Shown: positions 1-64,000 of the stretch, one piece after another
Numbering within the stretch: the first letter of the stretch is position 1
Layout: each line of letters starts with the position of its first letter
Assembly: GCF_000373905.1 (NCBI RefSeq)
Contig: NZ_KB892705.1
Coordinates: 4,352,478-4,416,477 of the forward strand
Reading direction: 5' to 3'
Length of the DNA stretch: 64,000 nucleotides
From: Mycobacterium sp. 155
GTDB lineage: Bacteria; Actinomycetota; Actinomycetes; Mycobacteriales; Mycobacteriaceae
The notes under the pieces: generated by a model
Told to the model about the DNA's origin: nothing
Database searches by the model: none
Seen by the model: only the letters and a program-made list of their open reading frames with translations
Made by a program: the position numbers and the translations under genes

Positions 1-888
1 GAGTTCGTTCGGGCCGATATTCGGAACCCGTTCATCGCCAAGGTGATCCGGAACGGGGACGTCGACACCGTCGTGCATGCCGCGGCGGCGTCGTACGCGC
101 CCCGATCCGGCGGGCGAGCCACGTTGAAGGAACTCAACGTGATGGGTGCGATCCAGCTGTTCGCGGCCTGTCAGAAGACGCCGTCGGTACGCCGGGTGGT
201 GCTGAAGTCGACCTCCGAGGTGTACGGCTCGAGTTCTCGTGACCCGGTGATGTTCACCGAGGACACCAGCGCCCGTCGGCCGCCCGGCGAGGGGTTCGCC
301 CGCGACAGCATCGACATCGAGGGGTACGCCCGCGGGCTGGCCCGGCGGCGTCCCGATATCGCGGTGACCATCCTGCGGCTTGCCAACATGATCGGGCCCG
401 CGATGGACACCGCGCTGTCGCGGTACCTGGCCGGCCCGGTCGTGCCCACGGTGATCGGGCACGATGCCCGGCTGCAGCTGTTGCACGAGCAGGACGCCCT
501 GGGGGCATTGGAGCGGGCCACTGTCGCAGGCAAGCCCGGCACGTTCAACATCGGTGGCTCGGGCATCATCATGATGAGCCAGGCCATCCGCCGATCGGGC
601 CGGCTGCCACTACCGGTCCCACGTTCGGCACTGGTCGCTGCGGATTCGCTGAGCCGGGCCACCCGCAGCACCGAACTCGACCGGGAACAGCTGAACTACC
701 TCAGCTACGGCCGGGTCATGGACACCGCGCGCATGCACAGGGATCTGGGCTACAGTCCAAAGTGGACGACGGCCGAGGCATTCGACGATTACGTCCGGGG
801 TCGTGGTTTGATATCGATCCTCGACCCGCGATGGGTACGCTCGATGGAGAGTAGCGCCGTGGCGATGGCGCAGCGTTGGGGACGATGA
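1..888 (+). CDS. NAD-dependent epimerase/dehydratase (Rv0501/GalE2-like), 5' truncated by window edge
   Basis: The reading frame is open from base 1, so the gene begins before the window and its N-terminal Rossmann glycine motif is not visible. What remains is an extended SDR: a serine-rich segment ending STSEVYGSS, the catalytic-tyrosine region reading GYARGLARR, and a sugar-binding-type C-terminal half. The lysine expected four residues after the tyrosine (YxxxK) is not present, so this is an atypical SDR that may bind NAD without normal epimerase chemistry. The gene order (acyltransferase next) matches M. tuberculosis Rv0501-Rv0502. The substrate is unknown. The family is firm, the galE2 name is by synteny only. 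Confidence 0.85.
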   Translation, partial: EFVRADIRNPFIAKVIRNGDVDTVVHAAAASYAPRSGGRATLKELNVMGAIQLFAACQKTPSVRRVVLKSTSEVYGSSSRDPVMFTEDTSARRPPGEGFARDSIDIEGYARGLARRRPDIAVTILRLANMIGPAMDTALSRYLAGPVVPTVIGHDARLQLLHEQDALGALERATVAGKPGTFNIGGSGIIMMSQAIRRSGRLPLPVPRSALVAADSLSRATRSTELDREQLNYLSYGRVMDTARMHRDLGYSPKWTTAEAFDDYVRGRGLISILDPRWVRSMESSAVAMAQRWGR

Positions 889-924
889 GTATCAGCTTTA
901 CCGGGGTGGGGAGAAGGTATCGAC

Positions 925-1992
925 GTGGCGGGCGAACCTAAGGCCAAAGTCATTCCGCTACATGGGAATTCGAATCGCGCGACAGCGGCGCGCCGGATGG
1001 CTCAACGGTCCGAGAGCGCTCGCCGGCATCCGTCTGTGCTGGCTGATCCCGATATGCACGCATCCGCGGAACAGTTCGCGGCCGTGGTGCGTGAAATCGA
1101 CGGACGACGGGGCTTCGCGTCGGGTTCGCCGATGGTCGACGACACCCCGACCGAGCTTGCCAGGCAGATCGCCGCGGTGGGCGAATTCGTCCGCAAACGG
1201 ATGGCTGGCGACTATGTCGTCGACGAGTTCGGCTTCGATGAACACCTCACCAACGCTATTTTCCTGCCTTTGCTGAGGATACTTTTCCGGTCATGGTTCC
1301 GGGTCGAGGTCTCCGGCATCGAGAATCTGCCCGAGACTGGCGCCGCGCTGGTCGTCGCCAACCACGCCGGGGTGTTGCCGTTCGACGGGCTGATGACTTC
1401 GGTGGCGGTACACGACCACCACCCGGTGCACCGCGATCTGCGACTGCTGGCCGCCGACCTGGTTTTCGACCTGCCGACGCTGGGCCAGCTCGCCCGCAAG
1501 GCGGGCCACACCGTGGCCTGCACCACCGACGCACACCGGCTGCTGGCCAACGGCGAACTCACCGCGGTGTTCCCGGAAGGCTTCAAGGGCCTGGGCAAGA
1601 ACTTCAAAGACCGCTATAAGCTGCAGCGTTTCGGCCGCGGCGGCTTCGTTTCCGCGGCGCTGCGGGCCAAGGCGCCCATCGTGCCGTGCTCGATCGTGGG
1701 CTCGGAGGAGATCTACCCCATGGTCGCCGACGTGAAGTTGCTGGCGCGGCTGCTGGGTCTGCCGTACTTCCCGGTCACGCCGTTGTTCCCGCTGGCCGGT
1801 CCGGCCGGGCTGGTCCCGTTGCCGTCCAAGTGGCACATCCAGTTCGGGGAGCCGATCGAGACCGCGGGCTACGACGAGAGTGCGGCCGACGATCCGATGG
1901 TCACGTTCGAGCTGACCGACCAGGTCCGCGAGACCATTCAGCAGACGCTCTACCAGCTGCTGGCCGGCCGCCGGAACATGTTCTTCGGCTGA
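925..1992 (+). CDS. PlsC-like lysophospholipid/glycerophosphate acyltransferase (Rv0502-like)
   Basis: This 355-residue protein has the acyltransferase signature in the middle: the histidine/aspartate block NHAGVLPFDG near residue 147 and the FPEGFKGLGK block about 70 residues later, which corresponds to the EGxR phosphate-binding motif. It should transfer an acyl chain from acyl-CoA or acyl-ACP to a lysolipid at the inner membrane face; the acceptor cannot be told from sequence. The first ~90 residues are a hydrophilic, low-complexity extension. The GTG start is preceded by GGGGAGAAGG at good spacing. It lies 36 bp after the SDR and is probably co-transcribed with it. The 3' end faces a palindromic repeat. 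Confidence 0.9.
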   Translation: MAGEPKAKVIPLHGNSNRATAARRMAQRSESARRHPSVLADPDMHASAEQFAAVVREIDGRRGFASGSPMVDDTPTELARQIAAVGEFVRKRMAGDYVVDEFGFDEHLTNAIFLPLLRILFRSWFRVEVSGIENLPETGAALVVANHAGVLPFDGLMTSVAVHDHHPVHRDLRLLAADLVFDLPTLGQLARKAGHTVACTTDAHRLLANGELTAVFPEGFKGLGKNFKDRYKLQRFGRGGFVSAALRAKAPIVPCSIVGSEEIYPMVADVKLLARLLGLPYFPVTPLFPLAGPAGLVPLPSKWHIQFGEPIETAGYDESAADDPMVTFELTDQVRETIQQTLYQLLAGRRNMFFG

Positions 1993-1999
1993 CTTTTCT

Positions 2000-2063
2000 C
2001 CGCCGAGCAGACACTGAGGTACCTGAAAACCGGCGTGTCGGGGACCTACACGTCTGCTCGCGG
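2000..2063. repeat. Palindromic intergenic repeat, copy 1
   Basis: Arms CGAGCAGAC (2004-2012) and GTCTGCTCG (2052-2060) enclose a core containing GGCGTGTCGGGGACC. Three more copies with the same arms and core occur at 28018, 34914 and 35968. This copy sits between two convergent genes, where it could form a transcript-end hairpin. Confidence 0.85.
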
Positions 2064-2080
2064 GGGATGGCGAGGCACTC

Positions 2081-2611
2081 TCAGGAGTTTTGCCCAGCAA
2101 TCATCTTGGCGATCGCGGCATCGCGCGCCGCGGCGATCTGCGAGCTGATCTCACCCGCCTCGTCGGGGTGGGCGGCTTCGCCCAGCATGGTGACGATGCT
2201 GGTGGCCACCGGTTTGCCGTCGTCGTCGGTCACCTCGGCGCGAACCTCACAGATCACGGTCCCGTGCGACTCGATGACGGAGTCCAGGTAGGAGTCGAAC
2301 CACAGCCGGTCACCGACCATGATCGGACGATGGAAGATCAGCTTCTGGTCCCGGTGTAGCACCCGCTCCAGGTTGATCGGCACGTCGAACTTGTCGAACA
2401 GCTCCAGCTGGACCCGGCGCCCGGCCACCGCCAGAAAAGTCACCGACGCCACAACTGCGTCGTGGCCGTACTCCTTGGCCGCCTCCGCGGTGAAGTGGGC
2501 GGGGTGGTCGTCCTTGACGGCGTTGGCGAATTCCCGGACCTTCTCCCGGCCGACCTCGAAATAGTCGGGGTACCGGAAGTGGGTCCCGATGATGTCGCTG
2601 GCGATACTCAT
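2081..2611 (-). CDS. UPF0336/MaoC-like hydratase-fold protein (Rv0504c-like)
   Basis: This 176-residue protein resembles the mycobacterial UPF0336 family related to the HadA/HadC subunits of the FAS-II (3R)-hydroxyacyl dehydratase: an N-terminal half with [14 protein letters not shown] and HPAHFT, then a hot-dog half with [16 protein letters not shown]. The full Asp/His catalytic dyad of HadB is not obvious, so it may be a partner or binding subunit. It lies upstream of serB-like DNA on the same strand but about 1 kb away from that gene's start, and converges on the acyltransferase. Family assignment is good; the role in fatty-acid metabolism is inference. Confidence 0.85.
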
Positions 2612-2683
2612 GTGCTCGCGCTCTCCCCGCTCAAACGTGCCTGGCGGGCCGAAGCCTATCAGCGCGCCCCGCGCCCAGGTCGC

Positions 2684-3586
2684 TCAGCGAAAGTCGTGAC
2701 GCCGCGAGGCCACCGCGGCCAGCGCACCACCGAGGGCGCCGAGGGCCAATGCCGAGGGCACCCCGATCCGGGCGGCCTTCCGCGCGGTGCGGAAATCGCG
2801 GATCTCCCAGCCGCGTTCGCGAGCCACGTCCCGCAGCGCGGCATCCGGATTGATCGCCACCGCCGTGCCCACCAGCGACAGCATCGGCACGTCGTTGAAA
2901 CTGTCCGAATACGCCGTGCACCGGCGCAGGTTCAGGCCTTCGCGGATGGCCAGCGACCGCACCGCGTGGGCCTTGCCCGTGCCGTGCAGGATGTCGCCCA
3001 CCAGCCGGCCGGTGAACACCCCGTCGACCGACTCGGCGACCGTGCCCAGCGCGCCGGTGAGTCCGAGGCGTTTGGCGATGGTCGCTGCCAGCTCGTACGG
3101 AGTCGCGGTGACCAGCCACACCTGCTGGCCCGCGTCGAGGTGCATCTGCGCCAGCGCGCGGGTGCCCGGCCAGATCTTGTCGGCGATGATCTCGTCGTAG
3201 ATCTCCTCGCCGAGCTCGGTGAGCTCGGCGGTGGACCGACCTTCGATGAACGCGAGGGCCTTCTGCTTGCCCTCGGCGACGTCGTCGCTGTTCTCCTTGC
3301 CGGTGAGCTGGAACTTGGCCTGCGCGTAGACGATCCCGAGGATGTCGCTGTAGGTGAAATACTTACGCGCGGCCAGTCCCCGGGCGAAGTGCACCAGGGA
3401 CGAGCCGTGCACCAATGTGTTGTCGACGTCGAAGAACGCCGCTGCGGTCAGGTCCGGCGGGGGCAGCGCCGAGGCGGCGGCTGCGCCGGATTCGGTCGCT
3501 TCGGTCTCCAGCTCGGTGACCGCCACCTCGGCGCTGGCCTCAGCGGCAAGCTCCTGGGGCGCATCGGCATTACCGGTCTCGGACAC
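2684..3586 (-). CDS. serB1: HAD-IB family phosphatase (SerB1-like)
   Basis: The HAD motif I sequence [11 protein letters not shown] (DxDxT type) lies at about residue 51, after a ~45-residue Ala/Glu-rich N-terminal extension. Later come a motif II stretch [11 protein letters not shown], motif III with [12 protein letters not shown], and motif IV DS.NDVPML. A hydrophobic stretch near the C-terminus ([14 protein letters not shown]) suggests a membrane anchor. The family is the phosphoserine phosphatase-like HAD-IB group; Rv0505c carries the SerB1 name, but substrate specificity is not proven and lipid or polyprenol phosphates are alternatives. The start is GTG. The neighbouring mmpS2/mmpL2 pair found here in M. 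tuberculosis is missing. Confidence 0.85.
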
Positions 3587-3624
3587 GGATTCACCCTAGG
3601 TCACCGAGCCCGGATACTGGCGGT

Positions 3625-3909
3625 GTGGAGCATCCGCACCCCGGCGCACCCGGCCGGCACACCGTGACGTTGCTGATCCGCGCGGGCTGCAGCCTGTGCG
3701 GTCGAGCCGTCGAGCAGCTGACCGCGTTGCGCGACGAGCTCGGTTTCACGCTCGCGACCACCGACGTCGACGTCGAAGCCGCCGCGGGCGACACCTCGTT
3801 GCGGGCCCAGTACGGCGACCTGCTGCCGGTGATCTTGCTCGACGGCGTCGAGCACGGGTACTGGGAGGTCGACGAGGCGCAGCTGCGAGCCGATCTCGGC
3901 GCCCCCTGA
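3625..3909 (+). CDS. Glutaredoxin-like thiol-disulfide protein (Rv0508-like)
   Basis: This 94-residue protein has a thioredoxin fold of the DUF836/glutaredoxin-like kind: a first strand VTLLIRAGC followed by the redox motif CSLC (near residues 22-25), then VDVEAAAGDTSLRAQYGDLLPVILLDG with the cis-proline LPV and a C-terminal helix. It probably reduces disulfides in the cytosol. GTG at 3625 is the longest start; GTG at 3667, just before the first strand, is an alternative. It reads toward hemA, separated by about 100 bp that contain a promoter and a dyad, so it may be only loosely linked to haem synthesis. Confidence 0.85.
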   Translation: MEHPHPGAPGRHTVTLLIRAGCSLCGRAVEQLTALRDELGFTLATTDVDVEAAAGDTSLRAQYGDLLPVILLDGVEHGYWEVDEAQLRADLGAP

Positions 3910-3950
3910 ACTGCGCGGGGAGTCGGCTGCCGAGCAGATGGCACCCTGAC

Positions 3951-3989
3951 TAGGTAAAATTTGGTGGCCGGGAGGTAAAACGTTTACCT
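3951..3989 (+). promoter_or_regulatory. hemA promoter/operator region with dyad
   Basis: A -10-like TAAAAT (3955-3960) is followed by an inverted repeat AGGTAAA-ACG-TTTACCT (3973-3989). The octamer AGGTAAAA occurs twice, at 3952 and 3973, 21 bp apart and so on the same DNA face. This lies 22-60 bp before the hemA start and would suit a dimeric repressor controlling the haem operon. It does not fit the IdeR box (half-site spacing differs). No regulator is identified. Confidence 0.5.
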
Positions 3990-4011
3990 TAGGTGCTGTG
4001 GTGATGAAGCC

Positions 4012-5367
4012 GTGAGCGTGCTGCTGTTCGGAGTTTCGCACCGCAGCGCGCCGGTGTCCGTTCTGGAGCAGTTGAGCACGGACGAGGCCGACCAGACCAA
4101 GATCATCGACCAGGTTCTTCAGTCATCGCTCGTCACCGAGGCCATGGTCTTGTCCACCTGTAACCGCGTTGAGGTTTACGCCGTGGTGGAGGCCTTCCAC
4201 GGTGGCCTGTCGGTGATCGGGCAGGTGCTCTCCGAACATTCCGGGATGGGTCTTGGCGACCTGACCAAATACGCCTATGTGCGCTACGCCGAGGCCGCCG
4301 TCGAGCATCTGTTCGCCGTGACCAGCGGCCTGGATTCGGCGGTCATCGGGGAGCAGCAGGTGCTGGGCCAGGTGCGCCGCGCGTATGCCGCCGCCGAGGC
4401 CAATCACACCGTCGGCCGCACGCTGCACGAGCTCGCGCAACGGGCGCTCAGCGTCGGCAAGCGGGTGCATTCCGAAACCGGGATCGACGCCGCGGGCGCG
4501 TCCGTGGTTTCGGTCGCACTCGGCATGGCCGAGACCAAACTCTCCGGCGGGCTGGCCGGCCGCACCGCGGCCGTCGTCGGTGCCGGGTCGATGGGTGCGC
4601 TGGCCGGCGCGCATCTGGTGCGTGCCGGCATCCAACGCATCCACGTGGTCAACCGGTCGCTGCCGCGCGCCAAGCGCCTCGCCGCGACACTCACCGAACA
4701 AGGCGTCGAGGCGCACGCGCTGGGCCTCGACCACGTCGCGGTGGCTCTGGCCGACGCGGACATCGTGGTGAGCAGCACCGGCGCCGTGCGTCCGGTGGTC
4801 TCACTGGCCGATGTGCACCACGCGCTGGCACAGCGCAACGCCGCTGGTCCCGAACATCAAATGGTGATCTGCGACCTCGGGATGCCGCGCGATATCGACC
4901 CCGCCGTCGCTGGCCTGCCCGGCTTGTGGGTGGTCGATATGGACCGGATCCAGCGCGAGCCCACCGCTCGGGCCGCGGCCACCGACGCCGAGGCCGCCCG
5001 CACCATCGTCGCCACCGAGGTTGCCAACTATCTGGCGGGTCAGCGGATGGCAGAGGTCACCCCGACTGTCACCGCGCTGCGGCAACGGGCCGCCGATGTG
5101 GTGGAGGCCGAGTTGCTGCGGCTCGATCACCGGCTGCCCGAGCTGGAAGCGGCCCACCGCGACGAGGTCGCCAAGACCGTGCGCCGAGTCGTCGACAAGC
5201 TGCTGCACGCCCCCACGGTGCGGGTCAAGCAATTGGCCAGCGCACCTGGCGGGGATAGCTATGCCGAAGCGCTGCGAGAGCTGTTCGAGCTCGACCCACA
5301 GGCCGTCGACGCGGTTGCGGCTAGCGAATTGCCCTTCATGACAACAGAACTCGATAAGTCTGAGTAA
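4012..5367 (+). CDS. hemA: Glutamyl-tRNA reductase
   Basis: HemA reduces glutamyl-tRNA with NADPH to glutamate-1-semialdehyde, the first committed step of C5-pathway tetrapyrrole synthesis. The catalytic cysteine lies in STCNRVEVY at Cys50, the expected position. The NADPH-binding domain starts with VVGAGSMG near residue 185, and a C-terminal helical dimerisation domain follows. The length of 451 residues is normal. GTG start. It is followed after 3 bp by hemC, and the order hemA-hemC-hemD-hemB is the standard mycobacterial operon. HemL, the next enzyme in the pathway, is at 24729. Confidence 0.98.
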
Positions 5368-5370
5368 AGC

Positions 5371-6324
5371 TTGGTCAACTTTCCTGAAGCCATCCGGATC
5401 GGCACCCGGGGTAGCCTGCTGGCGACCACACAGGCCGGACACGTCAGAGACGCCTTGCTGGCGGCAGGTCATCCCTGCGAGCTGGTGATCATCTCCACCG
5501 ACGGCGATCGTTCCAGCGCGCCGATAGCCGAGATCGGTGTCGGTGTGTTCACCGCGGCCCTGCGCGAAGCCGTCGACGACGGCCGTGTGGATATGGCTGT
5601 GCACTCCTACAAAGATTTGCCGACGGCAGCCGACGAGCGATTCGTCATCGCCGCGATCCCGCCCCGGGAAGACCCCCGCGACGCACTGGTGGCCCGTGAC
5701 GGTCTGGTGCTCGGAGAGTTGCCGGTCGGCTCGGTGATCGGCACCTCGAGCCCGCGGCGGGCGGCACAGCTTAGAGCACTGGGTCTCGGTTTGGAAATCC
5801 GCCCCCTACGAGGCAACCTAGATACCAGGTTGAACAGGGTTACGAGCGGTGATCTCGACGGCATCGTGGTCGCCCGAGCGGGTCTCTCCCGGATCGGACG
5901 GCTAGGCGTTGTCACCGAGACGCTCGAGCCGGTGCAGATGTTGCCAGCGCCGGCTCAAGGTGCGCTTGCGGTGGAATGCCGCGCCGGCGACACCGAGCTG
6001 ATCGCAGTGCTCGCGCAGTTGGATGATGCCGACACGCGTGCCGCGATCACCGCCGAACGGGTCCTGCTCGCCGAACTGGAGGCGGGCTGTTCGGCACCGG
6101 TGGGCGCGATCGCTGAAGTGGTCGAGTCGATCGATGAGGACGGCAATGTCTTCGAGGAGCTGTCGTTGCGCGGCTGCGTGGCGACGCTGGACGGATCCGA
6201 CGTGATCCGTGCGTCCGGCATCGGAACTCCGGAACGGGCCGCTGACCTTGGCGTCTCGGTGGCTGCGGAGCTTTTCGAACTGGGGGCACGCGAGCTGTTG
6301 GTAGAGCGCGGGAGTGAGACATGA
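5371..6324 (+). CDS. hemC: Porphobilinogen deaminase (hydroxymethylbilane synthase)
   Basis: HemC polymerises four porphobilinogens to hydroxymethylbilane. The 317-residue protein opens with [10 protein letters not shown], has the SYKDLPT and SSPRRAAQL substrate-binding stretches, and carries the dipyrromethane-cofactor cysteine in [11 protein letters not shown] at about Cys240. The start is TTG, 3 bp after the hemA stop, giving [11 protein letters not shown]; no better in-frame start lies nearby, and a weak TTG start may lower its translation relative to hemA. Its stop overlaps the hemD start (ATGA), so hemC and hemD are translationally coupled. Confidence 0.98.
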
Positions 6325-8000
6325 CCATGCGAGGCCGCAAGGCGAAGCCCGGCCGCATTACCTTCGTGGGTTCGGGGCCAGGGGATCCAGGCTTGCTGAC
6401 GGCACGTGCGCAAGCCGTGTTGGCGCACGCCGAATTGGTCTTCACCGACCCCGATGTGCCCGAAGCCGTGCTGGCGATGGTCGGCGCCGAACTGCCCCCG
6501 GCATCCGGACCGGCGCCCGCCGAACCCGCGAGGTCCTCCGACGGCGTGGACGGTGCTGAGTCCACCGACGCCGCGGCGGCCGTCATCCCAGGGGGTCCGG
6601 AGATCCGGCCCGCGTTGGGTGACCCGGCCGAGGTGGCCAAGACACTGGCCGCCGAGGCTCGGCACGGCTTCGACGTGGTGCGGCTGGTGGCGGGCGATCC
6701 GCTGTCGATCGACGCCGTGATCACCGAGATCGGTGCGCTGACCAAGACCCACCTGAACTTCGAGATCGTCCCGGGCCTGCCCGACACCACCGCGGTGCCT
6801 ACCTACGCGGGTCTGCCGCTGGGTTCGTCGCACACCGTCGCCGACGTGCGCGGCGAGGTCGACTGGGCCGCGCTGGCAGCCGCCCCCGGGCCGCTGATTC
6901 TGCACGCGACCGCGTCGCATCTGCCGGATGCCGCCCGCACGCTGATCGAATACGGGCTGGCCGACACCACCCCCGCGGTGGTGACCGCCAACGGCACCAC
7001 CTGCCTGCAGCGCTCGGTCGAGACCACGCTGGGCGGGCTGGTCGACAAGGGTGTACTGGAGAAGCAGGTCGCTTTGGACCCCGGAGCTCCCGCGGTCGCC
7101 GTGTCCGCACCGCTGGTCGTCACCATCGGCAAGACCGTCGCCAACCGGGCCAAGCTGAACTGGTGGGAGAGCCGTGCGCTGTACGGCTGGACCGTGCTGG
7201 TGCCACGCACCAAGGATCAGGCCGGCGAGATGAGCGATCGGCTCGTGGGCCACGGCGCGTCACCGATCGAGGTGCCGACCATCGCGGTCGAGCCGCCGCG
7301 CAGCCCCGCGCAGATGGAGCGTGCGGTCAAGGGTCTCGTCGACGGCCGATTCCAGTGGGTCGTGTTCACCTCGACCAACGCGGTGCGTGCGGTGTGGGAG
7401 AAGTTCAACGAGTTCGGCCTCGACGCCCGCGCGTTCTCCGGAGTCAAGATCGCCTGCGTCGGGCAGGCCACCGCCGACAAGGTGCGTGCGTTCGGGATCA
7501 ACCCCGAGCTGGTGCCCTCGGGTGAGCAGTCCTCACTGGGCCTACTCGACGAATTCCCGCCCTACGACGAGATTTTCGATCCGGTCAACCGCGTGCTGCT
7601 GCCGCGGGCCGACATCGCCACCGAGACGCTGGCCGAGGGGCTGCGCGGACGTGGCTGGGAGATCGAGGATGTCACCGCCTACCGCACGGTGCGGGCCGCG
7701 CCGCCGCCGGCGCACATCCGCGAGATGATCAAGACCGGTGGATTCGACGCGGTCTGCTTCACGTCGAGTTCCACGGTGCGCAACCTTGTCGGCATCGCGG
7801 GCAAGCCGCACGTGCGTACCATCGTCGCCTGCATCGGGCCGAAAACCGCTGAAACCGCTGTGGAATTCGGACTGCGCGTCGATGTGCAGCCGGAGACCGC
7901 CGCGGTGGGACCGCTCATCGAGGCGCTCGCCGAGCATGCTGCCCGGCTGCGCGCCGAGGGGGCGCTGCCTCCGCCGCGCAAGAAGAGCCGTAGGCGTTAA
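6321..8000 (+). CDS. hemD: Uroporphyrinogen-III synthase with degenerate methyltransferase domain
   Basis: The 559-residue protein is a two-domain fusion. Residues 1-260 resemble the tetrapyrrole methylase fold of uroporphyrinogen-III C-methyltransferase: [11 protein letters not shown] at the start and VVRLVAGDP later. They lack the FGRG-type block that follows in active enzymes and contain a ~45-residue Pro/Ala/Ser insertion, so methyltransferase activity is doubtful. Residues ~285-540 are the HemD domain ([36 protein letters not shown]), which closes the macrocycle with D-ring inversion. A basic tail ends the protein. It starts in a 4-base overlap with hemC. Confidence 0.95.
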
Positions 8001-8014
8001 TCGGAGGCATTGCC

Positions 8015-8995
8015 GTGGCGTATCCAAGGCACCGGCCTCGCCGGCTGAGAAGTACCCCGGCCATGCGCCGACTGGTTGCGCAAACCTCGCTGGAGCCAAG
8101 GCATCTGGTGCTGCCGATGTTCGTCGTCGAAGGCATCTCCGAACCGCGGCCGATCTCCTCGATGCCGGGCGTGGTGCAGCACACCCGGGATTCGCTGCGC
8201 CGCGCCGCCGCTGACGCGGTCACCGCAGGCGTGGGCGGACTGATGTTGTTCGGGGTGCCGCGCGACGAATCCAAGGATGCGGCCGGCTCGGCCGGCACGG
8301 ATCCGGACGGCATCCTCAACGTGGCATTGCGTGATCTCGCCAAGGATCTCGGTGATGCCACGGTGCTGATGGCCGACACCTGCCTTGATGAGTTCACCGA
8401 TCACGGCCACTGTGGCGTTTTGGACGGCTCGGGCAGAGTCGACAATGACGCCACCAACGCTCGGTACGTAGAACTCGCTGTGGCACAGGCGAATTCGGGT
8501 GCCCACGTGGTGGGTCCGAGCGGCATGATGGACGGTCAGGTGGCCGCCATCCGGGACGGACTCGACGAGGCCGGGCATACCGGCGTCGCGATCCTGGCCT
8601 ACGCCGCGAAGTTCGCCTCGGCGTTCTACGGTCCGTTCCGGGAAGCGGTGTCGTCCAGCCTGGACGGCGATCGGCGTACCTACCAACAGGATTCGGGAAA
8701 CATCCGCGAAGCCGTCCACGAGATCGAGCTGGATATCGACGAGGGCGCCGACATGGTGATGGTCAAGCCCGCGATGAGCTACCTCGACGTGGTACGCGCG
8801 GCCGCCGACATCTCACCGGTACCGGTTGCGGCTTACCAGATCTCCGGTGAGTACGCGATGATCAGCGCCGCTGCGGCCAACGGCTGGATCGATCTGCAGG
8901 CTGCCGCGCTGGAGTCGTTGATCGGGATCCGGCGGGCCGGGGCCGACATCGTGCTGACCTATTGGGCGGCCGATGTGGCCGGATGGCTGGCCTGA
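8015..8995 (+). CDS. hemB: Delta-aminolevulinic acid dehydratase (porphobilinogen synthase)
   Basis: HemB condenses two 5-aminolevulinates into porphobilinogen. The two active-site lysines are visible in AYAAKFASAFYGPF and MVMVKPAMSYLD. The metal-binding loop reads TCLDEFTDHGHCG: the first and last cysteines of the zinc triad are present and the middle position is Asp, the actinobacterial mixed form. The length of 326 residues is normal. GTG start with CGGAGG upstream, 14 bp after hemD. Its last ~20 bp overlap the longest frame of the next membrane protein. Confidence 0.98.
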   Translation: MAYPRHRPRRLRSTPAMRRLVAQTSLEPRHLVLPMFVVEGISEPRPISSMPGVVQHTRDSLRRAAADAVTAGVGGLMLFGVPRDESKDAAGSAGTDPDGILNVALRDLAKDLGDATVLMADTCLDEFTDHGHCGVLDGSGRVDNDATNARYVELAVAQANSGAHVVGPSGMMDGQVAAIRDGLDEAGHTGVAILAYAAKFASAFYGPFREAVSSSLDGDRRTYQQDSGNIREAVHEIELDIDEGADMVMVKPAMSYLDVVRAAADISPVPVAAYQISGEYAMISAAAANGWIDLQAAALESLIGIRRAGADIVLTYWAADVAGWLA

Positions 8996-9011
8996 ACGGG
9001 CCGTCCCGGTA

Positions 9012-9422
9012 ATGCCTTCACCGCCATCGCCATCGCCATCCCGACCGCAGCCGTCGCCGCGGCCGCTGCGCGCCACCATCGCGTTCAGTTGCTGGCTTGC
9101 CGCGTCGGTGTTGTTGATCGTCGGTGGTCTGATCGCCGCGACCGTGTCCTGGCCGGGCACCGTGAACACGCTCTATCGCGGGTCGGGCGTACTCACCGTG
9201 ATCATCGGGGCCGCGATGGCGCTCCTGGCCGGCCGCAGCCGAGGCGGTGATCCGCGGTTTCGCCGGGCCGCGATGGCGCTGGCGCTGACAGCCGCCGCGC
9301 TGATCGCGATCGCGGCGGCGTTCAGCCTTGTTCCTGTGCACCTGCTGACCCTGGCCGGGGTGATTCTGTTGATCGTCGGTACCGCGCTGAATGTCCAGAC
9401 CTCCAGGGGTGCCGGTGGCTGA
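9012..9422 (+). CDS. Small four-helix membrane protein of unknown function
   Basis: This protein has four hydrophobic segments: SCWLAASVLLIVGGLIAATV, GVLTVIIGAAMALLAG, MALALTAAALIAIAAAFSLV and LLTLAGVILLIVGTALNV. The N-terminus is proline- and serine-rich. The start is uncertain: ATG at 9012 lies just after hemB, while ATG at 8973 inside hemB gives 149 residues. It is the first of three coupled small membrane proteins following hemB, in the place of the Rv0513/Rv0514 pair of M. tuberculosis. I recognise no catalytic motif; a link to haem handling is only positional. Confidence 0.75.
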   Translation: MPSPPSPSPSRPQPSPRPLRATIAFSCWLAASVLLIVGGLIAATVSWPGTVNTLYRGSGVLTVIIGAAMALLAGRSRGGDPRFRRAAMALALTAAALIAIAAAFSLVPVHLLTLAGVILLIVGTALNVQTSRGAGG

Positions 9423-9888
9423 CGAATCCACACCGCATCGGCTGTTCTACGAACCGGGCGGCAGCTGGCTGTGGTTGCTGCTCGGACCGTTCGCGGCGAT
9501 CGGCATCGGGCTGCTGCAGATGACCGGCGGCTACGGGCGTGACCCGTGGATTCCGCTGTTGTTCCTGGTCCTGGTGTCCGGATTCGTCGCCATCCAGATC
9601 AAGGCGGCCCGGATTCACACCTCGGTGGAGCTGACCAGGGACACCCTGCGGCAGGGAACCGAGAAGCTCGACCTGGGCGATGTCGTCAAGATCTATCCCG
9701 AGGCCACCGGCGCCGAGGCGCCGAGGTGGCAGTCCGCCCGGGCGCTCGGCGAGCTGACGGGCGTGCCCAGGGGCCGGCGGGGCATCGGGCTCAAACTGGC
9801 CGGAGACCGGACCGTGCAGGCGTGGGCACGCAGGCATCGACAGCTGCGCGGACAATTGGCCCTGCTGATCGAGGAGCACACGCCATGA
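9415..9888 (+). CDS. Membrane protein, two N-terminal helices plus cytosolic domain (Rv0513-like)
   Basis: Two adjacent hydrophobic helices (WLWLLLGPFAAIGIGLLQM and PLLFLVLVSGFVAI) are followed by a soluble ~100-residue domain with alternating strands (IHTSVELTRDTLRQGTEKL, GIGLKLAGDRTVQAW), which resembles a bacterial PH-like (DUF3093) domain. GTG at 9415 overlaps the stop of the preceding gene; ATG at 9391 gives 165 residues. The stop overlaps the next start (ATGA), so all three genes are coupled. Function is unknown; DUF3093-like identity is a pattern-based guess. Confidence 0.75.
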   Translation: MADESTPHRLFYEPGGSWLWLLLGPFAAIGIGLLQMTGGYGRDPWIPLLFLVLVSGFVAIQIKAARIHTSVELTRDTLRQGTEKLDLGDVVKIYPEATGAEAPRWQSARALGELTGVPRGRRGIGLKLAGDRTVQAWARRHRQLRGQLALLIEEHTP

Positions 9889-10115
9889 AGATCCGAGCCG
9901 TGGTCGAATTGCTGGTGGCGGTCGCTGCCGCCGCAGGATGCGTGGTGAGCTGGCTGGCGGCCGGCACCACCGTGGACGTCGCCCCGATTCTGCCCGACGA
10001 ACCGTCGACCACCTCGGTCGTCTATTCCGCCCCGCTGCTGGTGCTGGCGTTGCTGTTGGCGATCGTCGCCGGTGTGCTCGCTGTCCTCGGCATCGCGCGG
10101 CTGCGCCGCGGCTAG
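9885..10115 (+). CDS. Two-helix small membrane protein (76 aa, Rv0514-like)
   Basis: This protein is 76 residues long with two hydrophobic helices, VVELLVAVAAAAGCVVSWLA and PLLVLALLLAIVAGVLAVLG, joined by a short periplasmic loop containing the acidic/threonine segment PILPDEPSTTSVV, and ends in RLRRG. Its ATG overlaps the stop of the preceding gene (ATGA). The stop codon overlaps the stop of the convergent FAD oxidoreductase gene, so the haem operon ends abutting the accessory cluster with no intergenic space. Function unknown. Confidence 0.75.
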   Translation: MKIRAVVELLVAVAAAAGCVVSWLAAGTTVDVAPILPDEPSTTSVVYSAPLLVLALLLAIVAGVLAVLGIARLRRG

Positions 10116-12943
10116 CGATCCGGGTCCAGCCACCCGGGTTCGGTGATCCCCGGGTACGACGACTGCGGTGTGTTTGCCTCGGATGCGCTGGAGTAGAGCG
10201 ACCGGGGTGCGGGCTGGGCGGGCGAGTTCTCGGCGTCGGCGAACCGGCGATATGCCGACCCGACGGGGTGTTGCGGCGGTGGTGCCAGTGGTGTCTGCGG
10301 TGCGGGGTCTTGGCGGGGCTGTGCCGGTTGGGGTGTGCGCCGTGGCCGACCTGTCGCAGTCGTCTGGATTCCGTAGTCGTCGGCGGGTGCGACAACCTCC
10401 TCACCGGGATATGACAATGGGCCAGCGGGCGGGCCGTCGCCCTCGGTCGGTCGTCCTGCGGCTTCGCCCACCGTCTGTTCCAGATAGTGCCGCCAAGCCT
10501 GTAGATAAGTCAGCAGCTGCTGGGTGTAGTCGGTCGGCGAGGCCGGAAGGGGCAGGCCGGCAGGGGAAAGCAGCGAACCACCCGGCCCCCCGAGCCCAGT
10601 TTGCTGCAGGTACTGCCGCCAGGACTGCAGATAGCTGAGCAACTGTAGGCCGGGATCTGGCGGCATCGTCGGCTGAGTCATCGGTTGGCCTCCCGGAATC
10701 GGCGGGACGGGGGTGAGCAGCGGCGGTGTGACGGTGTCCAGCGGATGCGGCAGCGACTCCTGGCAGTACTGCCCGTCGAGGGTGCGCAGCGGGCGAGCAT
10801 CTGCGGGCTCGCGGTTCTCGATGTCGAACACATAGCAGTAGTCGCCGGCCGGGGACGGCATCCGGACCGGGCTCGAGTAGCCCTGATCGAGGAAGTCGTA
10901 GGGAAACCGCCAGTCGAGCGTGGTGTTCTCCCGGTGATCGGCGCCGCCGGATGCGGCCCAGATGTAGTGGTCGAGGATGGCATTGACGGCGTGGCGCCCC
11001 GATTCGCATGCCGCCTCCATCGACGTCATCCGCGTGAAGGTCTTGGTCCAGGTGCCCGCGAACACGACCGAGTTGTGATGTACCTGGTAGCCACCGTGGC
11101 GGGCCTGCCAGACGTTGCGCTCCCGCAGATCCGCCAGCCAGCGCTCCTCGGTCGGCCGGGAACCCCACGACCCGCCGTGCGGGTTCCACGGATCCGCGCC
11201 GGGCCGGTTCTCCCAGTCCCCGACGATCGGGACGAGGTACGGCGTCTCGTTGCGCACCGCCTTGCCGTGCCCCTGGCCGGGGCCGTTGCCCATGACCAGG
11301 CCCCGGTCGAGCGCATACCACGTGGGCCACGGCATCAGCGCCTCGGCGACATTGTCGACGTCGCTGGTCAGCGCGTACACGATCTGCCGCCACACCTCGG
11401 TGGCGATCTCGTCGGCCGTGCAGTCGCGGGCCGCCTTGCCGCGCCCGGACTCGTCGAGGAGGTGCCGCGACGGGGTGTTGAAATCGCCGATGTCGACCGA
11501 GAGCACCGAGACGTGGCCGTCGCGCGCCAGGGTCGGCCGGCGTTCCCACAGGCCGTGCTGGTTGATCGACGACAGCGCCCACTCGGTGCCCGAGTAGTAC
11601 ATGTGCCCGCGCAGCAGCTGGAATTCGGTGTCGAAGTAGTACTGGATGCCGCCGAGCGTCTGGAACCGGTCCCACGGCACCCGGCCCATCTCGTCCATGG
11701 CGTACGGGTCGCGCCGGGTCTGCGGGCGAGTCTCCCCGGGCTCCAGGGGGCCGCCGCTCGGCGGGGCCGATGTGGTGAACCCGTCGAGCCCGGCCACGGT
11801 GCCGCCTGTGCCGGCCGCGCGCAACGCCGCGGTGATCTGTTCGGCGGCGGGGGCGTCCACCGCTACGACGGTGTAGTCCGGCGCCAACCGGGTGCTGTCG
11901 GACAGCGTCACCTGTACGCGCGGGCGCCGGTGCGGTGGCTGGGCCGGGTCGGATGCGGGTGGTTCCAGCCGGTCGACGCCGGCCCGGACGAAGCGGACAC
12001 CGAGCTCGACGAGGTGGCGGTGCCAATGGTCGAACCACGCCTCGGTGGTGGGGCCGTTGAGCACCCCGTCGGCCTTGTTGTCGCGGCGGTCCATTTGCAG
12101 CTGGAGCTGCAGATACGTGGTCAGGTTGGTGCGGGCGTCGCCCCAACGGGTGTCGAATGCCGCCAGCACGCGCGGCATCTCCAGCAGCAGGGAGTCGAAG
12201 CGCGGCGAGTAGGAGAATCGGGGCTGCTCTGCCGTGTCGTCACGGCCGACGAAGAAGTCGTATGCCGACAGGTTCTGCAGTTCGGCGGCCCGGCGCAGCG
12301 GACTTGTGACGAGGTAGCGCACGAGCCTGGTGATGAACCGGTCGATGTCCGACGCGGTGAAGCCCAATTCGGTGAGTTGTCCGATGATCGTGAGGAACTC
12401 GGCCGGGGTGCGCGGCGCCTCGCGCGGGAACACCAGCGACGGCTTGCCGTCCACGGTGGTGCCCTGGGTGACGACGCGCCGGACGTTGTCCATGATGGTT
12501 CGCGACGTGGGGACCCAGTCGACCGTGCCGCCGGGCGCGTCGATGCGCTGGTACACCGGGATGCGTTGGAAAAGATCCCACGTGTGCAGGTAGTAGGCCG
12601 GGAAGAAGCGGAAGCCGTGTTCACCGGCGACGGCCCGCGCGGGTGGGCGAGGTTCGCCCCGGCGGCCCGGGAAGGGCCGTAGTTCGGCGGCGCTGCCGTC
12701 GTGCGTGCCCACTGTCGAGTATTGCGACGCGGCCAAACCACCTAGCTTGACGGGTGGATACGTGTCGGCCGGCGCGGTGCCGAGCCCCGTGCGTTCGTCG
12801 ACACGCGGCTCGTACACCGTGACGTCGAAACCGCGCTGCGCCAACTCGTGCGCGGCGGTAAGCCCCGCGATGCCGGCGCCAAGGACCGCGACGGTCGGGC
12901 GCTGAGGGCACGACGCGGGTGTGGTGATGACCTCGCTCGTCAC
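10112..12943 (-). CDS. FAD-dependent amine-oxidase/phytoene-desaturase-type oxidoreductase with long Pro-rich tail
   Basis: This is a 943-residue protein. Near the N-terminus VAVLGAGIAGLTAAHELAQRG and a downstream acidic strand end form the FAD-binding Rossmann motif of the carotenoid/squalene oxidoreductase (hydroxysqualene dehydroxylase-like) family. The flavoprotein body runs to about residue 720. The remainder is a Pro/Gln/Thr-rich, probably disordered tail that holds two copies of an amphipathic motif, LLSYLQSWRQYLQQT (about 766-780) and LLTYLQAWRHYLEQT (about 808-823). It is the last gene of the accessory operon; GTG start overlaps the SCP2-like stop (GTGA). Oxidation of an isoprenoid product is inferred from the polyprenyl synthase in the same operon. 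Confidence 0.85.
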   Translation of the reverse strand: MTSEVITTPASCPQRPTVAVLGAGIAGLTAAHELAQRGFDVTVYEPRVDERTGLGTAPADTYPPVKLGGLAASQYSTVGTHDGSAAELRPFPGRRGEPRPPARAVAGEHGFRFFPAYYLHTWDLFQRIPVYQRIDAPGGTVDWVPTSRTIMDNVRRVVTQGTTVDGKPSLVFPREAPRTPAEFLTIIGQLTELGFTASDIDRFITRLVRYLVTSPLRRAAELQNLSAYDFFVGRDDTAEQPRFSYSPRFDSLLLEMPRVLAAFDTRWGDARTNLTTYLQLQLQMDRRDNKADGVLNGPTTEAWFDHWHRHLVELGVRFVRAGVDRLEPPASDPAQPPHRRPRVQVTLSDSTRLAPDYTVVAVDAPAAEQITAALRAAGTGGTVAGLDGFTTSAPPSGGPLEPGETRPQTRRDPYAMDEMGRVPWDRFQTLGGIQYYFDTEFQLLRGHMYYSGTEWALSSINQHGLWERRPTLARDGHVSVLSVDIGDFNTPSRHLLDESGRGKAARDCTADEIATEVWRQIVYALTSDVDNVAEALMPWPTWYALDRGLVMGNGPGQGHGKAVRNETPYLVPIVGDWENRPGADPWNPHGGSWGSRPTEERWLADLRERNVWQARHGGYQVHHNSVVFAGTWTKTFTRMTSMEAACESGRHAVNAILDHYIWAASGGADHRENTTLDWRFPYDFLDQGYSSPVRMPSPAGDYCYVFDIENREPADARPLRTLDGQYCQESLPHPLDTVTPPLLTPVPPIPGGQPMTQPTMPPDPGLQLLSYLQSWRQYLQQTGLGGPGGSLLSPAGLPLPASPTDYTQQLLTYLQAWRHYLEQTVGEAAGRPTEGDGPPAGPLSYPGEEVVAPADDYGIQTTATGRPRRTPQPAQPRQDPAPQTPLAPPPQHPVGSAYRRFADAENSPAQPAPRSLYSSASEANTPQSSYPGITEPGWLDPDR

Positions 12944-13344
12944 GACACTCCCTCCCGCAGCGCGGACAGCAGTCCGGGCACCGACGGGGCCCGGACCGCG
13001 GCGTGCACATAGGCCAGCAGGGTGTCGTGCACCCGCAGGATGTCATCGAGCGAGCCTGCGACGGTCACCGCGCCCGTCTGCACGGCGTCGTGCAGCCCCA
13101 TCCTGGCGTCGAGCACATCGAGGATCGCGGCGCGCGACGTGGTGATGCGCGGCCCGTCGAAACCCTCGGATTCGTCGCGCACTTCGAGGCGGTGCCCGCC
13201 GCGCAGCGCGAAGCGTTCGCCGTCGACGTCGAGGGCGACGACCAGCGGCCCGAGCCGGTCGAGCACCAGTCGGTAGCTCGCGGGCACCTCGTCCGCGAGA
13301 TGACCGACCGACCGGCGCAGCAGCGCCGCCACCGGCTCACCCAT
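12940..13344 (-). CDS. Small SCP2/sterol-carrier-like protein
   Basis: This protein is 134 residues long. The pattern is SCP2-like: an N-terminal helix, strands VVALDVDGERFALRGG and RLEVRDESEGFDGPRITTSRAAILDVLDARMGLHDAVQTGAVTVAGSLDDILRVHDTL, in which a ligand-binding sheet is followed by the conserved small-molecule-carrier segment. SCP2-type domains bind hydrophobic ligands, which fits an isoprenoid pathway. I place the start at ATG 13344, overlapping the end of the CrtC-like gene; the longer upstream frame reads through that gene and is not credible. The stop overlaps the FAD oxidoreductase start. Confidence 0.7.
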   Translation of the reverse strand: MGEPVAALLRRSVGHLADEVPASYRLVLDRLGPLVVALDVDGERFALRGGHRLEVRDESEGFDGPRITTSRAAILDVLDARMGLHDAVQTGAVTVAGSLDDILRVHDTLLAYVHAAVRAPSVPGLLSALREGVS

Positions 13345-14347
13345 GGAGAAACTCGAACACACCGGTGCCGGTGAAGTCGACCGATTCGCCGTTGATTGTT
13401 CCGCGTATCCGGGCCGTGCCGTCCGCCTCGCACAACACGGTCGAGCGCTGGAGGTCGACCTCGCTGGGCTGCGCCAGCCGCGCGTACGACCGTGGCCGGA
13501 ACTCGGCATGCACCGCGTCGCCCGCCCGGGTCGCGCTGATCTCCACCCGGTCCGGGACGCCCGGCACGTCACCGTCGACCAGCAGCCGCATGGGCGGCGG
13601 CAGGGTGCAGTCGGGCGCCCGGCTGAGCCGGCCTGATGCGCGCATCCGCAGCTGCGCGTGCCGGAAGATCACGGCGGGCTCGTCGTGGTGCCACACGTAC
13701 AGCGCCTGCGACTGGAAATGCAGCCGGTGCCGGTCGGTCATCTGCAGGAACACCAGCGACCACGGATCGCTGGGCTCGGCAGGCAGGATCGTGCCCCACA
13801 TCCAGCCGAAGTCGTCGCCCCACCGGAACCGGCCCCAGTTGTGGTCGTGGTAGGCCAGATCGGACTCCATCCGGTGCTCGCGGTCCGCTATGCGCAGCCA
13901 CCCGTCGGCCCGCAGCCGCGGCACGAACAGCCACGACATCCGGCCTTGTCCCACCGGCTGGTTGTTGACGGCGAACGGTCGGCTGACCGGGGTGAGCCGC
14001 AGTTCCCCCCGGATACCGGGCAGGTCGATGAGCAACTCGTATCCGTCGGGCCCCACGGTCATCCGGTTGCTGCCTATGGTCAGCACACCCAGATCGGCCG
14101 AGACGTCCATGGCGTTCTCGCCGAAGCGCTCGATGGCGCCGGTCCACTGCTGGTCGTGGGCGATGACGATGACGCGGGGTGCCATGCGGGACCGGGTGCC
14201 CGGGGTGTCCTCGCACGTCAGACTGAAGTTGATGAGGAACCGCTTGGCGCGGCCGTGGACCACGAAATGGTGCCATTCCTTGAACCCTTCGGGCTGCGCG
14301 GCGGCCAGCACCGGCGCACGCAGGAAATCGCTGCCCGCCAGGGTCAT
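13337..14347 (-). CDS. CrtC/AttH-like hydratase-fold protein
   Basis: This protein is 336 residues long. The C-terminal half holds the signature of the CrtC (hydroxyneurosporene synthase)/AttH lipocalin-like family: AYHDHNWGRFRWGDDFGWMWGTIL near residues 165-190, preceded by LRIADREHRMESDL. CrtC adds water across a terminal isoprenoid double bond. Residues 1-60 contain a substrate-type segment EWHHFVVHGRAKRFLINF. Gene context (polyprenyl synthase upstream, FAD desaturase-like gene downstream) supports an isoprenoid substrate, but that is inference. Both ends overlap neighbours by a few bases, implying coupled translation. Confidence 0.75.
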   Translation of the reverse strand: MTLAGSDFLRAPVLAAAQPEGFKEWHHFVVHGRAKRFLINFSLTCEDTPGTRSRMAPRVIVIAHDQQWTGAIERFGENAMDVSADLGVLTIGSNRMTVGPDGYELLIDLPGIRGELRLTPVSRPFAVNNQPVGQGRMSWLFVPRLRADGWLRIADREHRMESDLAYHDHNWGRFRWGDDFGWMWGTILPAEPSDPWSLVFLQMTDRHRLHFQSQALYVWHHDEPAVIFRHAQLRMRASGRLSRAPDCTLPPPMRLLVDGDVPGVPDRVEISATRAGDAVHAEFRPRSYARLAQPSEVDLQRSTVLCEADGTARIRGTINGESVDFTGTGVFEFLHG

Positions 14348-14628
14348 CGCAGCCAGCTCGCAGACGAGTCGGGTGCCGCACCAGGAGGCCCCACCGGGAC
14401 CGGCGGGGCCAGATGTTCCACGCGGGCGCCGAGGGCCGCGAGTCCCAGCAGGACGTGCACGAAGTCGTCGGGCTCGCCCGGTGCGCCGCCGCCGGCCTCA
14501 CCAGCATTACCGGCTCCGCCGGCGGTTAGCGTGCGCACGAGTCGGCCGAGTCCGGCCAGGCCCACCAGGTAGTCGATGAGGCTGGCGTGTTCAGCCAGTG
14601 CGGCCCGCGGATCGGTCAGCTCCGTCAT
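14344..14628 (-). CDS. Small helical protein of unknown function (94 aa)
   Basis: This protein is 94 residues long. It opens with a charged helix (TDPRAALAEHASLIDYLVGL) and has a Gly/Ala/Pro-rich centre, then a second helix DDFVHVLLGLAALGARVEHL and a Pro-rich end. It overlaps the CrtC-like gene (ATGA) and, at the other end, the stop of the 153-residue gene, so it is very likely translated. I recognise no family. It may be an accessory or scaffold subunit of the cluster's enzymes. Confidence 0.6.
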   Translation of the reverse strand: MTELTDPRAALAEHASLIDYLVGLAGLGRLVRTLTAGGAGNAGEAGGGAPGEPDDFVHVLLGLAALGARVEHLAPPVPVGPPGAAPDSSASWLR

Positions 14629-15086
14629 GCGAACCCCTCGGGACGCAACCGGGCAAGCACCGGGTCGTCGGTGCGCGCCGCGCCGATGATCGCGTCGGCC
14701 AGCAGCTCCGCCCACGCGGTCGGGGCGGCGGCCGGCGGGGCGGGGCCGTCGAGCACGTTGAGGCTCACGGTCTCCCACACCCGGCGGAGGTTCTCGACCG
14801 TCTCGGAGGCCGTCAGTGCGTCCCGCAGCCGCGCCCCTCCAGGGGTCTGGGCGTAGCGGCGGCCCTCGGCCACCAGCATGTCGTGTACGCCGCGCGCGGC
14901 GGCGGGGTTGCCGAGCACCGCACGCCGTGCTCCGAGTAGCAGCTCGAACACCGCGCGCTCAGTTCCGGCGGCATCCTCCGGGGGTTCGGGCAGCAGCTGG
15001 GGTGCGCTGCGCTCGATGAGATCGAGCGTCAGCGCCCGGATCCGCTCCAACTCGGCCAGCATGCCGACCAGGGTTTCGGGCGTCAT
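14625..15086 (-). CDS. Helical protein of unknown function (153 aa)
   Basis: This 153-residue, predominantly helical protein has an N-terminal helix MTPETLVGMLAELERIRAL, a Pro-rich turn QLLPEPPED and further helices (GTERAVFELLLGARRAVLG, LRDALTASETVENLRRVWETVS). No known motif. Both ends overlap adjacent genes by four bases, which argues it is a real member of the operon between the polyprenyl synthase and the 94-residue protein. Function unknown. Confidence 0.6.
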   Translation of the reverse strand: MTPETLVGMLAELERIRALTLDLIERSAPQLLPEPPEDAAGTERAVFELLLGARRAVLGNPAAARGVHDMLVAEGRRYAQTPGGARLRDALTASETVENLRRVWETVSLNVLDGPAPPAAAPTAWAELLADAIIGAARTDDPVLARLRPEGFA

Positions 15087-16285
15087 CGCGTGCGTCCGTG
15101 CACATAGTCGACCAGGCCGGTGAGCATGTCCCGGTGCTGGCTCGGCGGCAACCAGTCGAGGCCGCTCAGCGCATTCGCTGCGGCCTGCGCGTGGCGGGCT
15201 GCGACCGCGCGGGCGTAGTCGAGTGATCCGGTCTGGTGGATCAACCGATACAGCCAGCGGATGTCGTCGAGCGTCTTGGATTCCCCTTGATGAGGTCCCA
15301 GCGTCTGCGCTGTGATCGCGTCGCGCCCGACCGGGGAGAGTTCGCCGCGGGCGGTGAGCCGATCCAGCAGGTCGGCGAGCCCCAGTTCACCGGCCGCGCT
15401 CGGGCGTCGTTTGGCCAGGATCCGCACGGCGCGCTCACGGTCGTCGGGGTCGGCGCGGCGTAACGCGTGCATCAGCATCAGCGTCCGCTTGCCCTCCCAC
15501 AGATCGCCACCGATCTCCTTGCCGTAGTCCTGCGGGTCGGCACGCAGGTTCAGCAGATCGTCGGTGATCTGGAAGGCCGCCCCGAGATGTCGGCCGAGGA
15601 TCTCAAGGGGGCCCAGCCGGTCCGGCCCGCCTCCGGCGGCGATCACCCCGGCCTGCAGCGGTGTGATGAACGAGTACCAACTCGTCTTGAGCTCCACCAT
15701 GCGCAGGTAGTCGGTGTCGGCCAGCTGCCAGACGTTGGACCGCACCCACTGCAGCTCGATCGCCTGCCCCTCGACGGTCTGCCGGGTCATGTGCGCGACG
15801 GCCCGCAGGATGCGCAGCGCGGGCCCCAAGCCGATGCGTTCGACGTTGTCGAGCAGCGGCTGCAGCGACAGTGACAGCATGGCGTCGCCGACGTTGACCG
15901 CGATGGGGATGCCGTGGTCGATGTGCAGTGTGGGCCGGCCGCGCCGCTGCCACGAATCGTCCTCGATGTCGTCGTGGATGAGGAACGCGTTGTGGTACAG
16001 CTCCAGCGTCGCGGCGGTCGGCAGGATCGCCTCGAGATGTCCGCCCAACCCCAGGCACGTCGCGATGCTCAAGGCCGGTCGCAGCGCCTTCCCGCCGCGC
16101 AGTGGGTAGTCGAGGATGAGCTCACGCAGTCCGCTGGTGCCGTGTTCACCGCTGCCGTAGAGACGTTCGATCTCACCGTCGCAGGCGTCCTTGCACCGGG
16201 CGAGGTAGTCGTCGAGCCCGGACGTTCGTGGAGGCGGTTCAGCGACGGCCGGCACTGGCGCGTCAGAAAGAGATACCGACGACAC
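15083..16285 (-). CDS. Polyprenyl diphosphate synthase (GGPP synthase-like)
   Basis: This enzyme makes a trans-polyprenyl diphosphate by adding IPP units to an allylic primer. Numbered from GTG 16285 it is 400 residues, with the first aspartate-rich motif DDIED at 105-109 and the second region DDLLN at 242-246 (Asn instead of the final Asp). GGKALRP near residue 64 is the IPP-binding segment. Residues 1-25 form a Pro/Ser-rich, probably disordered leader. The start is uncertain: AAGGA lies 8 bases before GTG 16285; GTG 16255 is an alternative. The N-terminus overlaps the shell-like gene's 3' end. Product chain length is not predictable from sequence alone. Confidence 0.85.
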   Translation of the reverse strand: MSSVSLSDAPVPAVAEPPPRTSGLDDYLARCKDACDGEIERLYGSGEHGTSGLRELILDYPLRGGKALRPALSIATCLGLGGHLEAILPTAATLELYHNAFLIHDDIEDDSWQRRGRPTLHIDHGIPIAVNVGDAMLSLSLQPLLDNVERIGLGPALRILRAVAHMTRQTVEGQAIELQWVRSNVWQLADTDYLRMVELKTSWYSFITPLQAGVIAAGGGPDRLGPLEILGRHLGAAFQITDDLLNLRADPQDYGKEIGGDLWEGKRTLMLMHALRRADPDDRERAVRILAKRRPSAAGELGLADLLDRLTARGELSPVGRDAITAQTLGPHQGESKTLDDIRWLYRLIHQTGSLDYARAVAARHAQAAANALSGLDWLPPSQHRDMLTGLVDYVHGRTR

Positions 16286-17006
16286 CGCCCGGGTCCTTGA
16301 TCCGCAGCGCGTACCGGATCCGCACCGCGAGTTCGATGTCGCCGTCCGGGTTTTCACCGATGACCTCAAGGCTGGGCGCCACGGCGACGGCGACGTCCAC
16401 CGGTTCCTCGCCGGGCGACGCCGTCGCGGCGGCGCCCTGCGCAATCCGCTGCCGACGGCCCAGCAGAAGCATGTCGATTCCCTCGACGCGGTACAGAGTG
16501 TTGACACCGGCGGCCTTGAGCACGGCCTCGGCGATGTCTTCTCCGCTCTCCAGGCGATTGAGCTTCTTGAGTCCGTCGGTGTTGGTCAACAGACATGACG
16601 GCGCACGGTAACCGGCGTTCTCCACGCGTGCGCGAGCGTCGATCAGCGTGTCCAGCAGGGCCGCAGTGGTATCGCTCGCCAGGCTCAGGGGATTGGTGTC
16701 CACGACGTTGAGCTTTGCCAGGATTGCGGTGTCGACGTTCGCGGCGAGTTCGACGGTCTTCGCCGTCAGCACGGCCAGCAACGGATCCGGCGTCGGCGCA
16801 CCCGCCTGGGCAAGCGTCACGGCGAATTTCTCGTTGGCGGTGACAAGCTCCAGGAAGTCCGGTGGGACGGTGTCGCTGCGGACCCAGGTCTGGCCGGGAT
16901 CGCCGGTGTCCCAGTGGGGGATTGCCTGCCAGGCCACGCTCGTCTGTTCGAACGTTTCGCGTACGGCCCGGTCGGCCACGGCCAACCGCTCGGCGCTCAG
17001 ATACAT
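16263..17006 (-). CDS. Putative HK97-fold shell protein (encapsulin-like)
   Basis: This protein is 247 residues long with no recognised catalytic motif. Its layout resembles HK97 major capsid/encapsulin proteins: an N-terminal arm, then the long helix region with ELAANVDTAIL (the position of the 'D..L.G' segment of capsids), the A-domain stretch YRAPSCLLTNTDGLKKLNRL, the VNTLYRVEGIDMLLLG segment, and a closing strand IELAVRIRYALRIKDPGGVVGI like the capsid C-terminus. Shorter than family 2 encapsulins and not similar to linocin/Cfp29 by eye. ATG start with GAGGGGG upstream. It is the first gene of a seven-gene overlapping set that continues with a polyprenyl synthase, an arrangement known for family 2 encapsulins. 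The fold call is hypothesis. Confidence 0.5.
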   Translation of the reverse strand: MYLSAERLAVADRAVRETFEQTSVAWQAIPHWDTGDPGQTWVRSDTVPPDFLELVTANEKFAVTLAQAGAPTPDPLLAVLTAKTVELAANVDTAILAKLNVVDTNPLSLASDTTAALLDTLIDARARVENAGYRAPSCLLTNTDGLKKLNRLESGEDIAEAVLKAAGVNTLYRVEGIDMLLLGRRQRIAQGAAATASPGEEPVDVAVAVAPSLEVIGENPDGDIELAVRIRYALRIKDPGGVVGISF

Positions 17007-17081
17007 GGGCTGCGACCCCCTCGACGAATGTGGTCCAAATCATGGCAGAGGAACCGAGCCGTCGAGGTGCGATTGGCGCAG

Positions 17082-20000
17082 CTACTTCTGCGCGAGCTCG
17101 ACCTCCTGACCAGGCGACATGTCGCCGCGGTCCACGGCATCGCAGTGCGCGAGGTGCAGTGTCGCCACAGTGTCGTCGGGCAGCAGCAGGCGGCACTTCT
17201 CGAATACGGCCCGAGCCTGGGCGGCCTCGCCGGCATCGAACAACCCGAACGCGTCGTCGAACATCGGCTGCGCGGTGCGTTTCGCCTCCCGCAGTGGTGA
17301 CGGATCCTCGTCGTACACCTCGTAGATCGTCACGGGCCTGCGCCGGTTGACCACCATCACCCGCTCCATCCGGCGGATGTCGAACTGCTCGCGCGCCGAG
17401 AGCCGGGTGTAGGTCGCATCGGAGATGAGCAGCGCGGTGCCGTAGCGCTTGTTGGTGCTCTCGATGCGCGCAGCGACGTTCACGGCGTCCCCGATGATCG
17501 TCAGGACCATGCGGTTGACCCCGCCGACGAGGCCGACCCCGACCGGGCCGGTGTTGATGCCGATTCCGACCTGCAGTTCTTCCGAACCTTGCGCGAGCCG
17601 GTCGGAGTTGTGCTCGCGCAGCGAGCGCAGCATGGCCAGGCCGCCGCGCACCGCGTCGTCCTCCGACTCGAAGACCGCAACGATCTCGTCCCCGCGGACA
17701 TCCTGGATCATGCCGTTGCAGCTGATGATCGGCAGTTCGACGGCCCGCAGGAAGCCCATCGCCAGGTTGCTGGCGTCGGAGACGTTCATGTCTTCCAAAA
17801 GTGTTGTGTAGCCCCGGATATCGGAGATCAGGACGGTCATCTGGCGCTCGACGCGATGGCCGTTGTGTACGCGGCGCAGATCATCGATGTCGAGGATGCG
17901 CAACAGCTCGTTGGGCACGAACTTCGACTGCGCGTCCATCAGCGAGCGGCGGTACTCGTCGGCCGCCTGCAATTGCGCCTCCAGCTTGAAGTTCCACATG
18001 GGAGCGGCGGCCTGATCGCATACGAAGGACACCGCCTCCTCGTGATGCGCACCGAAATACCGTGCAGGGTCGCCATGTTCGGCGTAGATCATGCCGATGA
18101 TGTTGTCCTGCACCCGGATTGGCGCGACCAGGATCGCCGGCACTGGGCGGCGCTGCCCGTTGGGCCCAGGCCGCCGCGTGGAATCGGCGGCGACGATCAG
18201 CGGAGTGCCGCAGCCGACGACGCGGCGCACCAGGCTGCGGTCGTAGGGCACCTCGGTCCACGGTCCGTCGACGGTTGTGATCCGGCCTTCGTCGAGGACA
18301 GCCCGCACCATGAGATGTTCGGGCTCACCGGTGAGCAGCAGGACCCGGTTGGCGCCCGTGGTGTCGGCAACCGTGCGCAACACGATGTTGGCCAGGCTGT
18401 CGGCGTCGCGAGCCGCGGACAGGGCACGCACCAGATGGTGGGCCCCGGCCGGGTCGATTCCCACCGAGTCCGGTGCGACGAGGTCGCGGCTGAGCAACCA
18501 CGGGTAGGTGCGCGCCAGCCGCTCGGTGCGCAACGTCAGCCCCAGGGTGCAGAAGCGCTGATAGGCCATGCGCAGCATGTGCTCGCTGAGCCGGTTGCGG
18601 CCGGTCTCGGCGTAGAGAGCGGCGGCCTCCTCGTAAGCCGCGGCGGCGATCAAGGGCAGCTGATGCTCGTCGGCCAGTTCCATCGCCCGGTGCAGGGCCA
18701 GCTCGGCGGTGCGGTGCCGGCCACGCGCCCGCGCCCAGGTGCCCTCGATCAGCGCGTAGGGCGCCGCATAGTTGGCGGGGGATTCCGCCGCCCATCTGCG
18801 GTGCAGTGCCAGCGTGCGGTGCGCGCACCGGCGGGTCGAGCGCGCGTCCGGTGCGACGTGGATGCGGCTCAGCGCGTTCACCATGTGGACCAGCTGAACG
18901 ATGGCGGTGCCTTGCATGCCGCCGATGTGCTCGATCGCGGCGTCGGCGACCGCGACCGCCCCGGCGTAGTCACCGGCCCAGAAGTGCAGGCCCAGCCGCA
19001 TGGTCGCGGCCGTGCCGAGGGCAACCTCGTCGCCCTCGCGCCGGGCCGCGGGCAGCGCCACCCGCTCGTCGTAGCCGCTCTCACCGGCCAGTAGGTACGG
19101 ATCCTCGCTGCGCCCCATCAGGTTGAGACAGATCTGCTGGACGGCCTGGCACAGGCGGCGCGGTACCGGCTGCGACCAGATTTCCGGGATCACGGTCTGG
19201 GCCAGTTCGTCGATCTCGGCCAGCGGGCGGCCGATCCAGAAGTACTGCGACAGCAGGACGGCGCCGAGGAATCCGGCGTACTCCTGGTCACCGTGGTCGA
19301 GTGCCTCGGTCACCGCGTCGCGCAGCTGGCCGAAGCCGTCGCGCAGGTGGTGGCGCCAATGCCGGATGAAGTTCAGGTGCATGAACAGCGTTTCCGGCCG
19401 GGCGTCGCGGAACTCGGGCCGATCGGTGAGCAGCAGGGCCGTCTCGCCGAACCGTTGCGCGCCCGCCGGGTCGCCGGTCATCACCAGCAACACGCCGTAG
19501 CTGACCAGCACCAGCGGCAGTGACGGGGTGTGGCCGTGCGCCAGCGTCAGCTCGAGCTGCTTGTGCACGATGAGCGGAAACAGGTTGGGTCGCGCGATGT
19601 AGGACAGGCTGCGCAGTTCGGCGAGGGTGCGTTGGATCTCCACCACACGCCGGTCCTCACAAGGGGACAACTGCAGAAACTGTTCGGTGGACCAGTGCCG
19701 CACCATGAATCGTGTCCGCACCAACGCGTTGGCCATCCGAGGTTTGCCGGCGTCGTGGGGCAGTGACTCGCCGAGCTCGTCGAGAACGCCCAGCCCGACG
19801 TCGAGCGCCTCCTGCAGCCGGTTCTGCGCCATCCGTCCCTTGAGTCGCAGGTAGGCGAGCCGGCTACGGTCGGCCGGTTCGCGCAACGCGGTCTCGGCCT
19901 CGTCGAGCAGCGCGTGCAGCGCCGTCACGTCTCCCACCAGCAGCGCGGCGTCGGCCGCCTCGAGCTGCAGCTCTCGGGTCAGCTCGAAATGCCGGACCCA

Positions 20001-21422
20001 GCGGGTCTCGCCGAGGAGGTCGAGTCCGTTGCGGCAGTACGTCAGCGCCAGCGGGAACGACGCCTGTGCCCTCGCCTTGCGGGCCGCGTGCCGCAGCACG
20101 TCGACGAACCGGATCCGCTCGTCGTCGTCAGCCAGTCCGAGTCCGCCGATGCCGACGTGACGCGCGGCCTCGAACAGTCGCTCGTCGCCTTGTTCGACGA
20201 GACGCCGGCCGATCCGCAGATGCGTCTCCCGCGCTGCGTCGTCGGAGAGATCTTCGCGCGCCGCCTCGGCCACGCGGTCGTGGCTGAACCGGTACCGGGC
20301 ATCGTGACTGATTGTGTTGGCGATCCGCTGGCCGCGGCCGTCGACGGCTTCGAGCAGACGAAGCTCCAGGGCCGACCACAACGCCTGGGCCACGACATCG
20401 GTGGGTTGCGCGGCCGCCGCCGTCGCGTCGGCGAGGTCGAACTCACCGCCGATGCAGGTCAGTGCGCTGAGCACGGCGCGATCCGCCGGGCGCAGCTGGT
20501 CGAGGTAACGGTTGAGGAACTCGGCGGCAGAGTCGGTGACCTCGATCGAGCTCAGCACCCGCAGGTCCCAGCTGGGCCGCCCGCTCATGCCGATCGGGGT
20601 GAGCGCGCCTTCCCGTTGCGCGCGGTACAGCAGCTGGCGGACCTGCAGTGGATTGCCGCCGGTGCGATGGTGGAACTCGGCGGCCACATCGGCGAGTTCG
20701 ACGGCGGGGCCACACACACCTGCCAGCAGTTCTTCGACGGTTTCGCGGGACAGCGGTGCCAGCTGGATGGTGGACAACCCCGCCGGGGGCAGGCCCGCCA
20801 CGTTGGGGTCGAATTCGCCGGCCCGGTGCGCGCCGAGGACCAGCACGTTGCGCACCGATACCGCGAGCAGCTCTGAGAGCATCAGCAGGGAGTCGTGATC
20901 GCCCCACTGCAGATCATCGATCGCCAGCACCACCGGGCGGTACGAGGCGGTTTCGGAGATCAACCGGATGGCTGCGCGGTGCAGCCGGCGGCGGGGATCG
21001 GCAGCCTCGCGGTCGGTGGACGCCGGCGGCTGGCCGAGCACCTGGGTCAGGTCCGGCACGAGTTCGGTCAGCACGCCCGTCAGCGCCGACATCCCGTTGG
21101 CGAGATCGGCACGCCAGCTGTCCCGTTCTGCCGGACCGGTGGCCTCCATGGTGTGGACGATCGCGCTGAACGCTTCGCCCAATGCCGCATACGGTGCCGG
21201 CGCACCGTCACGGCACCGTCCGTAGGCGAAGACGCAGTCGCGTTGGGCGACCTCGGCGCCGAACGCTTGCACGAGGGTCGACTTGCCCACCCCGGAGGCG
21301 CCGCTGACCAGGACGCATCGGCCGCCGTTGCGTTCGGCATCGGCGATGGCCGCGCGGAGTTCAGCCGACTCCGCGGCCCGTCCGACGACGCGGCCGTCGA
21401 GGTCGAGTATCGGAGCGGTCAC
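17082..21422 (-). CDS. Multidomain ATPase-GAF-class III nucleotidyl cyclase regulator
   Basis: This is a protein of about 1446 residues with three visible parts. First, a AAA-type ATPase with Walker A GASGVGKST (about 43-52) and Walker B VVLAIDDLQWGD. Then a ~600-residue helical repeat region and a GAF-like domain near 1010-1170. Then a class III adenylate/guanylate cyclase homology domain starting TVLISDIRGYTTLL (about 1195) with GDEIVAVFES and the GDAVNVAARIES catalytic block. The first metal Asp, second Asp and Asn/Arg are all present, so the cyclase is probably active. I start it at GTG 21422, 9 bases after GGAAGGA, not at ATG 21458. It lies 75 bp before the shell-like gene. Confidence 0.9.
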   Translation of the reverse strand: MTAPILDLDGRVVGRAAESAELRAAIADAERNGGRCVLVSGASGVGKSTLVQAFGAEVAQRDCVFAYGRCRDGAPAPYAALGEAFSAIVHTMEATGPAERDSWRADLANGMSALTGVLTELVPDLTQVLGQPPASTDREAADPRRRLHRAAIRLISETASYRPVVLAIDDLQWGDHDSLLMLSELLAVSVRNVLVLGAHRAGEFDPNVAGLPPAGLSTIQLAPLSRETVEELLAGVCGPAVELADVAAEFHHRTGGNPLQVRQLLYRAQREGALTPIGMSGRPSWDLRVLSSIEVTDSAAEFLNRYLDQLRPADRAVLSALTCIGGEFDLADATAAAAQPTDVVAQALWSALELRLLEAVDGRGQRIANTISHDARYRFSHDRVAEAAREDLSDDAARETHLRIGRRLVEQGDERLFEAARHVGIGGLGLADDDERIRFVDVLRHAARKARAQASFPLALTYCRNGLDLLGETRWVRHFELTRELQLEAADAALLVGDVTALHALLDEAETALREPADRSRLAYLRLKGRMAQNRLQEALDVGLGVLDELGESLPHDAGKPRMANALVRTRFMVRHWSTEQFLQLSPCEDRRVVEIQRTLAELRSLSYIARPNLFPLIVHKQLELTLAHGHTPSLPLVLVSYGVLLVMTGDPAGAQRFGETALLLTDRPEFRDARPETLFMHLNFIRHWRHHLRDGFGQLRDAVTEALDHGDQEYAGFLGAVLLSQYFWIGRPLAEIDELAQTVIPEIWSQPVPRRLCQAVQQICLNLMGRSEDPYLLAGESGYDERVALPAARREGDEVALGTAATMRLGLHFWAGDYAGAVAVADAAIEHIGGMQGTAIVQLVHMVNALSRIHVAPDARSTRRCAHRTLALHRRWAAESPANYAAPYALIEGTWARARGRHRTAELALHRAMELADEHQLPLIAAAAYEEAAALYAETGRNRLSEHMLRMAYQRFCTLGLTLRTERLARTYPWLLSRDLVAPDSVGIDPAGAHHLVRALSAARDADSLANIVLRTVADTTGANRVLLLTGEPEHLMVRAVLDEGRITTVDGPWTEVPYDRSLVRRVVGCGTPLIVAADSTRRPGPNGQRRPVPAILVAPIRVQDNIIGMIYAEHGDPARYFGAHHEEAVSFVCDQAAAPMWNFKLEAQLQAADEYRRSLMDAQSKFVPNELLRILDIDDLRRVHNGHRVERQMTVLISDIRGYTTLLEDMNVSDASNLAMGFLRAVELPIISCNGMIQDVRGDEIVAVFESEDDAVRGGLAMLRSLREHNSDRLAQGSEELQVGIGINTGPVGVGLVGGVNRMVLTIIGDAVNVAARIESTNKRYGTALLISDATYTRLSAREQFDIRRMERVMVVNRRRPVTIYEVYDEDPSPLREAKRTAQPMFDDAFGLFDAGEAAQARAVFEKCRLLLPDDTVATLHLAHCDAVDRGDMSPGQEVELAQK

Positions 21423-21460
21423 GGCCACCGTTCCTTCCGCCCCACCCAGAATGTGCATTC

Positions 21461-21466
21461 ATCGTA
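21461..21466 (-). promoter_or_regulatory. Candidate -10 for the cyclase/accessory operon
   Basis: On the reverse strand TACGAT (TANNNT form) ends about 45 bp before the GTG start at 21422, leaving a short leader holding the GGAAGGA ribosome-binding site. No clear -35 is visible. This would initiate the cyclase gene and perhaps the whole eight-gene cluster. Confidence 0.35.
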
Positions 21467-21609
21467 GTAAGCCGTGCCCGGCGGAGTGCGGCGATGGGAA
21501 ACTCCGTCGCTTCGTACGGTCTCGGGTACGGCTGTCAACGACTGGACCGGCGACGAGGGCAATCCCATTTACGGCCGGGCGGATGAGGACGGGTAATAAC
21601 CTCGCTGGT

Positions 21610-22098
21610 GTGACCCCATTGGAGCGGATTGCCCCTGCCTTCGTCGAGATGGCCCATTCGATCGTGTGGGCTTCGGCGGCCACTGTCGACGCCGACGGAC
21701 GTCCACGCAGCCGCATCCTGCACCCCATTTGGGAATGGGATGGCACCGACCTGTTCGGTTGGGTTGCAACTGTTCCCAGCCCGATCAAGCGGGCACACCT
21801 GGCGGTGCACCCGTACCTATCGGTGAACTACTGGACCACGAATCACGACACGTGCTCTGCCGATTGTCTGGTGGAGTGGTACCTCGATGACGAGACCTGC
21901 ACTCAGGTGTGGGATCGCTTCGCCACCGCCCCGGCGCCAGTCGGTTATGACCCGGCGATCATTCCGGGATGGGACGGGCCCACCTCGCCGGGGTTCGCGG
22001 CGCTGCGGCTGACCCCCTACCGGCTGAGGGTCATGCCGGGCACGGTCCTCACAGCGGGTACCGGGGATGTGTTGAACTGGCGGTCGGTGGAGTACTGA
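21610..22098 (+). CDS. Pyridoxamine 5'-phosphate oxidase-family flavin/F420-fold protein
   Basis: This protein is 162 residues in the split-barrel fold: ATVDADGRPRSRILHPIWEW, then the conserved strand LFGWVATVPSPIKRAHLAVHPYLSVNYW, then a pyrimidine-binding-type C-terminus. This matches general-stress/PNPOx-family proteins that bind FMN or F420. GTG 21610 and ATG 21583 are both possible; TAATAA lies 10 bases before 21610 like a -10 for a leaderless message. It is divergent from the large cyclase and convergent with the desaturase. Substrate unknown. Confidence 0.8.
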   Translation: MTPLERIAPAFVEMAHSIVWASAATVDADGRPRSRILHPIWEWDGTDLFGWVATVPSPIKRAHLAVHPYLSVNYWTTNHDTCSADCLVEWYLDDETCTQVWDRFATAPAPVGYDPAIIPGWDGPTSPGFAALRLTPYRLRVMPGTVLTAGTGDVLNWRSVEY

Positions 22099-22162
22099 TC
22101 GCCCAGCGCCACAACGAGATCGCGCTCTTCGAGCTGTATGGCCATTCGCCAGTGGGTGAATA

Positions 22163-23128
22163 TTACGCCGAGCGTTCGGCTTTGGCGGCCTCGCGTGCGA
22201 GCATGCGGTCGCGTTGCTCCTCGAACCTGAGCACCTGCTTCTGCAGGTCCTCCAGATAGGCAGCCAACTGCTCGCGGCGCTTCTCGCCGACCGCCGTCAC
22301 GTCGTTGCGCTCGAAGATGCGCCACTTCTTGACGTTGGGCATCACGACTTCTTCGAGGTGCTGGCGCAGATCGTAGATGCCGTGCTTGGCCATGACCACG
22401 CTGTTGCGGCGCCAGTTGGGCATCCCTCGGCCAGGCATCCGGAATCCCTCGATGATGGCGCACACCGCTTCCATCGCCTGGTCGGGGGACAGGTCGAAGC
22501 CGGCCGAGAACATGTTGCGGTAGAAGACCATGTGCAGGTTCTCGTCGGTCGCGACGCGTTGCAGCATCGACTCGGCGATCGGGTCGTCGCAGATCTTGCC
22601 GGTGTTGCGGTGGCTGACGCGGGTCGCGAGCTCCTGCAGGGTGGCGTACGCCGAGATCATCAGCGGCCCGGGCTCGTGTATTTCGCGTTCTTCCGCGTCG
22701 GGGTCGTAGCCGTTACGCATGTGCTCCATTCGCATGCGTTCCAGCGCAACGGGATCCACTCCGCGGGTCACGACGAGGTAGTCACGGATGACGATGCCGT
22801 GGCGGTTCTCCTCGGCGGTCCACTGGTTGACCCAGTGGCCCCAGGCGCCTTCGAGTGAGAAGTGATTGGCCGCGCCGCGATGGTACGACGGCAGATTGTC
22901 CTCGGTGAGCAGGTTGGTGACCATGGCAACCTTGGCGACTTCGGACAGACCCGACTGCTCGGGTGCCCAGTCCTCGCCGCCGAGGGCCGCGAAGTTACGG
23001 CCCAGGTCCCACGGAACGTAGTCGTGCGGATGCCACTCCTTGGCGACCCTCAGATGATGGTTCAGGCCCTCTTCGGCGACCGGCTCGAGTTCCTTGAGGA
23101 TCTCGGCGTCGGTCAAATGTCTCTGCAT
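22163..23128 (-). CDS. Acyl-ACP desaturase of the DesA type
   Basis: This protein is 321 residues, colinear with mycobacterial DesA1 but a paralogue rather than DesA1 itself. Its diiron ligand motifs are EDNLPSYH, AEENRHG and DENLH. It should introduce a cis double bond into an acyl-ACP chain with O2 and reduced ferredoxin. The length is normal and the C-terminus is a charged helix. It is convergent with the PNPOx gene and faces cspA's 3' region 246 bp away. Which chain length it uses is unknown. Confidence 0.9.
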   Translation of the reverse strand: MQRHLTDAEILKELEPVAEEGLNHHLRVAKEWHPHDYVPWDLGRNFAALGGEDWAPEQSGLSEVAKVAMVTNLLTEDNLPSYHRGAANHFSLEGAWGHWVNQWTAEENRHGIVIRDYLVVTRGVDPVALERMRMEHMRNGYDPDAEEREIHEPGPLMISAYATLQELATRVSHRNTGKICDDPIAESMLQRVATDENLHMVFYRNMFSAGFDLSPDQAMEAVCAIIEGFRMPGRGMPNWRRNSVVMAKHGIYDLRQHLEEVVMPNVKKWRIFERNDVTAVGEKRREQLAAYLEDLQKQVLRFEEQRDRMLAREAAKAERSA

Positions 23129-23150
23129 CGGCTCCCCGTGTCCCTGTATC

Positions 23151-23164
23151 AGTTCCCCCGAACT
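23151..23164. promoter_or_regulatory. Dyad upstream of the desaturase gene
   Basis: AGTTC-CCCC-GAACT lies 22 bp before the desaturase start, in the position of an operator or leader hairpin. The rest of 23129-23324 shows nothing else recognisable. Confidence 0.3.
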
Positions 23165-23324
23165 CGGTGCGAGGACCGTGACACCTTAGCTGGCGAACGT
23201 AGGCCAACGGCTGGCAATTACCTTGGAATACGGCTCGCCGTTCCTGTCGAGCTGCCGAACCGCCGGGTGCAACCGGTCTTGACGGGTCACCACCCAGTCG
23301 GCAGCGGCGCGTCGTGCGCGAAAA

Positions 23325-23363
23325 CCCCGGAACGGCGTGCTGTGACGCTGTGCCGATCCGGGG
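23325..23363 (-). terminator. Intrinsic terminator of cspA
   Basis: On the reverse strand CCCCGGA(T)CGGC and its complement form an 11-bp stem with one A-A mismatch and a 15-base loop, directly followed by TTTT. It lies 12 bp after the cspA stop codon. Confidence 0.7.
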
Positions 23364-23374
23364 TCGCGGGTGGA

Positions 23375-23578
23375 TCAGAGGGCAGTGACGCCCACTGCTT
23401 GCGGGCCTTTGGCGCCCTGAGTGATCTCGAACTTCACTCGCTGATTTTCCTCCAGCGAGCGGAAGCCGCTGCCCTGGATCTCGGTGTGGTGAACGAACAC
23501 GTCTGGCGCACCGCCATCGGGGGCGATGAAGCCAAAGCCCTTTTCGTTGTTAAACCACTTCACGGTTCCCTCGGTCAT
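23375..23578 (-). CDS. cspA: Cold-shock protein
   Basis: This 67-residue protein has the typical CSD fold: [14 protein letters not shown] with RNP1 KGFGFI and RNP2 VFVHH. It binds single-stranded RNA/DNA and melts RNA structure. Its high similarity to mycobacterial CspA is clear, although the cell may have other csp copies. ATG start with GAGAAAG upstream. A long upstream leader (23579 to about 23766) with a hairpin precedes it, and an intrinsic terminator follows. Confidence 0.97.
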
Positions 23579-23606
23579 GCTGTTACTACTTTCTCTTTTT
23601 CACGAT

Positions 23607-23626
23607 GAATGCTTGTCGATGCATTC
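23607..23626 (-). promoter_or_regulatory. Leader hairpin of cspA
   Basis: GAATGC-8 bases-GCATTC is a perfect 6-bp stem 29 bp before the cspA start, in the transcribed leader. It could be a temperature-dependent element like those of other csp leaders. Function not shown. Confidence 0.4.
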
Positions 23627-23772
23627 AAATCTGTTGGGGGCCAACGGCCGAAGTCTTGGGTGAGCAGTCGGCCTGCTGCGCCGACGTCGGAATGTCCACC
23701 GATCAGGTTGATTCGAATCGGCGACGGCGTGACTTTGACCAGCCACGCGACGAAGTACCGCCGGTTTCGTCA

Positions 23773-23778
23773 AGTATA
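23773..23778 (-). promoter_or_regulatory. Candidate -10 box of cspA
   Basis: On the reverse strand TATACT, a strong SigA-like -10, would start transcription near 23766, giving a ~190-nt leader. A long leader is common for cold-shock genes. Confidence 0.45.
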
Positions 23779-23886
23779 CCCGGTGGTGCGAACCGGCCCG
23801 GCCGGTGGGTGGTTTCGCTCTACGCCTTGCATGGCAGTGGGTGTAGGTTGGTGCAGGTAGGCGTCACATCTCTCAGCGGGTTAGAA

Positions 23887-23972
23887 CGGCGGATTTGAAC
23901 CGCCGGGCCTTCTCATTGTCGACGCGATCAGCCTGCGGATCATGCACCGATCAGTGGTAGCTCCGCATGATC
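23887..23972. promoter_or_regulatory. Two dyads in the gap before the 46-residue peptide gene
   Basis: The 23779-24016 gap holds CGGCGG-ATTTGAA-CCGCCG (23887-23905), a hairpin with a weak T-rich follow-up, and an inverted repeat GATCATGC / GCATGATC (23938-23945 and 23965-23972) 19 bases apart. The latter lies about 45 bp before the 46-residue gene and could be an operator. Nothing else is recognisable in the gap. Confidence 0.35.
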
Positions 23973-24016
23973 ATTGGCGTGTGGGCGCAGCTCACACCAA
24001 CTGAGGAGCAGGCCTT

Positions 24017-24157
24017 ATGGAGCCTTCTGTCGCTTTTTCCGATCCGTATCGGCCTGTCGACATCCGCGACTACGTCGACTTCGTGTCGCCGGTGCAGGTA
24101 CCGGTTTTCTCCGATAGTCCCGATGACCCGTCGATGACCGCCGCGGCGGCGTCGTGA
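24017..24157 (+). CDS. 46-residue peptide of unknown function
   Basis: This is a small frame, MEPSVAFSDPYRPVDIRDYV and 26 more residues, acidic with a Pro/Asp-rich middle and Ala-rich end. Support: a good CTGAGGAG ribosome-binding site 8 bases upstream, and a stop that overlaps the start of the DUF5994 gene (GTGA), implying translational coupling. I know no family for it. Confidence 0.6.
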   Translation: MEPSVAFSDPYRPVDIRDYVDFVSPVQVPVFSDSPDDPSMTAAAAS

Positions 24158-24651
24158 ACGGCTTGGCGGGTCCCCGCCGCTCGGCACGACCGGTGAGAGT
24201 CGTGCTGGCAAAGGAGATGGACGCCGGCATCGGTGGGGCCTGGTGGCCCTATTCCGGCTCGTTGGCCGCTGAACTGCCGAATCTGGTTGCCGCACTCCAT
24301 CAACCGTTGGGCGAGATCACCGAGATCTGCCTGAATTGGTCCGAGACGGACGGGCAGCTCGACCTGGACGCAATGGTCAACGGTCGCCGGTGGGCAACGG
24401 CAGAACGACCGAAGCGCCCGCGCCTCATCCGGGTGACCGGGCGCACCACGGAGGTCACCCTGCTGGTGGTGCCGCCGCGAACGTCCTTGGCGTTGGGAGC
24501 CCTGGTCATGCGCTGCGCGGCGCTGATGCCGATCGACAACTCCGACCGTCAAACATCCCTGTTCGAGACCGCTGACTCTGTGGTGGACGCCGCACTGGCT
24601 GAATCCGTCAGGTGGGCACACCCCGTCGGCCACGCGGTCGCTGAAGGTTGA
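24154..24651 (+). CDS. DUF5994 family protein
   Basis: This protein is 165 residues, with the family's [21 protein letters not shown] core near residue 29, followed by alternating strands ([29 protein letters not shown]) and a helical end. DUF5994 is widespread in mycobacteria without known function. GTG 24154 overlaps the stop of the 46-residue peptide. The next gene, hemL, starts 77 bp later and may have its own promoter. Confidence 0.85.
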
Positions 24652-24728
24652 TCCCACGCTGCGAGCGCGTGGCCGGAGCACTACACCCTGTAGTTGACGA
24701 GGTTGCGGCGGCTGGGACACTGGTGGCC

Positions 24729-26027
24729 ATGCCTGTCACCCAGCGGTCGGCTCAACTCTTCGCCGATGCCTCCGCCGTTATCCCCGGCGGAGTCAACTCC
24801 CCGGTTCGGGCTTTCAACTCGGTGGGCGGAACACCCCGGTTCATCACGTCCGCGAACGGCTACTGGCTCACCGATGCCGACGACAACCGGTACGTCGATC
24901 TGGTGTGCTCGTGGGGTCCGGCGCTGCTCGGCCACGCCCATCCGGCCGTCGTGAAGGCCGTCCAGACGACTGCCGAGCGCGGGCTGAGCTTCGGTGCTCC
25001 GACGCCGTCGGAGACGGAACTGGCTGCCGAGATCATCGGTCGGGTCGCCCCGGTCGAGTTGCTGCGGCTGGTCAACTCGGGCACCGAGGCCACCATGAGC
25101 GCGATCCGGCTGGCTCGTGGCTACACCGGGCGCGCCAAGATCATCAAGTTCTCGGGTTGCTATCATGGCCACAGCGACGCGCTGCTGGCCGACGCCGGCT
25201 CCGGTGTCGCGACCCTGGGCCTGCCGTCGTCGCCCGGTGTCACCGGCGCCGCGGCCGCCGACACCATCGTGCTGCCGTACAACAACGTCGAGGCGCTGGA
25301 AGACGTGTTCGCCCGGTTCGGCGACGAAATCGCATGCGTCATCAGTGAGGCCAGTCCCGGCAACATGGGCACGGTGCCGCCGCTGCCGGGCTTCAACGCC
25401 GCATTGCGCCGCATCACCGCCGCGCACGGCGCGCTACTGATCCTCGACGAGGTGATGACGGGGTTCCGGGTCAGCAACGCCGGCTGGTACGGGCTTGACC
25501 CCGTCGACGCCGATCTGTTCACGTTCGGCAAGGTGATGAGCGGTGGGCTGCCCGCCGCGGCATTCGGCGGTAGCGCCGAGGTGATGGGGCGGCTGGCGCC
25601 GCTCGGACCCGTCTACCAGGCCGGCACCCTTTCGGGGAACCCGGTCGCGATGGCTGCCGGGCTGGCGACGCTGCGCAACGCCGACGACGCGGCCTACAAC
25701 CGGCTCGACGCCAACGCCGACCAGTTGGCCGGGCTGCTGAGTACCGCGCTGGCCGAGGCGAGCGTGGCGCACCGCGTGCAGCGGGCCGGCAACATGCTCA
25801 GCGTGTTCTTCACCGATGAGCCGGTGCACGATTTCACCGCTGCGAAGGCCACCGAAACTTGGCGTTTCCCACCGTTCTTCCACGCGCTGCTGGCGGCCGG
25901 CGTCTACCCGCCGTGCAGTGCGTTCGAAACCTGGTTCGTGTCAAGCGTTTTGGATGATGCGGCATTCGAGCGCATCGCCGACGCCCTGCCGGGTGCGGCC
26001 CGTGCCGCTGCGGAGGCTCGACCGTGA
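24729..26027 (+). CDS. hemL: Glutamate-1-semialdehyde 2,1-aminomutase
   Basis: HemL moves the amino group of glutamate-1-semialdehyde to give 5-aminolevulinate. It is a fold-type I PLP enzyme of 432 residues with the PLP lysine in [17 protein letters not shown] (about Lys268), the [10 protein letters not shown] substrate-binding block at residue 20, and HGHSD. I start at ATG 24729 (MPVTQRSAQ); the longer frame upstream is not conserved-looking. It overlaps the next gene by four bases. It completes the C5 haem pathway begun at 4012. Confidence 0.97.
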
Positions 26028-26638
26028 CCGTGAGAACGACCGTGCACGTCATGCGGCACGGTGAGGTGTTCAATCCGGAGAAGGTGCTCTACGGTCGGCT
26101 GCCGGGCTACCACCTGTCGGACCGGGGCCGGCTGCAGGCGCAGGCCGCGGCGGACTGGCTGGCAAACCACGACATCATCTACGTGGTGGCCTCGCCGCTG
26201 GAGCGCGCACAGGAAACCGCCAAACCGATCGCAGAGAGCCACGGTCTGTCCATCGACGTCGACGACAGCCTCATCGAGTCGTGGAATTCGTTCGAGGGTG
26301 AACGCGTGTCACCCGGCGACGGCGCCCTGCGCGACCCGAAAAACTGGCCGCGGCTGCGTAATCCGATGAAGCCGTCGTGGGGCGAGCCGTATACCGAGAT
26401 CGCTCCGCGGATGATGGCTGCGCTGAACCGGGCCCGCGAGAAGGCCGCCGGCCACGAGGCGGTGTGTGTCAGCCATCAGCTCCCGGTCGAGACGCTGCGC
26501 CGTGCGATGACGGGTCGCAAGCTCGCGCACCTGCCGCTGCCGCACAGCCGGTTGTGCAACCTGGGGTCTCTGACGTCGTTCACCTTCGACGGCAACCGTC
26601 TGGTTCGCTGGGGATACACGGAGCCCTGGGGAGTCTAG
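26024..26638 (+). CDS. Histidine phosphatase family protein (phosphoglycerate mutase-like, Rv0525-like)
   Basis: This protein is 204 residues. [28 protein letters not shown] carries the RHG catalytic motif and substrate loop; [11 protein letters not shown] and a later SHQLPVE give the second histidine. A phosphatase acting on a small phosphoester is likely; true PGM activity is not implied. GTG start overlapping hemL. The stop overlaps the start of the thioredoxin-like lipoprotein gene, so the cytochrome c genes are coupled to it. Confidence 0.9.
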
Positions 26639-27231
26639 TGAAGTGGTTGGTCGCGCTGCTTGCAGCGACACTGTTGGTCTCCGGGTGCTCTACCGGTGAC
26701 GACGCCGTCGCGCAGGGCGGCACGTTCGAGTTCGTCGCGCCGGGCGGTAAGACCGACATCTTCTACGACCCACCCGAAAAACGCGGTACGCCAGGCAAGA
26801 TCATGGGGCCGGAACTCACCGACCCGGCCAAGACCATCTCGCTCGACGACTTCGCGGGCAAGGTCGTGGTGATCAACGTGTGGGGCCAGTGGTGTGGCCC
26901 GTGCCGCGCCGAGATCAGCCAGTTGCAGCAGGTCTACGAGTCCACCCGCGACAAGGGTGTGGCGTTTCTCGGCATCGATGTCCGGGACAACAACCGCGAC
27001 GCCGCAGTCGATTTCGTCACCGATCGCAAGGTCACCTTCCCGTCCATCTATGACCCCGCGATGCGCACCATGATCGCGTTCGGCGGCAAGTACCCGACGA
27101 CGGTGATCCCGTCGACCGTGGTGCTGGACCGCGAGCATCGCGTTGCCGCGGTGTTCCTGCGGGAGCTGCTGGCCGCGGATCTGCAGCCGGTCGTCGAGAA
27201 ATTGGCGGCCGAGGCAGGCCCGAAGACGTGA
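26638..27231 (+). CDS. TlpA/ResA-like thioredoxin lipoprotein for cytochrome c maturation (Rv0526-like, CcsX)
   Basis: This protein is 197 residues, a lipoprotein with signal peptide [15 protein letters not shown] (lipobox) and a thioredoxin domain with [12 protein letters not shown] as the CxxC motif near residue 87. It reduces apocytochrome c cysteines in the cell envelope, taking electrons from CcdA. GTG at 26638 overlaps the stop of the upstream gene by one base. It is the first of the CcsX-CcdA-ResB-CcsA system II set. Confidence 0.93.
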
Positions 27232-28007
27232 CCGGATTCGCCGAGATCGCCGCCGCGGGGCCGGTACTGCTGGCCCTGGGGGTCAGTGTGCTGGCCGGTC
27301 TGGTGTCGTTCGCGTCGCCGTGCGTCGTGCCGCTGGTACCCGGTTACCTGTCGTACCTGGCCGCGGTCGTCGGGGTCGACGAGTCGGACGCCGCGTCCGG
27401 TGCGGTCGGGGTGAAGACCGCACGCCTGCGGGTGGCCGGTGCTGCAGCGCTGTTCGTCGCGGGGTTCACCGTGGTGTTCCTGCTCGGCGCCGTCGCCGTC
27501 CTCGGCATGACCACCACGCTGATCGTCAACCAACTTCTGCTGCAGCGCATCGGCGGTGTCGTCACGATCGTGATGGGGCTGGTGTTCGTCGGGTTCGTGC
27601 CGATTCTGCAGCGCTCGGCGCGGTTGACGCCGCGGCAGTGGTCGACGCTGGCTGGCGCTCCGCTGCTCGGCGCGGTGTTCGCGCTGGGCTGGACACCGTG
27701 CCTCGGACCCACATTGACGGGCGTGATCGCGGTGGCGTCGGCGACCGACGGCGCGAGCGTCGCCCGCGGCGTGACCCTGGTGCTGGCGTACTGCCTCGGG
27801 CTGGGCATCCCGTTCGTGTTGCTGGCCCTCGGGTCCGCGCGGGCCGTGCAAGGGCTGGGCTGGTTGCGCCGACACACCCGCGCCATCCAGATCTTCGGCG
27901 GCATCCTGCTGATCCTGGTGGGCACCGCGCTGGTCACCGGCTTGTGGAACGACTTCGTGTCCTGGGTGCGTGACGCCTTTGTCAGCGACGTGAGGTTGCC
28001 GATATGA
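27228..28007 (+). CDS. ccdA: Cytochrome c biogenesis protein CcdA
   Basis: This protein is 259 residues with six hydrophobic helices. The redox cysteines are in [18 protein letters not shown] and [11 protein letters not shown], placed as in CcdA/DsbD. It carries electrons across the membrane to the TlpA-like protein. GTG start in a 4-base overlap with the preceding gene; its stop overlaps resB (ATGA). M. tuberculosis equivalent is Rv0527. Confidence 0.95.
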
Positions 28008-29635
28008 CCCAGGCCCCACCGCGAGCAGACGCGAAAGCACCCGAGACACGGCGTGTCGGGGTACCTCGGCGTCTGCTCGCGGTGGTTCGCAACACCTGGC
28101 GGACCCTCACGTCGATGGGCACGGCGCTGGTGCTGCTGTTCCTGCTGGCGCTCGGAGCCATCCCCGGCGCGCTGTTGCCGCAGCGCAGCCTCAACTCGTC
28201 GAAGGTTGACGAATATCTCGCCCAGCACTCGACGATCGGCCCGTGGCTGGACCGGGTGCAGGCCTTCGACGTGTTCTCCAGCTTCTGGTTCACCGCTATC
28301 TATGTGCTGCTGTTCATCTCACTGGTCGGCTGCGTGACGCCGCGGCTGATCGAGCATGTCCGCAGCCTGCGGGCCGTGCCGGTGGCCGCGCCCCGCAACC
28401 TGACCCGGTTGCCGAAGTACCACGCCGAGCAGGTCAGCGGCGATCCGCAGCAGCTGGCCGAGCAGGTGACCCATCGGCTCAAGGGTTGGCGCACCGTCAC
28501 CCGCACCGAAAACGGCAGCACCGAAATTTCCGCAGAGAAGGGCTATCTGCGGGAGTTCGGCAACATCGTGTTCCACTTCTCGCTGCTCGGGCTGCTGGTC
28601 GCCGTGGCTGCCGGCAAGCTGTTCGGCTACGAGGGCAACGTCATCGTCATAGCCGACGGTGGTCCCGGGTTCTGCTCGGCATCTCCGGCCGCGTTCGACT
28701 CGTTCCGGGCCGGCAACACCGTCGACGGCACTTCGCTGGATCCCATCTGCCTGCGGGTCAACGACTTCGACGCCCACTATCTGCCGACCGGCCAGGCCCT
28801 GTCATTCGCGGCCAACATCGACTACCAGGCCGGCGACGATCTGGCGGCCGACACCTGGCGGCCCTACCGGCTCGAGGTGAACCATCCGCTGCGCATCGGC
28901 GGGAACCGGATCTACCTGCAGGGGCACGGCTACGCACCGTCGTTCACCGTCACGTTCCCGGACGGGAAGTCCCGCAGCCAGACCGTGCAGTGGAAGCCCG
29001 AGGAGCCACTCACCCTGCTGTCCTCAGGCGTGGTGCGGATCGATCCGCCGGGCGGCAGCTACCCCGACGCCGACGAGCGCCGCAAGCATCAGATCGCCAT
29101 CCAGGGGCTCTTCGCCCCCACCAAGCAACTCGAGGGCACGCTGTTGTCGTCCAGCTTCCCGGCGCTCAACGATCCGGCGGTCGCCGTCGATATCTACCGC
29201 GGCGACACCGGCCTGGACACAGGTCGTCCGCAGTCGCTGTTCTCCCTGGACCCGCGCCTGATCGACCAGAAGCGGCTCACCAAGGTGGCGCGGGTCAACC
29301 TGGTGAAGGGTCAGGTCACCCGCCTCGACGACGGCACCACGGTCCGGTTCGACGGGGCGGTGCCGTTCATCAACCTGCAGGTGTCCCACGACCCCGCGCA
29401 GATCTGGGTGCTGATCTTCGCCATGTCGATGATGGGCGGGTTGCTGGTGTCGTTGGTGGTGCGCAGGCGCCGGATCTGGGTTCGGTTGGGAGCCGCTCCG
29501 GCGGCGACATCCGGCGAAGGGCCGCTTCCTCCAGGAGGTACCGTGAGCGTCGAGTTGGGCGGATTGGCCCGTTCCGACAACTCCGGGTGGGGCGACGAGT
29601 TCGAGCGATTGACGCAACGGCTGCTGGGAGAGTGA
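28004..29635 (+). CDS. resB: ResB/Ccs1-type cytochrome c biogenesis protein
   Basis: This protein is 543 residues. Hydrophobic helices ([76 protein letters not shown]) flank a large periplasmic domain with [15 protein letters not shown] and [16 protein letters not shown]. It partners CcsA to deliver haem to apocytochrome c. ATG 28004 overlaps ccdA. Residues 7-26 are encoded by a palindromic repeat (28018-28083), so the real start might be GTG 28082, just after it. Confidence 0.93.
28018..28083. repeat. Palindromic repeat, copy 2, inside the resB 5' end
   Basis: Perfect 13-bp arms (28018-28030 and 28071-28083) surround a core with GGCGTGTCGGGGTACC, as in copies at 2000, 34914 and 35968. It is in frame with the resB ATG and encodes the insertion [17 protein letters not shown]. 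See finding. Confidence 0.9.
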
Positions 29636-29642
29636 CGCACGC

Positions 29643-30641
29643 ATGAATACAGAGCACATCGATATCGGGTTGGCCCGGTACTCGGACTGGGCTTTCACGT
29701 CGTCGGTGGTGGTGCTGGTAGGAGCGATGCTGCTGCTGGCCGTCGAACTGGCGTACTCCCGCGGCCGCAAGGTCGATGAGCGCTCGCGCGAAGAGCAACT
29801 GGTCGGGGAACGCGTCCTCATCGGCGCCATGGTCGGGGCTGACAGTGCCACCCCGGGTGTGGTCGCGGATATCCCCAGGCGCTCCACCGATGAGCGGATC
29901 GGCCGCGCCGGCCTGTCCCTGGTCTATGTCGGTATCGGGCTGTTGTTCGTCTGCATCGTGCTGCGCGGCCTGGCCACGTCGCGGGTGCCGTGGGGCAACA
30001 TGTACGAGTTCATCAACCTGACGTGCTTCGCGGGTTTGGTGGCGTCTGCGATCGTGCTGCGCCGGCCGCAGTACCGCGCGCTGTGGGTGTTCGTGCTGCT
30101 ACCGGTGCTGATCCTGCTGGCGGTATCGGGTCATTGGCTCTACACCAACGCCGCGCCGGTGATGCCTGCGCTGCAGTCGTACTGGCTGCCGATCCATGTC
30201 TCGGTGGTGAGCCTGGGCTCCGGGGTATTCCTGGTGGCCGGCGTTGCGAGCATCCTGTTTCTGGTCAAGATGTCGCCGCTGGCCAATCGTGACAATGCGT
30301 TCGGCCGGATCATCCAGCGTCTGCCCGACGCCCAGACGCTCGACCGGATCGCCTACCGGACAACGATCTTCGCGTTCCCGATCTTCGGTTTCGGGGTGAT
30401 CTTCGGCGCCATCTGGGCCGAGGAGGCGTGGGGCCGCTATTGGGGCTGGGATCCCAAGGAGACGGTGTCGTTCATCGCCTGGGTGGTCTATGCCGCCTAT
30501 CTGCACGCCCGCTCGACCGCCGGTTGGCGGGACCGCAAGGCCGCGTGGATCAACGTCGTGGGTTTCGTCGCGATGGTGTTCAACCTGTTTTTCATCAATC
30601 TGGTTACCGTCGGGCTGCATTCGTACGCCGGCGTTGGTTAG
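29643..30641 (+). CDS. ccsA: Cytochrome c assembly protein CcsA/CcsB (CcmC-type haem handling)
   Basis: This protein is 332 residues with about eight hydrophobic helices. The tryptophan-rich haem-binding motif reads WGRYWGWDPKET near residue 265, with the flanking histidines LHV and HVSVV typical of the family. Together with ResB it forms the system II haem ligase, exporting and attaching haem to c-type cytochromes. ATG start 8 bp after resB. It ends the four-gene maturation operon. Confidence 0.95.
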   Translation: MNTEHIDIGLARYSDWAFTSSVVVLVGAMLLLAVELAYSRGRKVDERSREEQLVGERVLIGAMVGADSATPGVVADIPRRSTDERIGRAGLSLVYVGIGLLFVCIVLRGLATSRVPWGNMYEFINLTCFAGLVASAIVLRRPQYRALWVFVLLPVLILLAVSGHWLYTNAAPVMPALQSYWLPIHVSVVSLGSGVFLVAGVASILFLVKMSPLANRDNAFGRIIQRLPDAQTLDRIAYRTTIFAFPIFGFGVIFGAIWAEEAWGRYWGWDPKETVSFIAWVVYAAYLHARSTAGWRDRKAAWINVVGFVAMVFNLFFINLVTVGLHSYAGVG

Positions 30642-30691
30642 GTGATGTGGCGCGCGGGTAGCGCGCGGCGCCCGTATGGAGGGGAGATTCC

Positions 30692-31930
30692 ATGTCCGAG
30701 TCCGAATCAACTGAACACCCAGCGTCGGACACGGTGGATGTGTCTGCAAACACCCCGGACGAGCCGACGCTCAGCCACGCCGCACCCCCTCCGGCACACG
30801 TAGTCGACCAGCCGACACCGGCGGCATCCGGTTTCCGCGGGCAGCAGCGGTTCAGCGATCCGAGTACCAGCGCGGGACCGCCGCCGGAGTGGACGGCTCC
30901 GACGCCGCCGCACGGTGTCCCTGTCGTTGCGACACCGGTGGACGGTGTACCGCAGCCGATGCCTGCGCAGCCGGACTTCTCTTCGCCGTACCGGGACCTG
31001 TCGACCACCGCACTGCTGGGCCAGCGCAAGGACCCGCCGTCGTCGGGGTGGCGCAAGTGGCTGTACGTGTCGACGTTCAAGCTGGTCAATGTGGGGGAGA
31101 GTCCCAAGGTCAACCACCACAACGACCTGCTGGCCCAGGTGCGCCAGCCGTTGCACGGCTGCTACCGGATCGCGCTGCTGTCACTCAAGGGCGGGGTGGG
31201 CAAGACCACCATCACCGCGACGCTGGGCGCCACGTTCGCCTCGATCCGCGGCGACCGGGTGGTGGCTGTCGACGCCAACCCGGACCGGGGCACGCTGAGC
31301 CAGAAGGTTCCGTTGGAAACCGCCGCGACGGTGCGTCATCTGCTGCGCGACGCTGAGGGCATCGAGCGCTACAGCGACGTGCGGGCCTACACCTCACAGG
31401 GGCCGAGCCGGCTGGAGGTGCTCGCTTCGGAAAGCGATCCCGCGGTGTCGGAGGCGTTCAGTTCCGACGACTACACGCGCACCCTGGAGGTGCTGGAGCG
31501 GTTCTACAGTGTGGTGCTGACGGATTGCGGTACCGGACTGATGCATTCGGCGATGGCGGCCGTGTTGTCCAAGGCCGACGTGCTGATCGTGATCAGCTCC
31601 GGTTCGGTCGATGGGGCACGCAGTGCGTCGGCGACGCTGGACTGGCTCGACGCGCACGGCCATCAGGATTTGGTGCGCAATTCGGTCGCGGTGGTCAACG
31701 CGGTGCGCCCACGGTCAGGCAAGGTGGATTTGTCGAAGGTGGTGGATCACTTCTCACGGCGCTGCCGGGCGGTGCGGTTGGTGCCGTTCGATCCGCATCT
31801 GGAGGAGGGAGCCGAGATCAGCCTGGAGCGGCTCAAGCCGAAGACCCGGGAGGCGCTCATCGAGTTGGCTGCAGTGGTGGCCAGCGACTTTGCCAAGTCG
31901 CGGCGGCATCGCAGCGAACTGCGCGGCTGA
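30692..31930 (+). CDS. MinD/ParA-like P-loop ATPase with Pro-rich N-terminus (Rv0530-like)
   Basis: This protein is 412 residues. The first ~150 are acidic and Pro/Ser-rich, probably disordered. LKGGVGKTTITATLGATFA (KGGVGKTT at 166-173) is the deviant Walker A motif of MinD/ParA proteins, followed by VVAVDANPDRGTLS and a later DCGTGLMHSAM. It resembles the MinD-like ATPases associated with ESX loci (EspI-type), but there are no ESX genes here. ATG start with GGAGGGGA. Function unknown. Confidence 0.85.
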   Translation: MSESESTEHPASDTVDVSANTPDEPTLSHAAPPPAHVVDQPTPAASGFRGQQRFSDPSTSAGPPPEWTAPTPPHGVPVVATPVDGVPQPMPAQPDFSSPYRDLSTTALLGQRKDPPSSGWRKWLYVSTFKLVNVGESPKVNHHNDLLAQVRQPLHGCYRIALLSLKGGVGKTTITATLGATFASIRGDRVVAVDANPDRGTLSQKVPLETAATVRHLLRDAEGIERYSDVRAYTSQGPSRLEVLASESDPAVSEAFSSDDYTRTLEVLERFYSVVLTDCGTGLMHSAMAAVLSKADVLIVISSGSVDGARSASATLDWLDAHGHQDLVRNSVAVVNAVRPRSGKVDLSKVVDHFSRRCRAVRLVPFDPHLEEGAEISLERLKPKTREALIELAAVVASDFAKSRRHRSELRG

Positions 31931-31938
31931 CCTGACGG

Positions 31939-32100
31939 CTACGGCCGCGGGTTGTCACCGTGTCCGAGTCGGCGCAGGAAATCAGGATCGTCGTCGGGGC
32001 CGATGACACGGGTCTTGGATCTGTTCGCTGTCACCCGCGTCAGTCGCCAGCCGACGTAGACCAGGCAACTCAACACGAGTAACAGGAGTAGGTAAGCCAC
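31939..32100 (-). CDS. Small membrane protein (53 aa, Rv0530A-like)
   Basis: This protein is 53 residues: an N-terminal helix AYLLLLLVLSCLVYVGWRL and a basic/polar tail ending GHGDNPRP. The start GTG 32100 is fixed by a near-perfect AAAGGAGGT ribosome-binding site 7 bases upstream; the longer reverse frame is a shadow of the aminotransferase gene. It is antisense between two forward genes and ends 8 bp from the MinD-like stop. Unknown function. Confidence 0.7.
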   Translation of the reverse strand: MAYLLLLLVLSCLVYVGWRLTRVTANRSKTRVIGPDDDPDFLRRLGHGDNPRP

Positions 32101-32150
32101 TCGAGAAACCTCCTTTACCTGAATATACGCGTGGTCGGTAGGCTCGGGTT

Positions 32151-32456
32151 GTGTCAGCAAGTCGTCCGGCGGCCCGCTTGGTTGTCGATGTGTTGGTCTA
32201 TGTCGGGGCCCGGCTCGCGCTTGTCGCGGTGTTGACGGCAGTGATCTTCGGTGGTGGGCACCTGCTCGGGGTCCGCGAATTCCCGATCGTGGTGGCGTTG
32301 TTGTTCGCCCTGGTGATCGCGCTGCCGTTGGGTATCTGGCTGTTTCGCCCGCTGCGGGAGCGTGCCACTGCGTCCATAGCGGCTCTCGACGAACGCCGGC
32401 GTCAGGATCGCGAACAACTGCAGGCGCGGCTGCGCGGCGAAGACCCAAAGTCGTGA
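32151..32456 (+). CDS. DUF4229 membrane protein (Rv0531-like)
   Basis: This protein is 101 residues with two central hydrophobic helices, VDVLVYVGARLALVAVLTAVIFG and FPIVVALLFALVIALPLGIWLFR, and a charged coiled-coil tail (ERATASIAALDERRRQDREQLQAR). It matches the DUF4229 family seen in actinobacteria. GTG start. The stop overlaps the start of the aminotransferase gene. Confidence 0.85.
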   Translation: MSASRPAARLVVDVLVYVGARLALVAVLTAVIFGGGHLLGVREFPIVVALLFALVIALPLGIWLFRPLRERATASIAALDERRRQDREQLQARLRGEDPKS

Positions 32457-33487
32457 GGGAGGCTTTCGGCGCCGAATTCGCCGGGGCCGAAGGGTTTCTC
32501 AACACACCGACGTTCGGGCTGCCGCCCCAGTTCCAGCTGGAAGCCCTGCAGCGGTGTCTCACCGGCTGGCAGTCCGGGACGATGGACGCCGCGTCGTTCG
32601 ATGAACCCGTACGGGCCGGGCGCACGGGCTACGCGCGGCTAGCCGGGGTTCCGGTCGAGTCGGTGGCCATGGCAGGCAATGTGTCGGCCGCACTGGGACT
32701 GGTGGCAGCCGCTATTCCCGATGGCAGCCGGGTCGCCGTGCTCGCGGGCGAATTCACCAGCACCACCTTCCCGTTCGCCGCGCAGGGCCGCGGTGTGACG
32801 GTCACCGAACTCGCTCCCGACGATCTGCTGCACAGCGCCGCCGACTTCGACGTGGTATCGGTCAGCCTTGTGCAGTCGGCCGACGGTGCGGTGCTCGATC
32901 TGGCGGCCCTGCGCACGGCTGTGCAGGGCACCGACACCCTCACCGTGGTCGACCTCACACAGGCCCTTGGCTGGGCATGTCCCGATGTGGGTTGGGCAGA
33001 TGTCACAGTGGCCGCGGTGTACAAGTGGCTGCTGTCACCACGGGGCACCACCTGGATGTCGTTGAGCGAGCGCGTGGCTGCGACCATGACGCCGCACGCG
33101 GCGAACTGGTATGCGGGCGAGCAGCCCTGGCAGTCGATCTACGGGCTGCCGCTGCGGCTGGCTGCCGACGCTCGCCGGTTCGACACCTCGCCGGCCTGGT
33201 TCAGTGTGCTCGGAGCCGGGCTGGCGCTGCCGTGGCTGGCGTCGCTGGATCAGGTCGCGGTCAAACACCACGTCGTCGGACTGGCCAATCGGTTGCGCGC
33301 CGAAATCGGGCTGCCCCAGCAGGATTCGGCGATCGTATCGATTCCGATCGCCGATGCGGCAGACCGGTTGCAGCGGGCCGGGATTCGTGCGTCGATCCGG
33401 GCCGGCGCCGTGCGCGTGGGCTTTCACCTCTACAACAACGACAATGATCTGGATCGGCTGCTCGATGCGTTGGGGGTTCACGGCTAA
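32453..33487 (+). CDS. Class V aminotransferase / cysteine desulfurase-like PLP enzyme
   Basis: This protein is 344 residues, fold-type I PLP, class V. The PLP lysine lies in AAVYKWLLSPRGTTWMSL near residue 192, the Asp of DLTQALGW pairs with the ring nitrogen, and LLSPRG is the usual phosphate-region pattern. Cysteine desulfurase, kynureninase-like and isopenicillin-epimerase-like members look alike, so the reaction is unknown. GTG start overlapping the DUF4229 stop. M. tuberculosis has fabH at about this point; that gene is not seen. Confidence 0.85.
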   Translation: MREAFGAEFAGAEGFLNTPTFGLPPQFQLEALQRCLTGWQSGTMDAASFDEPVRAGRTGYARLAGVPVESVAMAGNVSAALGLVAAAIPDGSRVAVLAGEFTSTTFPFAAQGRGVTVTELAPDDLLHSAADFDVVSVSLVQSADGAVLDLAALRTAVQGTDTLTVVDLTQALGWACPDVGWADVTVAAVYKWLLSPRGTTWMSLSERVAATMTPHAANWYAGEQPWQSIYGLPLRLAADARRFDTSPAWFSVLGAGLALPWLASLDQVAVKHHVVGLANRLRAEIGLPQQDSAIVSIPIADAADRLQRAGIRASIRAGAVRVGFHLYNNDNDLDRLLDALGVHG

Positions 33488-34839
33488 CTATCTGCCGTGA
33501 CGAATGCCGAGCCCTTCTCGCGGTCCAGGTAGGTGGTGGCTTTGTTCTTCAGGAAGAACAGGTACACCACCAGAGAGATCGCGATGCACAACGTGACGTA
33601 GGCGATGAACAGAGGTACCTGGTCCTTTTCCTTGAGGGCCTGGTAGATCACCGGCGCGGTGCCGCCGAATATCGAATTGGCCAGTGCGTAGCCGACTCCC
33701 ACGCCGAGTGCCCGCACATGGGCGGGGAACAGTTCGGATTTCACCAGCGCGTTGATCGACGTGTAGCCGGTCAGCAGCACGTAGCTGACCGCGACGAGCA
33801 GGAACGACATGACGGGCGAACGGGTTTGGGGTAGGTAGGTGAAGAGGACGTAGGTGTAGACGACGCCGCCGAACCCGAAGAACAGCAACAGCGGTTTGCG
33901 TCCCACCTTGTCACTGATGATTCCGCCGACCGGTTGGATCGCCATCAGAAAGATCAACCCGATGAGGTTGATCCAGGTGGCGGTCATGGCCTGGTCCTTG
34001 TAGGTGGCCTTGACGATCGCCGGGGCGTTGACGCTGTAGGCGTAGAACGCGATGGTGCCGCCCATGGTGATCAGGAAGCACAGCAGCAGCGGTTTCCAAT
34101 AGCGGGTGAGCAGCTCGCTCATCGACCCGGAGCTGTTGTCCTGCCCGGCTTTAATCGCCTCGAGTTGCTCCTGCGACAGCGACTCGTCCATCGTGCGGCG
34201 CAGCCAGAACACCACGACTGCGGCGACGCCGCCGACGGCAAAGGCGATGCGCCAACCGAATTGGCTCACCTGTGCGGTGCTGAACGCGGTCAGGATGATC
34301 AGCAGCGTGAACTGGGCGAGCACATGGCCGCCGACCAGCGTGACGTATTGGAAAGACGAGAAGAAGCCGCGGCGTTCCCGCGTCGCGGCTTCGGACATGT
34401 AGGTGGCCGACGTGCCGTACTCGCCACCGGTGGCGAACCCCTGCACCAGCCGGCACAGTATGAGGACGATCGGGGCGGCCGCACCGATGCTGTCACGGGC
34501 CGGTACCAAGGCGATGACCAGGGAGCACAGTGCCATCAGCGACACACTGAAGGTCAGCGCGGCGCGTCGGCCACGGCGGTCGGCGAACCGGCCGAAGAAC
34601 CACGAGCCGATCGGCCGCGTGACGAACGTGACGGCGAAGATCGCGTAGATGTAGACCGTCGAGTTCTGGTCGGCCGGATCGAAGAACTGCTTCTCGAAGT
34701 ACGTGGCGAACACGGTGTAGACGTAGACGTCATACCACTCGACGAGGTTGCCCGACGATCCCCTGATCGTGTTCCAGATGGCCCGACGGGTCGCCGCCCG
34801 GCCTGATGGCGGTGGCGGCTGTGCGGTCGAAACGGTCAT
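33484..34839 (-). CDS. MFS transporter, metabolite:H+ symporter type
   Basis: This protein is 451 residues with twelve hydrophobic helices and conserved MFS signatures (GRFADRRGRR between helices 2 and 3, GGEYGTSATYMSEA with Glu in the helix 5 region, DKVGRKPLL in the second half). It resembles the KgtP/ProP-like dicarboxylate/osmolyte symporters. ATG 34839 (MTVSTAQPPPP) is chosen over the longer frame, which runs through a palindromic repeat. Its stop overlaps the aminotransferase stop region. Substrate unknown. Confidence 0.9.
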   Translation of the reverse strand: MTVSTAQPPPPSGRAATRRAIWNTIRGSSGNLVEWYDVYVYTVFATYFEKQFFDPADQNSTVYIYAIFAVTFVTRPIGSWFFGRFADRRGRRAALTFSVSLMALCSLVIALVPARDSIGAAAPIVLILCRLVQGFATGGEYGTSATYMSEAATRERRGFFSSFQYVTLVGGHVLAQFTLLIILTAFSTAQVSQFGWRIAFAVGGVAAVVVFWLRRTMDESLSQEQLEAIKAGQDNSSGSMSELLTRYWKPLLLCFLITMGGTIAFYAYSVNAPAIVKATYKDQAMTATWINLIGLIFLMAIQPVGGIISDKVGRKPLLLFFGFGGVVYTYVLFTYLPQTRSPVMSFLLVAVSYVLLTGYTSINALVKSELFPAHVRALGVGVGYALANSIFGGTAPVIYQALKEKDQVPLFIAYVTLCIAISLVVYLFFLKNKATTYLDREKGSAFVTADS

Positions 34840-34913
34840 GCTCGTCTCCAGACGGTCGGCCGGTCGAGGAGCAACGTTAGTGGAATGCAGTGCCGCCGTG
34901 GGCCAACTTTCTC

Positions 34914-34978
34914 CCCGCGAGCAGACACTGCGGTCCCCGACACGCCGGCTTTCCAGTACTGCCATGTCTGCTCGCGGG
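34914..34978. repeat. Palindromic repeat, copy 3
   Basis: Perfect 13-bp arms CCCGCGAGCAGAC / GTCTGCTCGCGGG (34914-34926 and 34966-34978). The core matches the other copies on the opposite strand (reverse complement of GGCGTGTCGGGGACC). It lies between the MFS start and the DUF559 stop. Confidence 0.9.
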
Positions 34979-34992
34979 TACAACCCGGCCAA

Positions 34993-35889
34993 TCACCCGG
35001 CCAATGCGGCGCCGTCGAGGTGCCACAGGACCCGACGCACCAACTCTTCGGGACGCCGGCGGATATCGTCGGTCACCGCGGAGACAGTGCTCCAGCCACA
35101 CTCCCGCAACCGCGCGGTCTTCAGCCGGTCGTGTTTGAAGCCCTCAGGAGTGGCGTGCCATTCCACGCTGTCGTATTCGGCGGCCACTTTCGCGTCGGGC
35201 CAGGCAAAATCCACCCGCCACCGGTCACCGTGGCGATCGATGATCTCGTATTGCAGCTCAGGGCGTGGCACGCACCAGTCGATGAACACCAGTCGCATCT
35301 CGCTTTCCATCGGCGACTCGGCTCTGGCGTCGGCGTGCGCCAACAGGTCTCGCACGGCGACGATGCCCCTACGTCCTTTCTGCTCACGCACCGCGGAGTC
35401 CAATTCCGCGGTGCCGCAGGCGCCCACGTGCAGGGCGGCGTCGAGGATCGCGAGCGCACGCGGCCGGCGCAGGGTGCGGGCGAGCTCGACGGCCGTCCAC
35501 GCGGGGGTTGTCGCCAGCCGGCCGGAGACGCGTTTCAACGGTGCGCCAACGCGTTGGTGCACCATCAAACCGTCGTCGGGGCGGATCCGAAGTCCGGGAT
35601 CGAGGATGTGAACGCGGTCGTCGTGCTCGGTGTCGAATCCGTAGAGTTCTGCAGCGGTGTTCATGCAGGCCACGATCGGCATCGAGGTGAGGATGTCCAG
35701 GGCCGCAAGTCGATCGAATGTGCCGGGCACGTGGTCGGAGTAGACGCCACGACACACCCGCAGAATTTGCCCTGAGCGTACAAGTGCCGCAAGCGTCTTG
35801 CGTGACATGACCGATCTCAACTGCGCTGTGCTGGCTACTCCGCCGTTGATGGCGAACAGGTTCTCGAGATCGATCGCGGCTCTGGGCAT
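34993..35889 (-). CDS. DUF559/AbiEi-like winged-helix plus endonuclease-fold protein
   Basis: This protein is 298 residues. Residues 1-70 look like a winged-helix antitoxin (AbiEi-type) domain, FAINGGVASTAQLRSVMSRKTLAALVRSGQILRVCRGVY. The C-terminal third matches the DUF559/Vsr-like nuclease fold: MESEMRLVFIDWCVP, IIDRHGDRWRVDFAWPDAKVAAEYDS, HDRLKTARLRECGW (acidic plus basic core). Similar proteins are abundant in mycobacteria, but function is unproven. No adjacent AbiEii-type toxin is seen. ATG start, bracketed on both sides by palindromic repeats 3 and 4. Confidence 0.8.
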   Translation of the reverse strand: MPRAAIDLENLFAINGGVASTAQLRSVMSRKTLAALVRSGQILRVCRGVYSDHVPGTFDRLAALDILTSMPIVACMNTAAELYGFDTEHDDRVHILDPGLRIRPDDGLMVHQRVGAPLKRVSGRLATTPAWTAVELARTLRRPRALAILDAALHVGACGTAELDSAVREQKGRRGIVAVRDLLAHADARAESPMESEMRLVFIDWCVPRPELQYEIIDRHGDRWRVDFAWPDAKVAAEYDSVEWHATPEGFKHDRLKTARLRECGWSTVSAVTDDIRRRPEELVRRVLWHLDGAALAG

Positions 35890-35967
35890 CCTTCGATGCT
35901 GGCTGTCCTACTGCCTGCGACTGAAGTGGCCGAGAGCAATCTGTGGATAACCTGCCGAACTTCTTCG

Positions 35968-36026
35968 GCGAGCAGACGTGGCGGCACCGCAACTACGGCG
36001 TGTCAAGTACCCGAGTGTCTGCTCGC
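35968..36026. repeat. Palindromic repeat, copy 4
   Basis: Arms GCGAGCAGAC (35968-35977) and GTCTGCTCGC (36017-36026), with the core GGCGTGTCAAGTACCC, a diverged version of the other three. It abuts the menA stop codon at 36028. Confidence 0.85.
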
Positions 36027-36027
36027 G

Positions 36028-36903
36028 CTAGAAAGTCAGCGCCAACGACACCGTGACGGCCCATACCAGCATGGTCAGCCCGGTGTCGCGCAGCACGGGG
36101 ATCAGCCCCGCGCCGCCGCTGCCACCCCGCACGGGCCGAGCCGCGCGAACCGCGAGCGGCGCAGCCAGCAGCCCAACCAGACACCACGGCGTGGCGGCGG
36201 TCAGCGTCAGCGTCCCGATCAGGGCCACGACCAGCAGCACCTGGTACAGCACCCGCGTGCGGGCATCGCCGAGCCGCACGGCCAGCGTGATCTTGCCCGA
36301 CTCCGCGTCGGTCGGGATGTCGCGCAGATTGTTGGCCACCAGCACCGCCGACGACAGCGAACCCATCACCACGGCCATCACCACGCCCACCCAGTCGATC
36401 CGCAGTGCCTGGGTGTACTGCGTGCCCAGCACTGCGACCAGCCCGAAGAAGACGAAGACCGCGACCTCGCCCAACCCGAGGTAGCCGTAGGGCTTCTTGC
36501 CGCCGGTGTACAGCCACGCCCCGGCGATACATACCGCGCCGACGGCGATCAGCCACGGCGCGCTGACGGCGGCCAGCACCAAGCCCGCGACGGCACCCAC
36601 CGCCAAACTCAGAAGCGCCGCGGTCAGCACCGCGCGGGGTGACGCCACCCGGGAACCCACCAGCCGCAGCGGACCGGACCGCACGTCGTCGGTGCCGCGG
36701 ATGCCATCGCTGTAGTCGTTGGCGTAGTTGACGCCGACGATCAGGGCCAGGGCAACCACCAGGGCCAGCAGCGCTTTCCACCACACCGCCGCGCCGAGCC
36801 ACGCCGCCGCGCCGGTACCGGCGATCACAGGTGAGACGGCGTTGGGCAAGGTGCGGGGCCGGGCGCCCTCGATCCATTGCGCGAAACTGGCCACGGCCGC
36901 CAT
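36028..36903 (-). CDS. menA: 1,4-dihydroxy-2-naphthoate polyprenyltransferase
   Basis: MenA joins 1,4-dihydroxy-2-naphthoate to a polyprenyl diphosphate, forming demethylmenaquinone in the membrane. The protein is 291 residues with about nine hydrophobic helices and the first Asp motif [15 protein letters not shown] near residue 81; a second, less strict D-rich loop ([17 protein letters not shown]) follows. ATG start 36903 with upstream Ala-rich leader. It is divergent from a small acidic gene. MenB, menC and menE are elsewhere in the window. Confidence 0.95.
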
Positions 36904-36927
36904 CGTATGAGTACTCCGGCGAGCCGA

Positions 36928-36933
36928 CCTACA
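36928..36933 (+). promoter_or_regulatory. Candidate -10 for the small acidic gene
   Basis: TACACT lies 8 bp before ATG 36942, which suits transcription starting at or next to the start codon. The menA start lies 25 bp away on the other strand. Confidence 0.3.
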
Positions 36934-36941
36934 CTGGCGGC

Positions 36942-37226
36942 ATGAATGACCGGCTCAGCAAGACCGAGATCAGCAAGGACGTGCTGCAGGAATCCGTCGA
37001 GGCGGTGGCGTCGACGGTGGGCGAGGTGACCCACATCATCACCACCGCAGTCAAGGATGTGGCCTCGGCCATCGGCGGCTTGGCCACCGACGCGTTCGAG
37101 ATCCGCGACAACGCCCGGAAAGCCCGGGCCCAGCTCGACGACGACCTCGACAGGGACCTTGACGACGACCTCCCGGCGGACGTCGAAGAGAGCCGCCCCG
37201 AGGGCCCCGACAACAAGACCGACTAG
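36942..37226 (+). CDS. Acidic small protein of unknown function (94 aa)
   Basis: This protein is 94 residues with a helical, Val/Ala-rich first half ([29 protein letters not shown]) and a strongly acidic coiled-coil-like second half rich in Asp. The stop TAG shares a base with the GTG of mtnP, so translation is coupled. The shape recalls mycobacterial phasin/apolipoprotein-like small proteins, but I make no assignment. Confidence 0.7.
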
Positions 37227-38002
37227 TGCTCGGAGTCGTCGGCGGCAGCGGCTTCTATACGTTCTTCGGCTCTGATGCGCGCAGCGTCAGCTTGGACACC
37301 CCCTACGGTGAGCCGAGCGCGCCCATCACGGTCGGCACCGTCGGTCGGCACGAGGTGGCGTTCCTCCCGAGACACGGCGTCAACCATGAGTATTCGCCGC
37401 ACACGGTGCCGTACCGGGCGAACATGTGGGCACTGCGGGCGTTGGGAGTGCGACGCATTTTCGGGCCGTGTGCGGTCGGCAGCCTGACCCCCGACCTCGG
37501 ACCGGGTTCGATGGCGGTACCCGATCAGCTGGTCGACCGCACCAGCGGGCGTCCCGACACCTACTTCGATTCCGGCGGAATCCACGTCAGCTTCGCCGAC
37601 CCGTACTGTCCGACGCTGCGCGCCGCGGCAGCCGGGCTGCCCGGTGTGGTCGACGGCGGAACCATGGTGGTGATCCAGGGGCCGCGGTTCTCCACCCGCG
37701 CCGAGAGCCGATGGTTCGCAAACCAGGGTTTCCGCCTGGTCAACATGACCGGATACCCCGAGGCAGTGCTGGCACGTGAACTCGAGATGTGTTACGCGGC
37801 CATCGCTTTGGTGACCGATCTGGACGCGGGCATCGAGGCCGGGGGAGGGGTGCGCACGGTCGACGTGTTCGCCGAATTCGAACGCAACATCGTGCCGTTC
37901 AAAAAGCTCGTGCACGAGGCGCTCGAGGCCGTCGACGTCGAGCGCACCTGCACGCACTGCCTGGCCCACGACGGGGTGAAGCTGCCCTTCGAGTTGCCGT
38001 GA
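37226..38002 (+). CDS. mtnP: S-methyl-5'-thioadenosine phosphorylase / purine nucleoside phosphorylase family (Rv0535-like)
   Basis: This protein is 258 residues in the PNP/MTAP family: GVVGGSGFYTFF, RHEVAFLPRHGVNHEYSPHTV phosphate and base binding, VIQGPRFSTRAESRWF and MTGYPEAVLARELEMCYA. It cleaves MTA with phosphate, salvaging the adenine released in polyamine or quorum-related metabolism. GTG start, overlapping the acidic gene. The stop overlaps the start of the next gene. Confidence 0.93.
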   Translation: MLGVVGGSGFYTFFGSDARSVSLDTPYGEPSAPITVGTVGRHEVAFLPRHGVNHEYSPHTVPYRANMWALRALGVRRIFGPCAVGSLTPDLGPGSMAVPDQLVDRTSGRPDTYFDSGGIHVSFADPYCPTLRAAAAGLPGVVDGGTMVVIQGPRFSTRAESRWFANQGFRLVNMTGYPEAVLARELEMCYAAIALVTDLDAGIEAGGGVRTVDVFAEFERNIVPFKKLVHEALEAVDVERTCTHCLAHDGVKLPFELP

Positions 38003-39030
38003 GGGTTCTGCTTACGGGCGCAGCAGGTTTCATCGGGTCCCGTACCTGGGCGGCCTTGCGGGCAGCAGGCCACGAGGTCATTGCCGTCGACACCATGCTG
38101 GCCGCCGCACATGGTCCCGGTGCCGAAGCCCCGCCGCAATGCCACGTGGTCGACATTCGCGACGGGTCCGCGCTCAAACCTCTGCTCGACGGCGTCGACG
38201 TGGTGTGTCACCAGGCAGCCGTGGTCGGCGCCGGGGTCGACGCGGCCGACGCCCCGTCCTATGCCGGCCACAACGACTACGGGACGGCCGTGCTGCTCGC
38301 CGAGATGTACGCCGCGGGTTGCACCAGTCTGGTACTGGCCTCGTCGATGGTGGTGTACGGGCAAGGCGGCTACGACTGTCCCGAGCACGGCCCGGTCGAC
38401 CCGACACCACGCACCAAAGCCGATTTGGACGGCGGGGTGTTCGAGCACCGCTGCCCGATCGGCGGAGAACCGTTGCGGTGGCGCCTGGTCGGCGAGGACG
38501 CGCCGCTGCGTCCCCGCAGTCTCTACGCCGCCAGCAAGACCGCGCAGGAGCATTTCGCGCTGGCCTGGGCCGAGGCGGGCGCCGGGTCGGTGGTCGCGCT
38601 GCGCTATCACAACGTCTACGGGCCCAACATGCCGCGCGACACCCCGTACTCCGGGGTCGCGGCCATCTTCCGGTCACAGCTCGAAGCCGGCCAGCGGCCA
38701 AGGGTTTTCGAGGACGGCGGGCAGATGCGCGACTTCGTCCACGTCGACGACGTCGCCGCCGCCAATGTCGCGGCGGTGGGCGCCGGGTTGGACGGGTTCA
38801 ACGCGTTCAACGTGTGCTCGGGCCGGCCGATCTCGATTTTGGAGGTGGCGACGCGGCTGTGCGAGACCCGCGGCGTGGACAAGCCCATCGTCACCGGCCA
38901 GTACCGCAGCGGCGACGTCCGGCACATCGTGGCCTCACCGGAGCAGGCGACCCGAAAACTGGGCTTCGCGGCCGCGATCGATCCACACGAGGGGCTGGCT
39001 GAGTTCGCGTTCGCGCCGCTGCGGACGTGA
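37999..39030 (+). CDS. NAD-dependent epimerase/dehydratase (Rv0536/GalE3-like)
   Basis: This protein is 343 residues, an extended SDR: VLLTGAAGFIGSRTW at the start, SSMVVYG serine region, and SLYAASKTAQEH with the catalytic YxxxK. Later FVHVDDVAAANVAA and NVCSGRPISILEVA are typical of nucleotide-sugar epimerases. GTG overlaps the mtnP stop (GTGA), so the pair is coupled although their chemistry is unrelated. The exact sugar nucleotide is unknown. Confidence 0.9.
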   Translation: MRVLLTGAAGFIGSRTWAALRAAGHEVIAVDTMLAAAHGPGAEAPPQCHVVDIRDGSALKPLLDGVDVVCHQAAVVGAGVDAADAPSYAGHNDYGTAVLLAEMYAAGCTSLVLASSMVVYGQGGYDCPEHGPVDPTPRTKADLDGGVFEHRCPIGGEPLRWRLVGEDAPLRPRSLYAASKTAQEHFALAWAEAGAGSVVALRYHNVYGPNMPRDTPYSGVAAIFRSQLEAGQRPRVFEDGGQMRDFVHVDDVAAANVAAVGAGLDGFNAFNVCSGRPISILEVATRLCETRGVDKPIVTGQYRSGDVRHIVASPEQATRKLGFAAAIDPHEGLAEFAFAPLRT

Positions 39031-39031
39031 T

Positions 39032-39733
39032 TCACCCTCGCGGCACGCCTGGGCAGCTGCCGTTCGTGGCCGGCCGCACAGTCGCGCCGGTGGCTTGCAG
39101 GACGCCGTCGCTGCCCTTGGTGCCGCGGGCTGCCAGGCATACGCCGGTGGTGACTGCCGAAGCGTCTGCGTCGGACCGCTTTTCGTACCGAGTGTTGGCT
39201 GTGACGGTCACTGTGGCGGTGCTGTTGTCGGCCGCGGTGACCACGATCGAGTTGCCGTTCACCGAGGTGACGGTTCCGGTGACGCCGTGGTGCTGATTGC
39301 CGCCTTTGTGCCCGCATTGGTTCCCGGCGGGTTGACCGACGAGGACTGCGCCTGCCGTGACCGTGGGCTCGGTGCTGTCCTTGGTGGGGTGGACCCAGAT
39401 GCACTCGCCCGGCGTGATGTCGCTCAGCTGTGCGGCACTGAGTTGGGCGATGCGTGTCGATCCGGTGATGTTCACGGTGGCCGGACCCTGCCGTCCCGTC
39501 ACGTTCACTGTGCCACCTGACACGGCGCTGACCAGCCCGGCCACCCGGTCCTTGCCGTTGTGGCCGCCGCCTGGCGGCGTGGGGCTGGCAGCGGCGGACG
39601 TCGACGTAGAGCCGCTGGCCGCCGAACTCGGAGCAGACGACGTGCTCGACGATCCGCATGCGGCCAACGAGAACGCGGCGAATCCGGCAAGAGCGACAAC
39701 GGCGTAGCGCGATGTGCGAGGTGTGATGACCAT
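39032..39733 (-). CDS. DUF5666-type secreted lipoprotein
   Basis: This protein is 233 residues. A lipoprotein signal (RYAVVALAGFAAFSLAAC) is followed by a Ser/Pro-rich linker and two similar DUF5666 (OB-fold-like) repeats: VAGLVSAVSGGTVNVTGRQGPATVNITGSTRI and VTGTVTSVNGNSIVVTAADNSTATVTVTANTRY. Lies 67 bp downstream of the histidine kinase on the same strand, so the two-component system and this envelope protein are probably co-expressed. Function unknown. It ends 1 bp from the galE3-like stop. Confidence 0.85.
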   Translation of the reverse strand: MVITPRTSRYAVVALAGFAAFSLAACGSSSTSSAPSSAASGSTSTSAAASPTPPGGGHNGKDRVAGLVSAVSGGTVNVTGRQGPATVNITGSTRIAQLSAAQLSDITPGECIWVHPTKDSTEPTVTAGAVLVGQPAGNQCGHKGGNQHHGVTGTVTSVNGNSIVVTAADNSTATVTVTANTRYEKRSDADASAVTTGVCLAARGTKGSDGVLQATGATVRPATNGSCPGVPRG

Positions 39734-39800
39734 GTGGCCACGGTCCGTGTCGGAGCTGTCGATGAGCTCGGCCGTGGATATGAATCCGATGAGGATCGCG

Positions 39801-40829
39801 CTACTCGGCGGTGTCGAACGCCAAGGGCAAGCGCACCTCGAAACGTGCCCCGGTGTCCAGATTGCGTGCGGACAGTGTGCCGCCGTGCGCCTGTACCAGG
39901 CCCGCCGCGATGGTCAGCCCGAGGCCCGAACCGCTGGGCAGCGACGAATCCGCGCGTGGCACACGCCCGTTGGAGCCGCGGTAGGCGACGTCGAAAACCC
40001 GTGGCAGGTCGGCCTCGTCGATCCCCACGCCGGTGTCGTCGACGTGTGCCCATGCGCCGTCGGCGTCCGAGCCGAGGGCCAGCGTCACGCTGCCGCCCTC
40101 GGGTGTGTGCGCGATGGCGTTGGCCACCAGGTTCGACAGCACCCGCACCAGGGCACGGTCACTGCCCAGTACCTGCACGGGCTGCGGCGGGAGTTCGGCG
40201 GTCAACCGCACGCCCGCGTGTAGGGCCGCTATCCGGTGGGTCGAGATCACGTCGGCCACCACCTCGTCCAGGGCCACCTGCTCGCGCAACGGTTGCACCG
40301 AACCCGCGTTGATCTTCGACATCTCGAACAGGTCGTCGACCATCTCGGAGAGCCGGATCGATTCCTGCTCAATGTGTTTGGCCTGCGTTCTGACTTCATC
40401 GTCGGTGACCACGCCGTCGGCGATGGCTTCGGAGACCGCGCGGATACCGGCCAGCGGGGTACGCAGGTCGTGGCTGACGAAAGCGACCAACTGGCGGCGC
40501 GAATGTTCGGCCGCGCGTTCCGAATCGCGGATCTCCTGTTCCCACACTGTGCGGCGGGCCTGGTAGCGGGCCAACATGACGGCCGCGGGGATGGTCACCA
40601 CCGACACGATCACCAGCACCACGGCGGTCTGCTCGAAGGTCTCGGTGATCATGAATCCGCTGGCGCCGAGCACCCCGGTGAACGTGGCCAGCGTCGGGAT
40701 CAGCACCAGCACCACCATGCTCACCGCGAGCGACCACGACCGCGCGAACCGGATGATGATCGCCCCGGCCAGCACCACAGGCAGCGAGCAGGCCAGGGCC
40801 CACCCTATGATCTCAGCGAGGTTCTGCAC
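39801..40829 (-). CDS. Sensor histidine kinase
   Basis: This protein is 342 residues. N-terminal hydrophobic helices (WALACSLPVVLAGAIII, LAVSMVVLVLIPTLATFTG, TAVVLVIVSVVTIPAAVML) form a small membrane sensor without a long extracellular loop. The H-box is FVSHDLRTPLAGIRA, the N-box VLSNLVANAIAHTP, and the G-boxes VDDTGVGIDEADLPRVF and SGSGLGLTIAAG. GTG start overlapping the response-regulator stop. Input signal unknown. Confidence 0.93.
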   Translation of the reverse strand: MQNLAEIIGWALACSLPVVLAGAIIIRFARSWSLAVSMVVLVLIPTLATFTGVLGASGFMITETFEQTAVVLVIVSVVTIPAAVMLARYQARRTVWEQEIRDSERAAEHSRRQLVAFVSHDLRTPLAGIRAVSEAIADGVVTDDEVRTQAKHIEQESIRLSEMVDDLFEMSKINAGSVQPLREQVALDEVVADVISTHRIAALHAGVRLTAELPPQPVQVLGSDRALVRVLSNLVANAIAHTPEGGSVTLALGSDADGAWAHVDDTGVGIDEADLPRVFDVAYRGSNGRVPRADSSLPSGSGLGLTIAAGLVQAHGGTLSARNLDTGARFEVRLPLAFDTAE

Positions 40830-41530
40830 TACGTCCTCTGATCTTCGCGCAAGCGCTCATCACCACTCCACAGGTAGCCTCGTCCCCACACCGTCTGGAT
40901 CCGGTGTTGATCGCCGAGCTTGGACCGTAACCGCTTGATATGCACCGTGACCGTGGACAGGTCGCCGAAGTCCCAGCGCCACACCCGTTTGAGCAGATCC
41001 TCGCGGGAGAACACGGTGTCGCTGTTGGTCAACAGGAACACCAGCAGGTCGAATTCGCGGTTGGTCAGGCTGACCGGCCGTCCCGCCAACGTGACCGACC
41101 GTGCTGCGGTCGATACGTGCAGATCGTCGACGGCGAGTTCCACGGGCACCGCCCCGACCGGCCCGGAGCTGCGCCGCAGCAGCGAGCGCACCCGCAACGC
41201 CAGTTCGCGGGGGCTGAACGGCTTGGTCAGATAGTCGTCGGCGCCGGCCTCCAGCCCGGCGATGCGGTCGTCCTCCTCGCCGAGCGCGGTCAGCAGGATC
41301 ACCGGCATGCTGTAGTCGCCGTCGCGGCGCAGATCACGGCACAGCGACAGGCCGTCGGAACCCGGCATCATCACGTCGAGTACCGCGATGTCGATCTGCA
41401 TGGTGTTCAGCAGCCGCAGGGCTTCGGTACCGTCGTGCGCGACCGAGACGTCGAGCCCATCGCGTTCCAGATAGCGCCGCACCATGTCGCGCACCACGGT
41501 GTCATCGTCGGCGATGAGTACCCGGGTCAT
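40829..41530 (-). CDS. OmpR-type response regulator
   Basis: This protein is 233 residues. Receiver with IADDDTVVRDMVRRY, the phosphorylation aspartate in IAVLDVMMPGSDGLSL, and TKPFSPRELALRVRSLL; winged-helix DNA-binding end with HIKRLRSKLGD and VWGRGYLW. It pairs with the kinase it overlaps. Direct repeats at 41571-41590 in its promoter are candidate binding sites. Confidence 0.95.
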   Translation of the reverse strand: MTRVLIADDDTVVRDMVRRYLERDGLDVSVAHDGTEALRLLNTMQIDIAVLDVMMPGSDGLSLCRDLRRDGDYSMPVILLTALGEEDDRIAGLEAGADDYLTKPFSPRELALRVRSLLRRSSGPVGAVPVELAVDDLHVSTAARSVTLAGRPVSLTNREFDLLVFLLTNSDTVFSREDLLKRVWRWDFGDLSTVTVHIKRLRSKLGDQHRIQTVWGRGYLWSGDERLREDQRT

Positions 41531-41570
41531 CGTTCGAGGTTACTGCTGCAGTGCCGGGACCTGCGGCTAT

Positions 41571-41590
41571 GTCACGGTTTCGTCATGGTT
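41571..41590. promoter_or_regulatory. Direct-repeat operator between the response regulator and the glycosyltransferase operon
   Basis: GTCACGGTT (41571-41579) and GTCATGGTT (41582-41590) start 11 bp apart, the spacing typical of OmpR-family regulator sites. It lies between divergent genes (response regulator at 41530 and glycosyltransferase at 41634) and could give autoregulation and control of the operon. Confidence 0.5.
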
Positions 41591-41633
41591 GGCCGCTGGC
41601 CACCGCGGCGGGGACGGCCTACCGTCAGAAAAC

Positions 41634-42296
41634 ATGGCCCCCGAATCGGCCCTCGTCACCGTGGTGCTGCCCTGCCTGGACGAGGAGCAGTCGCTGCCTG
41701 GTGTGCTGGCCGCGCTGCCGGACGGGTACCGCCCATTGGTCGTCGACAACAACAGCACGGACCGTACGGCAGAGGTGGCCCGCTCGCTCGGCGCGCCGGT
41801 GGTGGCTGAGCCACGACCAGGGTATGGCTCTGCGGTGCACGCGGGGGTGGTCGCGGCCGCGACACCGATCGTCGCGGTGCTCGACGCCGACGGCTCGCTG
41901 GATCCGCGGGAACTTCCGGCGCTCGTCGCCGAACTGGATAACGGCGCCGACCTGGTGATCGGCCGGCGCCGGCCGGCCGCCGGGTTGCGCTGGCCCTGGC
42001 ATGCCCGCCTCGGCACGGCGGCGGTGTGCTGGCGGTTGCGGCGGCGGTACCGGCTGCCGGTGCACGACATCGCGCCGATGCGAGTGGCCCGCCGTGACGC
42101 CCTGATCGGTCTCGGGGTGACGGATCGCCGGTCGGGCTACCCGCTGGAGCTGTTGGTCCGCGCGGCGCAGGCCGGTTGGCGCGTGGTCGAGCGTGACGTG
42201 ACCTACGGGCCGCGCACCGGAGGCCAGTCCAAGGTGAGTGGATCGGTGCGGGGCAGTGTCATTGCCGCAGTGGATTTCTGGCGGGCGATCACGTGA
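41634..42296 (+). CDS. GT2 family glycosyltransferase (Rv0539-like)
   Basis: This protein is 220 residues with the GT-A fold: TVVLPCLDEEQSLPGVL, VDNNSTDRTAEVARSLG, and the DXD-like AVLDADGSLDP. A basic end RTGGQSKVSGSVRGSVIAAVDFW resembles dolichol-phosphate mannosyl/arsenosugar (TIGR04283-like) glycosyltransferases. ATG 41634 chosen. GTGA overlap leads into the next gene. Sugar donor and acceptor unknown. Confidence 0.88.
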   Translation: MAPESALVTVVLPCLDEEQSLPGVLAALPDGYRPLVVDNNSTDRTAEVARSLGAPVVAEPRPGYGSAVHAGVVAAATPIVAVLDADGSLDPRELPALVAELDNGADLVIGRRRPAAGLRWPWHARLGTAAVCWRLRRRYRLPVHDIAPMRVARRDALIGLGVTDRRSGYPLELLVRAAQAGWRVVERDVTYGPRTGGQSKVSGSVRGSVIAAVDFWRAIT

Positions 42297-42949
42297 AACC
42301 CGTTGTGGTGCTAGTGGTTGCCAAGGCGCCGGTTCCGGGGTTGGCGAAGACCCGGCTGGCCGCGGGTATCGGTGCCGAGGCCGCCGCCGAAATCGCTGCC
42401 GCGGCGCTGCTGGACACCCTCGACGCGGCGGCCGCTGCCGCTGTCCAGACCCGCGTGGTGGCCCTGACCGGTGACCTCGAGCGGGCCCGCTGCGGCCGTG
42501 AGATACGTGACCGGTTGGCCGATTTCATCGTCGTACCGCAGCGCGGCGAGAATTTTGCCGAACGGCTGGCCAACGCTCACGCCGACGCCGCCGCGGCGAC
42601 CGGGCTGCCGGTGCTGCAGATCGGGATGGACACGCCGCAGGTGACCGCGGCGTTACTGGACAAGTGCGGGCAAGCGTTGGAGGACGCCGACGCGGTGCTC
42701 GGAATGGCCCGCGACGGCGGTTGGTGGGTACTCGGTGTGCAGGACAGCCGCACGGCGGCGTGCCTGGCCGACGTCGAGATGTCGACGTCGCAAACCGGCG
42801 CGGAAACCCTTGCCGCACTTCACCACATCGGTGCGACAGTGGTCCTGGCCGCCGAGCTGGCCGACTTCGACACGGTCGACGACATCGGCGAGGTGCGCCG
42901 GGCCTGCCGTCCCGAAAGTCGATTCGTCCGAGCGACCCGGGGGTTATGA
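42293..42949 (+). CDS. DUF2064 / TIGR04282-like glycosyltransferase (Rv0540-like)
   Basis: This protein is 218 residues. VVAKAPVPGLAKTRLAAGIG at the start is the nucleotide-binding pattern of the MobA-like, DUF2064 family; MDTPQVTAALLDKCGQAL and MARDGGWWVLGVQ follow. Family members pair with a GT2 enzyme in arsenosugar-type loci. It overlaps the GT2 stop and is followed directly by the methyltransferase. Confidence 0.85.
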   Translation: MKPVVVLVVAKAPVPGLAKTRLAAGIGAEAAAEIAAAALLDTLDAAAAAAVQTRVVALTGDLERARCGREIRDRLADFIVVPQRGENFAERLANAHADAAAATGLPVLQIGMDTPQVTAALLDKCGQALEDADAVLGMARDGGWWVLGVQDSRTAACLADVEMSTSQTGAETLAALHHIGATVVLAAELADFDTVDDIGEVRRACRPESRFVRATRGL

Positions 42950-42950
42950 C

Positions 42951-43592
42951 ATGCACGGACAGCTCTACGACCGGGCGCTTGACGGGGAACAGTGCTGGAT
43001 CCGGCGCGCCGACGGCGGCACGCGGTATCTGCCGGTGTGCAGCTGGCTGGGCGGGCCCAGGGCAAACGGCCGCTTCGACAGCAGGTTTGACGAAACCATC
43101 GTGAACCTGTGCTCCGGGCCGACGCTCGATCTCGGCTGCGGACCGGGACGGTTGGTCGCGGGCCTGGTGCGGCGGGGGCTGCCCGCCCTCGGCGTGGACT
43201 TGTCCCGCACCGCCGTCGAATTGGCCCGCGGCAGTGGCGCACCGGTGCTGTGCCGAGATCTGTTCGCGCCGCTGCCCGGGACCGGCCGCTGGCAGACGGT
43301 GCTGCTGGCCGACGGTAACGTCGGGCTCGGCGGCGACCCGTGGCGGGTGCTGCAGCGAGCCGGTGAGCTGCTCGGCCGAAGCGGCCGATGTCTGGTCGAG
43401 TTCGATACCGCGGCAACGGGAGTCGATGCGGCATGGGTCCGGTTGGAGTCGGCGCGCAGCATCGGCCCCTGGTTCCGTTGGGCGACCGTAGGTTTGGACT
43501 GTGCGGCTCGGCTCGCCCGCGATGTCGGCCTGACGGTGACGGCCATCCATCCTGTGGGTGATCGGGTGATCGCGGCCTTGGAGGCGCCATGA
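42951..43592 (+). CDS. SAM-dependent methyltransferase (class I)
   Basis: This protein is 213 residues. Motif I LDLGCGPGRLVAG near residue 57 and GVDLSRTAVELAR (motif II) are class I methyltransferase features. The C-terminal half is shorter than in many families. Start at ATG 42951, 1 bp after the previous stop; it overlaps the molybdopterin oxidoreductase. Substrate unknown; in the operon with two glycosyltransferases. Confidence 0.85.
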   Translation: MHGQLYDRALDGEQCWIRRADGGTRYLPVCSWLGGPRANGRFDSRFDETIVNLCSGPTLDLGCGPGRLVAGLVRRGLPALGVDLSRTAVELARGSGAPVLCRDLFAPLPGTGRWQTVLLADGNVGLGGDPWRVLQRAGELLGRSGRCLVEFDTAATGVDAAWVRLESARSIGPWFRWATVGLDCAARLARDVGLTVTAIHPVGDRVIAALEAP

Positions 43593-44686
43593 GAGGCGTC
43601 GTCACAGTGCGTGGAACCGCCGTGACCGTCCGCGTCGGGGCGGCGCTCGGCGTCGCGGTGGTGGTCTGCTTCGTGACGGGACTGATCAGCCATTTCATCC
43701 AGCATCCGCAGCCCTGGTTTTTCTGGCCCACCCGGCCGGTGTGGCTGTACCGGTTGACCCAGGGCCTGCACGTGATCTCGGGTATCGCCGCCATTCCGCT
43801 GCTGGTGGTCAAACTCTGGTCGGTGTGGCCGAAGCTGTTCGAGCGCCCGCTGATCGGCGGCCTGGGGCGCCAGGTGGAGCGGCTGTCGATCCTGGTTCTG
43901 GTCGGTGCCATGCTGTTTCAGCTGTCCACCGGGCTGATGAACATCGCGCAGTGGTACGCCTTCAAGTTCTTCTTCACCACCGCTCACTACGCCATGGCCT
44001 ACGTCGCCACAGGTGCTGTGCTTGTTCATCTGGCGGTCAAACTGCCGGTGATCCGCGTGGCTCTGGATGAACCGCTCGAGCGGGCGGCCATCGGGCTCAC
44101 CCGGCGCACCGTGCTGCGTGGCACCTGGCTTGCGGTGGCGCTGGCGACGGCCGTCACCGCGGGGCAGACGGTGCCGTTGCTGCGCCGCGTGTCGGTGCTG
44201 GCACCGCGATCCGGGCAAGGACCGCAGGGAGTTCCGGTGAACCGCTCGGCGGTCGCGGCCGGTGTGCTGCACAGCGCGACCTCGCCCGACTACCGGCTGA
44301 CGGTGACGAAAGGCGCCGTGGTGCGGGCCTTCACCATCGCCGAGCTGGCCGCGTTGCCGCAGACCACCAGACGGCTGCCGATCGCGTGCGTCGAGGGCTG
44401 GAGCGTCGATGCGGACTGGACCGGCGTGGTCCTGGCCGATCTGATCGCCACGGTCGGCGGCGTCGCGGACTCCGATGTGCGGATGATCTCGCTCGAACCG
44501 CCGGGCCCCTATTCCCGCACGGTGCTGCCGGCTCGGCACGCCCGCGACAGCGCCACGCTGATCGCGTTGCGGCTCAACGGTCAACCCCTGGATCTCGACC
44601 ACGGTTACCCGTGTCGGCTCATCGCCCCGAGCAGACCCGGTGTGCTGCAGACGAAATGGTTGTCACGGATCGAGGTGGTGGGATGA
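43589..44686 (+). CDS. Membrane cytochrome b-like domain fused to sulfite-oxidase-family molybdopterin domain
   Basis: This protein is 365 residues. The first ~160 have four hydrophobic helices with histidines (ISHFIQH, LHVISG, TAHYAMAY, VLVHLAVK) suited to haem b ligation, like DUF4405/b561 domains. The rest is a SUOX-type Moco domain: PIACVEGWSVDADWTGV with the Mo-ligand cysteine, GYPCRLIAPSRPG. It probably passes electrons between a periplasmic or cytosolic Mo centre and the membrane quinone pool. Starts in a 4-base overlap with the methyltransferase. Substrate unknown. Confidence 0.85.
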   Translation: MRGVVTVRGTAVTVRVGAALGVAVVVCFVTGLISHFIQHPQPWFFWPTRPVWLYRLTQGLHVISGIAAIPLLVVKLWSVWPKLFERPLIGGLGRQVERLSILVLVGAMLFQLSTGLMNIAQWYAFKFFFTTAHYAMAYVATGAVLVHLAVKLPVIRVALDEPLERAAIGLTRRTVLRGTWLAVALATAVTAGQTVPLLRRVSVLAPRSGQGPQGVPVNRSAVAAGVLHSATSPDYRLTVTKGAVVRAFTIAELAALPQTTRRLPIACVEGWSVDADWTGVVLADLIATVGGVADSDVRMISLEPPGPYSRTVLPARHARDSATLIALRLNGQPLDLDHGYPCRLIAPSRPGVLQTKWLSRIEVVG

Positions 44687-45150
44687 CGGCGATGCGGCTG
44701 CTGTTGGCGGCGGCCGGACTCTCACTGGGTGGCTATGGCGCGCTGCTGGTGTGGGAGAACCCGCCGGTGATCAGCGTCCGGATCCTCGTGTGGGCGCTCG
44801 TCGCGGTGGTGGTACACGATTTCGTCTTCGCCCCGCTGTGCGCGGCAGCTGGATGGGCGGGACACCGACTGGTTCCGGCCGGTTCCCGGTCACCGATCGC
44901 CGTGGCGGTGCTGTGCAGTGTGGTGCTGGTGCTTCTGGCGGTACCGGTGTACGGCAGGCCCGGCATGCGGCCGGACAACGCGACGGTGCTTGATCGCGAT
45001 TACCCACTGGGATTGGCGGTTTCACTCGGTGCGGTATGGCTGAGCGTGCTGGTTTACGAGCTGGTGAAGCGGCTGCTACCAGTTGGTCAGGATGACATGG
45101 TTGAGCACGAGCGCGCCGAGCACGTTGACCGCCAACCAGAACCGCGCTGA
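44683..45150 (+). CDS. Small polytopic membrane protein (155 aa)
   Basis: This protein is 155 residues with helices MRLLLAAAGLSLGGYGALLVW, ILVWALVAVVVHDFVFAPL, SPIAVAVLCSVVLVLLAVPV and GLAVSLGAVWLSVLVYELV. It starts in an ATGA overlap with the Mo oxidoreductase, ending the coupled operon. Its 3' end overlaps the stop of the convergent membrane protein by 75 bp. Unknown function. Confidence 0.75.
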   Translation: MTAMRLLLAAAGLSLGGYGALLVWENPPVISVRILVWALVAVVVHDFVFAPLCAAAGWAGHRLVPAGSRSPIAVAVLCSVVLVLLAVPVYGRPGMRPDNATVLDRDYPLGLAVSLGAVWLSVLVYELVKRLLPVGQDDMVEHERAEHVDRQPEPR

Positions 45151-46416
45151 CCGCGGTGGCAGAAATGCGCCCGCGGCGGTGAGCCACACCGTGAACGGCA
45201 GCCAGATGCGTTCGGTCTCGGCCTTGCTCAGCATGCTGAGATCGGCGAACAGGATCGCCGCGAGCGCGGCGATCAGTACCAGCCGCAGCCCCGGTTGCCG
45301 ACGGATCGCCGCCACGTCGAACAGCCGGCCGATCCCGGCCACGCTGCCGAGACCGATGGCGCAGACCACCGAGGCCAGGTTGGCCCACGACCAGTACTGG
45401 AACGGCCGGTTGACGGCAATGCCGTCCCAATAGCGTTGCTGAACCAGGGTATAACCGTCGAACCACCAGAACCCTGCCGCGAGGAACACCGCTACCACCG
45501 CCAGCGCGGCCGCCACGGCGGGTGTCAGCACGCGCAGCGCGGCCCGCCAATCGGACGCCGTGAGCAACACGGCCAACGCAGGTAGCGCCATCAGCACCAG
45601 CCCGTAGTTCAGGAAGATGCCCCAGCCGAGCAGTAGTCCGGCCGCACCCGCCCATAGTGTCGTTTCTACCGCCAAGGCCAGCAGGGCGATTCCCCACGCG
45701 GCGACGCCCGCGTAGTACCCGTCGGCAGAGACCGCGATCCAGATGGCGGTCGGGGCCACCGCCACGAACGGCGCGACGCGTCGTGCGGTGGCTTCGTCGG
45801 TGAGGGCTCGGGCCGCGACGACGATCGCCGCGGCGGCGCTGGATCCGGCCAGCAGGCACAGTAACCCCGCCCACGCGCCGCCGCCGAGCCCGATGCGGTC
45901 CAGCCACACAAAGGTCAGCAGCGGACCCGGCGGGTGACCCGAGACATGGGTGATCCACGAATCCGCTTGATGATCAGGGATTCTCGACGAGAACGTCCGC
46001 AACGCCTCGGGGATGTCGGTGATCGTCGGCACCTGCCGCAGGTATTCATGCGGCGCCGTGAGGCGGCCGGCGAAGCCGCGCTGCCAGCCGTCGATCATGG
46101 CCAGCGAGAACGCCCACACGCACGACACGGCCCAGGCCGTCACCGGCAGGGCCCGCCAGGGAAGCCGCTGCGCAAGCGTCGGGCCCCACCACACGGCGGC
46201 CACCGCAATGGCGATCGCCGGGACGGTGCCCCAGCCGACGTGCGCATTCCACCAACCGAAAATCGGTGCGGTGTCGGCGAAGCTGTAGATCTGGCCGGCC
46301 GTGCTGTTGATCAGTGGCGTGACGCTGCCGAGATGTAGATGCGGCACGACGAAGGCCGCCACCACGAGGGCCAGACCGATGATCACCGCGACAGCTTCCC
46401 GGCGTCCGACCTGCAT
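45076..46416 (-). CDS. Polytopic membrane protein (Rv0541c-like), glycosyltransferase-like
   Basis: This protein is 446 residues with ten or more hydrophobic segments. Position and size match M. tuberculosis Rv0541c; the organisation (long N-terminal periplasmic loop after helix 1 with HVSGHPPGPLLTFVWLD) resembles GT-C-type mannosyl/arabinosyltransferase-like membrane proteins, though no catalytic acidic motif is obvious. ATG 46416 start chosen; the longer frame upstream is Arg/Pro junk. Convergent overlap with the previous operon's end. Confidence 0.75.
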   Translation of the reverse strand: MQVGRREAVAVIIGLALVVAAFVVPHLHLGSVTPLINSTAGQIYSFADTAPIFGWWNAHVGWGTVPAIAIAVAAVWWGPTLAQRLPWRALPVTAWAVSCVWAFSLAMIDGWQRGFAGRLTAPHEYLRQVPTITDIPEALRTFSSRIPDHQADSWITHVSGHPPGPLLTFVWLDRIGLGGGAWAGLLCLLAGSSAAAAIVVAARALTDEATARRVAPFVAVAPTAIWIAVSADGYYAGVAAWGIALLALAVETTLWAGAAGLLLGWGIFLNYGLVLMALPALAVLLTASDWRAALRVLTPAVAAALAVVAVFLAAGFWWFDGYTLVQQRYWDGIAVNRPFQYWSWANLASVVCAIGLGSVAGIGRLFDVAAIRRQPGLRLVLIAALAAILFADLSMLSKAETERIWLPFTVWLTAAGAFLPPRSARFWLAVNVLGALVLNHVILTNW

Positions 46417-46514
46417 GCGCCCAAGCCTAGGCGGGCGTCGCCCGGGCGTGTCTGACCATTTGGTGACGGCGTTCACGCAATTTTGGTGGCGACGGTCCCA
46501 AGTCAGATGAGATC

Positions 46515-47351
46515 GTGGGCGACGTGCACACCGACGTACTCTTCTGCGACACCGACCTGGCGGCCCGTATCGAGCGAGCCGAGACACAGCTGATCGTCGC
46601 GGCCACGCACGCGGCGGGTCATCGCGGCGCGAACGTACTCGCGGTGCCGGTGGCCGGCGGGTACGCGTGTTGTGCCGAACCGTATTCGCCGCTGAACAAG
46701 GTGGTGGGGTTGGGTTTCGATGGTGTGCCCGACACCGCACTGCTCGGTGAGGTCGAACACATGATGGCCGCCCGCGGCGCTGCCACCCAGGTGGAGCTGT
46801 CGACGCTGGCGGATCCGGCGATTGCGCCGTTGTTGACCGGCCGCGGTTACCGGCTGGCCGGATTCGAGAATGTTCTGGGCCGAGTGGTGGACGGCGTTGA
46901 GGAGTCGGTGGCCGGTGTCGAGGTCCGGCGCGCCGACGACCTCGACGCGTGGGTGGACGTGGTGGTGCACGGGTTCGCCCACCCAGACGGGGTCGGGGTG
47001 CCCAGTCATGAGGAATTCCCACGCGATGTCATCGAGCGGGTCGAACGTGACATGGAAAAGGCCGGCGCCGCAGCGTATATCGCGCTGTGCGACGGCGTGG
47101 TGGCCGGGGGTGGCAGCGCCCGGTTCGCCGACGGGATCGCCCAGCTCACCGGCGCTGCCACCGCACCGGCCTACCGGCGCCGCGGCGTGCAGGCCGCGCT
47201 GCTCGCTGCCCGGCTCGCCGACGCCGAGGCCGCCGGCTGCGAGATCGCTGTCGTCACCACGGCTCCCGGCTCGCAATCTCAGCAGAATGTGCAGCGGCGC
47301 GGCTTCCAGTTGCTCTATACCCGGGCGATTCTGCTGAAACCACCTGCCTAG
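46515..47351 (+). CDS. GNAT family N-acetyltransferase
   Basis: This protein is 278 residues. The C-terminal GNAT domain has the acetyl-CoA pyrophosphate-binding pattern APAYRRRGVQAALLAARLADA, plus ITQLTGAAT- and VVTTAPGSQSQQNVQRRGF segments. The first half is a diverged second GNAT-like domain. GTG start. It is separate from menE, which converges on it. Substrate unknown. Confidence 0.85.
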   Translation: MGDVHTDVLFCDTDLAARIERAETQLIVAATHAAGHRGANVLAVPVAGGYACCAEPYSPLNKVVGLGFDGVPDTALLGEVEHMMAARGAATQVELSTLADPAIAPLLTGRGYRLAGFENVLGRVVDGVEESVAGVEVRRADDLDAWVDVVVHGFAHPDGVGVPSHEEFPRDVIERVERDMEKAGAAAYIALCDGVVAGGGSARFADGIAQLTGAATAPAYRRRGVQAALLAARLADAEAAGCEIAVVTTAPGSQSQQNVQRRGFQLLYTRAILLKPPA

Positions 47352-47400
47352 TAAAGGGTTTACGCCCTAGCAGTTGTCGATTTCGCGCTGGCTCAGGTGC

Positions 47401-48459
47401 TCAGCCGAACCGGGTCGCCAGCGCTCGGCGGTCGAGCTTGCCGATACCGCGCCGGGGCAGTTCGTCCACGACGTGGATTTCGCGCGGCGCCGCCGTCGGG
47501 TCCAGCGTCTGCGCGATGTGGGCGCGCAGTTCGGTCAGCGTCGGAGTGGTGGCCGAGGCCAGCACCACCGCTGCGACCACCCGCTGGCCGAGGCGTTCGT
47601 CGGCGACACCGAACACCGCGCATTCGGCGATGGCCGGGTGGGTGGCCAACGCCGACTCCACCAGCTGCGGCAGCACGGTCAGCCCGCCTGTGCTGATCGC
47701 GTCGTCGACCCGGCCCAGGACCCGCAGCACCCCCGCGTCGTCCACGACCCCGAGGTCGTCGGTGCGGAACCAGCCTGGTTCGGCGAACGGGTTGGGGCTT
47801 GAGCCCATTGCTCCTCGCGTCCGTACCGGGTTGCGGTACCCCTTGGCCAGCGTTGCCCCGCCGAGCAGAATCCGGCCGTCATCGATGCGCACCGACACCC
47901 CGTCCAGCGGCACCCCGTCGTAGACGCAGCCGCCCGCGGTCTCGCTCATGCCGTAGGTGCGCACCACCGTGACACCGGCCGCGGCAGCGCGTTCGGCGAC
48001 CCCGGCGGGCATGGGGCCGCCGCCGATCAGCACGGCGTCCAGGGCGGCCAGTGCCGCTGCCGCCTCGGCATCCCGCAGGGCTTTGTCCAGCTGCACCGCC
48101 ACCAGCGACGCGTACCGCTGCCCGGAGCCCATCGCTGCGACCGCACGGGGTAGATCACCGACATCGAACGACGGGGTGATGGCTATCGGTGTGGTGCCTG
48201 CGACGATGCTGCGAACCAGGACCTGCAGCCCCGCGATGTGATAGCCCGGCAGTGCCGACAACCAGTGCCCAGGCCCACCCAGACGTCGGTGGGTCGCGTC
48301 GGCGCTCGCCCGCAGTGCCGACGCGGTCAGCAGGGCTCCCTTGGGAATACCGGTGGTGCCTGATGTCGACACCACCACCGCGACATCGTCGTCGATCGGC
48401 GAACCGGCGCGTAAAGCCGTTGTCAGCAGCGCTGTTTGGCGTTCGTCGTCGGCGGGCAC
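47401..48459 (-). CDS. menE: o-Succinylbenzoate-CoA ligase
   Basis: MenE adenylates o-succinylbenzoate and forms its CoA ester in menaquinone synthesis. ANL-superfamily motifs: VVVSTSGTTGIPKG at the start, ISTGGLTVLPQLVE and GIGKLDRRAL at the end. The 352 residues from GTG 48459 omit the coding sequence that continues upstream (about 30 residues to 48549) and looks homologous to MenE. There is no ATG, GTG or TTG upstream in that frame, so the real start could be ATA 48555, ATC 48549 or CTG 48546. It is next to a DUF3349 gene whose stop it overlaps. Confidence 0.9.
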   Translation of the reverse strand: MPADDERQTALLTTALRAGSPIDDDVAVVVSTSGTTGIPKGALLTASALRASADATHRRLGGPGHWLSALPGYHIAGLQVLVRSIVAGTTPIAITPSFDVGDLPRAVAAMGSGQRYASLVAVQLDKALRDAEAAAALAALDAVLIGGGPMPAGVAERAAAAGVTVVRTYGMSETAGGCVYDGVPLDGVSVRIDDGRILLGGATLAKGYRNPVRTRGAMGSSPNPFAEPGWFRTDDLGVVDDAGVLRVLGRVDDAISTGGLTVLPQLVESALATHPAIAECAVFGVADERLGQRVVAAVVLASATTPTLTELRAHIAQTLDPTAAPREIHVVDELPRRGIGKLDRRALATRFG

Positions 48460-48551
48460 CGGAAGGATCGCCGAATCCCCGCCGGCCAGAACGGCCTCCA
48501 GGACCGGCAGCAGCGGAGCGGTGGTGCCGACACCGATCGGGCGCAGGATGG

Positions 48552-48884
48552 CTATGCCGACCCCTCTTGTCCGTCGGCGGAGTCCTCACCGGTCTCATGG
48601 TCGCGCGCATCGTCGAGCGGCCAGCCCCTGGCGGCCAGGCGCTCACGCACCCGTTCGATGTCCTCGGCCCGCGGCAGCTCGTCGGTGATCTGCGTGATCA
48701 GCACCCCGATGTCGACGTGATCGAACTCGCCGCGGTCGACGAGGTCACGGGCGACGGCCTTCACCTCCTCGTTGGTCAGACGCCGGGACAGCAGAGCCAG
48801 TAGCGGCACCCGGTCGGCATCGGGCACTCCTTCGGGATAACCGGACTTGAGCCAAGCCGCGATCTTGGCGAGAAAGGTATTCAC
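48552..48884 (-). CDS. DUF3349 protein (copy a)
   Basis: This protein is 110 residues: a helical domain VNTFLAKIAAWLKSGYPEGVPDADRVPLLALLSRRLTNEEVKAVARDLVDRGEFDHVDIGVLITQITDELP with the conserved YPEGVP, and an acidic tail. DUF3349 is mycobacterial with no known function. Start GTG 48884 with AGGAG 9 bases upstream. A paralogue is at 50720-51028, on the other side of pitA. Confidence 0.85.
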   Translation of the reverse strand: MNTFLAKIAAWLKSGYPEGVPDADRVPLLALLSRRLTNEEVKAVARDLVDRGEFDHVDIGVLITQITDELPRAEDIERVRERLAARGWPLDDARDHETGEDSADGQEGSA

Positions 48885-49149
48885 TGCAGCAACTCCTGAT
48901 GGGGAACCGGGTGAAGATCCGGGGCATACGACGGAGACTGCTTTAGATCGTAGTGCCGTTGAGGCTTGTGGGTCACAGCGACGATATCGCAGTGATCCGC
49001 TCGCCGTTGCTGCTGGCAAACGCCTTGAAGCCCCGAGATGAACAGTCGGTGAACTCATCGCTGAGTCAGTGAAATTGCCTGTTGGGAGGGTCAAATGAGG
49101 CAGTGCACCGACTGGTCAAAATTGGCAGTAGTCCCCCAGAATTAGCGCC
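48885..49149. other. Divergent 265-bp intergenic region upstream of pitA
   Basis: The region between the two divergent starts contains the half-sites GGTGAAC (49048-49054) and AGTGAAA (49068-49074). GGTGAAC is the complement of GTTCACC, the Pho-box-type unit of actinobacteria. The spacing of 20 is not the usual 11 or 22, so regulation by phosphate is only a hint. No other motif is clear. Confidence 0.35.
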
Positions 49150-50394
49150 ATGAGCGCAGAGCTGATCATCCTGGTGTTGTTGATAGCAACAGCACTGGCC
49201 TTCGACTTCACCAACGGCTTTCACGACACCGGTAACGCCATGGCGACTTCGATCGCTACGGGTGCACTCAAGCCCAAGACGGCTGTCATCCTCGCCGGTG
49301 TCCTCAACCTGGTCGGCGCGTTCCTGTCAGTCGAGGTCGCTGTCACTGTCACCACCTCGGTGATCAAGGTGCAGGACAGCAAGACCGGTCACCTGCTGCC
49401 GTCGATCTCCTCGTCGACCGGTCTCACCATCATCTTCGCCGGCCTCATCGGTGGCATCCTGTGGAACCTGCTCACCTGGCTCTTCGGTATCCCGTCCAGC
49501 TCGTCGCATGCGCTCTTCGGCGGTCTGATCGGTGCCGGCCTGGCTGCGCTGGGCAGTGCGGGCGTCAACTGGAGCGGCGTCATCTCCAAGGTGCTCATCC
49601 CGGCTGTTGCCTCGCCCGTCATCGCAGGAATCATCGCCGCGGTCGGAACCTGGCTGGTGTATCGCATCACCCGAAACGTGGTGAAGAAGCGTCGTGAACA
49701 GGGCTTCCGCTGGGGGCAGATCGCCACCGCCTCACTGGTCGCGTTGGCTCACGGCACCAATGACGCGCAGAAGACCATGGGTGTCATCGCGCTGGCTCTC
49801 ATCACCACCGGCCACTTGACGGGCGATGTGAAGAAGGACGGCCTGCCGTTCTGGATCATCCTGTCGTGTGCGCTCGCCATCGGCCTGGGCACCTACATCG
49901 GTGGCTGGCGCGTCATCCGCACCCTCGGCAAGGGGCTGGTCGAGATCGAGTCCCCGCAGGGCTTCGCGGCTGAGGCCTCCTCGGCAGTGGTCATCCTGAG
50001 TTCGTCGGCCGCCGGCATGGCCCTGTCGACCACCCACGTTGCGACCGGTTCGATCCTCGGTAGCGGTGTGGGCAAGCCCGGAGCCGAGGTGCGGTGGGCG
50101 GTCGCCGGGCGCATGGCTCTGGCCTGGCTGGTCACACTGCCTGCCGCGGCCATCGTCGGGGCGCTGTCCTTCTGGCTGTCCGAGGGTGTCGAGTCGCTGA
50201 CCGGTTCGGCCCTGGCCGGTGACGGCCTCATCTTCGTCATCCTGGTGGCGCTGTCCGGCTACATGTGGTGGCGTGCCCAGCAGCAGAAGGTCGATCACAA
50301 GAACGTGAACGCCGATTGGGACGATACGACCAACTCCGTGGTGCCCGCCGAGGTCCGTGGTGCCGCCAAAAGCGGCGACAAAGCCGCCGTCTGA
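49150..50394 (+). CDS. pitA: Low-affinity inorganic phosphate transporter (PiT family)
   Basis: This protein is 414 residues with about ten helices. Both PiT signature repeats are seen: FDFTNGFHDTGNAMATSIATGALKP and, in the second half, ALAHGTNDAQKTMGVIALAL. It should import Pi with H+ (metal phosphate). ATG start. It leads the block pitA-94aa-DUF3349, which lies in the opposite direction from the M. tuberculosis order (Rv0545c-Rv0543c). Confidence 0.95.
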   Translation: MSAELIILVLLIATALAFDFTNGFHDTGNAMATSIATGALKPKTAVILAGVLNLVGAFLSVEVAVTVTTSVIKVQDSKTGHLLPSISSSTGLTIIFAGLIGGILWNLLTWLFGIPSSSSHALFGGLIGAGLAALGSAGVNWSGVISKVLIPAVASPVIAGIIAAVGTWLVYRITRNVVKKRREQGFRWGQIATASLVALAHGTNDAQKTMGVIALALITTGHLTGDVKKDGLPFWIILSCALAIGLGTYIGGWRVIRTLGKGLVEIESPQGFAAEASSAVVILSSSAAGMALSTTHVATGSILGSGVGKPGAEVRWAVAGRMALAWLVTLPAAAIVGALSFWLSEGVESLTGSALAGDGLIFVILVALSGYMWWRAQQQKVDHKNVNADWDDTTNSVVPAEVRGAAKSGDKAAV

Positions 50395-50427
50395 CCGGAC
50401 TTCGAGACCAACGAATAGGGATTGATG

Positions 50428-50706
50428 ATGACCTACGTAGAAGCGATCTTCAAAGTGCTGTTGGTCGGCCTGATCCTGGGTGCCGGCCTGCCCGCAGTGT
50501 TCGCGGCCGGCCTGGTTTCCTACTCCAGCGGCTCCGGTGGCACACAGGACGACGGCACCGTCTCGGCGCCGAACCCCGCGCTCAAGGCGCTCGGTCTGCT
50601 GCTGTTCGCCACGGTCGCGGCGGTGATCGCGGTCGCGATCCTGTACATCACCAAGACGACCATCATCCACCACTTCGGGTTCAACCCCGTTCCCTTCCTT
50701 CCGTGA
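50428..50706 (+). CDS. Small two-helix membrane protein (Rv0544c-like)
   Basis: This protein is 92 residues with an N-terminal helix FKVLLVGLILGAGLPAVFAAGLV, a Ser/Gly-rich loop and a second helix ALGLLLFATVAAVIAVAILYI. Unknown function, always beside pitA. ATG 50428 is 6 bases after AGGGA; ATG 50425 and TTG 50422 are possible. Confidence 0.8.
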   Translation: MTYVEAIFKVLLVGLILGAGLPAVFAAGLVSYSSGSGGTQDDGTVSAPNPALKALGLLLFATVAAVIAVAILYITKTTIIHHFGFNPVPFLP

Positions 50707-50719
50707 GTGAGCTGACCAC

Positions 50720-51028
50720 ATGACTGAAACCACCGGTGTCGTCGACAACGTCCTGGGCTGGCTGCACCAGGGTTACCCGGACGGCGTGCCGCCGAAGGAC
50801 TACTTTCCGCTGCTGGCGCTGCTGAAGCGCACGTTGACAGAGGACGAGATCATCAAGGCCGCACAGACGATCCTGCGGTCCAGTGATGGTGATATCCCGG
50901 TGACGGAGGACGAGATTCACCGCGCCATCCAGCAGGTCACCGAGAAGGAGCCGAATCCCGAGGAGATCAATCAGGTGGCGTCGAGGCTGGCCTCGGTCGG
51001 CTGGCCGCTGGCCGCGCCGAGAAGCTGA
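50720..51028 (+). CDS. DUF3349 protein (copy b, Rv0543c-like)
   Basis: This protein is 102 residues, with the DUF3349 core GVVDNVLGWLHQGYPDGVPPKDYFPLLALLKRTLTEDEIIKAAQTILRS. It is closely similar to copy a (48552-48884). ATG start 14 bp after the small membrane gene. Followed by a strong intrinsic terminator. Function unknown. Confidence 0.9.
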   Translation: MTETTGVVDNVLGWLHQGYPDGVPPKDYFPLLALLKRTLTEDEIIKAAQTILRSSDGDIPVTEDEIHRAIQQVTEKEPNPEEINQVASRLASVGWPLAAPRS

Positions 51029-51038
51029 GTTCGGAACA

Positions 51039-51068
51039 CGAAAACCCCCGCCACGGCGGGGGTTTTCG
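51039..51068. terminator. Bidirectional terminator
   Basis: CGAAAACCCCCGCC and its complement form a 14-bp perfect stem around a tiny loop, with A and T runs on each side. It separates the convergent DUF3349 and VOC genes, so it can serve both. Confidence 0.85.
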
Positions 51069-51082
51069 TCGTTTAGCGGCGG

Positions 51083-51466
51083 TCAGTCGCGGACATCGTG
51101 GCGCAGCGGATGCGTCTCAGGGACTTCGACGAAGATCAGCGTGATGCCGTCTGGATCGGTCACATGCATCTCGTGCAGGCCCCATGGCTCCTCCTGTGCG
51201 GCCCGGGTGATCGGCACGCCGCGGCTTTCCAGCTCGGCCTGAGCGGCGTAGACGTCACGCACCTGCAACCACAGCGCACCGGGGAAGACACCGGATTCGG
51301 TCGGGGTGTGGTGGCCGGCCAATTCGATCAGTGACTGACCGGCGTAGAACACCGTGCCACCCGGGTACTCCCGGGCGATCGCCAGGCCGATCCCGTCGCG
51401 GTAGAACTCCAGCGATTTGGGGTAGTCGACCGGCCGGATCAGCATCCGAGTGACCAGGATCTCCAT
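51083..51466 (-). CDS. VOC family (glyoxalase-like) protein
   Basis: This protein is 127 residues of the vicinal oxygen chelate fold: EILVTRMLIRPVDYPKSLEFYRDGIGLAI and two further beta-alpha-beta repeats (VRDVYAAQAELESRGVPITRA, GLHEMHVTDPDGITLIFVEV). Metal ligands such as the C-terminal Glu (FVEV) are visible. Substrate unknown. Matches Rv0546c by order. Confidence 0.85.
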   Translation of the reverse strand: MEILVTRMLIRPVDYPKSLEFYRDGIGLAIAREYPGGTVFYAGQSLIELAGHHTPTESGVFPGALWLQVRDVYAAQAELESRGVPITRAAQEEPWGLHEMHVTDPDGITLIFVEVPETHPLRHDVRD

Positions 51467-51511
51467 AGCGCTCTGTCTACCATCGGGTCCGGGCTTCCGC
51501 GGCGCGACACA

Positions 51512-52381
51512 TCAAACTGGCTGGACCCGCTGCCGTTTCATCATCGCGTCCACCAACGCGGGGGACACGGTGTTGAGGGCCTTGGCCGCGACCGCCATCC
51601 GCGGCGCGATCTGGAGAGGGCGGGTGCGGGCCGCGGTCACCATCCAGTCCGCGGCTTCGCTTGCCGAGAGCCCGGGCAGTCTGTCGTAGGCCCGGGTCGG
51701 GGCGATCATGGGCGTCTTCACCAGCGGGTAGTACAGCGTTGTGGAGTGCACGCCCGCCGCGGACCATTCTGTTTCGATCACCCTGCTGACCGCGCTGAGC
51801 GCCGCCTTCGACGCGTTGTACACCGCGAACAGTGGTGCGGATTCGTTCATCACGCCCCAGGTGGCGACGTTGATGATGTGCCCGTCGCGGCGTTCCCGCA
51901 TGCCCGGAGCCAGCCCGCGGATGAGCCGCAGCGGCGCATAGTAGTTGAGCGTCATGGTCCGTTCGACGTCGTGCCAGCGCTCCAGCGACTCGGCCAGCGG
52001 GCGCCGGATCGACCGCCCGGCATTGTTGATCAGGATGTCCACCCCGCCGAGGTCCCGTTCCACCCTGGCGACCAGTGCGTCGATAGCGTCCAGATCCGAG
52101 AGGTCCACCGCGTGGGCGCGGGCGGCGCCACCGCGGGCGGTGATCCGCCCGACGAGGTCGTCCAGTAGGTCTTGGCGACGGGCCACGGCCACCACGATGG
52201 CGCCGCGCGCCGCCAGCTTTTCGGCAGCGGCCTCGCCGATACCCGAGGATGCACCGGTCAGCAGGACGCGCTTCCCGCCGAGGTCGATGTCGCCCCGGCT
52301 GTGCAGCCGCTCGGTCAACGGTGGGCGCATGCTGGTCAGCAACAGCTGTTCGGACAGCCGGCGCAGCGGACTCTTGCTCAT
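51512..52381 (-). CDS. Short-chain dehydrogenase/reductase (Rv0547c-like)
   Basis: This protein is 289 residues. VLLTGASSGIGEAAAEKLA (NAD(P) binding), NNAGRSIRRPL, and catalytic YNASKAAL (YxxxK). The extra C-terminal 50 residues resemble the KR-like mycobacterial reductases. Substrate unknown. ATG start 52381. Confidence 0.9.
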   Translation of the reverse strand: MSKSPLRRLSEQLLLTSMRPPLTERLHSRGDIDLGGKRVLLTGASSGIGEAAAEKLAARGAIVVAVARRQDLLDDLVGRITARGGAARAHAVDLSDLDAIDALVARVERDLGGVDILINNAGRSIRRPLAESLERWHDVERTMTLNYYAPLRLIRGLAPGMRERRDGHIINVATWGVMNESAPLFAVYNASKAALSAVSRVIETEWSAAGVHSTTLYYPLVKTPMIAPTRAYDRLPGLSASEAADWMVTAARTRPLQIAPRMAVAAKALNTVSPALVDAMMKRQRVQPV

Positions 52382-52421
52382 CCGATGAGTCTAAGAACGG
52401 AGCTGTACCGGGTGAACTTCG

Positions 52422-55319
52422 TCAGGCCGGCGTTTGCGCGGGATCGCGATGGATCGATGTCGGCCACGGTTGCGGCACCGGGCGCGCGCGCACGTGTTGC
52501 GGCCACCAGAACCAGCGTCCGAGCAACGCTGCCAGCGACGGCGTCATGAGCGATCGCACCACCAGGGTGTCGAACAGCAGCCCCAGGCCGATGGTGGTAC
52601 CCACCTGTCCGATCACGATCAGAGAGCTGACCGACATCGACATCATCGTGAACGCGAACACCAGACCTGCGGCGGTGACGACGGATCCGGTGCCGGCCAT
52701 CGCGCGGATGATGCCGGTGCGCACCCCGGCGTGGATCTCTTCTCTCATCCGGGAAACCAGCAGCAGGTTGTAGTCCGCACCGACGGCCAGCAGAACGATC
52801 ACGGACATCGGCAGCACCATCCAGTGCAGCGGTATCCCGACGACGTGCTGCCAGAGCAGGACCGAAAGACCGAACGACGCGCCGAGGCTCAGGACCACGG
52901 TCCCGACGATCACGGCCGCGGCCGCCACCGCACGAGTCAGCACCACCATGATCAGGAAGATCAGGATCAACGAAGCGACCGCTGCGATGAGCAAGTCGTA
53001 ATCGGCGCCCTGCTGCATGTCCTTGTACATGGCTGCGCTGCCACCGATGTAGACCGTCGAGCCCTCCAGTGGGGTGCCCTTGATGGCGTCTGCTGCCGCG
53101 GTGCGCAGCGGATCGATATGCGAGGTGCCTTCCTCGGTCAGCGGATCACCCTGATGAAAGACGGTGAACCGCACCGCATGTCCGTCGGGCGACAGGAACA
53201 GCTTGATGCCCCGCTTGAAGTCTTCCGTCTGGAAGGCCTCCGGCGGCAGGTAGAAGTTGTCATCGTTACGGGATGCGTCGAACGCCTGTCCCATCGCCGT
53301 CTGATTGTTCTGCTGGGCGATGTTTTGATCCTGCTGCGCCTTCTGCGCCTGATACTGGTTGAGCAGGTACTGCTTCTGGTTCTTCATCACCTGGATCATC
53401 GGGGGCATGGAGGCCGCCATCTGCGGTGTCAGTTCGGCCATCCGGTTGAGGTCCGGGACGATGTCCTGGAAGTCATCGGACATGGTGCCGATGCCGTCGA
53501 GGCTTTCGAAGATCGACCGCAGCGACCAGCACACCGGGATGTCGAAGCAGTGCGGCTCCCAGTAGAGGTAGTTGCGCATCGGGCGGAAGAAGTCGTCGAA
53601 GTCGGCCAGATGGTCGCGCACCTGGTTGATATCCATCGAAGTCTTGGCCATCTTGTCGGCCATCCTGCGAGTGACCTCGGCCAGCTGCAGCGTGGTCTGG
53701 TACAGCCTCTCCTGCGAGTCGATGGTCGTCTGCATGTCGTTGGCCTGTTTCAACGTGTTGTCCAGCACCGTCTGCTGGTAGTCGTTGTTCATGAGCGTGC
53801 CCGTACCGCTCTGGCTCATGGCGTAGGGCACCGAGGCATGCTCGATCGGCTTGCCGTCGGGCCGGGTGATGGTCTGCACCTGGGCGATGCCGTGCACCCG
53901 CACCATCGCCTTGGCGATCTTGTCGATGACCAGGAAGTCGGCCGGGTTGCGCAGATCGTGGTCGGCTTCCACCATCACCAGTTCCGGGTTCATCTTGGCT
54001 TCGGAGAAGTGCCGGTTGGCTGCGGCGTACCCGACATTCGCCGGCACATCGGCGGGCAGGAAGATGCGGTCGTTGTAGGTGGTGTGGTAGCCGGGCAGTG
54101 TCAGCAGGCCCACCAGTGCCGCGATGACCGCCGTCACCAGAACCGCGCCGGGCCAACGGACAGTGGCGGTGCCGATGCGGCGCCATCCGCGCGCCCGGTC
54201 CATGCGTTTGGGATCGAGCACCTTGCCGAACCGGGTGACCAGGGAGATGAGCGCGGGCCCGAGGGTGAGTGCCGCGGCGACGACGATCGTCATCCCGACC
54301 GACAGCGGGATGCCCATGGTCTGGAAGTACGGCAGCCTGGTGAAGTGCAGGCACAGTGTCGCCCCGGCAATCGTCATACCCGATGCCAGCACCACGTGCG
54401 CCGTGCCGTGGAACATGTCGTAGTAGGCCGACTCCTTGTCCTCGCCATTTCTGCGCGCCTCCTGGTATCGGCCGATCAGGAAGATGGCGTAGTCGGTGGC
54501 CGCGGCGATGGCCAGCGTCACCACCATGTTGGTGGCGAACGTGGTGAGCCCGAACACGTTGTGATAGCCCAGGAATGCGACGACGCCGCGGGCCGAAGAC
54601 AATCCGATTACCACCATGAATAGCGTGATGAGCACTGTGACGACGGATCGGTAGACCATGAGCAACATCACGGTGATGACCGCGAAGGTGAGCATTTCGA
54701 TCGTCTTCATGCTCGCGTCGCCGACGGCATTCTGATCCGTCGTGGTTGCGGCAGGCCCCGTCACGTACGCCTTGACCCCGGGTGGCGCCTGGGTCTCTTT
54801 GACGATGGTGCGGACGGCATCCACCGACTCGTTGGCAAGCGCTTCGCCCTGGTCACCGGCGATGTAGACCTGGACGTAAGAGGCTTTGCCGTCAATGCTT
54901 TGGGCGCCGGCCGCAGTCAGCGTATCGCCCCAGAAGTCCTGGACATGTTGAATGTGTTTGGGATCGGCGCGCAGTTTGCGGACCATCTCGTCGTAGAACG
55001 CGTGTGCGTCCGCGCCCAGCTTGTCCTGGCCCTCGAGCACGATCATCACCGAGCTGCTGGTGTCGTACTCCTGGAACACTTTGCCGACGTGTTTCGTCGC
55101 GATCAACGCCGGCGCATCGTTGGGACTCATCGATACCGCGCGCATTTTGCCGACGATTTCCAGTTGCGGCACAACGGTATTGAGCAGCGCGACGATAACG
55201 AGCCAGCCCAGCACGATCGGGATCGAGAAGGTACGGAGGAACCATGGCAGCCGGGGGCGTCTGACGTGCGGGGCCGGTGGAACGGCGTCGGTGGGGGTCT
55301 CGTCGGTGTGCAGTGTCAT
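52422..55319 (-). CDS. mmpL: MmpL family RND transporter
   Basis: This protein is 965 residues: N-terminal helix, a large periplasmic loop, five helices, then a second large loop and helices, ending with basic residues. The MmpL family exports lipids or siderophores using proton motive force. Its Asp/Tyr proton-relay area ([19 protein letters not shown]) and the [16 protein letters not shown] repeat are both present. ATG overlapping mmpS (ATGA). Divergent tetR suggests regulation. Substrate unknown; may export lipid or drugs. Confidence 0.93.
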
Positions 55320-55738
55320 GCGGCCTTCACCAAGCAGTACGTCGCGGCATTCACACCCTGGGCCGTCCTTTCGTCCTTTACGACGTCATCGACGGTGACC
55401 CGGCAGCCGATCGATTGACCGTCGCCCTGTACCAGCAGGTTCGGCTGCACGGACGGGATGGTTGTTTCGAGTCGCAAGGACCAGGGCACGCTGGTTTCGG
55501 TCCGCTGCGGCAATCCGTTGAGGTCGGTGTAGTTGACGGTTGCGGTGGTTCCCGTGCCGAAGACCTCGTAGACGACAACCTTCGGGTTGAACTTGGCCGC
55601 GGTGTCCGACCCGACCGGTGTCACCACCGCTCCGTCGGAACCGAACACCGATCGCAACTGCGAGACGGTGAGGACACCGACGGCAATCGCCACCACCATG
55701 AGGGCAGGCAGCCAGCCGCGTTTGAGTACCGAGATCAC
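55316..55738 (-). CDS. mmpS: MmpS family accessory protein
   Basis: This protein is 140 residues from GTG 55738, the usual MmpS length. One N-terminal helix ([19 protein letters not shown]) and a periplasmic beta-rich domain with [26 protein letters not shown]. The longer frame from TTG 55807 has no ribosome-binding site. Works with the MmpL that it overlaps by 4 bases. Confidence 0.9.
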
Positions 55739-55817
55739 CGGGCACGCCGAACTGCAGTCATGGTGGAAGCCCTTCCCCGAAATGCTGTCGCGCACCAATG
55801 GCGACAACGAGCCTGGC

Positions 55818-55828
55818 TAGAGAATCTA
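55818..55828. promoter_or_regulatory. Operator-like dyad between mmpS and tetR
   Basis: TAGA-GAA-TCTA is a small dyad 80 bp from the mmpS start and 53 bp from tetR. CTAGAATCAC at 55867 resembles one half. Binding by the adjacent TetR is a reasonable guess only. Confidence 0.35.
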
Positions 55829-55880
55829 AGCGAATAACTGGATATGGTCAATCCGGTTGCGGTGTCACTAGAATCACCCG

Positions 55881-56537
55881 ATGATCGCAGTACAGCCCCG
55901 TCGAGCACTACGCAAAGACGCTGAGCGAAACCGGCAACGCGTGCTTGCGGCGGCGCGGGAGCTGTTTGCCGAAAAGGGCCTCGAGGCGACGCTCAATGAC
56001 GTCGCGCATCACGCCAATGTCGGAGTGGGCACGGTGTACCGGCGATTCGCCACGAAGGAAGAACTGCTCGATGCGGTGTTCGAGGACGGTATCGACAGGG
56101 TCGTTGCCCTCGCGGAATCCGCTCTGCAGAACGAGGATTCGTGGGAGGGGTTCGTGTGGTTCGTGGGGCAACTCTGCGAACTGACCGCGACCGATCGAGG
56201 ACTCCGCGAAATGGTCTACAGCACGGCGTACGGCGGGGGTGGTGTCGAAAGCTCGCGCTTGCGGCTCATTCCGGTGATCTCGAAACTCGTCGAGCGGGCC
56301 CGCTGTGACGGCTACTTGCGGCCCGATATCGAACACACCGACATGCCGATTCTGGGCCTGCTGGCCGGCACGGTCAGCGAATGGGCGGGCCGGGTCGAGC
56401 CCGAACTATGGCGCCGTTACGTCGCCCTGCTGCTCGATGGCATGCGTCATCAGGACGGGCAGAAGCGACTCACCGTCGACCCACTCGACGAAAGTCAGAT
56501 GGAGATCGCGATGAATGGCTGGCACCCCGCGGGGTGA
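55881..56537 (+). CDS. TetR family transcriptional regulator
   Basis: This protein is 218 residues. Helix-turn-helix in residues 20-60: RVLAAARELFAEKGLEATLNDVAHHANVGVGTVYRRFATKEELLDAVFED. The rest is the ligand-binding domain. It is divergent from mmpS-mmpL, the layout of local repressors of MmpS/MmpL exporters in mycobacteria. ATG start. Confidence 0.93.
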   Translation: MIAVQPRRALRKDAERNRQRVLAAARELFAEKGLEATLNDVAHHANVGVGTVYRRFATKEELLDAVFEDGIDRVVALAESALQNEDSWEGFVWFVGQLCELTATDRGLREMVYSTAYGGGGVESSRLRLIPVISKLVERARCDGYLRPDIEHTDMPILGLLAGTVSEWAGRVEPELWRRYVALLLDGMRHQDGQKRLTVDPLDESQMEIAMNGWHPAG

Positions 56538-56565
56538 CCGAACAGCGGGCGGTGGGCGACCGGCG

Positions 56566-57495
56566 TCAGAAGTAGCGCGGGAAACCGCTCCAGTCCGGGG
56601 CGCGCTTCTCCAGGAAGGCGTCGCGACCCTCGACGGCCTCGTCGGTCATGTAGGCCAAACGTGTTGCCTCCCCGGCGAATACCTGCTGGCCGACCAACCC
56701 GTCGTCGATCAGGTTGAAGCCGAACTTGAGCATCCTGATGGCCTGCGGTGACTTGCCGTTGATCTCGGCGGCCCATTGCAGCCCGACGCGTTCCAGGTCG
56801 GCGTGGTCGACAACCTCATTCACCGCGCCCATCTGGTACATGGTCTCGGCGTCGTAGCTGCGGCCCAAAAAGAAGATCTCGCGGGCGAACTTCTGCCCGG
56901 TCTGCCGCGCCAGATAGGCACTGCCGAACCCGCCGTCGAAGCTGCCCACATCGGCGTCGGTCTGCTTGAACCGGGCATGCTCGCGGCTGGCCAGGGTCAG
57001 GTCGCAGGTGACGTGCAGGCTGTGCCCACCGCCGGCGGCCCAGCCGTTGACCAGACAGATCACCACCTTCGGCATGAACCGGATCAGGCGCTGCACCTCC
57101 AGGATGTGCAGCCGTCCGGCGCGGGCCGGATCCACCGTCTCGGAAGTTTCTCCCGACGCGTACTGGTAACCGGTGCGACCCCGGATACGCTGGTCACCGC
57201 CCGAACAGAACGCCCAGCCACCGTCTTTGGGCGACGGACCGTTGCCGGTCAGCAGGATCACGCCGACATCCGAGGACATTCGGGCGTGGTCGAGCACGCG
57301 GTAGAGCTCGTCGACGGTGTGCGGGCGGAATGCGTTGCGTACCTCGGGCCGGTCGAATGCGACGCGGACCGTCGGCTGCTTGGCGCCGTCGGCCACGTGG
57401 CGGTGGTAGGTGATGTCGGTCAGATCGCCGAAACCGGCGACCGATTCCCACGCCGCGGGATCGAACGGGCTGGCTGCGTTGGGCTCTGAGCTCAC
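56566..57495 (-). CDS. menB: 1,4-dihydroxy-2-naphthoyl-CoA synthase
   Basis: MenB closes the second ring of o-succinylbenzoyl-CoA. The protein is 309 residues in the crotonase family: VRVAFDRPEVRNAFRPHTVDELYRVLDHAR, GWAFCSGGDQRIRGRTGYQYA (the flexible loop of MenB), CLVNGWAAGGGHSLHVTCDL. GTG 57495 start gives the MenB N-terminal ~30-residue extension. Ends 28 bp after tetR. Complements menA, menC and menE in the window. Confidence 0.97.
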   Translation of the reverse strand: MSSEPNAASPFDPAAWESVAGFGDLTDITYHRHVADGAKQPTVRVAFDRPEVRNAFRPHTVDELYRVLDHARMSSDVGVILLTGNGPSPKDGGWAFCSGGDQRIRGRTGYQYASGETSETVDPARAGRLHILEVQRLIRFMPKVVICLVNGWAAGGGHSLHVTCDLTLASREHARFKQTDADVGSFDGGFGSAYLARQTGQKFAREIFFLGRSYDAETMYQMGAVNEVVDHADLERVGLQWAAEINGKSPQAIRMLKFGFNLIDDGLVGQQVFAGEATRLAYMTDEAVEGRDAFLEKRAPDWSGFPRYF

Positions 57496-57587
57496 CCGCT
57501 CGACTGTAGAGCGGTGTTTCACCGAGCCTGTCCAGGGGTATGGAAGTCGCTGTGTGCGTGTCTTGCGCGCCGACAGAAAGGGCGACG

Positions 57588-57866
57588 ATGAAACGTTCGG
57601 CAGGCATGTTGGTCTCGGGTCTGATCGCCGGTGCTGCGATGTTGGCCGGGTGCTCACCGGCGGTGACCGGCGGTGACACGAGCTGCAAGGACTTCCTCAG
57701 CCACGACGAGAAGACCCAGGACGATGCCGTGGCGAAGATGCTCAAGGACGAGAAGGGCACCGACGCAGCCCAGCTGGAGATCACCGGGACCCGGGTGTCG
57801 GTGCAGACGTTCTGTCAGACGGCCGGCAAGCAGGACAGCAAGATCAAGGAGGCGCCGCACCTCTGA
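57588..57866 (+). CDS. HdeA-like secreted lipoprotein
   Basis: This protein is 92 residues. Signal peptide with lipobox (LIAGAAMLAGC), then a domain resembling the acid chaperone HdeA: TSCKDFLSHDEKTQDDAVAKML and a second cysteine in VSVQTFCQTAGKQ. The two cysteines can form the single HdeA disulfide. It may bind unfolded proteins in the envelope at low pH. ATG start. The gap from menB is 92 bp. Confidence 0.75.
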   Translation: MKRSAGMLVSGLIAGAAMLAGCSPAVTGGDTSCKDFLSHDEKTQDDAVAKMLKDEKGTDAAQLEITGTRVSVQTFCQTAGKQDSKIKEAPHL

Positions 57867-57874
57867 CGCACGTT

Positions 57875-58324
57875 CTAGAGCGGGTCGAGCCGAAATACCG
57901 CGCAGCGACCGGCTAGTGCTTCGAATTCGTCCGGATTCGGTCCGGTGACGAGTCCGGCGTTCTTCATGAAGCCGACGCCGGTGGGCACGAGGACCGGAAA
58001 CTCGCGTAGTAATGGCCGCGCCTCGTCGGCCGGGATTTCGATCATCCGGACGCGCTGGGCGCGACGGCCCTGGTGCACGGTCGCCTCACCGGCGGCCCGC
58101 GCATTGGCGGCCCAATCGCCGCCGGGCAGGCCGGCGACGACGTAACGCCGACCGTCGACCGTCATCGGGGTTACCGGCGTTGTGCGCGGCTTACCGGTCT
58201 TGCGTCCTACCACGGTCAGGACCACCGGGCCGTGGTCGCTGCCGACGCCGAGCTTGTTCAAGCCGATCATCACTTTGTTGACGTACTTGAGCCACCACGG
58301 TGGCCGGATTCGCTCGACAGGCAT
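57875..58324 (-). CDS. Deazaflavin (F420)-dependent nitroreductase-family protein (Ddn-like)
   Basis: This protein is 149 residues in the mycobacterial DUF385 family: TVVGRKTGKPRTTPVTPMTVDGRRYVVAG, then GGDWAANARAAGEATVHQGRR. The family binds F420; several act on quinones or nitroimidazoles. Role unknown. ATG start, convergent with the HdeA-like gene. Confidence 0.88.
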   Translation of the reverse strand: MPVERIRPPWWLKYVNKVMIGLNKLGVGSDHGPVVLTVVGRKTGKPRTTPVTPMTVDGRRYVVAGLPGGDWAANARAAGEATVHQGRRAQRVRMIEIPADEARPLLREFPVLVPTGVGFMKNAGLVTGPNPDEFEALAGRCAVFRLDPL

Positions 58325-58334
58325 GGTTTCGAGG

Positions 58335-59024
58335 TTAGACCGAGATGCCGTGCGCTTTCAGTGCCGACCGCAGCCCATCGGGTCGGTCGGCGGTCGGCAA
58401 CGGGTCCACCAGCGCGAACCCACAACCCAGGGTCCGCGCGCCACCGTCGGCCTCCTCGCTGTCGCCGACCATCAGAGCGTCGGATGCCGCCACTCCCAGC
58501 CTTTCGAGGGCAGTGGCGAAGATCACCGCATTCGGCTTGACCGCGCCCACTTCGAAGGACAGCACGTATTCGTCGACATAGGCGTCCGCGTCGACGGCCG
58601 CGAACGCCGGGCGCACGTCGAACGGGATGTTGGACACGACCGCTGTCCGAATACCTTGTGACTTAAGGCCTTTCAGTACCGCTACGGTATCGGGGTAGGC
58701 TCTCCAGCTGGCTGTGTCGATCATCCGGTTGTAGAGCGACTCGGCGTGATGGTCGGCCAGCCCCGATTCGCGCAGCACATGCAGATAGGCCTCGCGGTGC
58801 AGATGTGGGGCAAGGTCGCGATTCATCCAGGCCTGGTACTGCTCGTCGGACATCTCCACGGAGCGTCCGGTGGGCGCAGTGAGGCGACGCATCAATTCGG
58901 CCTGCACGTGGCCGTCGACCTCCTGCTCGTCGACGGCCATGCCTGCGAACCAGCTTTCGTCCTCCTCGAGCCGAAACAGCGTTCCGGAGTAGTCGAACAT
59001 CACCGCATGCACCATGGGAACCAT
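58335..59024 (-). CDS. HAD superfamily hydrolase
   Basis: This protein is 229 residues. Motif I is DYSGTLFRLEED, with Ser where the second Asp usually stands (DxSGT), a variant known in other HADs; motif III SFEVGAVKPNAVIF with Lys; motif IV MVGDSEEADGG. A cap domain lies between. Phosphatase on an unknown small metabolite. The start is ATG 59024; ATG 59015 is possible. It follows 15 bp after a 32-residue truncated frame on the same strand. Confidence 0.85.
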   Translation of the reverse strand: MVPMVHAVMFDYSGTLFRLEEDESWFAGMAVDEQEVDGHVQAELMRRLTAPTGRSVEMSDEQYQAWMNRDLAPHLHREAYLHVLRESGLADHHAESLYNRMIDTASWRAYPDTVAVLKGLKSQGIRTAVVSNIPFDVRPAFAAVDADAYVDEYVLSFEVGAVKPNAVIFATALERLGVAASDALMVGDSEEADGGARTLGCGFALVDPLPTADRPDGLRSALKAHGISV

Positions 59025-59039
59025 CGTGCCATCCGGTGG

Positions 59040-59138
59040 CTAGAAGTCGTCGGGAACGCTCGGAGCTGTCGGCCAGCCGAATCCCACCGCGGCCTCGGCC
59101 TCGGGGGTGGACCGCATGATCGGCATGTAGCGCGACAT
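59040..59138 (-). CDS. 32-residue frame resembling a YCII protein start
   Basis: MSRYMPIMRSTPEAEAAVGF and 12 more residues, with an excellent AGAAGGAG ribosome-binding site upstream. The first 17 residues match the N-terminus of YCII-related proteins; then the frame ends. Could be a truncated remnant or a small peptide in an operon with the HAD gene. Confidence 0.5.
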   Translation of the reverse strand: MSRYMPIMRSTPEAEAAVGFGWPTAPSVPDDF

Positions 59139-59222
59139 TGTGGTGTCTCCTTCTGGAGTAGGGCAGGAGCCCGTTTGTCGTGCCCTCGCACATCCGTCGA
59201 ACGGCAACCCGCGGAATCGACA

Positions 59223-59258
59223 CGGTCGGAGAAAAGCTCTCGAAAGTTTTTCCGACCG
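59223..59258. promoter_or_regulatory. Inverted repeat before the amidohydrolase gene
   Basis: CGGTCGGA (59223-59230) and TCCGACCG (59251-59258), extended by G-T and A-T pairs to a 12-bp stem, lie 15 bp before ATG 59274. Operator or leader hairpin in the divergent promoter region. Confidence 0.45.
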
Positions 59259-59273
59259 CTTAGCATCCAGGCC

Positions 59274-60890
59274 ATGGCCAGCCCGACACAGTCCGCCGAC
59301 CTTGTCATCTTCGGGAACATCCTGACCGTCGACACCACCCGACCGACCGCCGAAGCTCTTGCGGTCAGCGATGGGCGGATCGTTGCGGTCGGTACCCGTG
59401 CCGACGTGCAACCCTGGGTCGGCGCCGACACCGATGTCCATGAGGTCGACGGCTGTGTGTTGCCCGGATTCGTTGAGGCACATGGTCATCCGCTGATGGA
59501 AGCGGTGGCGCTGTCGGACCGGATGGTCGACATCCGTCCGGTCACCCTGCGCAACGCCGACGATGTGGTGGCTGCCATCCACGCCGAGGTCGCCAGGAGA
59601 GGCGCCGACGGCGCCTACCTCAACGGTTGGGATGCGCTGCTGCAGAAAGGCTTACCCGAACCGAACCTGGCCTGGCTCGATGATGTGGCCGACACCCCGC
59701 TGGTCATCATGCACAACTCCGGACACAAGGCGTATTTCAACACCGCGGCGGCGAGAACCGCCGGCCTGACTCGGGACACCCCAGATCCCAAAGGGGCGAA
59801 GTACGGTCGCGACGCCGCAGGCGATTTGGACGGCACCGCTGAGGAATCCGCCGCGGTGTTCCCGCTGCTGACCGGCGCCATCCACCCGCAGGACTATCCG
59901 GCGATGCTGCTGGCAGAATGCGCCCGGCTCAACCGGGCCGGACTGACGACCTGCTCGGAGATGGCGTTCGACCCGATGTTCCGGCCGCTGCTGGCCGACA
60001 TGCACGATCGGCTGACCGTCCGGCTGCGCACCTACGAGATGTCGACCGCCGAATTGCACACGGACGCAAGCCCGTTCGACGGGGACGACCTGGTGCGTCA
60101 GATCGGGATCAAGATCTGGGTGGATGGTTCACCGTGGATCGGCAACATCGACCTCACCTTCCCGTATCTGGACACCGACGCCACTCGGATCATCGGCGTG
60201 GTGCCCGGATCCTGCGGGCATGCCAACTACACCAAAGATCAGCTCGCCGAGATCGTCGGCACCTTCTATCCGCGGGGCTGGCAGATGTCCTGCCATGTGC
60301 ACGGAGACAAGGGCGTGGACACCATCCTCGATGTGTACGAAGACGCCCTGCGGGCACACCCGCGCGACGACCACCGGCTGCGGCTCGAACATGTCGGCGC
60401 CATCACCCCCGCACAGCTGCAGCGCGCCCACGATCTGGGCGTGACCGCCAGCCTCTTTGTCGACCAGCTGCACTACTGGGGTGACGTGATCGTCGACGGA
60501 CTGTTCGGACCGGAGCACGGCGACACGTGGATGCCGTGCGGTTCGGCCGTTGCCACCGGCATGCGGATCTCGCTGCACAACGATCCGCCGGTGACGCCGG
60601 AGGAGCCACTGCGCAACATCAGCGTCGCGGCCACCCGGACCGCTCCCAGTGGCCGGGTGCTCGGCCCCGAGGAGAGGCTGACCGTCGAGCAGGGGATCCG
60701 GGCGCAGACCATCGATGCGGCGTGGCAATTGTTCGCCGACAACGTGATCGGCTCGTTGGAGGTCGGCAAGTATGCCGATCTGGTGGTGGTGTCGGCCAAC
60801 CCGCTGACCGTACCGGCCGAAGCCATCGCCGACCTGGAGGTACGGGCCACCTACCTGGCCGGTCGCCGGGTTTACCCGAAAGCCGGTTGA
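59274..60890 (+). CDS. Amidohydrolase (YtcJ-like, Rv0552-like)
   Basis: This protein is 538 residues in the amidohydrolase superfamily (metal-dependent, imidazolonepropionase-like arrangement): DLVIFGNILTVD at the start, VEAHGHPLMEA metal HxH, and SCHVHGDKGVD and later LHNDPPVTPEE. Many homologues act on N-acyl or cyclic amides; substrate unknown. ATG start chosen; the longer frame is not credible. Confidence 0.9.
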   Translation: MASPTQSADLVIFGNILTVDTTRPTAEALAVSDGRIVAVGTRADVQPWVGADTDVHEVDGCVLPGFVEAHGHPLMEAVALSDRMVDIRPVTLRNADDVVAAIHAEVARRGADGAYLNGWDALLQKGLPEPNLAWLDDVADTPLVIMHNSGHKAYFNTAAARTAGLTRDTPDPKGAKYGRDAAGDLDGTAEESAAVFPLLTGAIHPQDYPAMLLAECARLNRAGLTTCSEMAFDPMFRPLLADMHDRLTVRLRTYEMSTAELHTDASPFDGDDLVRQIGIKIWVDGSPWIGNIDLTFPYLDTDATRIIGVVPGSCGHANYTKDQLAEIVGTFYPRGWQMSCHVHGDKGVDTILDVYEDALRAHPRDDHRLRLEHVGAITPAQLQRAHDLGVTASLFVDQLHYWGDVIVDGLFGPEHGDTWMPCGSAVATGMRISLHNDPPVTPEEPLRNISVAATRTAPSGRVLGPEERLTVEQGIRAQTIDAAWQLFADNVIGSLEVGKYADLVVVSANPLTVPAEAIADLEVRATYLAGRRVYPKAG

Positions 60891-60919
60891 CGGTCGGCGG
60901 GCCATGGCACGCTCAGCTC

Positions 60920-62479
60920 ATGTCTGATTTGCCGACACCGAAGTTTCTCGATGAGCGGGTGGCGCACTGGGCGGCGGCCAAACCCGACGAGGAGGCCATC
61001 ACCTATCTCAGTCGGACGTGGACATGGTCGCAGTGGTATGGCCGCATCTGCCGGGCCACCGGTGCTCTGAGCGCACGGGGCATCAAACGTGGTGATGTCG
61101 TCGCGTTCCTGGACAAGAACCACCCGGCCTGTGCGGAGGTGGTGCTGGCCGCCGCGGCGCTGGGCGCGGCCACCGCCATCATCAACTTCCGGCTCTCCGC
61201 CGACGAAATAAACTATGTGCTCAACGATTCCGGGGCCAAGCTGTTGTTCGTCGGGGCCGAGCTGCGGCCCGGTGTCGAGGCCATCCGCGACGCACTGCCG
61301 GGCGTTGCAGAGCTCATCGAGGTCAAACCGGACGGTGACGACGAGTACGAGGCGATGCTCGCCGCAGCGACGCCGCAGGGCCGTGCGCCGGATGTTCAGA
61401 GCGACGATGTCTGCATCATCATGTACTCCTCGGGCACCACGGGTCGGCCCAAAGGTGTTGCGCTCACCCAGGCCAACGTCATCGCCCACACCGTCAACGC
61501 GTTCGACAGCTGGGTTGCCGAGCCGAATGACAAGAACCTCGTGGCGATGCCGCTGTTCCACGTCGGTGGGACGTCGTACCTGCAGTACGGCCTGCACCAC
61601 GGCGTCCCGAGCTATATGACGCGCGATGTCGACGCTGTCGCCTTGGCCGGTGGCATCCTCGCCGGTGCCAACCGGACCTTCCTGGTGCCCGCGGTGTTGG
61701 CCAAGGTGCTCGAATCCGGACCGGACGCGGTGAAACTGTTCGGCGGCTTGAAAACCTATGCCTACGGCGCGTCGCCGATGCCGCTGCCGTTGCTGCGTCA
61801 GGCGCTGCAGGCCTGGCCCGAGACCGATTTCATCCAGGTGTACGGGTTGACCGAGGTGTGTGGAGCGATCACCCGGCTGATGCCCGAGGACCACCGCTCG
61901 GGCGATGAGGAGCGCATGGTCAGCGCGGGCACCCTCGTTCCCGAAGGTGAGCTGAGGGTCGTCGACCCCAACACGCTCGAAGACGTCCCATCTGGCCTCC
62001 AGGGCGAATTATGGTTCCGCACACCGCAGTTGATGAAGGGCTATCACAACAAGCCGGAGGCCACCGCCGAGGCGATCACTCCCGACGGCTGGTTCCGTAC
62101 CGGCGACATCGGCCGTGTCGATCCCGACGGCTTCGTGTTCGTCGAGGACCGGCTCAAGGACATGATCATCTCCGGCGGGGAGAACATCTACTCGATCGAG
62201 GTCGAGCGGGTGCTGGCCGAGCATCCCGCGGTCATCGAGGTCGCGGTGTTCGGCGTGCCCGACGAAAAGTGGGGGGAGGCGGTGAAAGCCGTGGTCGCCG
62301 TCGAGGGTGAAGCCTCCGAAGCCGATCTGATCGCGTGGGCGCGCGAGCGGCTGGCCGCTTACAAGTGTCCCAAGACCGTCGATTTCATGGAGGCACTGCC
62401 GCGCAACCCCACCGGCAAGATCATGAAGAAGGATCTGCGCAAGCCGCACTGGGAGGGGCGCGACCGCACCACCGTGTGA
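60920..62479 (+). CDS. fadD8: Acyl-CoA ligase / fatty-acyl-AMP ligase family (FadD8-like)
   Basis: This protein is 519 residues with ANL motifs: MYSSGTTGRPKGV (P-loop), YGLTEVCGAITRL, GWFRTGDIGRVDPDGF and GGENIYSIEVERVL, PRNPTGKIMKKDL with catalytic Lys. It activates a carboxylate with ATP and CoA. Position matches fadD8 of M. tuberculosis, though that one is on the opposite strand as I recall. ATG start. Substrate unknown. Confidence 0.93.
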   Translation: MSDLPTPKFLDERVAHWAAAKPDEEAITYLSRTWTWSQWYGRICRATGALSARGIKRGDVVAFLDKNHPACAEVVLAAAALGAATAIINFRLSADEINYVLNDSGAKLLFVGAELRPGVEAIRDALPGVAELIEVKPDGDDEYEAMLAAATPQGRAPDVQSDDVCIIMYSSGTTGRPKGVALTQANVIAHTVNAFDSWVAEPNDKNLVAMPLFHVGGTSYLQYGLHHGVPSYMTRDVDAVALAGGILAGANRTFLVPAVLAKVLESGPDAVKLFGGLKTYAYGASPMPLPLLRQALQAWPETDFIQVYGLTEVCGAITRLMPEDHRSGDEERMVSAGTLVPEGELRVVDPNTLEDVPSGLQGELWFRTPQLMKGYHNKPEATAEAITPDGWFRTGDIGRVDPDGFVFVEDRLKDMIISGGENIYSIEVERVLAEHPAVIEVAVFGVPDEKWGEAVKAVVAVEGEASEADLIAWARERLAAYKCPKTVDFMEALPRNPTGKIMKKDLRKPHWEGRDRTTV

Positions 62480-62494
62480 GGCAGCATGTGAGGC

Positions 62495-63452
62495 GTGCCA
62501 TCACTTGATGATCTGCTCGAGCGCCTGCATGTGGTCGCCCTGCCCATGCGGGTCCGGTTTCGTGGCATCACCGTTCGGGAGCTCGCGCTGATCGACGGGC
62601 CTGCCGGCTGGGGTGAGTTCGGCGCGTTCGTCGAATACCAGCCGCCCGAGGCCGTGGCCTGGCTGGCCTCGGGCATCGAGGCCGCCTACCGGCCGGCCCC
62701 CGCCGATGCTGCGGGACCGGGTGCCGATCAACGCGACCGTTCCGGCGGTCGACGCGGCCCGGGTACCCGAGTTGCTCGACCGGTTTCCCGGTGCGCGGAC
62801 CGCGAAGGTCAAGGTGGCCGAGGCCGGGCAGTCCCTGGCCGACGACGTCGCGCGGGTCAACGCCGTGCGGGAACGCGTGCCGACCGTGCGGGTCGACGCC
62901 AACGCGGGTTGGACCGTGCCCGAGGCGGTCGACGCCGCGGCCGCGCTAACCGCCGACGGTAGCCTCGAGTACCTCGAACAGCCTTGTGCCACAGTCGAAG
63001 AGCTGGCGTCGCTCCGCAGGATGATCGACGTGCCGATCGCTGCCGACGAGTCGATCCGCAAGGCGGAGGATCCGCTGCGCGTGGTGCGGGCCGGGGCCGC
63101 CGACGTGGCCGTGCTGAAGGTGGCACCGCTGGGTGGGGTGTCGCGGATGCTCGACATCGCTGCGCAGATCGACATCCCGATCGTGGTGTCCAGTGCGCTG
63201 GATTCCGCGGTCGGTATCGGCCGGGGGCTCTTGGCGGCCGCAGCGCTGCCCAAGTTGCACCATGCCTGCGGGCTGGGCACCGGTGGGCTGTTCGTCGAGG
63301 ACGTCGTTGCGCCTACGGTTCCGGTCGACGGATTCCTGCCTGTCGGGCCGGTGGTGCCGGATCCGGATCGGCTCGCCGCGCTCGCTACATCCCCGGACCG
63401 TCGGCAATGGTGGATCGACCGGGTGCGGGCTTGTTATCCGTTGTTGGGGTAG
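62495..63452 (+). pseudogene. menC: o-Succinylbenzoate synthase with a frameshift in the N-terminal third
   Basis: MenC dehydrates SHCHC to o-succinylbenzoate. The gene starts GTG 62495 (MPSLDDLLERLHVVALPMRV, MenC start) and reads correctly to about residue 65. Then the frame shifts by +1 between about 62690 and 62705, in the run of C and G following GCCTACCGG. The rest of MenC (RVPINATVPA, KVKVAEAGQ, VDANAGW, LEQPC, AADESIRK, VLKVAPLGG) is in a different frame, ending at 63452. All catalytic residues are present, so one base deletion would restore the gene. Either a sequencing error or a true mutation. Confidence 0.9.
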
Positions 63453-63491
63453 GCGCTTACTCTAGGGAACCTGCTCCGGTCGTTTGACACT

Positions 63492-64000
63492 ATGGCGATG
63501 CGAATCGGCATCATGGACCCGGTGATTGCGTCCCGCCCGACGGTGGATTCGTTCACCCGGGCGAGTTACCTGAGCGCCGTCGCCTGTGGCGCCGACTCCT
63601 TCTGGGCACCTGATCACCTCAACGCGTTGTTTCCCAGAACGTTGTGGCAGCCGAAGTTTTCTGCGGGCGCAGCGGTCTTGCCTTCGGCGGATGCCTATCT
63701 GGAGCCGTGGACCATGCTCGGCAACATCGCGGCCCGCAACCGGGTGGCCCGGCTGACGCTGGGTGTCTCGGTGACCGACACCGGTCGCCGCAACCCAGCG
63801 GTCACCGCGCAGGCCGCGGCGACGATGAACTTGCTCACGAGGGGCCGGTTCATCCTGGGCATCGGTACCGGTGAACGTGAGGGCAACGAGCCCTACGGCG
63901 TGGAGTGGTCGAAGCCGGTGGCGCGCTTCGAGGAGGCCATGGCCACCATTCGGGCCTTATGGGATTCCAAAGGTGAACTGGTGAACCGGGATTCGCCATA
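63492..64000 (+). CDS. LLM-class F420-dependent oxidoreductase, 3' end outside window
   Basis: The frame is open from ATG 63492 (or 63498) to the window end, about 169 codons. It reads [20 protein letters not shown], then [32 protein letters not shown] and [27 protein letters not shown]. This is very close to the F420-dependent phthiodiolone ketoreductase (Rv2951c) family. In M. tuberculosis menC is followed by bpoC and menD, so this is an insertion or replacement here. Confidence 0.9.

Follow-up and report, generated by a model that had tools for sequence, protein, structure and literature searches.

Does a block of overlapping minus-strand genes in Mycobacterium sp. 155 encode a protein shell together with the enzymes of an isoprenoid pathway? 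We analyzed the locus in a window of 64,000 nucleotides, i.e., the whole stretch of DNA under study, and designated its genes A to H and the tail of protein G as I-like. The locus probably encodes a nanocompartment of the encapsulin type together with a pathway that modifies isoprenoids. In some mycobacteria the block is conserved and pairs a protein predicted to resemble virus-shell proteins with enzymes apparently fit to build and modify an isoprenoid, pointing to a tiny protein compartment for lipid chemistry of a sort not described before. Isoprenoids and envelope lipids are important for the physiology of mycobacteria. Among the papers listed in literature searches (mostly open-access articles), none describes the A-H locus in its title or the opening of its abstract. 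Structure-based mining by Kashif-Khan et al., as cited in PMC12136054, yielded over 1000 putative encapsulins, a set that could include the A family.

Gene organization and conservation of the locus

The following features were assigned, all on the minus strand.

16263..17006, minus: A, candidate shell protein of 247 aa, HK97 fold resembling Family 1 encapsulins (predicted)
15083..16285, minus: B, polyprenyl diphosphate synthase (PF00348), GTG start at 16285 or 16255
14625..15086, minus: C, 153 aa, no fold assigned, conserved in 15 aligned relatives
14344..14628, minus: D, 94 aa, small helix-like region (by eye), variable linker and C-terminal SWLR, with RWLR prevailing among relatives
13337..14347, minus: E, 336 aa, AttH/CrtC-type double-lipocalin protein (predicted fold)
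12940..13344, minus: F, 134 aa, SCP2-like (PF02036 in 10/16 members)
10112..12943, minus: G, 943 aa, FAD-dependent protein of the amine-oxidase superfamily (PF01593) with a fused C-terminal tail
10112..10750, minus: I-like tail of G, rich in Pro and Ala and presumed to be disordered
10604..10642, minus: tail helix-like repeat 1 (LLSYLQSWRQYLQ), LQxWR
10478..10516, minus: tail helix-like repeat 2 (LLTYLQAWRHYLE)
10190..10204, minus: RSLYS motif, candidate targeting peptide (from motif counts against shuffles)
17082..21458, minus: H, 1458 aa, AAA_16 / GAF / nucleotidyl cyclase (PF13191, PF01590, PF00211)

The seven minus-strand ORFs A-G are present where the preliminary description placed them; the upstream eighth gene H and the modular tail of G were absent from it. 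Its statement that the genes overlap at every junction holds for the five junctions from B/C to F/G (B/C, C/D, D/E and F/G by 4 nt, E/F by 8 nt), whereas the A/B junction depends on the start of B: the overlap is 23 nt only with the GTG at 16285, and A and B do not overlap when B starts at the following in-frame GTG (16255). Among the 36 relatives matching all eight genes, with start codons chosen by a script, overlaps were found for B/C, E/F and F/G in all 36, for C/D in 35, D/E in 30 and A/B in 26. Gene overlap is a conserved trait across relatives. A scan for promoters and terminators gave no promoters and two terminator-like sites, both counts being under the shuffle means.

In tblastn searches, all eight genes were matched in 36 of 38 loci (best tblastn piece, E <= 1e-4; several pieces are partial due to contig ends and frame breaks). 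The expected co-occurrence of A with the polyprenyl synthase is borne out, as the B gene comes after A in 37 of 38 loci; the exception is L043, where the contig ends inside the shell gene. The H gene lies 75 nt upstream of A, matches PF13191 (1.1e-28), PF01590 (3.4e-11) and PF00211 (7.6e-11), and was matched in 38/38 loci (L006-L043). Homologues of A number 645. Strong matches of E occur in 26 of 203 genomes of the genus (an inferred subset of the 297 genomes searched), all 26 with the shell, and strong matches of C in 6 of 394 genomes of the class, all six shell-positive. Genome searches scored a handful of top candidates from an initial pass (8-10 in the genus), so absences are not proof.

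Fold and family of the shell candidate

That A might be an HK97-type shell protein was proposed from its sequence, and the AlphaFold2 model with structure comparison agrees: the 247-residue protein is predicted to adopt an HK97 fold with encapsulins as the closest structures, and no confident match to an unrelated fold was obtained. The five AlphaFold2 models range in pLDDT from 81.5 to 66.0. Family 1 encapsulins were matched by a template-free model along nearly its whole length, and 222 residues of A align with a shell-forming encapsulin at an rmsd of 2.2. The model has an N-terminal helix (residues 5-22) without a long N-arm, and in nearly all of the first 36 rows against Family 1 chains the aligned part opens at residue 1 of the model and residue 9-12 of the chain. 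An N-terminal helix instead of an extended N-arm is a Family 1 criterion (PMC8346489). From the predicted model, A is classified as a putative HK97-fold shell protein.

At the sequence level, the window's A has no Pfam match and no NCBIfam match at E <= 0.1. Among 35 members of the A family, PF04454 gave no significant match (one member at E 0.12), and none matched the Family 2 Pfam models, PF05065 or PF08967. The A profile found nothing in PDB at E <= 10, and in hhalign the Family 1 probability was a non-significant 0.8%, slightly below that of phage capsids (1.6%).

The predicted A protein resembles Family 1 encapsulins (PF04454) in its N-terminal helix, lack of an extended N-arm and size (∼250 aa), and the locus resembles them in a short conserved motif, here on a putative cargo tail. 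It differs from Family 1 in that A has no significant sequence similarity to it, no DyP or ferritin-like cargo Pfam family is found among A-G and H, and A resides in an eight-gene isoprenoid-type locus with a cyclase gene. Family 2B, with prenyltransferase or terpene-cyclase cargo, likewise links the shell gene with a polyprenyl synthase and shares a cyclic-nucleotide theme, represented there by a binding domain and here by a cyclase gene; however, A (247 aa), as modelled, lacks the extended N-arm of Family 2 and the cNMP-binding domain inserted in 2B. Family 3 (natural product) encapsulins also lie within biosynthetic gene clusters, which serve peptide-based products and whose shells are annotated as PF05065 (PMC8346489), whereas A has no PF05065 match. 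Family 4 proteins consist of the A-domain only (∼100 aa, PF08967), in contrast to the full predicted HK97 fold of the 247-aa A. A true PF04454 encapsulin is encoded elsewhere in the same genome as A.

The synthase and the Family 2 question

Annotation of B as a polyprenyl diphosphate synthase is clear (PF00348, E 9.6e-58); both Asp-rich motifs are found, and the best PDB match of its profile is the GGPP synthetase 1wmw (1.9e-61). The Family 2 link suggested in the preliminary description was not upheld: the predicted fold of A is nearest to Family 1, and B scores 176 bits with the Family 2 prenyltransferase-cargo model f2_encap_cargo4, under its cut-off of 450. All 17 NCBIfam models listed for B score under their own cut-offs. 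In the phylogenetic tree B stands apart from the rows above the 450-bit cut-off; neither model score nor tree position supports a Family 2 origin of B. This tree has long branches and unsettled bootstrap values, one row with a stop (L188) and two rows of odd composition; its Family 2 cargo rows were labelled by score, with neighbours unchecked, and fell into more than one group. Long-branch effects may also account for the node that connects the B side to the remainder. Pfam scans of the operon proteins gave no terpene cyclase, squalene synthase or phytoene synthase family.

Predicted functions of E, F and G

Protein E is predicted, from its model, to have the AttH/CrtC double-lipocalin (two-barrel) fold, in agreement with its earlier CrtC/AttH-like label; no Pfam match is significant. 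Pfam CrtC or lipocalin models gave nothing above cut-off in 16 E members, where sub-threshold matches are to DUF2804 (14/16, best E 0.016), tocopherol cyclase (4/16, best 0.028) and two chance-like families (2/16 and 1/16). The same two-barrel fold occurs in NE1406, kievitone hydratase, the CghA/Fsa2/Phm7 pericyclases and 25-phosphosteroid lyase; unlike these enzymes E is linked to a shell gene, and its identity to known CrtC/AttH-fold structures is 9-12%. Kievitone hydratase acts on a prenyl group. In two genomes a distant E homologue adjoins a B-like gene, and the 18 kb examined there contain no match to the shell, therefore the pathway may not need the shell.

The SCP2-like label of F is weak: PF02036 matches 10 of 16 members (best E 0.0032), the alkyl sulfatase C-terminal family matches 8/16 (best E 0.0074), and the window's own copy has no PF02036 match at E <= 1. 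For G, described earlier as FAD desaturase-like, the FAD-binding N-terminus is the part that stands (PF01593, 7.9e-9, best stretch 25-47; NAD_binding_8, 3.5e-8); G has a conserved core of ∼740 aa. Neither C nor D matched any Pfam family.

The tail of G and a candidate targeting motif

Among 35 relatives, 20 encode the I-like tail as an ORF of its own, and in the other 15 it is fused to the FAD enzyme. The LQxWR helix-like repeat is present in 35/35 tails (shuffle mean 0.02) and [RKPA]SL[FY][SG] in 26/35 (shuffle mean 0.15, max 2); both patterns were composed after inspection of these tails, and the counts omit L029 and L043, whose contigs end before G, as well as L042, with L001-L005 having no G and L016 a run of N in the tail region. 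Tail motifs were also found in Pseudonocardia eucalypti (L031). Of 120 homologues, 69 carry a wider form of the pattern (shuffle mean 1.3, max 5), a partly independent check, as some proteins come from the same species; among the 51 without it, some carry near variants (SLFT, SLFN, QTLFK).

The motif, [RK]SL[FY]S rather than canonical GSL, lies from 4 to ∼130 residues before the C-terminus; published Family 1 targeting peptides have a widely conserved GSL core (PMC7925596). The wider motif is missing in six of 35 loci, which do not form one clade (4 changes; 19/500 shuffles as low), which leaves no clean test of whether tail type co-varies with shell clade. By eye, a related F-x-G-L-x-E/R pattern is seen at the end of some of the remaining tails.

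Proposed compartment and alternative interpretations

The analysis establishes the gene set, its conservation and co-occurrence, and the predicted folds of A and E; assembly, loading, reaction order, product and regulation are inferred. In the proposed mechanism, A would assemble as an icosahedral Family 1-type shell and B would produce an all-trans prenyl diphosphate. The prenyl product may be hydrated or cyclised by E and oxidised by G using FAD, with F carrying the hydrophobic intermediate. The tail of G, or the separate I elsewhere, would act as a scaffold and also tag the cargo for loading: the SL[FY]S motif of the tail may dock into a pocket near the N-terminal helix of A, and its two helix-like repeats may bind partner enzymes or lipid. 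The sensor-cyclase H could regulate the operon or the pathway.

A more specific reading, possible and offered tentatively, is a fifth encapsulin-type family beyond the reach of sequence search, in which a disordered scaffold with an SL[FY]S tag and a pair of amphipathic helices brings the synthase, a hydratase or cyclase, the FAD oxidase and the SCP2 carrier of an isoprenoid pathway together in a single compartment under the sensor-cyclase, forming a lipid- or terpenoid-tailoring organelle in mycobacteria. If true, at least one more encapsulin lineage, tied to a multi-enzyme isoprenoid pathway, has been missed by sequence searches, and the question arises what the compartment makes through B, E and G. 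The locus offers a test system, with one short shell gene, a natural enzyme-tag fusion and species having the tag as a separate protein.

It is somewhat unlikely that SL[FY]S binds another partner and that the loaded protein is D, via RWLR, or C; this would be compatible with the proposed compartment in everything save the tag. Of 36 relatives, 33 have a D that ends, past its variable linker, in R[WF]LR, while one has SWLR and two have other ends; the Leu is conserved though encoded by four codons. However, RW and the last R are possibly held by ribosome-binding or overlap constraints, because the last codons of D overlap the start of E.

Storage is an unlikely role for the shell: A would hold a hydrophobic isoprenoid, as a protein-coated lipid store or carrier, instead of enzymes, with F and the repeats passing the lipid on or coating it. 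The SCP2-like F, the repeat in every tail (amphipathic by eye) and the lack of Pfam matches for C and D agree with this, but the tagged fusion to a FAD enzyme in 15/35 loci suits enzyme loading better. It is quite unlikely that A is a non-assembling domesticated capsid protein, e.g., a membrane or enzyme scaffold, with no closed compartment. A is known from a predicted model with low confidence at residues 37-50 and 186-199; still, the fold is kept over the residues aligned with the shell-forming encapsulin.

A prophage or phage-satellite capsid gene lying by chance beside metabolic genes is hardly tenable and largely refuted. In its favour are the HK97 fold, Foldseek matches to predicted phage capsids (best E 1.7e-11) and a PHROG head-protein match (E 0.0051; PHROGs were applied to A, C and D). 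Against it, tblastn gave no match at E <= 0.1 among 50,697 phage records, not one of the 64 candidate stretches from viral contigs was confirmed, and the eight-gene set recurs in 36/38 loci; in addition, the 16 window ORFs scanned with Pfam (4012 to 23128) yielded no phage family, the matched neighbours including haem genes as well as a desaturase. Spread by plasmids found no support either, with no match at E <= 0.001. The preference for encapsulins over phage capsids rests on VIA Z, because the Foldseek phage-capsid E value is near the encapsulin value.

Gene organization and proposed function of the locus

The locus probably encodes a compartment of the encapsulin type together with an isoprenoid pathway. 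A nanocompartment-linked isoprenoid cluster of seven overlapping reverse-strand genes had been proposed in the preliminary description, and the chain of seven minus-strand ORFs, each overlapping the next, was confirmed. The overlap between the shell and polyprenyl synthase genes depends on the start codon of the latter, which is uncertain: GTG at 16285 gives a 23-nt overlap with the shell gene, and GTG at 16255 gives none. The cluster and the genes on its upstream side are as follows.

10112-17006, minus strand: seven-gene cluster consisting of shell candidate A (predicted HK97 fold), polyprenyl diphosphate synthase B, small proteins C and D, AttH/CrtC-type protein E, SCP2-like protein F, and FAD-dependent protein G with a C-terminal tail
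17082-21458, minus strand: eighth gene, sensor-cyclase H, with AAA_16, GAF and nucleotidyl-cyclase domains, 75 nt upstream of the cluster
21595-22098: ORF of 167 aa adjoining H, without a Pfam match
22163-23128: fatty-acid desaturase (PF03405), also adjoining H

Protein H carries the motifs ISDIRG, GDE and NVAAR, a set consistent with catalytic activity as a class III cyclase. Beyond G, the window contains the haem biosynthesis genes for glutamyl-tRNA reductase, porphobilinogen deaminase, HemD and ALAD; of the loci tested, only L006-L009 and L023 have this flank next to the cluster. The 167-aa ORF lies close to the cluster in the same loci, and the desaturase is found there in L006 only. A tRNA search of the window found none.

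Two rival explanations concern what the shell candidate does: A may form a shell that holds lipid, or it may serve as a scaffold that does not assemble. Among the papers listed by searches of an open-access library, with many journals and all preprints outside its reach, there was no report of this locus, which we therefore regard as undescribed only provisionally.

Conservation and taxonomic distribution

Scanning of genome contigs yielded 38 loci, all from records titled Mycobacterium or Mycolicibacterium save those of Pseudonocardia eucalypti and one Pseudonocardiales MAG. By tblastn, all eight genes were matched in 36 of the 38 loci, the exceptions being L029 and L043, whose contigs both stop inside the locus. 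The gene order in the tblastn table is constant across the loci, with the sole exception of L031 (P. eucalypti), where H is located at the opposite side and on the opposite strand of the cluster (L031 ~17068-20745). The retention of H in this arrangement suggests that it is part of the set even outside a single operon. In M. lepraemurium (L042), A, E, G and H are each matched over only a part of their length by their best pieces, and the locus may be decaying there.

The distribution of the shell gene within the genus is patchy (46 of 297 genomes), and the phylum-wide search found A in 6 of 396 genomes, all six belonging to the genus. Protein E was matched in 28 of 203 genus genomes, 26 strongly and two weakly. 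The 26 genomes with strong matches are the same 26 that possess A up to genome G225; A was not found in either genome with a weak match (G028 and G132). In one shell-positive genome, the E match is split into three pieces (G069:C1:3968161-3969182), and this copy is perhaps broken. Strong matches to the small protein C were obtained in 6 of 394 genomes of the class, each of which also has A; two further matches, outside the six A-positive genomes, are marginal (E-value about 1e-4).

A further and unlikely rival explanation is that the locus is the relic of a prophage. None of the 64 candidate stretches on viral contigs was confirmed, and neither the 50,697 phage records nor the 72,556 plasmid records searched gave a match.

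The C-terminal tail and candidate routes of cargo loading

The last ~210 residues of G form a Pro/Ala-rich tail, which is fused to G in 15 of 35 loci and encoded by a separate ORF at the G end (the free form, termed I) in the other 20. Two patterns, both composed only after the first tail set had been seen, recur in these tails: an LQxWR repeat in 35/35 (shuffle mean 0.02) and the motif [RKPA]SL[FY][SG] in 26/35 (shuffle mean 0.15 and maximum 2/35 in 500 shuffles). We also checked homologues of the free form, of which 120 were listed out of 126 matches. Among those listed, a loosened repeat pattern is present in 120/120, and 69 have a wider motif pattern in their second half (shuffle mean 1.3 and maximum 5 in 200 shuffles).

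In place of the usual SL[FY]S, several tails (loci L018, L019, L024 and L034, and proteins P0209, P0225 and P0231) carry a related terminal pattern, F/Y-x-G-L-x-E/D-R, which is perhaps a second version of the tag; SLFPGLAER in P0225 unites both patterns.

According to PMC7925596, the targeting peptides of Family 1 encapsulins follow the consensus DGSLGIGSLKG or DGSLGIGSLRG and share a GSL core that is widely conserved. The tail motif resembles these peptides, but the likeness is short. Together with the conservation of the tail motifs, this likeness makes the tail of G and I a good candidate scaffold for cargo loading. Provided that the compartment exists, loading by this tail would be the likeliest route, at roughly even chances.

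The rival route is loading by way of the small protein D, a second candidate on account of its C-terminal end. The D terminus reads R[WF]LR in 33 of 36 loci and is preceded by a variable linker; the overlap of this end with the start of E could explain part of its conservation.

Shell-free gene pair and other shells

In two genomes from another family of the same order, a distant E homologue adjoins a polyprenyl synthase ~46% identical to B (L096:8255-11123 and L097 ~8495-11129). No shell match was found in the stretches of these loci that were searched, and the two genes are a putative shell-free form of the pathway pair.

Outside the window, the genome of Mycobacterium sp. 155 itself (G000) carries genes for a PF04454 encapsulin of the classical type and for a Family 2-like shell (G000:C1:3096837-3097589; G000:C1:706536-707408). 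With these two further shell genes, the genome may hold three HK97-type shells.
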